Virus record (IMG/VR): IMGVR_UViG_3300049445_000017
Coordinates: 1-24,210 of that record
DNA length: 24,210 nucleotides
Source of the DNA: a virus
Strand: one strand, 5' to 3'
The translations under genes were made by a program, and so were the position numbers. Positions 1-24,210 of the stretch are shown here, in pieces. Each line of letters starts with the position of its first letter. Position 1 is the stretch's first letter. The notes beneath the pieces were generated by a model. It made no database searches. It was not told the DNA's origin and saw only the letters and a list, made by a program, of their open reading frames with translations.

Positions 1-102
1 AGTGCTGATGGTGACTGGACTGGATTCTATCGTCAAATGCGAACGGCTGAATCTGGCGACCCATACAAACCAATTCGTAAATTTCATCATGCGAGACACT
101 AA
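1..102 (+). CDS. C-terminal end of an unidentified phage protein (partial)
   Basis: An open frame runs in phase 1 from the first base to a TAA at 100-102 and gives the last 33 residues of a protein that begins outside the window. The visible tail is polar and basic and ends in Lys-Phe-His-His-Ala-Arg-His. The stop codon shares its last A with the ATG of the next gene, the same TAATG junction used repeatedly downstream, which supports this being a real gene end. In many tailed phages the large terminase subunit lies just upstream of the portal, so terminase is a reasonable guess from position. Nothing in 33 residues shows it: no Walker or nuclease motif is present. Confidence 0.6.
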   Translation, partial: SADGDWTGFYRQMRTAESGDPYKPIRKFHHARH

Positions 103-551
103 TGTTTAACTGGTTACAAGAATATCTATCAATTAGATATCAGTTCAAGCGCCAAAAGCTTGAAATGCAGGAGAATGCATTAATTTGCAAGTCCTGTGAA
201 ACACTTAAGATGCAGCTTGAGATTGCTAATTATGAGCGCAAGCAAATGCTTGATGCTCTAATTAAACCATCTCAGCCTGCTGAACCAGTTGTACAGCAGC
301 CACCACAAAGTATTAGACCTCATTCTATTCCTTGGGCTGTTCGTAAGCAGATGCTTGAGGCTGAGGATAGAAAGAAGTTTCAAGTCATTGAAGAGCAGAG
401 AAGGAATGATGAGGCTCTTGCTAAAGCCGCTGTTGCTAAAGCTGTTCCACGAGGTGAGAGTGGTGGTCTATCAGTAGTTATTCCTGATGTATCTACAGAA
501 GATAGTATTAAAGCACTGGAAGAAGAACTCGGTATTGAGGAGGCTAAGTGA
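102..551 (+). CDS. Hypothetical protein with charged helical N-terminal half
   Basis: This 149-residue protein has no function I can name. Residues 1-57 are rich in Lys, Glu, Gln and Leu and look like a helix or short coiled coil, with a single CxxC pair (Cys29, Cys32). A Pro/Gln-rich linker follows at about 56-75, then a second charged helix (about 78-115) and an acidic C-terminus. The start ATG overlaps the upstream TAA by one base. The end carries the sequence that acts as a strong ribosome-binding site for the next gene. Its place before the portal suggests a role in packaging or head assembly, but this is inference from position only. One CxxC pair could bind metal only as a dimer or with other ligands. 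Confidence 0.8.
   Translation: MFNWLQEYLSIRYQFKRQKLEMQENALICKSCETLKMQLEIANYERKQMLDALIKPSQPAEPVVQQPPQSIRPHSIPWAVRKQMLEAEDRKKFQVIEEQRRNDEALAKAAVAKAVPRGESGGLSVVIPDVSTEDSIKALEEELGIEEAK
537..543 (+). promoter_or_regulatory. Strong Shine-Dalgarno inside the upstream gene
   Basis: GAGGAGG lies within the Glu-Glu-Ala codons at the end of the preceding gene, 7 bases before the ATG at 551. It decides the start of the 68-residue protein and shows that the phage uses a canonical anti-Shine-Dalgarno. Confidence 0.8.
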
Positions 552-757
552 TGCCTGTTGGACCATCGGCGGGAATGCTTAAGAAAGTATTCGACCCGGC
601 TGTTATGAAAAAGAAAGTAAAGTCATCGCGTGGTTATGCTGAAAGCGGTGGCAACAATATTAAACGGCCGGAGATGGCTGCTGTCCGTAAGCAGAAGGGT
701 GAAGGCGGTAATAAGAAGATGAAGCTAATGCGTGCTGACGCAACACAAGGTGATTGA
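551..757 (+). CDS. Small basic protein, unknown function
   Basis: A 68-residue Lys-, Met- and Gly-rich protein. I chose the ATG at 551, not the in-frame GTG at 548. The ATG forms a TGATG overlap with the upstream stop and sits 7 bases after a very strong Shine-Dalgarno run (GAGGAGG, 537-543). No domain is recognisable. The residues Arg/Lys-Pro-Glu-Met-Ala-Ala-Val-Arg-Lys in the centre and the basic C-terminal third suggest nucleic-acid or acidic-protein contact, but that is speculation. The gene sits in a row of three very small genes before the portal and is coupled to the next gene by another TGATG overlap. Confidence 0.8.
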   Translation: MPVGPSAGMLKKVFDPAVMKKKVKSSRGYAESGGNNIKRPEMAAVRKQKGEGGNKKMKLMRADATQGD

Positions 758-909
758 TGCCTGCTACATCAGCTAAGCAATACAAATTTATGGCTGGTAT
801 CGCACATGGTATGAAGCCAACTAAAGGGCCGGGACCATCACCACAAGTAGCTGAAGAATTCGTTAAGAAGACACCGGCTGCTAAGCGTAAGCAGTTTGCA
901 AAGAAGTAG
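757..909 (+). CDS. 50-residue basic protein with S-x-K-Q-Y-x-F-M-A motif
   Basis: An open frame of 50 codons runs from ATG 757 (TGATG overlap with the previous stop, AAGGTGA at 747-753 upstream) to TAG 907-909, which abuts the portal ATG. The N-terminus contains Ser-Ala-Lys-Gln-Tyr-Lys-Phe-Met-Ala-Gly-Ile-Ala-His-Gly. This recalls the short 'SxxQxxFM...A..G' proteins found near packaging genes of many phages (DUF3008-like in general style). The C-terminal half is Lys/Ala-rich and strongly basic. The tight stop/start contacts on both sides and the absence of internal stops are the main evidence that it is expressed. Its function is unknown; a small DNA- or capsid-binding role is only a guess. 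Confidence 0.75.
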   Translation: MPATSAKQYKFMAGIAHGMKPTKGPGPSPQVAEEFVKKTPAAKRKQFAKK

Positions 910-3267
910 ATGCCTAATACCAAGCTCGATAAGCCAACACAAGAGAGGATTAAGAATCTTCTCAAGACTGTTGCGACTAATTTCGACCAAGAGGATAGAG
1001 CCGCTCGTGAACGCCAACTCCGTAATTGGCGGCGGCTCAAACTTCTTTGGGAAGGATTTCAGCGAGTTTGGTATTCTGAAGTAGCTCATGACTGGCGTAT
1101 CTGGGATGAAGAAATTTCTAATGCCGACAACGACCAAGCATTTTATGATAAGCCTATTAATGTATTCCGTGCTTATTTGGAGTCCCTTATTGCTGCTCTC
1201 TCTATTACAATTCCTGCAATAAAATGTTTTCCTGATGATGCAGAGAATCCTATTGACTTGTCAACGGCTAAGGCTGGTGATAAGATTGCTGAACTGATTT
1301 ATAGACATAACGATGCACCGATTCTTTGGCTGCACGCTCTATACATTAACATGACCGAAGGTATGACAGCAATGTATTCATACCCAAAGTCCGATAAAGA
1401 ATATGGAACGTATAAAGAGAATGTATACAAGAAAGAGAATATTGAAGCTTACATCTGTCCGATATGCAAGAATCAGTTGGATGATGACTTATTCACTAAG
1501 CAGGAGATTGACGAATTTCAACCTGATGACGATGATATTGAACTGCACAATCTGATTATTAATGAAAATCAGGTTGTTTGTCCTCAGTGCGCAGCGCAGT
1601 TAGACCCAAGTTTGCAGAAATCTCCGCTTGTTGTTACTAGATTTGTTGACCAGAAAGAAGTGCCAAAGTCTAGAATTTGCATGGAAGTATACGGTGGTCT
1701 ATACGTAAAGGTGCCTAACTATGCAATGAAGCAAGCTGATTGCCCATATCTTATCTTTAGTTATGAAACTCACTACACTAATGCCCTTGATAGATATGAC
1801 CATCTAAGAGATAAATTTGATTCCAACGGCAAGAAGATTGGTCCTGCTGGTGGAGGAATGTATGACCCATATGAACAGTGGGCAAGGTTGTCACCTCAGT
1901 ATCGTGGTGAGTATCCTCTTAATAATGTTACTGTTAGAAATTGTTGGCTTCGTCCTTCAGCGTTCAACGTTCTGAATGAAGAAGATACTAAACTACTCAA
2001 GAAGCATTACCCTGATGGAGCTAAGTTAGTTCTGGTCAATGATGAATGGGCCGCTGATGAGAATGAAAGCCTTGACGATTGCTGGACTATCATTAAGAAT
2101 CCTCTGTCAGATTACATTCATTACTATCCAACTGGCTCTCTGTTGGTTAGCGTTCAGGACATTACTTCTGATTTGATTTCTTTGGTTCTGCAAACCATTG
2201 AACATGGTATTCAACAGACGTTTGCAGACCCAGGAGTTTTGAACTTTGAGAAATACCGTGAGGCTGAAACAATGCCCGGCGGTATTTATCCTGCTGTTCC
2301 GAAGACTGGTAAATCTGTTGGAGATGGATTCTTTGAAACTAGAACGGCTACCCTAAGCCAGGAAGTATTGCCATTCTTCAACATGATACAGACCCTCGGC
2401 CAGTCTGTATCTGGCGCTCAACCGTCGTTGTTTGGTGGTCAGCTTTCTGGCTCACGTACTGCATCTGAGTATTCAATGAGTAGAGCGCAAGCACTTCAGC
2501 GCCTACAGAATACTTGGAAGACTTATACTCTTTGGTGGAAGCAAATCTTTGCCAAAGTAATTCCAATGTATATTCAGGAAGTTCAGGAAGATGAGAAATC
2601 TACTGAACGGAATGAACAGGGTAACTTCATTAACGTGTTCATTCGTAAGGCAGAACTTGAAGGGCGTATTGGTAGAGTTGAGCTAGAAGCTAATGAGAAT
2701 CTCCCAATTACCTGGTCACAGCGCAAGGATACCTACATGGAGCTACTCAAGCTCCAGAATCCAGAAATCCTTAAAGCACTTGCAGACCCAGAGAATGTTA
2801 AGTCCCTCGTCGAAGCTATCGGACTTGATGACTTTACTGTACCGGGTGAGGATGATAGACAGAAGCAATATGAGGAGATTAGACTTCTAATTAACTCTGA
2901 GCCTATTGAGATTCCTGTTGACCCGATGATAGCAGCGCAAGCTGTAATGTCTGGTCAGCCGCCACCACCTGATACTGAAGAACCATCTGTTGGAATTGAC
3001 CCTGACCTAGATAATCACGATATTGAAGCTGAAGTTTGCAGAACATATCTAGTATCTGATGCTGGTAGGCTGCTTAAGATTGAAAATCCTCTTGGGTATA
3101 AGAACGTACTGCTTCACATGAAAGAACATATGAAGCAAATTCAAATGAGTATGGGTACTGCTCCACAAGCACCAATGCCACCAGCAGGCGGCGGACCCAC
3201 ACCACCACAGCCAACAGGTACTAATATGCCTTTGGCGGAGAATGACAATGTTTCTGCACAAGCTTAA
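910..3267 (+). CDS. Portal protein with zinc-ribbon-like insertion
   Basis: The 785-residue product is the head portal: a ring at one capsid vertex through which DNA is packaged and ejected, and to which the neck is attached. The call rests on length, on position directly before scaffold and major capsid genes, and on a conserved-looking core at about residues 439-570. That core includes Gly-Gly-Gln-Leu-Ser-Gly-Ser-Arg-Thr-Ala near residue 514 and a long helical stretch rich in Gln, Trp and Leu, as in podoviral portals of the P22 size class (P22 portal is about 725 aa). Unusual for a portal is the segment at 183-227, which holds two Cys-Pro-x-Cys knuckles (Cys183/186 and Cys224/227) separated by an Asp/Glu-rich spacer. 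The C-terminus (about 745-775) is Pro/Gly/Gln-rich. The ATG abuts the previous TAG. The last 20-26 bases overlap the scaffold gene. Confidence 0.9.
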   Translation: MPNTKLDKPTQERIKNLLKTVATNFDQEDRAARERQLRNWRRLKLLWEGFQRVWYSEVAHDWRIWDEEISNADNDQAFYDKPINVFRAYLESLIAALSITIPAIKCFPDDAENPIDLSTAKAGDKIAELIYRHNDAPILWLHALYINMTEGMTAMYSYPKSDKEYGTYKENVYKKENIEAYICPICKNQLDDDLFTKQEIDEFQPDDDDIELHNLIINENQVVCPQCAAQLDPSLQKSPLVVTRFVDQKEVPKSRICMEVYGGLYVKVPNYAMKQADCPYLIFSYETHYTNALDRYDHLRDKFDSNGKKIGPAGGGMYDPYEQWARLSPQYRGEYPLNNVTVRNCWLRPSAFNVLNEEDTKLLKKHYPDGAKLVLVNDEWAADENESLDDCWTIIKNPLSDYIHYYPTGSLLVSVQDITSDLISLVLQTIEHGIQQTFADPGVLNFEKYREAETMPGGIYPAVPKTGKSVGDGFFETRTATLSQEVLPFFNMIQTLGQSVSGAQPSLFGGQLSGSRTASEYSMSRAQALQRLQNTWKTYTLWWKQIFAKVIPMYIQEVQEDEKSTERNEQGNFINVFIRKAELEGRIGRVELEANENLPITWSQRKDTYMELLKLQNPEILKALADPENVKSLVEAIGLDDFTVPGEDDRQKQYEEIRLLINSEPIEIPVDPMIAAQAVMSGQPPPPDTEEPSVGIDPDLDNHDIEAEVCRTYLVSDAGRLLKIENPLGYKNVLLHMKEHMKQIQMSMGTAPQAPMPPAGGGPTPPQPTGTNMPLAENDNVSAQA
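3237..3240 (+). promoter_or_regulatory. Start-deciding ribosome-binding site for scaffold
   Basis: GGAG inside the 3' end of the portal gene is 7 bases before ATG 3248 and 1 base before ATG 3242, favouring the second start. Confidence 0.55.
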
Positions 3268-4540
3268 TCTGATTCCGTTCTTTGCTCCTGTTGATACGGC
3301 TACTGGTCCAATTGAAGATAAATCTCTGAGCAGAGAAGATGTCATTGAATTACTTGGTGAAGACGAGCCAGAACAAGAAACTATTGAACTGGAAAAGCCT
3401 GCGAAAAAGGCTTCTAAAGAAACTGATAAAGAAGACGAAGAAGAAACTAAAGAAGAGAAAGAACTCTCTTTAGAAGATGAGATTGAGGAAGAACTTGCAG
3501 AGCCAGATGAAGATAGGCTGGAACTGGTTGTTCCTCTCCGCCGTAAGGAAATTCTAGCTAAGTATCCTGAAATCTTTAAGGATTTTCCAGGACTTGAATC
3601 ATCTATCTATCGTGAGAAGGCATTTACTGAGTTGCTTCCTACGATTGCAGATGCTAAAGCCGCTGTCGAGAAATCTGAACGGCTGGATACTTATGAGAAT
3701 GAAATCATGGAAGGCTCAACTGAGAGCCTGTTGAATGCTGTTCTCAACACAGATAAGAATTCGTTTGACAAGGTAATTGATAATTATCTTCCAACACTTT
3801 ACAAGGTTAATGAAGCTGCTTATTATCACACTATCGGTAATGTCATTAAGCATACCATTATGACTATGGTTAAGGATGGAAGAGATAATGGTGTAGAGGA
3901 TTTGCTTGGAGCCGCTGATGTACTTAATCAGTATATCTTTGGCACCAAAACATTCACTCCACCGCAAAAGCTTTCTACTGACACGAAGAATCCTGCAACT
4001 GATGAAGTAGCTGAACGTGAACGTGCATTTCAGCAACGTCAGTTTGACACGGCTAAGGACACTGTTACTAGTAAGACAGAGAATGTTCTGAAAGCTACTA
4101 TCGATAAGAATATTGACCCCAATGGGTCGATGACTGATTATGTTAAGAAGAATGCTACTCGTGAAGCATTCGATAATCTTGAGAACGCTATCGCCGCTGA
4201 TAGCCGATTTAGAGCTGTTTTAGATAAGCTTTGGGAAAAAGCATTTAGTGATGATTTTAGCACAGAGTCAATGGACAGAATTAAATCTGCCTACACGTCC
4301 AAGGCAAAGACTCTACTGCCAGCTATTATCAAGAAAGCACGTAACGAAGCATTGAAAGGACTCGGTAAGAGAGTTCGAGATGATGATGAAGATACTGATA
4401 AGAAAGATAAACGTGGACCTTTACCTGTTGGAAAAGCACGGAGTCAATCCACCTCCCCTCAAAGTGGAAAGACGGTAAAGGACCAAGCTAGGTCTATCCC
4501 AAAAGGGACTAGCACTTTAGACTATTTGATGCGAGATTGA
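3248..4540 (+). CDS. Scaffolding protein (probable)
   Basis: A 430-residue, highly charged, mainly helical protein between portal and capsid genes. This is the usual place of the scaffold that templates procapsid assembly and is later released. Residues about 25-85 are dominated by Glu, Asp and Lys. The middle (about 100-330) is helical. The C-terminal 70 residues are basic (Lys/Arg-rich with Ser/Thr/Gly/Pro), as in scaffolds whose basic tail binds the coat protein. I chose the ATG at 3248 because a GGAG (3237-3240) lies 7 bases before it; the in-frame ATG at 3242 lies only one base after that motif, so a start two codons earlier is less likely but possible. The gene overlaps the portal end. 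No protease motif was found, so a fused maturation protease is not supported. Confidence 0.8.
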   Translation: MFLHKLNLIPFFAPVDTATGPIEDKSLSREDVIELLGEDEPEQETIELEKPAKKASKETDKEDEEETKEEKELSLEDEIEEELAEPDEDRLELVVPLRRKEILAKYPEIFKDFPGLESSIYREKAFTELLPTIADAKAAVEKSERLDTYENEIMEGSTESLLNAVLNTDKNSFDKVIDNYLPTLYKVNEAAYYHTIGNVIKHTIMTMVKDGRDNGVEDLLGAADVLNQYIFGTKTFTPPQKLSTDTKNPATDEVAERERAFQQRQFDTAKDTVTSKTENVLKATIDKNIDPNGSMTDYVKKNATREAFDNLENAIAADSRFRAVLDKLWEKAFSDDFSTESMDRIKSAYTSKAKTLLPAIIKKARNEALKGLGKRVRDDDEDTDKKDKRGPLPVGKARSQSTSPQSGKTVKDQARSIPKGTSTLDYLMRD

Positions 4541-4550
4541 GGACATTAAC

Positions 4551-5798
4551 ATGGCACTAGTTGAATCTCAGGTTACTGCACTTGAGCTTGAAAGAGTAAT
4601 TCCGAAGATTCGGACACTCTTTGAGCGAGATGACAAGTTCTTCGCTAACATTCAGAAGCGGGATGTTGAGAAGATTTCCAACCGTCAGATGCGAGTTCCT
4701 CTTGAACTGCGTCCCGGTGGTTCTTTTCAGTATTTCAATCCTGATGGCGGAGATTTGGGTCGTGGCGGTGGGCCGTCGTTTGATAAGGCGGTTCTTAGCT
4801 GCGTATTCGTTTCCGAGAACATCGAATACACCAAGCTGGCACAGTGGGCTACCGATGATGATAGGAAGTCTATTGTCAACGGTGTTCGTCGTCTTACTGC
4901 TACAGCATTGGATGAGCTTCGCCGTCAGCTTGATGCTCAGATGATGCAAGCTGGTAACGGTGTCATTGGCACTGTTACTACTGATACTCCTGCCGGTGGT
5001 AGCAACGTTGTTGTTATGACCACTGATGGATTTGGTGCTCGTCTGATGCGTTTTGGTCAGACTGTACAGGTATTCAATTCCACTCTTGCTACTAACAGGG
5101 GCAGCGGAGTTATTACCTTCTGGGACGTTGAAAACAAGACTATCAACATCACTCCCCAGATTGCTGGTGTGACTGGTGGTGACTTTATTGTTACCAACGG
5201 TATCAGTGCTCCTACTGCATTGCCCGCTCTGTTTGGTGTTCCATATCACCACAGCAATGCTTCCACTGGCACTTGGCTTGGCTTTAGCCGTGCTATCACT
5301 CCTGAAATTCGTGCAAATCGAGTGAACGCGGCTTCTGCTGCATTGACATTGCCTCTGCCACGCCTTGCCATTAACAAGATTGGCAATCGTATTGGTATTG
5401 ACAATGACTTCGCTCCTGCTGCATGGATGCATCCTGCTCAAAAGGCAGCTTATGAGGAAATTGGACAGCTTATGTCCACTATCTTCAAGAAGCCGTCTGA
5501 TGAGAGCTTGAATGTTTACTTTGATGGGATGCAGATGGCTGGTGCTCCTGTTAAGTGCTCATTCAATTGGGATAAAACCCGTATTGATTTCGTTACTGAT
5601 TCTGTGTGGGGTCGTGGTGAAATTCTCCCACTTGGATTCTATACTACTGATGGCCGTAACATCTTTGAAATCCGTGGAGCTTCCGGTGGTGTCGCTACTG
5701 CCGAAATCTTCTACATGGTTATTGGCACTCAGACGTTTGTTAACAACCCTGCTGGCTGTTCATTCATTGACACGCTAGCCGTTCCATCGGGGTACTAA
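4551..5798 (+). CDS. Major capsid protein
   Basis: This 415-residue protein follows the scaffold and an AGGA motif (4540-4543) 7 bases before its ATG. It is the probable HK97-fold shell subunit. Length, position and composition fit: many Gly, Asn, Thr and Val residues, an N-terminal helix rich in Glu and Arg (about 8-50), a Gly-rich turn with Asp-Gly-Gly-Asp-Leu-Gly-Arg-Gly-Gly-Gly near 65-75, a helix ending in Leu-Asp-Glu-Leu-Arg-Arg-Gln-Leu-Asp near 120-130, and a C-terminal beta-rich domain with an Ile-Gly-Thr-Gln strand near the end. It shows the most GC-rich, regular codon choice around it, as expected for the most abundant protein. No N-terminal protease-cleavable delta domain is obvious. 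A long reverse-strand open frame across it is a by-product of this codon bias. Confidence 0.9.
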   Translation: MALVESQVTALELERVIPKIRTLFERDDKFFANIQKRDVEKISNRQMRVPLELRPGGSFQYFNPDGGDLGRGGGPSFDKAVLSCVFVSENIEYTKLAQWATDDDRKSIVNGVRRLTATALDELRRQLDAQMMQAGNGVIGTVTTDTPAGGSNVVVMTTDGFGARLMRFGQTVQVFNSTLATNRGSGVITFWDVENKTINITPQIAGVTGGDFIVTNGISAPTALPALFGVPYHHSNASTGTWLGFSRAITPEIRANRVNAASAALTLPLPRLAINKIGNRIGIDNDFAPAAWMHPAQKAAYEEIGQLMSTIFKKPSDESLNVYFDGMQMAGAPVKCSFNWDKTRIDFVTDSVWGRGEILPLGFYTTDGRNIFEIRGASGGVATAEIFYMVIGTQTFVNNPAGCSFIDTLAVPSGY

Positions 5799-5799
5799 C

Positions 5800-6015
5800 A
5801 TGGCAGCTACAATTACGGTTACTGGAACTGCCGGAGCTGGTCTTACTGTGACCTCTGCGGTATTCAACAATATCACCTCTTTTACTATTGATGCGGTGAA
5901 TAACCTCATCACTATGTTTCAGGGTGGTACTGCACTGCCAGCTATCAGTATTAACGCTGCTACCACAGTGACTGCCACTAAGGCTGCTGCTGTTTGGACT
6001 CTGACAATTAGCTAA
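5800..6015 (+). CDS. Small virion protein, candidate head decoration
   Basis: A 71-residue Thr/Ala/Val-rich protein one base after the capsid gene stop. It is predicted as almost all beta strand, with no charged helices and few charged residues at all. It ends Ala-Ala-Val-Trp-Thr-Leu-Thr-Ile-Ser, an ending of the type seen in short bacteriophage surface proteins. Its place directly behind the capsid gene, followed by two similar small proteins, makes capsid decoration or cement the most natural hypothesis. There is no specific family motif I recognise. No strong Shine-Dalgarno precedes it, so it is probably translated by ribosomes finishing the capsid gene, which would give near-capsid expression. 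Confidence 0.75.
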   Translation: MAATITVTGTAGAGLTVTSAVFNNITSFTIDAVNNLITMFQGGTALPAISINAATTVTATKAAAVWTLTIS

Positions 6016-6026
6016 CATTGGAATCT

Positions 6027-6032
6027 AGGAGG
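6027..6032 (+). promoter_or_regulatory. Perfect Shine-Dalgarno AGGAGG
   Basis: AGGAGG lies 8 bases before ATG 6041 in a 25-base gap. It is followed by a second GGAGG (6035-6039) too close to the start to be used. This is the strongest free-standing ribosome-binding site in the window and implies high expression of the following small protein. Confidence 0.85.
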
Positions 6033-6040
6033 GTGGAGGA

Positions 6041-6346
6041 ATGATTCCAGGTCTTACAACAAAGCTATCGGAGACTAACGTAGCAGCGGCTGCTTCTATC
6101 TTTGCAAAATCAGATATCGTTCGCGTGACTGACACTACTAGCACTACGGTACTAACTACTATTGTACCGGGTGCTGCTGGTTTTAGTCAGGTCTGCTTCT
6201 TGCAGAATAAGAGCGGCGCTTCTATCACTATTGTTACCACTGGAAATGTGGTTGGCTCTGGCACATTTACAGTTCTTAACAATAGAATGGCTGTACTTGT
6301 GTTCAGCAAGCTCGAACAGAAGTGGTCAGTTTGTCAGGATACGTAG
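6041..6346 (+). CDS. Small beta-rich virion protein, paralogue of the next gene
   Basis: This 101-residue protein has a perfect ribosome-binding site and an all-beta composition. Its C-terminal half contains Thr-Thr-Gly-Asn-Val-Val-Gly-x-Gly-Thr followed by an Ala-Val-Leu-Val-Phe strand and a Trp-Ser-Val ending. The next protein has the same order of elements (Gly-Asn-Val-Val-Gly-Gly-Thr, then Cys-Leu-Leu-Val-Phe, then Tyr-Thr-Val-Val), so the two probably arose by duplication. Placement after the capsid gene and strong translation signals suggest a high-copy virion component such as a capsid decoration protein. A phage fold of this kind could equally be a small tail component, so the assignment is inference. 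It ends in TAG, unusual here, with a fresh Shine-Dalgarno before the next gene. Confidence 0.75.
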   Translation: MIPGLTTKLSETNVAAAASIFAKSDIVRVTDTTSTTVLTTIVPGAAGFSQVCFLQNKSGASITIVTTGNVVGSGTFTVLNNRMAVLVFSKLEQKWSVCQDT

Positions 6347-6350
6347 TCTA

Positions 6351-6355
6351 AGGAG
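6351..6355 (+). promoter_or_regulatory. Shine-Dalgarno AGGAG
   Basis: AGGAG five bases before ATG 6361, within a 14-base gap, giving the second paralogue its own initiation site. Confidence 0.8.
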
Positions 6356-6360
6356 AAGAA

Positions 6361-6675
6361 ATGCCGGACCTAAATTTTCAAGACATTTCGACTGTTCAGG
6401 GTCTTGGTCAGCCAAAGCCGGTAACATTTACGGCTGCGGCTACTATTGCACCTAGTACGTTTCTCACTATTCTTTCTGGTAACACAGCGGTGAGCACCAT
6501 TACACCTCCTGTTACCGGAACGCATATGTTGTGCATCGTTCCAGGTACTACTACTGGATTCACAACTGGTGGAAACGTTGTTGGTGGAACTACTACTGTT
6601 GCAAGCCGAGCGTGCTTGCTTGTATTTAACCCACTTACTGCTGCCTACACTGTGGTTACTGGAGCCACTGGTTAA
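6361..6675 (+). CDS. Small beta-rich virion protein, paralogue of the preceding gene
   Basis: A 104-residue Thr/Gly/Ala/Val-rich protein with almost no charged residues after the first 20. The segment Gly-Gly-Asn-Val-Val-Gly-Gly-Thr-Thr-Thr-Val (about 73-83), then Leu-Leu-Val-Phe, parallels the preceding 101-residue protein. This supports a tandem duplication that has diverged strongly at the N-terminus. The likely role is a surface or decoration protein of the head, present in many copies. This is inferred from position behind the capsid gene and from its own Shine-Dalgarno. It is the last gene before the longest gap and the enzyme gene, so it may close the head-protein translation unit. Confidence 0.75.
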   Translation: MPDLNFQDISTVQGLGQPKPVTFTAAATIAPSTFLTILSGNTAVSTITPPVTGTHMLCIVPGTTTGFTTGGNVVGGTTTVASRACLLVFNPLTAAYTVVTGATG

Positions 6676-6743
6676 ATCCTAGTTACTTGCCCAGTAACAG
6701 GTAGTCGGGCTGCGCATGACTCTAATCACGCAGATTTAATTAT
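6676..6743 (+). promoter_or_regulatory. Longest intergenic gap, with two hairpins
   Basis: This 68-base gap holds two inverted repeats. The first has a 6-bp stem GTTACT/AGTAAC (6682-6687 with 6693-6698) around a 5-base loop, extended by CCT/AGG across a bulged A. The second is CTGCG/CGCAG (6710-6714 with 6729-6733), continued by TGA/TCA after a 2-base bulge, and is followed by an AT-rich run ATTTAATTAT up to the next ATG. There is no Shine-Dalgarno before that ATG. The structures could form an inefficient terminator or attenuator that lowers the next (enzyme) gene relative to the capsid genes, or could control its translation. The T-run after hairpin 2 is too broken for a confident intrinsic terminator call. 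Confidence 0.45.
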
Positions 6744-7940
6744 ATGGCAAAAGTTTTAGTTGGTGTTCCTACAGCCGAAGGTGCAAGACACGCTAATTTC
6801 TATGACTATTATAATGCCTTAGATAGACCAGAAGGCACTCTACATATGTTTGCACGAGGCCAATCACCGGCTCGTGGCAGGAATATGATTATCCAGGCTG
6901 CAATTGATAATGACTGTACTCACATCTTCTTTCTAGATGATGATGTCATTCCTCAGCCGGATATCATTAACCGATTGCTAGCGCATGATAAAGACGTAGT
7001 AACTGGTCTTTATGCTATGCGGGACTTTCCTCATTTTCCAGTAGCATTTGATAAGAGGTTTCCCAACGGATTTAACAGGCATGTCCATCTTAACGGAGAT
7101 GTTGACGGTCTGGTAGAAATTACTAACTGTGGATTGGGATGCGTTCTCATTAAGATGGACGTATTCAATAAGGTTCCTAAGCCTTGGATTACACTTGGCG
7201 AACTGGAATCTGATGGTTGGTGTGATGACATTGCATTCTTCAATAAGGTTGGAGATGCAGGCATCAAGATGTACTGCGATACCAACGTACTTGTTGACCA
7301 TATGATGACGGTCAATGTTGGATATCGTAAAGTTGATGGTGTTTGGGCTATCAATTACGATGTTAGAGGTAAAGGTAATTGTCAATTTCCTATCTCCTAT
7401 CCAGCCGCTGACGTTGATATGGCGAAGCGGATTGAAGGATGGATGTCAGATAAGGAATTGGAGTTTCTTGGCATTGTAGCTAAGAATCACGAGTACCTAT
7501 TTGAGGTTGGTTCTTATAAAGGTAAGTCAGCTAGAGTTATGGCTGACAATACTAAAGGTAAACTTATCTGCATTGATACCTGGAATTCAATTGTTCACTC
7601 TAATGATGGTAGGGTAATTTACAAGACTAGTGATGACACCTACGCCGATTTTGAGAAGAATCTAAAAGAGCATATTGATAGTGGTAAAGTAATTCCATAT
7701 AGAATGGATTATCAGAAGTATGTGCCTAACGGTTTCCAGCCCGATTTTATTTTTATTGATGCAGCACATGATTATGAGTCAGTAAAACTTGATATTGAGA
7801 AATCAATGTCAATGAACCCTAAAATCATAGCGGGTCACGACTATGATTCAAAGGTGTGGCCTGGTGTTGTTAAGGCTGTGGATGAAAGATTCGGCGAAGT
7901 TAACCACGTTGACACAATTTGGTGGAAAGAAAATGACTGA
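6744..7940 (+). CDS. Glycosyltransferase-methyltransferase fusion enzyme
   Basis: A 398-residue two-domain enzyme. Residues 1-225 look like a GT-A glycosyltransferase: an opening beta strand Val-Leu-Val-Gly-Val-Pro-Thr, the segment Ala-Arg-Gly-Arg-Asn (43-47) before a helix, and the metal/nucleotide-sugar motif Asp65-Asp66-Asp67 after a hydrophobic strand. Residues about 235-398 look like a class I SAM-dependent methyltransferase of the Methyltransf_24 type. They show motif I Glu254-Val-Gly-Ser-Tyr-Lys-Gly-Lys-Ser262, a ribose-binding acidic strand end at Asp278-Thr-Trp, Ile338-Asp-Ala-Ala-His-Asp-Tyr344, and Gly364-His-Asp-Tyr367. Both key motif sets look intact. It would transfer a sugar and a methyl group, perhaps making a methylated glycan. 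The substrate is unknown: virion protein, host surface glycan or a soluble sugar. It sits inside the structural operon and lacks its own Shine-Dalgarno. The stop overlaps the next gene's start region. Confidence 0.85.
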   Translation: MAKVLVGVPTAEGARHANFYDYYNALDRPEGTLHMFARGQSPARGRNMIIQAAIDNDCTHIFFLDDDVIPQPDIINRLLAHDKDVVTGLYAMRDFPHFPVAFDKRFPNGFNRHVHLNGDVDGLVEITNCGLGCVLIKMDVFNKVPKPWITLGELESDGWCDDIAFFNKVGDAGIKMYCDTNVLVDHMMTVNVGYRKVDGVWAINYDVRGKGNCQFPISYPAADVDMAKRIEGWMSDKELEFLGIVAKNHEYLFEVGSYKGKSARVMADNTKGKLICIDTWNSIVHSNDGRVIYKTSDDTYADFEKNLKEHIDSGKVIPYRMDYQKYVPNGFQPDFIFIDAAHDYESVKLDIEKSMSMNPKIIAGHDYDSKVWPGVVKAVDERFGEVNHVDTIWWKEND

Positions 7941-8283
7941 TTACACTCACAATCCATTGGACGACGAGAAGAAGGTTTCCAATCCTCCGTATGTTCCACC
8001 TTTTGCAGAACCAGCAAAGGAACCCGAACTCAAGAGTGGAGAGATTGAACCTTTGCATGTTACTGAGGCTAAAGCTGCTGCTGAACGACTTGCTGCACCA
8101 CCGGCTGCACCTGTTGTTCATAAGGAAGTATTGCTTACTCCTAAGCAGCACAAGCTTAAGGAACTCAAGGATGCATTGCTAGCGGACATCCAAGAGATTC
8201 TTAAAGACCACGGTGGTATCGAATCCAATATCGGTATTGGACATCCATACTGGGATATGCAGAATCGTCTTCGGAGCATGTAA
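7933..8283 (+). CDS. Hypothetical protein, Pro/Ala-rich with helical C-terminus
   Basis: The gene encodes 116 residues from the ATG at 7933, which overlaps the enzyme gene by 8 bases. The same frame is open further upstream, but an earlier start at 7843 would overlap the enzyme by almost 100 bases and adds nothing plausible. The N-terminal half (1-60) is rich in Pro, Glu and Ala and probably disordered. Residues about 70-100 form a Lys/Leu/Asp/Glu helix, and the end contains Gly-His-Pro-Tyr-Trp-Asp-Met. The function is not recognised. It sits between the enzyme and the neck genes and is joined to the next gene by TAATG, with a GGAG (8273-8276) 6 bases before that ATG. Confidence 0.75.
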   Translation: MTDYTHNPLDDEKKVSNPPYVPPFAEPAKEPELKSGEIEPLHVTEAKAAAERLAAPPAAPVVHKEVLLTPKQHKLKELKDALLADIQEILKDHGGIESNIGIGHPYWDMQNRLRSM

Positions 8284-8867
8284 TGGAAATTCCGGAAGAA
8301 ATAGAATCAATTAACCGAAGATTAGTTGACCACTTTGGTTTAGATACTTCTACCAACCAGCCGATTTGGCGTGTTGTGTGGAGTGAAGACCAATTTGAGC
8401 ATCGTCTCGGTACTTATGACGACTTTGTTCCTAACACTGAGATATACCTGAGAACAGTTACTGAAGTTAGATACGTTCCTAAGTACAGTCAGTGGTTGCC
8501 AAATGTTTATGTTCTTGAACGGCTCGTTGTTGTTCCAGATAATAACATTCCAGAATTGCCGGCAACGAAACTGTCTTATGAACCGATTTATGCATTCAGA
8601 ACTACCTCTGGTATTCCATTGCCGCCGAAATTTGCAGCGGCTAAGTTTGCCATCGATTTGATTTATGCTGCTCAAGGTAAGAGTTCAGTAGCTAAGTATA
8701 AAGACCCAGATGCAGGTCTAGATACAGAACAGCAATTTGAGAAGAAAATTGAGGAAATCGATACTCTTCAAAAAGAACTGTTCGGCAATGAATCATATGT
8801 TGGTGATGCTCTGGCTCACAAACAAGCTGTTATCGTTCCACGTAACTTTGAAAAACAGGTGAAATAA
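8283..8867 (+). CDS. Hypothetical neck-block protein
   Basis: A 194-residue soluble protein with a Trp/Tyr/Val-rich beta section (about 25-110) and a helical charged C-terminal region (about 125-175). I cannot assign a family. No catalytic motif, signal peptide or membrane segment is visible. It lies in the run of genes leading to the adaptor and hub, joined on both sides by TAATG overlaps, and so is probably a virion assembly component or accessory. An AGGTGA (8857-8862) near its end serves the next gene. Confidence 0.7.
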   Translation: MEIPEEIESINRRLVDHFGLDTSTNQPIWRVVWSEDQFEHRLGTYDDFVPNTEIYLRTVTEVRYVPKYSQWLPNVYVLERLVVVPDNNIPELPATKLSYEPIYAFRTTSGIPLPPKFAAAKFAIDLIYAAQGKSSVAKYKDPDAGLDTEQQFEKKIEEIDTLQKELFGNESYVGDALAHKQAVIVPRNFEKQVK

Positions 8868-9598
8868 TGGGTGTTGTTGGACAGTTTCCATTGATGTCGG
8901 ATTTGAAGCGCAGAACTATTCGCGCTCCTGTGAATCCTCTGGATGTATGCTCTGTTGTTTCTATTTATCCAAAGCATATTCCACCTGAGATTAAACCGAC
9001 TCTTACACCTGGTGTATTTCAGATTCCATACGGTACTTATGAGAAGCCTGGAGTGCTGGTCGTTGGTCCTAGCTCGTGGTGGAAAGAGCTGGATGAAAAT
9101 CAGCCGCTTTTGGAAATCCCTGCATCATCTGTACAGATTGCTGAGTCAATTGTAAAAGATTGGGCTAACGGCATTTACGGATGCGACATGGGCGAGAACA
9201 TGCCTGGATTGTTCTTTGTTCCTGGTTGTAAGCATGATAAGCATGGTGAGCCGGATGTGCCACTTACTATTGAATGGGTTCAGAAAGAGAAGAAACATCT
9301 TCTTGATGAAGCCAATCGTAAGCAGCGCAATTGGTTCCAGTGGCTTGTGAAAGCTGCTGATACTTCTTGGGCTAGGTCAAACGGTAGTCCACTTGCTATC
9401 AGTGATGATATGCGAATGGCTGCTCGTGAATTGAATCTTATTCAAAAGGAATGGTTGGCTGACGCTGAGGTTGTTGACCTTGTTCGTTGCAAAGCTTGTG
9501 GGCATCTCAAGAATCCAGCTTATCCAATCTGCCCGAATTGCAAATCTATTGATGACCCGGCTAAAGCTTTGATGCTTGGCCTGAAGTTCGCACAGTAA
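8867..9598 (+). CDS. Hypothetical protein with C-terminal zinc ribbon
   Basis: A 243-residue protein. Its C-terminal section holds a clean four-cysteine zinc-ribbon pattern, Cys208-x2-Cys211 and Cys222-Pro-Asn-Cys225, separated by ten residues. It is followed by a short helix. The N-terminal two thirds has a Pro-rich beta part (1-90, including Gly-Pro-Ser-Ser-Trp-Trp) and a helical part with Lys, Glu, Trp and Gln (about 140-200). Zinc ribbons in phage structural operons usually stabilise small folds or contact nucleic acid or protein; no enzymatic residues are visible. It directly precedes the adaptor candidate (stop and next ATG abut), so a neck or head-completion role fits its position. That role is inference. 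Confidence 0.75.
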   Translation: MGVVGQFPLMSDLKRRTIRAPVNPLDVCSVVSIYPKHIPPEIKPTLTPGVFQIPYGTYEKPGVLVVGPSSWWKELDENQPLLEIPASSVQIAESIVKDWANGIYGCDMGENMPGLFFVPGCKHDKHGEPDVPLTIEWVQKEKKHLLDEANRKQRNWFQWLVKAADTSWARSNGSPLAISDDMRMAARELNLIQKEWLADAEVVDLVRCKACGHLKNPAYPICPNCKSIDDPAKALMLGLKFAQ

Positions 9599-10312
9599 AT
9601 GTCTACTTCATCATATACCGCTGCCGATGTAATGGATAAAGCTGCGGCTTTGATGAATGACGCAGCTAAAACATCTTATACTTATGCGGCTATGCAACCA
9701 TACCTGAATATGGCTCTTGATGAACTTCAAGAGTCATTTCAGTTGAATAATATTCCAATTTACAATGCTACTTCTGCTGCTATCGTTGTTCCAATTGGTA
9801 CTGTGGCTATCAATGCTGTTGATGGTCCTGGTGTAGGTTCTGCACCTTTACTTCCGTCTGATATAGTAGAAATTCAAGGACTGTATGAACGACTCAGCGG
9901 AAGCCAAGACCCTTATATTCCAATGGTTCAACGAGAGTTCTTACCCCATGCATTGGATAATCTTCCTACTGAAGCCTTACAGTATTGGGTTTATCAGGGT
10001 CAACGAATCCTATTTATTGGTGCATTAACCATCAGAGATGTAAAGATTGACTACCTCAAAGCAATCGTTACGACTGATGCTACTTCTGCCACCGTTATTG
10101 GTGTTATTGATGCTAAATCGTTTTTGTATTATAGAACGGCTGCGCTCTGTACTCAGTTCATTGGTGAGAATGCAACCAGAGCTGAAGCATTGAACAGTAA
10201 CGCTATTATGTCACTGGACAGAGTTACTGGCATTGGCGTTAAAGGCAAGCAATCCATTCAAACGAGACGTAGACCATTCATGAGTGCTTACAAGCGTAGG
10301 AGCTTCACGTAA
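9599..10312 (+). CDS. Head-tail adaptor / connector protein (probable)
   Basis: A 237-residue protein with an N-terminal helical segment (about 8-48: Asp-Val-Met-Asp-Lys-Ala-Ala...Leu-Asp-Glu-Leu-Gln-Glu-Ser-Phe) followed by a beta section with Leu-Pro-Ser-Asp-Ile-Val-Glu-Ile and a basic C-terminal tail (Arg-Arg-Arg-Pro-Phe near the end). This arrangement is typical of the small adaptor ring that docks under the portal in podoviruses (P22 gp4-like role). It starts right after the preceding stop without a Shine-Dalgarno. It is coupled to the hub gene by TAATG, with AGGAG (10298-10302) nine bases before that start. Order adaptor then hub matches the P22 neck. The exact family needs profile comparison. 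Confidence 0.65.
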   Translation: MSTSSYTAADVMDKAAALMNDAAKTSYTYAAMQPYLNMALDELQESFQLNNIPIYNATSAAIVVPIGTVAINAVDGPGVGSAPLLPSDIVEIQGLYERLSGSQDPYIPMVQREFLPHALDNLPTEALQYWVYQGQRILFIGALTIRDVKIDYLKAIVTTDATSATVIGVIDAKSFLYYRTAALCTQFIGENATRAEALNSNAIMSLDRVTGIGVKGKQSIQTRRRPFMSAYKRRSFT

Positions 10313-11820
10313 TGAGTCGCGACCATAATCCTGTAGTAATTGAAGACTTCAATGGTTGGTGGAGTCGTGGAGATGCTGAATCTTGTCCGCTAGACCACTT
10401 TAGTCAGGCTGACAATATTCAGTATTTCTACTCAGGATTTGAGACTCGTGATGCAATAAATGTATATCAAACTGGTGGTCCCACGCTAACAAATGTTGCT
10501 AGGATTCATCCATATATTATGCAGACTCAGCATTCTTTGCTGGTTCTGAATACATCAGGAGATATTTATCATATTAAGAGTCCAAGTGTTACAGTTGGAC
10601 CAATTCTATCAATTCCAGCAATGAAAGATTTCAACGTTGCATCAATTGATGGAAGAGCTTATATCACTCCATTCTTTACTGATGTGGATGGATATGAAAA
10701 AGGATTAATGAATGATTTCCTTTATGTATACAAGGGCGATGGAACAGCCGCTCGTAAAGCCGCTGGTAATCCACCTACAGGAACGCCATTAATTGCTACG
10801 TTTGGCTCAGCCGGATTTGCTGATTTAGGATTTCATCTTTTTGCAGTTGTCTATGAAACCGATACTGGTTATCTTACTGCCCTTGGACCAGCGGTATTTG
10901 CATCTGCTACAGCTTCAGATACTACTCACGGTTATCACATTAGTAACGTCCCTGTATCTCCTGATTCTTTTGTTGTTAAGCGCCATATTTTGGCTACTAA
11001 AGCTATTACGAATTATGATGGCAACCAAGATGGGTTTATTTTTTATTCTATTCCTAATGGTATTATTAACGATAATGTTAGTACGACAATAGATGTCAGC
11101 TTCTTCGACATCGATTTACTTGAAGAACAAAGCCATTTAATTGATAATTTCTCACAGATTCCGGCTGGAGTTGGAATTACTACATATCACGGTAGATTGA
11201 TTCTCACAACTACGTTTACTGATATCTCAGTTGCTTACGGTTCTGCGGCTGGAGAACCTGAAGCTATTAACCAAGTTGATGGAGTAATGATTGTTCCTCT
11301 CGATGGTAGACCACTTACCAATTGTCAAGAATATAGAGATGTTCTCTATTTGTTTAAGGCTAGTTCAACTGTAGGATATTCAGACAATCAGGATGACCCT
11401 GCTACATGGGCATCATTCAAGGTTGATGAAGCTATTGGCTGTCCTTGTCACGGAATTGCTACAGTTCTAGATTCGGGTGGAGTTAACGTAGACTACCTAT
11501 TGATTGCAGATTTATCTGGATTAATGATTTTCAATGGCTCATACGCTACATTGCCACTGTCATACAACATTGAGAATTACTGGTTTGATATGCCAAAAGA
11601 TGATTTTGAATTTATTCAGATAGTATGTGATTCACTTGGTAAGAAGATTTGGATGACACTTCCATCTCCAAGGAATCACATTCTTCTTATTGATTATAAT
11701 GAAGGACTAACTAAAGAAACTGTTAAATGGGCTAGATGGATATTTGATGCCAATATTAGCTCACTTTGCCTCACAAACATTAACCAACTTATCGTTGGTG
11801 CTTTGAGTACTGTAGTTTAA
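10312..11820 (+). CDS. Tail hub / stopper protein (probable)
   Basis: A 502-residue, beta-rich protein with few long helices, close in size to the P22 gp10 packaged-DNA-stabilisation hub (about 470 aa). The N-terminus has Phe-Asn-Gly-Trp-Trp-Ser-Arg-Gly followed by Asn-Ile-Gln-Tyr and a Gly-Phe-Glu-Thr-Arg-Asp-Ala segment, the kind of opening seen in phage hub proteins that list strand repeats of a propeller. Regular Gly/Asp turns every 40-50 residues suggest a beta-propeller-like middle. Cys-Pro-Cys-His appears once near residue 380. It follows the adaptor and precedes the fibre block. The stop overlaps the next ATG by one base. A simple fibre protein is the main alternative. Confidence 0.65.
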   Translation: MSRDHNPVVIEDFNGWWSRGDAESCPLDHFSQADNIQYFYSGFETRDAINVYQTGGPTLTNVARIHPYIMQTQHSLLVLNTSGDIYHIKSPSVTVGPILSIPAMKDFNVASIDGRAYITPFFTDVDGYEKGLMNDFLYVYKGDGTAARKAAGNPPTGTPLIATFGSAGFADLGFHLFAVVYETDTGYLTALGPAVFASATASDTTHGYHISNVPVSPDSFVVKRHILATKAITNYDGNQDGFIFYSIPNGIINDNVSTTIDVSFFDIDLLEEQSHLIDNFSQIPAGVGITTYHGRLILTTTFTDISVAYGSAAGEPEAINQVDGVMIVPLDGRPLTNCQEYRDVLYLFKASSTVGYSDNQDDPATWASFKVDEAIGCPCHGIATVLDSGGVNVDYLLIADLSGLMIFNGSYATLPLSYNIENYWFDMPKDDFEFIQIVCDSLGKKIWMTLPSPRNHILLIDYNEGLTKETVKWARWIFDANISSLCLTNINQLIVGALSTVV

Positions 11821-13196
11821 TGGCACCTCCAGCTAATACTACATTCGCAACGGCTGTTACCATTAGCACATTTCCGTTTACTTTCACTCAAAGTGACATT
11901 AATGATGCTGGAACAAACTTTAATGTTTTCTATAGATTCATTGCTCCTGTTGGTTCTACTGTAGTTGGGGTTTGGGGATTCTCTGGAAATGTTAGCTCAG
12001 GTTATCAACCAACATGTGAACCATTTGATGGTCCTGTAGGTTCCCCTACAAGAATTCTATCTATTGCAGGTCAGAATATTCCAGTTCAATTTCCAGTAGT
12101 TCCTGGGAATGAATATTTCTTAGAGTTTATTAAAAATACGAATACGGCTGGTCCAGAACATATTGACATCAGCTTAATAGTTCATCCTGATACTGCTATT
12201 GCTGATGGTACTATTGCTGTTCCGGATGATACTGTAGGATTTCCTCTAGCAGTCATGTCACAATCTGTTGACAATACTGCTATTGCATTTGTTCCCGGAA
12301 TGCCAGCCGGTGAGGGTGGAGATATTACAACTAATGGCATAATGTGCTTGGAGAATAGTGCAAATTCTCGTGTAGACATTTATAATAGGAATTTTGCTTT
12401 AGTTGTATCCAGAGCAATATCTGGGAACAGTTTAAGAGTTAGAACTTGCAGGGGTGTTAATAAGTTTTATGTTGGGTCTGATGAAAGTCCACCACATGTT
12501 AGAGTAATAACAGAGGCTGGTGTCGTAGGTGGAACCGTATTCGCTCTTTCAGGAACTAATCTTGAAAGCCTAGCTGCTGATAATGCTGAAGCAATTCTAT
12601 ATTATTGTGCTATTGGATTTGGAGTTCCTGTCAAACGGTGGGATTTAGTTAACAACATTGCTTTATCTGATTTAGTGGGTTCTGTAGCTACTTATCAGAG
12701 TCCTGATATTCTCGTACTTGCTGATGGCACTATTGTTGTTCTTTATTATAACTCTAGCACTAAAGATGTTCAGGTTAAACAGTATAGTGCTGCTGGTGCT
12801 CTACTAAATACTTATCCTCTTGGTGCTCAAACAGGCAGTACCAAACCAAGAATGGGATATGCTATAGATAACCCCAATTCATTTTGGGTGTTTACTCATA
12901 TTGTTGTTTCTACTAATGGTTCAACAGTAGCTAGAAACATCAAGGCTAGTGATGGTTCTATTCTTACGACAAGAACATGGATGGAGTATGAAGGTGGCGC
13001 TTATAATGGTCATCAGACAGCTACTCCATTAGCAAGATTTGGTAATTCATTCTCATGCCCATTCTTTGTCATGATGGGTGGCACTCCTGATTTATCTGGT
13101 GTATATTTCATGGATACTACTACTCATGATGCTTATAACACCGCCAACAAAAAAATTCCGAATCCAACGATTAGAACCGCTCTGATTGGTGAATAA
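11820..13196 (+). CDS. Large beta-rich tail protein
   Basis: A 458-residue Thr/Val/Ser/Asn-rich protein. The first 125 residues resemble a jelly-roll-like or pre-peptidase-type beta-sandwich (Phe-x-Phe-Thr, Tyr-Arg-Phe-Ile-Ala-Pro, then Pro-Gly-Asn-Glu-Tyr-Phe-Leu-Glu-Phe). Residues about 150-440 show repeating strand-turn units with Asp-Gly-Thr-Ile-x-Val, suggesting a propeller. Such proteins in phages often bind glycans or sit at the tail tip. No catalytic residues are recognisable. It lacks a Shine-Dalgarno and begins with TAATG, so translation depends on the hub gene. Confidence 0.7.
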   Translation: MAPPANTTFATAVTISTFPFTFTQSDINDAGTNFNVFYRFIAPVGSTVVGVWGFSGNVSSGYQPTCEPFDGPVGSPTRILSIAGQNIPVQFPVVPGNEYFLEFIKNTNTAGPEHIDISLIVHPDTAIADGTIAVPDDTVGFPLAVMSQSVDNTAIAFVPGMPAGEGGDITTNGIMCLENSANSRVDIYNRNFALVVSRAISGNSLRVRTCRGVNKFYVGSDESPPHVRVITEAGVVGGTVFALSGTNLESLAADNAEAILYYCAIGFGVPVKRWDLVNNIALSDLVGSVATYQSPDILVLADGTIVVLYYNSSTKDVQVKQYSAAGALLNTYPLGAQTGSTKPRMGYAIDNPNSFWVFTHIVVSTNGSTVARNIKASDGSILTTRTWMEYEGGAYNGHQTATPLARFGNSFSCPFFVMMGGTPDLSGVYFMDTTTHDAYNTANKKIPNPTIRTALIGE

Positions 13197-13516
13197 TGCC
13201 TGCAAGTGCTGTACTATCAGGTGGTAGCGGTGGAGAAGTAATTAGCCATTTTTCCGCTGTTAGAATTAGAGTTAATGGTTCTGGTTCATTGCAACTGGCT
13301 CTATTTTCACTGGATGATGTGACATCTGTTACATTAGTTCCACTTACAATGGCAGCGGCTACTAGGATTGTTCCAACCAGATTATGTAATTTTCAGGAAC
13401 ATCGAGCCGCTCTCGAAGTGAAAACTACTGGTATTGACGAGAATATGAGGATTAATAGAATTATTGTATTCAGCAGACCTGTCTTTACGGAATGGCCATC
13501 TACTGTATATACATAA
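13196..13516 (+). CDS. Small tail protein, unknown
   Basis: A 106-residue beta-type protein with Ser/Gly-rich N-terminus and strands Ala-Val-Arg-Ile-Arg-Val and Leu-Gln-Leu-Ala-Leu-Phe. A possible C-terminal strand ends Ile-Ile-Val-Phe-Ser-Arg-Pro. Nothing identifies a family. It is linked by TAATG before and directly abutting TAA/ATG after, in the fibre block, so a minor tail-tip or fibre-attachment part is the most economical view. Confidence 0.65.
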   Translation: MPASAVLSGGSGGEVISHFSAVRIRVNGSGSLQLALFSLDDVTSVTLVPLTMAAATRIVPTRLCNFQEHRAALEVKTTGIDENMRINRIIVFSRPVFTEWPSTVYT

Positions 13517-13939
13517 ATGGCTAAGAAAGACTTTGGACAGCCTGATTTCTCTCATCTGTTTGGAATTTTAGCTAACACTAAACTACAGCAGACTAATAAT
13601 TCTCTATATGAAACTATATTCCTTCTTATTAAAGAAGTTGTACAGTCCAGGGATTCTTTGGTTGTTCAGAACAATAACAATTCTCAGTCCCTAGCTCAAC
13701 TTCTTGGAGTTACGTATCTTACAGTAAACGATGAAACAGCATTACTTATCAATTCTAGAAAGCTTCTACCAGGAACTAATATAACTTTTAATGATGCAGT
13801 ACCTGGTCAGAGAACTATCAATGTTGCTGGTGGACCATTTGGTAATCATTACGATAGTCCATTATCAGATGGAGATACCTCAGCGGCTGAGTTGATATAT
13901 GCTAATGGTGAGTGCATCATTGTTCAAGTTCCAGTATAA
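13517..13939 (+). CDS. Fibre neck / trimerising tail protein (probable)
   Basis: A 140-residue protein. Residues about 15-62 form a polar, Gln/Asn-rich helix with hydrophobic spacing suited to a trimeric coiled coil. Residues 66-104 form a beta section with Leu-Leu-Pro-Gly-Thr-Asn-Ile-Thr-Phe and Gln-Arg-Thr-Ile-Asn-Val, of the type seen in phage tail-fibre shafts. The end holds Ser-Ala-Ala-Glu-Leu-Ile-Tyr-Ala-Asn-Gly-Glu-Cys-Ile-Ile-Val-Gln-Val-Pro. It precedes the collagen-like fibre gene and is joined to it by a TAATG. Coiled coil plus shaft-like strands argue for a fibre-anchoring role, with moderate support. Confidence 0.65.
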   Translation: MAKKDFGQPDFSHLFGILANTKLQQTNNSLYETIFLLIKEVVQSRDSLVVQNNNNSQSLAQLLGVTYLTVNDETALLINSRKLLPGTNITFNDAVPGQRTINVAGGPFGNHYDSPLSDGDTSAAELIYANGECIIVQVPV

Positions 13940-14598
13940 TGCCACTTAATCCACCACAGGATTTTAGGTCTACCGATAAGACTCATCGTTCTGGTACTAT
14001 TGCCAATAGACCAGCTCCTGGTGATGTATTAATTGGTACTATTTATTTTTCTACTGATACAGGAACTATTACCAGAAGTGATGGTGCAGCATGGACAGCA
14101 TTTGGTGGCGGTGGAGCACCAGGACCGGCTGGACCTGCTGGAGTCAATGGTAGTATTGGATTTGATGGTCAAGACGGTGTTGATGGTCAAGATGGTATTA
14201 CAGTAGTTGGACCAACAGGTCCGCAAGGAACACCCGGAACTGCTGGAATCAATGGAACAAACGGAACTATTGGACCTGCTGGATTTGATGGAAACGATGG
14301 AGAAGATGGAATCAGTATTCCAGGTACTACAGGTTCTAGAGGACCTACAGGACTTACAGGACCTGCTGGATTACAAGGACCTCCTGGTCCAACAGGTTTA
14401 GATGCTGAAGACCCAGAGATGCCATATGTAATACCTGGTCCAACAGGACCACAAGCAAGTGGCGTTACTGGTACTTACTTAATGTCATCATTTACGATTC
14501 CAACTGGAAACTTTAGAATCCAGATTCTTCAGTTGCAGATGACCGGCTCAAATAGAGCTACAATACAGGGAACTGGAAGGCTGAGCCTTCAGAACTAA
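13939..14598 (+). CDS. Collagen-like tail fibre protein
   Basis: This 219-residue protein starts at ATG 13939 in a TAATG; an in-frame ATG at 13912 would only add a Cys/Ser-rich stretch overlapping the previous gene. Residues 22-58 hold an anchor-like beta segment (Pro-Ala-Pro-Gly-Asp-Val-Leu-Ile-Gly-Thr...Ser-Asp-Gly-Ala-Ala-Trp-Thr-Ala-Phe-Gly-Gly). Residues 62-153 are Gly-X-Y repeats, collagen-like, broken twice by a four-residue gap between glycines (Gly86-Gly91 and Gly124-Gly129). A beta C-terminal region (about 160-219) would be the tip. Gly-X-Y shafts form triple helices in phage fibres. A related anchor segment appears in the protein at 15580. The likely role is a host-contact fibre. 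Confidence 0.85.
   Translation: MPLNPPQDFRSTDKTHRSGTIANRPAPGDVLIGTIYFSTDTGTITRSDGAAWTAFGGGGAPGPAGPAGVNGSIGFDGQDGVDGQDGITVVGPTGPQGTPGTAGINGTNGTIGPAGFDGNDGEDGISIPGTTGSRGPTGLTGPAGLQGPPGPTGLDAEDPEMPYVIPGPTGPQASGVTGTYLMSSFTIPTGNFRIQILQLQMTGSNRATIQGTGRLSLQN
14122..14397 (+). repeat. Gly-X-Y coding repeat of the collagen-like fibre
   Basis: Codons for Gly-X-Y triplets in three blocks (9, 12 and 9 glycines) separated by two five-residue steps of the form Gly-Ile-x-[Val/Ile]-x-Gly. The DNA contains imperfect 9-base tandem units of the kinds GATGGTCAA and GGACCTACA. Such repeats expand and contract easily. Confidence 0.85.
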
Positions 14599-14599
14599 A

Positions 14600-15220
14600 A
14601 TGGCTGATATCCTACTTGATACTGAATCTGCACCCGGTACACCTGCTGCTGGACAGATAGTATGCTTTGGTGACAGTAGTAATAAACAGTGGGCGCAGAA
14701 GAATGATGCTGGTATATATCAAGGAGACTTGAATACAGCAGCCGTTGCAACGATTGGTTCACATTCAGCCGACACTTACTATAAAGGCATTCAGTTACCG
14801 TCATTCTCTATGCAGCCAGGTATGACCTGGGAATGGGTATTTCCAGTTTCAAAAACAGCCGGTGTCGCTGCTCCGGCGTATACTATTCGTATTGGTGCTG
14901 CACAAACCATTGCTGATACAGCAGTATTGACTATAAATGGTCCTGCTCAAACAGCAGTTGTTGACCAAGGTATTGTTCGCATCATTGTAGTTTGCCGTAG
15001 CGTTAGCGGTGCTGGTGTATTGCAGGGAGCTGTGTGGCTACAACATAATCTTCAAATTACAGGATTAGCTAATACTCCAGCCGGTATGGCTATCAACGAG
15101 GGAACATCAGCCGGATTTGCTAACAATGCTCTTGGAGGTCAGTTCATTGGATTGTCTGTAAATCCTGGTGCTTCTGCTGCGTGGGTAGTTAACCTAGTTT
15201 CGCTCAAATGTTGGTATTAG
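14600..15220 (+). CDS. Beta-rich fibre or tail-tip protein
   Basis: A 206-residue Ala/Gly/Thr/Val-rich protein with low charge. It contains Trp-Ala-Gln-Lys-Asn-Asp-Ala-Gly-Ile-Tyr-Gln-Gly (about 31-42), Pro-Gly-Met-Thr-Trp-Glu-Trp-Val-Phe-Pro-Val-Ser (about 73-84) and a C-terminal beta part ending Leu-Lys-Cys-Trp-Tyr. These are jelly-roll-like strands suited to a fibre head or an attachment domain. One base separates it from the collagen-like gene, and it has no Shine-Dalgarno, so it is translationally coupled. Host-binding head domain encoded separately from the collagen shaft is a reasonable hypothesis. No carbohydrate-binding signature is recognised. Confidence 0.65.
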   Translation: MADILLDTESAPGTPAAGQIVCFGDSSNKQWAQKNDAGIYQGDLNTAAVATIGSHSADTYYKGIQLPSFSMQPGMTWEWVFPVSKTAGVAAPAYTIRIGAAQTIADTAVLTINGPAQTAVVDQGIVRIIVVCRSVSGAGVLQGAVWLQHNLQITGLANTPAGMAINEGTSAGFANNALGGQFIGLSVNPGASAAWVVNLVSLKCWY

Positions 15221-15224
15221 AATT

Positions 15225-15229
15225 AGGAG
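15225..15229 (+). promoter_or_regulatory. Shine-Dalgarno AGGAG
   Basis: AGGAG six bases before ATG 15236 in a 15-base gap. It is the only clear Shine-Dalgarno inside the fibre block (11820-16892). Confidence 0.8.
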
Positions 15230-15235
15230 ATTAGA

Positions 15236-15580
15236 ATGGCTCGTACACCAAAGCGACTTGTTGGACCGGCTCTTATCGCTACTGGTCCAACGACTGTTTA
15301 TACTGTTCCAGCACTTACGAAGACTATTATCAGACAGATTCATTTGTCGAATCCATCTGGTTCACCAGTGACATTCACCTTATCGATTGGTGCTGATGCT
15401 GCTGGTACTAGACTTTGGTCTACCTATTCAATTCCAGCCGCTGCTGCCGGAGTTTCTGATTCTGTACGTGATATCTTCATGTATGAAATCATGGATGCTG
15501 CTGAAATTCTCACTATTTCAGCCGGTACTAACAACATTCTCAATATCACCGTTTCTGGCGATGAAATTACGCTTGGATAA
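15236..15580 (+). CDS. Small beta-sandwich tail protein
   Basis: A 114-residue protein. After a basic start (Arg-Thr-Pro-Lys-Arg), it has the pattern Thr-Val-Tyr-Thr-Val-Pro-x-Leu-Thr-Lys-Thr-Ile-Ile-Arg-Gln-Ile-His-Leu-Ser-Asn (about 20-40), followed by strands ending in Ile-Leu-Thr-Ile-Ser-Ala-Gly. This strand order is commonly seen in small tail proteins of podo- and siphophages, where it builds beta-sandwich decorations. It has its own ribosome-binding site and a TAATG to the next gene. Its partner is probably the next fibre protein. Confidence 0.65.
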   Translation: MARTPKRLVGPALIATGPTTVYTVPALTKTIIRQIHLSNPSGSPVTFTLSIGADAAGTRLWSTYSIPAAAAGVSDSVRDIFMYEIMDAAEILTISAGTNNILNITVSGDEITLG

Positions 15581-16227
15581 TGGCTTCAAGATTACAAGAT
15601 GTTATACAGAGAGGGTTGTCGGCTGCTAGACCATTAGCTACAGCCGTCGCACCCGGAACTCTGTATTATTCAAGTGACTTATCTATTACTGAAAGGTCTG
15701 ATGGTACTACCTGGCAGACCTATACTGATGGTGGAGGCGGCGCCGGTTCTACATCTGTAGCTAAACTAGCAGCTCCATTTGTAGTTGAAGCAGAAGAAGT
15801 TGTATATGAGCCACCATTACCATTCCCTGGACCTCCGGGGCCAGCAGGCTCAATTACAACTGCGCAAAGAACACATCAGATTGGTATTACAGTAGATGGT
15901 GCTGGTTCAGCAATTTCTACAGGAACTAAAGGATATAAATCGTTTCCAGTAGCAGGTGTGATTACTAGGGTTAGGTTGTTAGCTGACCAAGTAGGTTCGG
16001 CTGTTGTTGATATCTGGAAGGATACATTTGCTGCTTATCCGCCAACAGTTGCTGATACTATTACTGCTGCTGCTAAACCTACGCTTACGGCTGCTGACCA
16101 CTCAGAAGATACAGGATTAGCTGGTTGGACAACAGCAGTAGCGGCTGGAGATGTATTTGGATTCCATGTTGATTCTGCTGCTACAATTCAGAGACTGACT
16201 CTTGAATTGACTATAGTTGTAACCTAA
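15580..16227 (+). CDS. Fibre-like protein sharing an anchor module with the collagen fibre
   Basis: A 215-residue protein. Residues 24-60 (Pro-Gly-Thr-Leu-Tyr-Tyr-Ser-Ser-Asp...Arg-Ser-Asp-Gly-Thr-Thr-Trp...Gly-Gly-Gly-Gly) match the anchor segment of the collagen-like fibre in order and spacing. After a linker, Pro-Gly-Pro-Pro-Gly-Pro-Ala-Gly (83-90) is a minimal collagen-like remnant. The C-terminal domain (about 95-215) is beta-rich with Thr-Val-Asp-Gly-Ala-Gly-Ser-Ala-Ile-Ser-Thr-Gly, typical of fibre heads. It probably attaches to the same site as the collagen-like fibre or forms a second fibre. It has TAATG junctions on both sides. Confidence 0.7.
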   Translation: MASRLQDVIQRGLSAARPLATAVAPGTLYYSSDLSITERSDGTTWQTYTDGGGGAGSTSVAKLAAPFVVEAEEVVYEPPLPFPGPPGPAGSITTAQRTHQIGITVDGAGSAISTGTKGYKSFPVAGVITRVRLLADQVGSAVVDIWKDTFAAYPPTVADTITAAAKPTLTAADHSEDTGLAGWTTAVAAGDVFGFHVDSAATIQRLTLELTIVVT

Positions 16228-16892
16228 TGGCTATTGCATTTGTCAACGGAAATGCTGGATTCAGTGCTGGTTCAACTGGTACTGTTGCGTCAGCAGCATT
16301 TGTCTTAACTGCTGGCAATACTGTAATAGTTGGTATCAGAAATGGCAATGATACTATTCCAGTATTGTCAGTGGCTGATACAGCAGGTAATGTATATAGA
16401 TTTGCTGGTAAGACTAAAGTAGCATCTCAAACTAATGCTGAGCTTTGGTATTGTACTAATTGTCTTGGTAACGCTACAAATGTTGTTACTGCAACACTCT
16501 CAGGTGCCGATGCTTCGAGAGGAATAGCATTAGTTCAATTTAGCGGATTGGCTACTGTAAGCCCATTGGATGTTTTGGAGAATGATTTCAAGGCATCCGG
16601 AGCTGATATCTTATCTACCGCATGGACTACAGGAGTAGCTAACTCAGTTGTAATAGCATTCTGTAATATTGCTAACACTGGTACTGCTTGGACTGTTCCT
16701 GCTGGATACACTCAGGGATGTCAGGATGCTAGCAATGTCACACAAATGATTTATCAGATATTCTCTAGCATACAAACAGCTCAAACTGTAACTGGTAAGA
16801 ATACTGATGCATCGGCTAAAACTCTTATAACTTCAAGTTTCCATGTAACAATTAGCGGTGGTGGAGGCGGAGAAACATCTTCTGTATTCTAA
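16227..16892 (+). CDS. Beta-rich (Ig-like) tail protein
   Basis: A 221-residue Thr/Ala/Val/Asn-rich protein, low in charge, with strands such as Thr-Val-Ile-Val-Gly-Ile-Arg-Asn-Gly-Asn and Leu-Val-Gln-Phe-Ser-Gly-Leu. The pattern resembles Ig-like or carbohydrate-binding sandwiches on virion tips. The end is a Gly-rich stretch (Gly-Gly-Gly-Gly-Gly-Glu-Thr) like a flexible tail. Four Cys residues are scattered rather than in a metal pattern. It closes the fibre block and is coupled by TAATG to the GNAT-like gene. Confidence 0.65.
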   Translation: MAIAFVNGNAGFSAGSTGTVASAAFVLTAGNTVIVGIRNGNDTIPVLSVADTAGNVYRFAGKTKVASQTNAELWYCTNCLGNATNVVTATLSGADASRGIALVQFSGLATVSPLDVLENDFKASGADILSTAWTTGVANSVVIAFCNIANTGTAWTVPAGYTQGCQDASNVTQMIYQIFSSIQTAQTVTGKNTDASAKTLITSSFHVTISGGGGGETSSVF

Positions 16893-17275
16893 TGAGTATA
16901 AGACCAATGGAAGATAGGGATTTGGCAACTGTAAAGGAAATCCACGATAAGTATTTCAGCGATGAATTTGGATTTCCTAACTTCAATAACAACATTTTGT
17001 GCAAGTTTGTTATTGAGGGTGATGACGGTCAAATCAAATGCGCTACCGGAGTTCGTGTTATTGCTGAAATGGTAAGTATCACCGACCAGGCAATAACGGC
17101 CAGAGAAAAAAGAGAGATTCTATTACAAGCCTTGAGCACATCTGCATACATGGCTAATAAGAACGGATTCAATCAATTACATGCCTTCGTCCAAGGTTAC
17201 ACTTGGAATGACATACTCAAGAAAGTCGGCTTTAGAGATTGTAAAGGCAATGCTCTAGTAATTGATTGCAGGTGA
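16892..17275 (+). CDS. GNAT-like acetyltransferase-fold protein, degenerate acetyl-CoA loop
   Basis: A 127-residue protein. The N-terminal Ile-Arg-Pro-Met-Glu-Asp-Arg-Asp-Leu-Ala-Thr-Val-Lys-Glu-Ile-His is the usual first strand/helix of GNAT proteins, and the C-terminal Leu-Lys-Lys-Val-Gly-Phe-Arg-Asp...Leu-Val-Ile-Asp is the usual last strand-helix-strand. Between them (60-95) the acetyl-CoA pyrophosphate loop Gln/Arg-x-x-Gly-x-Gly/Ala is not present: I see Ala-Arg-Glu-Lys-Arg-Glu-Ile-Leu-Leu-Gln-Ala-Leu. So this is a divergent GNAT, possibly inactive, or one binding a different ligand. Its neighbours are tail and ejection genes. Its stop lies within AGGTGA, which also serves the next start. 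Role unknown. Confidence 0.65.
   Translation: MSIRPMEDRDLATVKEIHDKYFSDEFGFPNFNNNILCKFVIEGDDGQIKCATGVRVIAEMVSITDQAITAREKREILLQALSTSAYMANKNGFNQLHAFVQGYTWNDILKKVGFRDCKGNALVIDCR
17270..17275 (+). promoter_or_regulatory. AGGTGA Shine-Dalgarno overlapping a stop
   Basis: AGGTGA contains the TGA of the GNAT-like gene and lies 4 bases before ATG 17280. It favours ATG 17280 over the upstream TTG 17262 and couples the two genes. A similar AGGTGA (23434-23439) over a stop precedes ATG 23442. Confidence 0.65.
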
Positions 17276-17279
17276 CATT

Positions 17280-18242
17280 ATGGCAAAAGGCGATGATGAG
17301 AAAGTTGCTGCCGGAATCAAACAGCAATCTGGAATTCAGCAACAGAATGCCCAAGTTCAGACTGATAGAACTAATCAAGCTAATGATGCTTTCTACGGTA
17401 GTCCACAACAGCAAGCTGCTGTAAGTGGTAATAATTCTACTGCTCAACCTCAAGGTCAAACTCAAGCTAGTGGTGGGCAGCCACCTGCTTATGACCCGAA
17501 GGATGAGAAATCTGTTGATGCTTATCTAGACTATATGGGTCAACAGCCGGGTGTGAATCCGTCTGTTAAGAATGATAGAGCTTATTGGAAAGGTAAAATG
17601 ATGGCGGATACCAATGCAGGTGGATTGGGTCCGGATGCTAATTATGTTAAAGGTAAAATGATGACACCTGAAGGTGCGCCTGCTGGTAGTAATGGCAGTC
17701 CACAACAAGGTGGTGCTCTTGGTACAGCAATGGGTCAGCAAGGCGATATAATGAGCCGTGCTACCAATTTTGCTGATACTGGTGGATTTAGTCCAGCAGA
17801 TTTAGCTAATATCCGTGCTCGTGCTGTATCTCCTGTTAGAGCTGTATATGCCAATGCAATGGCTAACTTGAATAGGCAACGTGCTATTCAGGGTGGCTAT
17901 TCACCTGGCTTTAGTACGGCTACTGGTAGAATGGCTAGAGAACAAGGTCAAGCTACTGCTGATGCTGGTACTAATGCTGAATCTAGCATTGCTCAAATGG
18001 TGCAGCAAGGTAAGCTAGGTGGTATTGGAGCAATGACTAGTGGATATGGTGCTACACCTGGATTGGCTAAAATGGTTGGAGACCAAGCATTAGGTCAAGA
18101 GAACGTCCAACTTGGTCAGCAATCGTCTGGTCAGAATCTAACTACTCAGCAACAGGCTAAAGCCAATGCTGAACGTGGTAGCGTTATGAATACTGTTGGT
18201 GGTATTGCTAAAATCGGTGGCGCTATTGCGCTAGGTGCATAA
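17280..18242 (+). CDS. Internal virion / ejection protein (probable), Gln- and Gly-rich
   Basis: A 320-residue protein. Residues 1-75 are Gln/Asn/Ser-rich and low-complexity. A repeat with a 20-residue period puts Lys-Gly-Lys-Met-Met at two places about residues 104-108 and 124-128. Residues about 165-270 are Ala/Gly/Arg-rich helix with Asn-Arg-Gln-Arg-Ala-Ile-Gln-Gly-Gly-Tyr. The last 18 residues form a small hydrophobic, Gly/Ala/Ile-rich helix that could enter a membrane. It is the first of three consecutive genes without enzymatic motifs that together look like the podoviral ejection set (P22 gp7/gp20/gp16 or T7 gp14-16 in role, not clear in sequence). ATG 17280 is favoured over TTG 17262. 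Confidence 0.65.
   Translation: MAKGDDEKVAAGIKQQSGIQQQNAQVQTDRTNQANDAFYGSPQQQAAVSGNNSTAQPQGQTQASGGQPPAYDPKDEKSVDAYLDYMGQQPGVNPSVKNDRAYWKGKMMADTNAGGLGPDANYVKGKMMTPEGAPAGSNGSPQQGGALGTAMGQQGDIMSRATNFADTGGFSPADLANIRARAVSPVRAVYANAMANLNRQRAIQGGYSPGFSTATGRMAREQGQATADAGTNAESSIAQMVQQGKLGGIGAMTSGYGATPGLAKMVGDQALGQENVQLGQQSSGQNLTTQQQAKANAERGSVMNTVGGIAKIGGAIALGA
17589..17663 (+). repeat. Short direct repeat, 60-base spacing
   Basis: AAAGGTAAAATGATG occurs at 17589-17603 and 17649-17663, exactly 60 bases apart and in frame, encoding Lys-Gly-Lys-Met-Met twice. It suggests a 20-residue duplication that has diverged elsewhere. Confidence 0.8.
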
Positions 18243-19471
18243 TGGGGCTTGTTGATTTCTTCCGCCAAAAGAATGCATATGGTGGAGACCAATCTGGCGC
18301 TATGGCTGGAATGTCTCCTGGGTATAGCAATCCCAACTTGCAACCTTTCTCTGGTACTCAAGATATACCACAGGCACCCCCAGATGCATTAGCTCCACCT
18401 CCTGATGATTCCGGCTATGGTCAGGGAGACATGGATACATCTCCTGTAATCACTGATACTAGCCGTTCAACTAGAGATACTGATGCTCTTAGAGATTTAG
18501 CTGGTCAATATCCAAATAGAGAGGATTATAAGCCTTCAATCTTGCGAAGAATTGGTGCTGGATTCGTCGGATATAATGAGGGTTCTAGAGCAGCAAGTGC
18601 ATATAAAGATGCACCTTATAATGATGCTGTAACTGACTGGAGCAATAAGATTAAGCCTGCTGAGAATATTGCCAACCTTGAACGATATGGTAATACTGAT
18701 GCAACTCGTGGTGCATATCAGCAAGGAAGTCTGGCTATTCGGCAGGGTGAATCAGACAGGAAAAAAACTGCTGATGAACAAAGATACGAAGTAGCTAAAG
18801 ATAAGCTTGTTGTTTCTCATCAAAGGGCTGATGATGCGCAAAGAAAGATTGATGCAGTAATTAAGAATAATAATTTAACTGCTTCTGAGAAAGCAACCCT
18901 TACACAGAAATTCCAGAAAGATTTGATTGCAGCTAGGGCTGATGCAGCTATACATCTTCAAACATTACGTGGTGCTCAGAAAACTGGGCAAATTGCTCAA
19001 AGTGGTGATATTAGAAAAGATATTGAAGATTTACGTAGTTCTAATGCTGCTGATTTGGTTGGAGCTAGGGGTGAGCAAGCTAGACAAACTAAAGCTGCTC
19101 CTGGCTCTGCTGGTAGCACGCCTACACAGCAAAGAACTGGAATAATGAATAGAGCTGGTCAACTTGCTCGTGAACATCCGGAATGGGCTGACCATGTTAC
19201 TATTGATACTAACACTCAACAGGTTAAAGTTGCCCCTACTGGTACATTTTCTGGACCAGATGCTAAAACTCGTGCTGCCATTATGCAGTATTTGAATGGC
19301 ACTGGTGATAATGGTACTCAAGGTCAAACCGCTCCAAAAGGACCGCCAACTGCTAATAAGACAGAACCTGGATATATTGCCGTTGCTGATTCTACTGGTA
19401 AAGTAGTTGCTCAGATTCCAGTTGGCGATGTAGAGAAGCTGGATAAGACTAAGTATCATGTGGTGAAGTGA
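18242..19471 (+). CDS. Internal virion protein (probable), coiled coil
   Basis: A 409-residue protein. It opens Met-Gly-Leu-Val-Asp-Phe-Phe, then a Pro/Gln/Asp-rich disordered stretch (about 30-80). A Gly/Ala turn (Arg-Ile-Gly-Ala-Gly-Phe-Val-Gly-Tyr) lies at 103-111, and a long charged helical section with coiled-coil spacing at about 160-260. A Gly/Thr-rich linker and a C-terminal region with Pro-Gly-Tyr-Ile-Ala-Val-Ala-Asp (about 375-390) follow. No catalytic motif is visible. It sits between two other ejection-type proteins and is coupled by TAATG in and TGATG out. Its role in the inner core or DNA ejection is inferred from neighbours and style. Confidence 0.65.
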   Translation: MGLVDFFRQKNAYGGDQSGAMAGMSPGYSNPNLQPFSGTQDIPQAPPDALAPPPDDSGYGQGDMDTSPVITDTSRSTRDTDALRDLAGQYPNREDYKPSILRRIGAGFVGYNEGSRAASAYKDAPYNDAVTDWSNKIKPAENIANLERYGNTDATRGAYQQGSLAIRQGESDRKKTADEQRYEVAKDKLVVSHQRADDAQRKIDAVIKNNNLTASEKATLTQKFQKDLIAARADAAIHLQTLRGAQKTGQIAQSGDIRKDIEDLRSSNAADLVGARGEQARQTKAAPGSAGSTPTQQRTGIMNRAGQLAREHPEWADHVTIDTNTQQVKVAPTGTFSGPDAKTRAAIMQYLNGTGDNGTQGQTAPKGPPTANKTEPGYIAVADSTGKVVAQIPVGDVEKLDKTKYHVVK

Positions 19472-22400
19472 TGCCTCAACAGCCACCTAGCGACCTATAC
19501 GCAACACAGCCACCACCAGATTTATATGGTGATACGCCTGCACCTAAAGATACTTCATTTGGCGATTCAGTAATGAGTGCGTGGCATACTGCTACGGACC
19601 CATTGCTATCTAAAATTAAAATGAATGGGGTGCAGATATTTGACCCTAAAGCCGCTGCCGATTATTATGACCCTGCTAATGCAGACCCAACTAAGCAAGC
19701 TAGAATCCCTGATTGGGTTCCTATGGTTGGTGGTGGAACATACAGGTCTTTAGGTGCTGGTACTCTAGAGGGTGCTGGAAATACAGTTAATAGTCTTTCC
19801 ACCCCACAGAATCTAGCTACACTTGGTGCATTCAAAGGTGCTAGCACTTTAGGCAAAGTTGCACCATTAGCGGCTAAGGGATTGAGATATGCTGGTGGTG
19901 CTCTATCTGCACCAATAGCTGCTCATGGTGTTGCTACGGCTGCGGATTCGAGTCAGCCAGTTTCAAATAGACTATTTGCCATTCCTGAGATTGCTGGTGG
20001 CATGGTGGGAATGCACTCTGGGTTCTCTGGTCCTAGACCGCAGGTTAAACCTAATTTAGCTCCTGGTGGTGTTCAGCCTGATACTGCTGCATCTACCAAT
20101 CAGGCTATTATTGAGGCACGCCAGAGAGCCGATGCAATCATTAAGAGTCCTAACTCTAATGAGTTGCTTAAGCCTGAAGAAATTCCAGCCGCTAAAGCAC
20201 GATACGATGAGCTATATAAAAAGGGAATTAATGACCCCACTAACTTTACTATGGGTGAAGCCAAAGAAGGCATTAAGCTGTATGATAAGCTTAAGGCTGT
20301 TAACTTTGGTAAGTCTGGTATTCCCGGTGCTGAAGATGATTTAGTTCAGAAAGCACCGGACCCAAACTTCCCTGGTAATGCTAGATTTGGCATGGAGCCG
20401 GCTGACCAAACTGGTAAGCTACCAATCAATGAAAACGATTGGCAATCTCAGAATCTAAAGCCTGGTGGTCTACCAGATAGTGCTCCGGGTGCATTACCTA
20501 TTACAGAACAGGATTGGGAATCACCAGCACTTAAGCCTGGTGGTATGATGCAGAACGCATCACCTGAATTTGACCCTAGCACACTAAATCTTGAGAAGCA
20601 AGCACCACCTAAAGGTAACAGAGCCAAGCAAACTTTTAAGAACGGCATTCGCCAACCAGCACAGGAGTATCCTGGGTTTAAGGGCGTAGTGCCTGATGAG
20701 GCTGTAGCAGGACATGATGAGGCTGCTAATAGTCTTACGGACTGGATTAAGAAACTAGCCACAGATGAAACTGGTGAACTTGACCTAGATTCTTTACGCA
20801 GAGCATTTACTAGAGAATCTAGCAAGACAACGGCTGGACCTCCTGAAGAAGAAATGCCTGATGTCAATGAAGTAGGAAGACCTACTAGACCAGGAACATT
20901 TCCCAGAGTAAATCCGCATGATATGAGTGCGGAAGATATGAGATTTATCAATGGTCTTCCAGATGAGCATATTGAAGATTTCATTGATAGGATGTCTAAT
21001 AATCGTAATTATGATACTGAGACTGGTCAGCGCTTACTGAATCATGCTAGAGACGTACTGGATGCTAGAGAGGCTGATAGAGCTAGCGGTACGTCTAGTC
21101 CAGCTACTACAGTTGGTGGATACGAAGGTCTTGAAAATCCTAGAGAGAATCCTAATATTGGATATGACCCCAATACAGGTGAAAGAATTAATTTAGATAC
21201 GGGTGAAGTGTCTCCATTACCAGATGAAGGTAGTGAAGGTTATTTTGGTGATGAGGAACCACCTGAAACACCAGGAGAAGCTCTTACTAGAAGGTCAGAA
21301 GGATGGAAAAGATATCAGCGTGAATCAGCAATAGAAGGTAAAAGGAAATCTCTTGAAGAGGTTGATGCTGCTAAAAAGAAAACTCCCGGTCAACGTCTTA
21401 GTGGAATAGTTGGCGAAGGTAGAGCTAATCAGCTTACCAGTGGTGAAAGAGTAATTCAATCTGATGAAGCTCCTAATAGAGTTGCTGGAAATAAAAAGGC
21501 TCTTCGTAATAGCACTATTGAATTTTGGAATAAGTGGGCTGATAGTGAGCTAAGACAAGAAGAACCAAATCCAGATAAGCCAGGAATTGAACACGTACAA
21601 GATGATAAGCTATTCCCTGACTATCTTAAGATGGTATATAGGGATGATGCTGGCAATCCCATTGGTGTACTTAAAACCAATATGCATGGTGATGGTATTA
21701 GTACACTAGCCGTTGATTCCAAGCTTGGATTACGTCGCGGTAAGGTAACATTTGAACTACTTAAACAAGCATTTGACCGTGGTATCAATGAGCCATCTGG
21801 TATTACATCTGACCTAACTAAGAATCTCATTGAACGTGTTAGAAAACTAGTCAAGGATGAAAAGGGTGAACTTGACCTAGATTCTATCTACAGTGCTATC
21901 AATGACATATTTAATGGGGTCAAGAAAGCCGCTGGTAAGTTCTTTAGTGATGAGAGTGGTTCTGTTGACCCTGCCATCCTTAGCAGGCTATCTGCTCTAT
22001 TTGAGAAGCAGAAGAATGGTGCTCTCTCACCAGAGGAAATGAAAGAGGCTACAGACCTTGCTAAGCAAGCCCAACAGGGTGGTGGTGTTAAGGCAACAGC
22101 GTTAAAGAATAAGGATGTAATTGGTGCAGCGGCTAGTGGTAATCAGCCACCTAATCAACCGCCATCTGGTAAGCAGCCTATTCCTGAAGGAGCTGAATTT
22201 CCTCAAGGAAACACCGCTGACCCAGTATTAGCTAGGTCTATCAAGTATGTACCTGAATCTCAGTTCTTGAATAAACTGTCTAATCTTAGCAGTAAAACGG
22301 CTAGGATGGTTCTTGGTACTCACATTCCAGGAACAGCATACTCATTTCACGGAATGAATGTTGCTGTTAGGAATACTCTGTTTGGACCAGACTTCAATCC

Positions 22401-23439
22401 AATTAATGCTGGTGGCAGATTTGTTGATACAGTTAAGTATCTATCTGCACCTAATAAAGCTAATGCTTATTTGATGTTGAATGAGGCTGAACTGGCTAAA
22501 GCTGTCAAAGATGGTGGTCTAAGAGCTACTACAACTGATGTTGGCAACAATGCAATGTTCAGGGGTAGCAACCTTCTCACTAAAGGTATTAATGCTCTAA
22601 CAGACCCCAAGCCGTTGTTTGGTAAAGTGATTCCTGCTCTTAAGCTGAAGTCTTATCAGGGCTTACTGGACCAGTATCAAAAAGCTGGTATGCCATATGA
22701 TAAAGCTGCTAAGCTAGCTGGATATGCTACTAACAACATCTTTGGTGGATTGAATCTACAAGCATTGGAGAGGAATCCAACTACTCAGAAGCTATTCAGA
22801 TTAGCTGCTCTGGCTCCTGATTGGATGGAATCTAATTTGAGGTTGGGTCAGGGAATGGCTCAGTCACTTAAGAATCCATCTAATCCAGCTGGTAGAGTCT
22901 ATCAAGTTGGAATGGCTAACTTCTTAGGTTCTTACATTGCGGCTAACGTTCTGAATGCCATGAATAACAATGGCAAGTTTATGTTTCAGAATAAACCTGG
23001 ACATGAATTTGATATTGCTATGGGTGCCGATTCAAAGGAACGTACTAGATACTTCTCTCCATATGGAACGTCAATGGACATGCTAAGAGTTCCACTTGCT
23101 ATTGCTCATGCTGCATATAGCGAAGGTGACTATGGACAAGCATTTAGAGAGATGAGAAGTAGAACATCTGAGCCTGGTCAAATTGTTGGTGATTTGCTGT
23201 ACAACGAAGATTATAAGCAATCACCTATTTATGGCAAAGAGAAGTTCGGCAATAAGATGATGCCAGCTTCTAAGCAGCTTGGTAACATTGCTACCAATAC
23301 GGCTGGTCACGTTGTACCAATTGGAGCTAACTCCCTACTTGATTATATGATGGGTAACATCAGTCCTGAGCAACTTGCAACTCAAGGATTCCAGTTGCCA
23401 ATGAAATATAGGTTTCCTGAACGTCACAAGATTAGGTGA
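19471..23439 (+). CDS. Large internal virion / DNA ejection protein (1322 aa)
   Basis: I chose ATG 19471 (TGATG overlap); GTG 19468 in the same frame is less likely. The N-terminus has Asp-Leu-Tyr repeats and a small hydrophobic Gly/Ala region (about 115-155). Residues 315-364 contain two 25-residue repeats sharing Leu-Pro-Ile-x-Glu-x-Asp-Trp and Leu-Lys-Pro-Gly-Gly. Asp-Glu-x-Gly-Glu-Leu-Asp-Leu-Asp-Ser occurs twice (about 431-441 and 795-805), with a third looser copy Asp-Glu-Ser-Gly-Ser-Val-Asp at 827. A GNAT-like segment lies at about 681-772. From about 924 a long helical C-terminal region with a small hydrophobic stretch (about 1145-1165) follows. Its size and place after two coiled-coil proteins fit the largest ejection protein of podoviruses. 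I see no lysozyme or transglycosylase motif. Confidence 0.75.
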   Translation: MPQQPPSDLYATQPPPDLYGDTPAPKDTSFGDSVMSAWHTATDPLLSKIKMNGVQIFDPKAAADYYDPANADPTKQARIPDWVPMVGGGTYRSLGAGTLEGAGNTVNSLSTPQNLATLGAFKGASTLGKVAPLAAKGLRYAGGALSAPIAAHGVATAADSSQPVSNRLFAIPEIAGGMVGMHSGFSGPRPQVKPNLAPGGVQPDTAASTNQAIIEARQRADAIIKSPNSNELLKPEEIPAAKARYDELYKKGINDPTNFTMGEAKEGIKLYDKLKAVNFGKSGIPGAEDDLVQKAPDPNFPGNARFGMEPADQTGKLPINENDWQSQNLKPGGLPDSAPGALPITEQDWESPALKPGGMMQNASPEFDPSTLNLEKQAPPKGNRAKQTFKNGIRQPAQEYPGFKGVVPDEAVAGHDEAANSLTDWIKKLATDETGELDLDSLRRAFTRESSKTTAGPPEEEMPDVNEVGRPTRPGTFPRVNPHDMSAEDMRFINGLPDEHIEDFIDRMSNNRNYDTETGQRLLNHARDVLDAREADRASGTSSPATTVGGYEGLENPRENPNIGYDPNTGERINLDTGEVSPLPDEGSEGYFGDEEPPETPGEALTRRSEGWKRYQRESAIEGKRKSLEEVDAAKKKTPGQRLSGIVGEGRANQLTSGERVIQSDEAPNRVAGNKKALRNSTIEFWNKWADSELRQEEPNPDKPGIEHVQDDKLFPDYLKMVYRDDAGNPIGVLKTNMHGDGISTLAVDSKLGLRRGKVTFELLKQAFDRGINEPSGITSDLTKNLIERVRKLVKDEKGELDLDSIYSAINDIFNGVKKAAGKFFSDESGSVDPAILSRLSALFEKQKNGALSPEEMKEATDLAKQAQQGGGVKATALKNKDVIGAAASGNQPPNQPPSGKQPIPEGAEFPQGNTADPVLARSIKYVPESQFLNKLSNLSSKTARMVLGTHIPGTAYSFHGMNVAVRNTLFGPDFNPINAGGRFVDTVKYLSAPNKANAYLMLNEAELAKAVKDGGLRATTTDVGNNAMFRGSNLLTKGINALTDPKPLFGKVIPALKLKSYQGLLDQYQKAGMPYDKAAKLAGYATNNIFGGLNLQALERNPTTQKLFRLAALAPDWMESNLRLGQGMAQSLKNPSNPAGRVYQVGMANFLGSYIAANVLNAMNNNGKFMFQNKPGHEFDIAMGADSKERTRYFSPYGTSMDMLRVPLAIAHAAYSEGDYGQAFREMRSRTSEPGQIVGDLLYNEDYKQSPIYGKEKFGNKMMPASKQLGNIATNTAGHVVPIGANSLLDYMMGNISPEQLATQGFQLPMKYRFPERHKIR
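20413..20562 (+). repeat. 75-base tandem repeat (two copies)
   Basis: Two adjacent 75-base units (20413-20487 and 20488-20562) encode 25-residue repeats that share Leu-Pro-Ile-x-Glu-x-Asp-Trp and Leu-Lys-Pro-Gly-Gly. They have diverged at the DNA level, so the duplication is old or under selection for protein sequence. Confidence 0.8.
20773..20793 (+). repeat. 21-base direct repeat, first copy
   Basis: The 21 bases at 20773-20793 recur identically at 21865-21885, in frame, encoding Gly-Glu-Leu-Asp-Leu-Asp-Ser. Synonymous sites are also identical, unlike the surrounding sequence, which suggests recent copying or DNA-level constraint. Confidence 0.85.
21511..21786 (+). other. GNAT-like segment inside the ejection protein
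   Basis: Residues about 681-772 of the 1322-residue protein read like a GNAT core. There is an opening helix, then Asp-Tyr-Leu-Lys-Met-Val-Tyr-Arg-Asp-Asp-Ala-Gly-Asn-Pro-Ile-Gly-Val-Leu, then Ile-Ser-Thr-Leu-Ala-Val-Asp, then Leu754-Arg-Arg-Gly-Lys-Val-Thr760 where the acetyl-CoA loop is expected, then a helix. The loop only partly matches Arg-x-x-Gly-x-Gly/Ala, so enzymatic activity is uncertain. Confidence 0.45.
21865..21885 (+). repeat. 21-base direct repeat, second copy
   Basis: Second copy of the repeat at 20773-20793, just after the GNAT-like segment; the two copies enclose the region that includes that segment. Confidence 0.85.
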
Positions 23440-23441
23440 AC

Positions 23442-24210
23442 ATGACTCAATTTCTCTATCCAATTCAAACGTTAGACCAGAACAATAAGCCTCTTGGTGG
23501 CGTGTTTATTGATGCCAAATCTCCAAATGGGAATTGGCAAGCAGTCACAGATGATTGCGGCTGGTTTAATGCATTCCTTACAGACGGTCACTACGATGTG
23601 GTATTCTCTAAAGCTGGTTATAAAGATGAACCACAAAGTTGGAACTTACATGATGCACCACATGAACCTATTGAAGTAGGATTGCAGGTCAGCAATGATT
23701 TCCCTAACTATCCCACAAGAGAACAAGTCTGCGACATCTTTTGTGGGTTTCAAGGAATCTCAATTCTTACGAAACAGTTTGGTTGGATTCAAGCATTTGG
23801 ACCTGAAGTTGGTGCTCTGTCAGATGAGGATACCATATCCTATTGTCAGCAGATGCGAGAGCTTGGATTTACTCACGTTGAGATTGCAATTAGCTGGCAA
23901 TATGACGAACTGGACTTTGATTATCCAGTACCAGGATTGGACCTAGCTTACAATTTGCCAGAGCTAGCTAGACGATGTGATTTGATTATTCGTCAAGGTA
24001 TGTTTATTAAGTTCTCCATGTCTGGTGATGGTATATCAGTTAATGATGACCCACAGCAAGGAGAATATAACGACCCACAAGGCTGGACTTACGGCTATCA
24101 GTGGGCTATGATTAATGTCGAAAGGGTGTATGATTTCCTGGTTGATTATCAGGGGCATGACCTGACTAGATTTATTGCTTTCGTGCCAGGATATGATGGT
24201 GTGTTTTATG
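23442..24210 (+). CDS. Partial protein: carboxypeptidase-regulatory-like plus TIM-barrel-like domain
   Basis: The frame is open from ATG 23442 to the window edge (256 codons). Residues 6-65 match the small beta-sandwich of the carboxypeptidase-regulatory-like type: Pro-Leu-Gly-Gly-Val-Phe-Ile-Asp-Ala, then Val-Thr-Asp-Asp-Cys-Gly-Trp-Phe, then Gly-His-Tyr-Asp-Val-Val-Phe-Ser-Lys-Ala-Gly-Tyr. From about 97 a second domain has strand-helix alternation (Cys-Gly-Phe-Gln-Gly-Ile, Gly-Phe-Thr-His-Val-Glu-Ile-Ala-Ile-Ser-Trp, Gln-Gly-Met-Phe-Ile-Lys-Phe-Ser-Met-Ser-Gly-Asp-Gly), which resembles a (beta/alpha)8 glycoside-hydrolase barrel. Possible acidic catalytic residues cannot be assigned because the protein is cut. 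It follows the ejection genes after an AGGTGA over the previous stop. Most likely a virion-bound glycan-binding or cleaving protein; moderate certainty. Confidence 0.7.
   Translation, partial: MTQFLYPIQTLDQNNKPLGGVFIDAKSPNGNWQAVTDDCGWFNAFLTDGHYDVVFSKAGYKDEPQSWNLHDAPHEPIEVGLQVSNDFPNYPTREQVCDIFCGFQGISILTKQFGWIQAFGPEVGALSDEDTISYCQQMRELGFTHVEIAISWQYDELDFDYPVPGLDLAYNLPELARRCDLIIRQGMFIKFSMSGDGISVNDDPQQGEYNDPQGWTYGYQWAMINVERVYDFLVDYQGHDLTRFIAFVPGYDGVFY

What the first reader, a model, noticed from the sequence alone, without database searches (positions are those of the whole stretch)
6744..7940. Glycosyltransferase fused to a SAM methyltransferase inside the head-to-neck gene block
The sequence shows a GT-A-like half with Asp65-Asp66-Asp67 and a class I methyltransferase half with Glu254-Val-Gly-Ser and Asp339-Ala-Ala-His, in one frame with no broken motif. 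It lies between probable capsid decoration genes and the neck genes. GT-A and Methyltransf_24 families are known separately in phages. Inference: the enzyme glycosylates and then methylates something made with the virion, such as the decoration proteins at 5800-6675 (very Ser/Thr-rich), or remodels host surface sugars to block superinfection.
Basis: partly seen in the sequence, partly recalled or inferred. Interest (0 to 1): 0.65.

Follow-up and report, generated by a model that had tools for sequence, protein, structure and literature searches.

The report
Phage sugar-adding and methyl-capping fusion enzyme
A soil phage carries one enzyme that most likely attaches a sugar to a threonine-rich loop of a small protein encoded just after its capsid protein and then caps that sugar with a methyl group; across related phages the loop is threonine-rich mainly when the sugar enzyme is present, which names a target that can be tested.

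Summary
Window 6744-7940 is one intact 398-aa frame: a GT-A glycosyltransferase (residues 1-225, D65-D66-D67) joined to a class I O-methyltransferase (226-398). AlphaFold2 gives mean pLDDT 92; best fold matches are COLGALT1, STIV A197 and the mannoside O-methyltransferase MeT1.

In 78 related IMG/VR loci the slot between the "dec" genes and neck1 varies: MT then GT as separate, usually overlapping genes (28), GT alone (7), another domain plus GT (5), GT-MT fusion (3), MT plus X-GT (2), neither (33), never MT without GT. The fusion arose at least twice, in the order opposite to the separate genes.

The target prediction is new. Threonine in one loop of the protein encoded just upstream (dec3, 6361-6675) tracks GT presence: a TTT tract in 13/14 GT+ versus 4/31 GT- phages sampled without regard to GT, surviving phylogenetic correction. 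Serine, the rest of dec3, MCP and neck genes do not. GT-only phages have the loop too.

Most likely GT O-glycosylates the dec3 Thr loop with a host nucleotide sugar and MT caps that sugar. Precedents: PBCV-1 A064R, mycobacteriophage Corndog. No biochemistry exists.

The parts
6744..7418 (+). GT-A glycosyltransferase domain, residues 1-225 of the fusion (DXD block D65-D66-D67 at 6936-6944)
   Evidence: Pfam Anp1; GT alignment A1; AF2 and Foldseek to COLGALT1, STIV A197
7419..7940 (+). Class I SAM O-methyltransferase domain, residues 226-398 plus stop (E254 at 7503-7505, D339 at 7758-7760, GHDY 364-367)
   Evidence: Pfam Methyltransf_24; MT alignment A2; MeT1 as nearest solved relative
6361..6675 (+). 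dec3, 104-aa beta protein, predicted acceptor
   Evidence: Thr content tracks GT presence across 74 loci; AF2 pLDDT 82.6
6547..6567 (+). Thr-rich loop of dec3, residues 63-69 (TTTGFTT), predicted O-glycosylation site
   Evidence: S/T at T64 in 77% of GT+ and 6% of GT- loci; loop listing
6041..6346 (+). dec2, 101-aa relative of dec3, possible further acceptor
   Evidence: profile overlap with dec3
5800..6015 (+). dec1, 71-aa small Thr-rich ORF; its presence does not follow GT
4551..5798 (+). major capsid protein, upstream anchor of the slot
   Evidence: phrog_14242 major head protein E 2e-5; synteny in 80 loci
7933..8283 (+). 116-aa ORF overlapping the fusion's stop by 8 nt (translationally coupled, unknown function)
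   Evidence: sequence at 7933; homologues in some relatives
8283..9598 (+). neck1 and neck2, downstream anchor of the slot (names by synteny only)
   Evidence: conserved after the slot in relatives

Best explanation
A bifunctional virion-modifying enzyme. Its GT-A domain uses a nucleotide sugar made by the host to O-glycosylate threonines of a Thr-rich surface loop of dec3, the small beta protein encoded immediately upstream and probably mounted on the capsid. Its methyltransferase domain then O-methylates that sugar and so caps it. Shown here: the intact two-domain protein, both folds (predicted), conserved catalytic motifs, purifying selection, the slot, MT never without GT, and the co-variation of loop threonine with GT. 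Inferred: catalytic activity, donor sugar, Thr-O linkage, dec3 on the capsid exterior, and masking or protection as the purpose of the cap.
For: Folds: COLGALT1, STIV A197, B4GALNT1, GalNAc-T2 for the GT half; MeT1, a mannoside O-methyltransferase, for the MT half by fold and by profile. Slot: between dec3 and neck1 in relatives, 45 of 78 complete intervals carry GT, MT never occurs without GT. Two independent fusions. Acceptor: Thr of dec3 follows GT after phylogenetic regression (p 2e-12; Brownian 1e-8), Ser does not, MCP and neck controls do not; the excess lies in loop T63-T69; it holds on a dec3 tree without the loop (p 1e-9) while non-loop Thr does not; correlated-evolution test p 0.0018 and 0.014; MCP-sampled loci only 13/14 against 4/31, Fisher 4e-7. 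GT-only loci keep the loop, so it goes with GT. No nucleotide-sugar genes in 16 near-complete relatives, so a host donor. Precedents: PBCV-1 A064R, Corndog gp35-gp38.
Against: No biochemistry, no isolate, host unknown. dec3 and GT are neighbours and partly inherited together; the independent-pair tests on supported branches have only 4-5 pairs and no power. Several GT clades (for example L077, L102, L125, L130) go with loops poorer in threonine. dec3 is called a decoration protein from synteny only; its fold matches are weak.
Confidence: 0.6

Rival explanations
1. Same enzyme chemistry, but the acceptor is another virion protein (MCP, dec1/dec2, tail tube or the collagen-like protein at 13912-14598); the dec3 loop is correlated only because it travels with the GT gene.
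For: dec3 and GT are adjacent and partly co-inherited (9 GT changes on the dec3 tree against 16 on the MCP tree). Mycobacteriophage glycosylation is on capsid and tail tube proteins (PMC11600133, PMC12363180). The nearest GT fold is a collagen galactosyltransferase.
Against: Excess is Thr only, in one loop only, and at least two loop types of different length gained it. Collagen-like runs are equally common with and without GT, 4/14 and 5/14. MCP S+T does not change.
Confidence: 0.2
2. The enzyme modifies host surface polysaccharide (LPS, capsule, teichoic acid) to block superinfection.
For: Phage glycosyltransferases that change host O-antigen are well known (general knowledge). Orphan GT genes outside the head slot exist in some relatives.
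Against: No transmembrane or lipid-carrier partner gene in the slot; gene lies inside the head block in all 45 GT+ intervals; loop-Thr co-variation in a structural protein is not expected; a distant GT also sits directly after the MCP gene in two complete phages.
Confidence: 0.1
3. GT glycosylates dec3, but the MT methylates something other than the sugar (a dec3 side chain or another substrate); fusion only couples expression.
For: The MT's acceptor is not demonstrated here.
Against: MT never occurs without GT (0 of 45 intervals); nearest solved relative methylates a sugar; PBCV-1 A064R does GT and then sugar methylation in one chain.
Confidence: 0.05
4. A DNA-modifying enzyme (hypermodified base glycosylation or methylation), as the PHROG label 'DNA methyltransferase' on the MT half suggests.
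For: phrog_2675 E 4.7e-12 on the MT half; weak phrog_842 hit (glucosyl-HMC glucosyltransferase) on the GT half.
Against: FIDAAHDY stands where a DNA N-methyltransferase would have N/DPPY; Methyltransf_24 and MeT1 are O-methyltransferase kinds; no thymidylate-synthase-type gene in 16 near-complete relatives.
Confidence: 0.02

Closest known systems
Chlorovirus PBCV-1 A064R (GT-GT-methyltransferase acting on the capsid N-glycan; PMC9614988)
   Same: One chain with GT-A domain and C-terminal class I methyltransferase; viral; builds and then O-methylates a sugar on a capsid glycan. The family's GT2-GT fusions resemble its two-GT part.
   Different: Eukaryotic algal virus, N-glycan, three domains; no close sequence match shown here. 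Acceptor of the window protein is inferred to be Thr of a small protein.
Mycobacteriophage Corndog gp35-gp38 (O-methyltransferase and three GT genes in the virion operon; PMC4351075)
   Same: O-methyltransferase gene before GT genes inside the head genes of a siphovirus; capsid and tail tube modification reported (PMC11600133, PMC12363180).
   Different: Separate genes between portal and protease; no tblastn match of P0001 to any mycobacteriophage at 1e-5. Homology not tested directly (record not held).
STIV A197 (viral GT-A protein proposed to glycosylate the capsid protein; PMC10551542)
   Same: Best PDB sequence hit (E 0.0066 single, 0.00046 profile) and Foldseek E 1e-10; minimal viral GT-A domain.
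   Different: Archaeal virus, no methyltransferase; donor and acceptor unknown there too.
MeT1 of Mycobacterium hassiacum (mannoside 1-O-methyltransferase; PDB 6g7d, PMC9883506)
   Same: Nearest solved relative of the MT half by profile (1e-7) and fold (5e-9).
   Different: Cellular, single domain, works on methylmannose polysaccharide; 17-19% identity.
Human COLGALT1 (PDB 9evj)
   Same: Top PDB Foldseek hit for the model (4e-12); adds a sugar to a side-chain hydroxyl of a protein.
   Different: Acts on hydroxylysine in collagen; 13% identity; modest TM-score over the whole chain.

Membership tests
GT-A glycosyltransferase | GT-A Rossmann-like fold | tested here: met
   AF2 pLDDT over 90 for most of residues 1-225; Foldseek to many GT-A enzymes
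GT-A glycosyltransferase | DXD metal/nucleotide motif conserved | tested here: met
   D65, D67 invariant in A5; D66, D67 invariant in A1
GT-A glycosyltransferase | sugar transfer activity and donor | not testable with these tools
   needs assay
Methyltransf_24 / class I sugar O-methyltransferase | profile match over curated cut-off and class I fold | tested here: met
   37.8 bits against 26.3; Foldseek to MeT1 and other O-methyltransferases
Methyltransf_24 / class I sugar O-methyltransferase | SAM motif (E-x-G) and acidic residues conserved | tested here: met
   E254, G256, D278, D339, H365-D366 invariant in 16 homologues
Methyltransf_24 / class I sugar O-methyltransferase | sugar as methyl acceptor | not testable with these tools
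   only by nearest relative MeT1 and by dependence on GT
PBCV-1 A064R-type GT-methyltransferase | GT and methyltransferase in one chain of a virus | tested here: met
PBCV-1 A064R-type GT-methyltransferase | sequence homology to A064R | not tested
   no direct alignment made; works like it, descent not claimed
Virion (capsid) glycosylation system of phages | gene in the virion operon | tested here: met
   between MCP and neck genes in 45 of 78 loci
Virion (capsid) glycosylation system of phages | glycan on a virion protein | not testable with these tools
   no virions; indirect support from loop threonine
DNA methyltransferase (PHROG label) | N/DPPY-type catalytic motif | tested here: not met
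   FIDAAHDY at that place

The most novel reading that the evidence does not exclude
A modular capsid-glycan cassette: a GT-A core co-evolves with a Thr-rich acceptor loop on a small capsid-associated protein and trades partner domains (methyltransferase, second GT, radical SAM), placed before or after the GT, fused or as an overlapping gene, to diversify the virion's sugar coat.
Probability: 0.45. Interest if true: 0.75.

Novelty: new variant of a known kind. Interest (0 to 1): 0.6.

Why it matters
Virion glycosylation in bacterial phages is known from few isolates, and acceptor sites are hard to predict. Here comparative genomics names an enzyme pair, an acceptor protein and a seven-residue loop that can be tested by co-expression in E. 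coli. It also shows one phage family repeatedly swapping glycan-tailoring enzymes at one slot, as expected if sugar coats diversify under selection by hosts, defences or soil surfaces. For annotators: a GT-methyltransferase fusion in the head block should be read as likely virion glycan capping and not as DNA methylation, the PHROG label.

Tried and rejected
Genome-contig scans for P0001 and for the MCP found no cellular or prophage relative, so the host is unknown. The MCP, portal and dec3 have no tblastn match in 50,697 phage records. A full-length alignment with MT-only rows misaligned MT to the GT half and was discarded; AF2 was run on fused plus GT rows instead. Collagen-like protein as substrate: no association with GT. 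Presence of dec1 against GT: no association. Shared ancestry as the reason for the loop correlation: tested by regression and correlated-evolution models on the MCP tree and on a dec3 tree without the loop; the effect shrinks but stays. Selection of loci as the reason: repeated with MCP-found loci only and became stronger. dec3 fold: only weak hits, tailspike-type beta domains among them, E 0.3-0.7. The small protein between MCP and GT in two unrelated complete phage genomes is neither a dec3 homologue nor Thr-rich, so the acceptor prediction is for this family only. Direct comparison with Corndog was not possible (record not held), and Freeman 2023 itself was not in the library; it is cited through two other papers.

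Full report
Observation. The window is one IMG/VR virus record of 24,210 bases. The ORF 6744-7940 is open from ATG to stop and encodes 398 residues. Pfam finds Methyltransf_24 (E 3.9e-9, residues 254-355) and Anp1 (E 9.5e-7, residues 42-87), with weaker Glycos_transf_2. PHROGs gives GT-like and methyltransferase-like families on the two halves. AlphaFold2 on an alignment of 41 homologues gives mean pLDDT 92.3 and pTM 0.63, that is, two confident domains with loose relative placement. Foldseek places the GT half with COLGALT1, STIV A197, B4GALNT1, GlfT2 and GalNAc-T2, and the MT half with MeT1, a sugar 1-O-methyltransferase, and other O-methyltransferases. MeT1 is also the best PDB sequence for the MT profile (1e-7). 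Both halves are under purifying selection against the fused homologue in L096 (dN/dS 0.13 and 0.11).

Anatomy across relatives. A search with the MCP returned 80 loci of related viruses, 72-100% identical in MCP, none in annotated phage records or genomes. Between dec3 and neck1 many carry the same two domains as separate genes in the opposite order, MT first, usually overlapping GT by 1 to 22 nt. Searches with GT and MT profiles widened this to 247 loci. In 78 distinct complete MCP-neck1 intervals the slot holds: nothing of this kind 33, MT+GT 28, GT alone 7, X-GT 5, GT-MT fusion 3, MT plus X-GT 2, and MT without GT never. X is a second GT2-type domain in L077, L081 and L107 by sequence; L111, L112 and L158 have an N-terminal extension of like length. 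In L104 X is a radical SAM domain; in L120 (and by position L127, L136) the extra domain follows the GT (Pfam PF04055 over cut-off in L120, just under it in L104). Some GT-negative slots hold a roughly 300-aa protein whose sequence looks like a beta-helix (Pfam silent). GT-MT fusions also occur in phages without this MCP (L196, L200, L202, L207, L209, L211), and BFVD holds viral models aligning over both halves.

Origin of the fusion. In the GT tree the window and L096 form a 100/100 clade inside a set of MT+GT and GT-only loci, while L150 sits elsewhere with L043 and L011. Forcing the three fusions together is rejected (p-AU 0.013). The MT tree also separates them, and all family MTs (100/98) lie apart from the MTs of the distant fusions. 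So fusion happened at least twice within the family, in the order GT-MT although the free genes run MT-GT. Repeated fusion and the obligate company of MT with GT argue for one pathway in which MT acts on GT's product. L004 matches the window with one mismatch over its first 7400 bases, then diverges within the MT domain (73% aa), so MT alleles are exchanged within the gene, unless the contig is chimeric.

Acceptor. I tested whether their composition depends on the enzyme. S+T of the dec2/dec3 family is higher in loci with GT/MT (0.245 against 0.189); MCP and neck2 show no difference and neck1 goes slightly the other way; after phylogenetic correction none of the three controls is significant. 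For the dec3-type protein alone (74 loci), phylogenetic regression over all 20 amino acids singles out threonine (slope +0.060, p 2e-12; under Brownian motion 1e-8). Serine shows nothing (p 0.7); the next effects (Trp, Arg, Phe) are weaker and small in size. The excess lies in one loop, window T63-T69 (S/T at T64: 77% against 6%). GT-positive loops read FTTTTPxAFTTTGN or PGTTTGFTTGGN; GT-negative ones QFAGVAGVTAAGN or FTNASPGAFLTSGN at the same place. On a dec3 tree built without the loop, loop threonine still follows GT (p 1e-9) while non-loop threonine does not (p 0.26). A correlated-evolution likelihood test gives p 0.0018 on that tree and 0.014 on the MCP tree. With only the loci found by MCP, hence not chosen for GT, TTT is in the loop of 13/14 GT+ and 4/31 GT- (Fisher 4e-7; regression p 1e-15 to 7e-11). 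Of the four exceptions, L032 carries a GT upstream in its contig, L013 is the near-twin of L014 which does, and L022 and L044 are fragments. GT-only loci have the same loop, so it goes with GT and not MT. AF2 puts the loop in a long excursion between two strands (pLDDT about 85).

Limits of that argument. dec3 and GT are neighbours and partly inherited together: GT presence needs 16 changes on the MCP tree but 9 on the dec3 tree, and independent-pair tests on supported branches have only 4-5 pairs and no power. The hypothesis (S/T richness) was given beforehand, but the threonine and loop focus was found by looking, so its p-values are exploratory. Some GT clades (for example L077, L081, L101, L102, L125, L130) go with fewer loop threonines. 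'Decoration' and 'neck' are synteny names; dec3's fold matches are weak.

Mechanism proposed. During late expression the GT takes a host-made nucleotide sugar (none of 16 near-complete GT+ relatives encodes an NTP_transferase or epimerase family gene), attaches it to loop threonines of dec3, and the MT caps a hydroxyl of that sugar with methyl from SAM. What the coat is for is open: hiding receptors or epitopes, resisting glycosidases, or tuning adhesion.

Comparison. [quoted passage not shown] Corndog carries an O-methyltransferase gene followed by three GT genes in its virion operon (PMC4351075), and capsid and tail tube modification has been reported (cited in PMC11600133 and PMC12363180). 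STIV A197 is an essential viral GT-A protein proposed to glycosylate the capsid protein (PMC10551542). The window protein works like these; descent from any of them is not shown. New here are the repeated fusion in reversed order, the swapping of partners and the acceptor loop.

Verdict. Real, well conserved, not an artefact. A new variant of virion glycosylation, with an unusually specific and testable substrate prediction.

Noticed in passing
L120:5983-7614; L104:5086-6708; L127, L136: The same GT is joined to a radical SAM domain, after it in L120 and before it in L104; a radical SAM enzyme in a phage head-gene slot is unusual.
   Followed up: partly
L077:11924-13234; L081:11976-13304; L107; also L111, L112, L158 by position: A second GT2-type domain is fused in front of the GT, giving 436-442 aa proteins in the same slot, mostly without MT.
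   Followed up: partly
L054:11961-12866 and L055-L069, L084: GT-negative relatives often carry in the same slot a roughly 300-aa protein with beta-helix-like sequence and no Pfam hit.
   Followed up: no
L010:2806-3564; L014:1228-1920; L020:3194-3868; L032:2816-3526; L027, L028: Orphan copies of the GT lie 7-9 kb upstream of the MCP in some relatives; four of them plus L159 form one GT clade. L010 has both copies.
   Followed up: partly
L004:1-7902 against window 1-7902: One mismatch over the first 7400 bases, then abrupt divergence inside the MT domain: allele exchange or an assembly fork.
   Followed up: partly
window 13912-14598: Collagen-like Gly-X-Y protein (Pfam Collagen E 1e-10), probably a tail fibre; its presence is not linked to GT.
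   Followed up: yes
window genes 102-19468: Only 7 of 26 gene starts have a Shine-Dalgarno-like motif, a possible hint at a host with weak SD use; the fusion gene itself has none.
   Followed up: no
L252:2065-3640 (MW202496.1); L253:5582-7142 (MW202711.1): Two complete phage genomes without this MCP family also have a distant homologue of this GT two genes after the MCP and before a neck-type gene.
   Followed up: partly
window 16892-17275: 127-aa ORF whose N-terminus reads like a GNAT acetyltransferase, without a Pfam hit.
   Followed up: no
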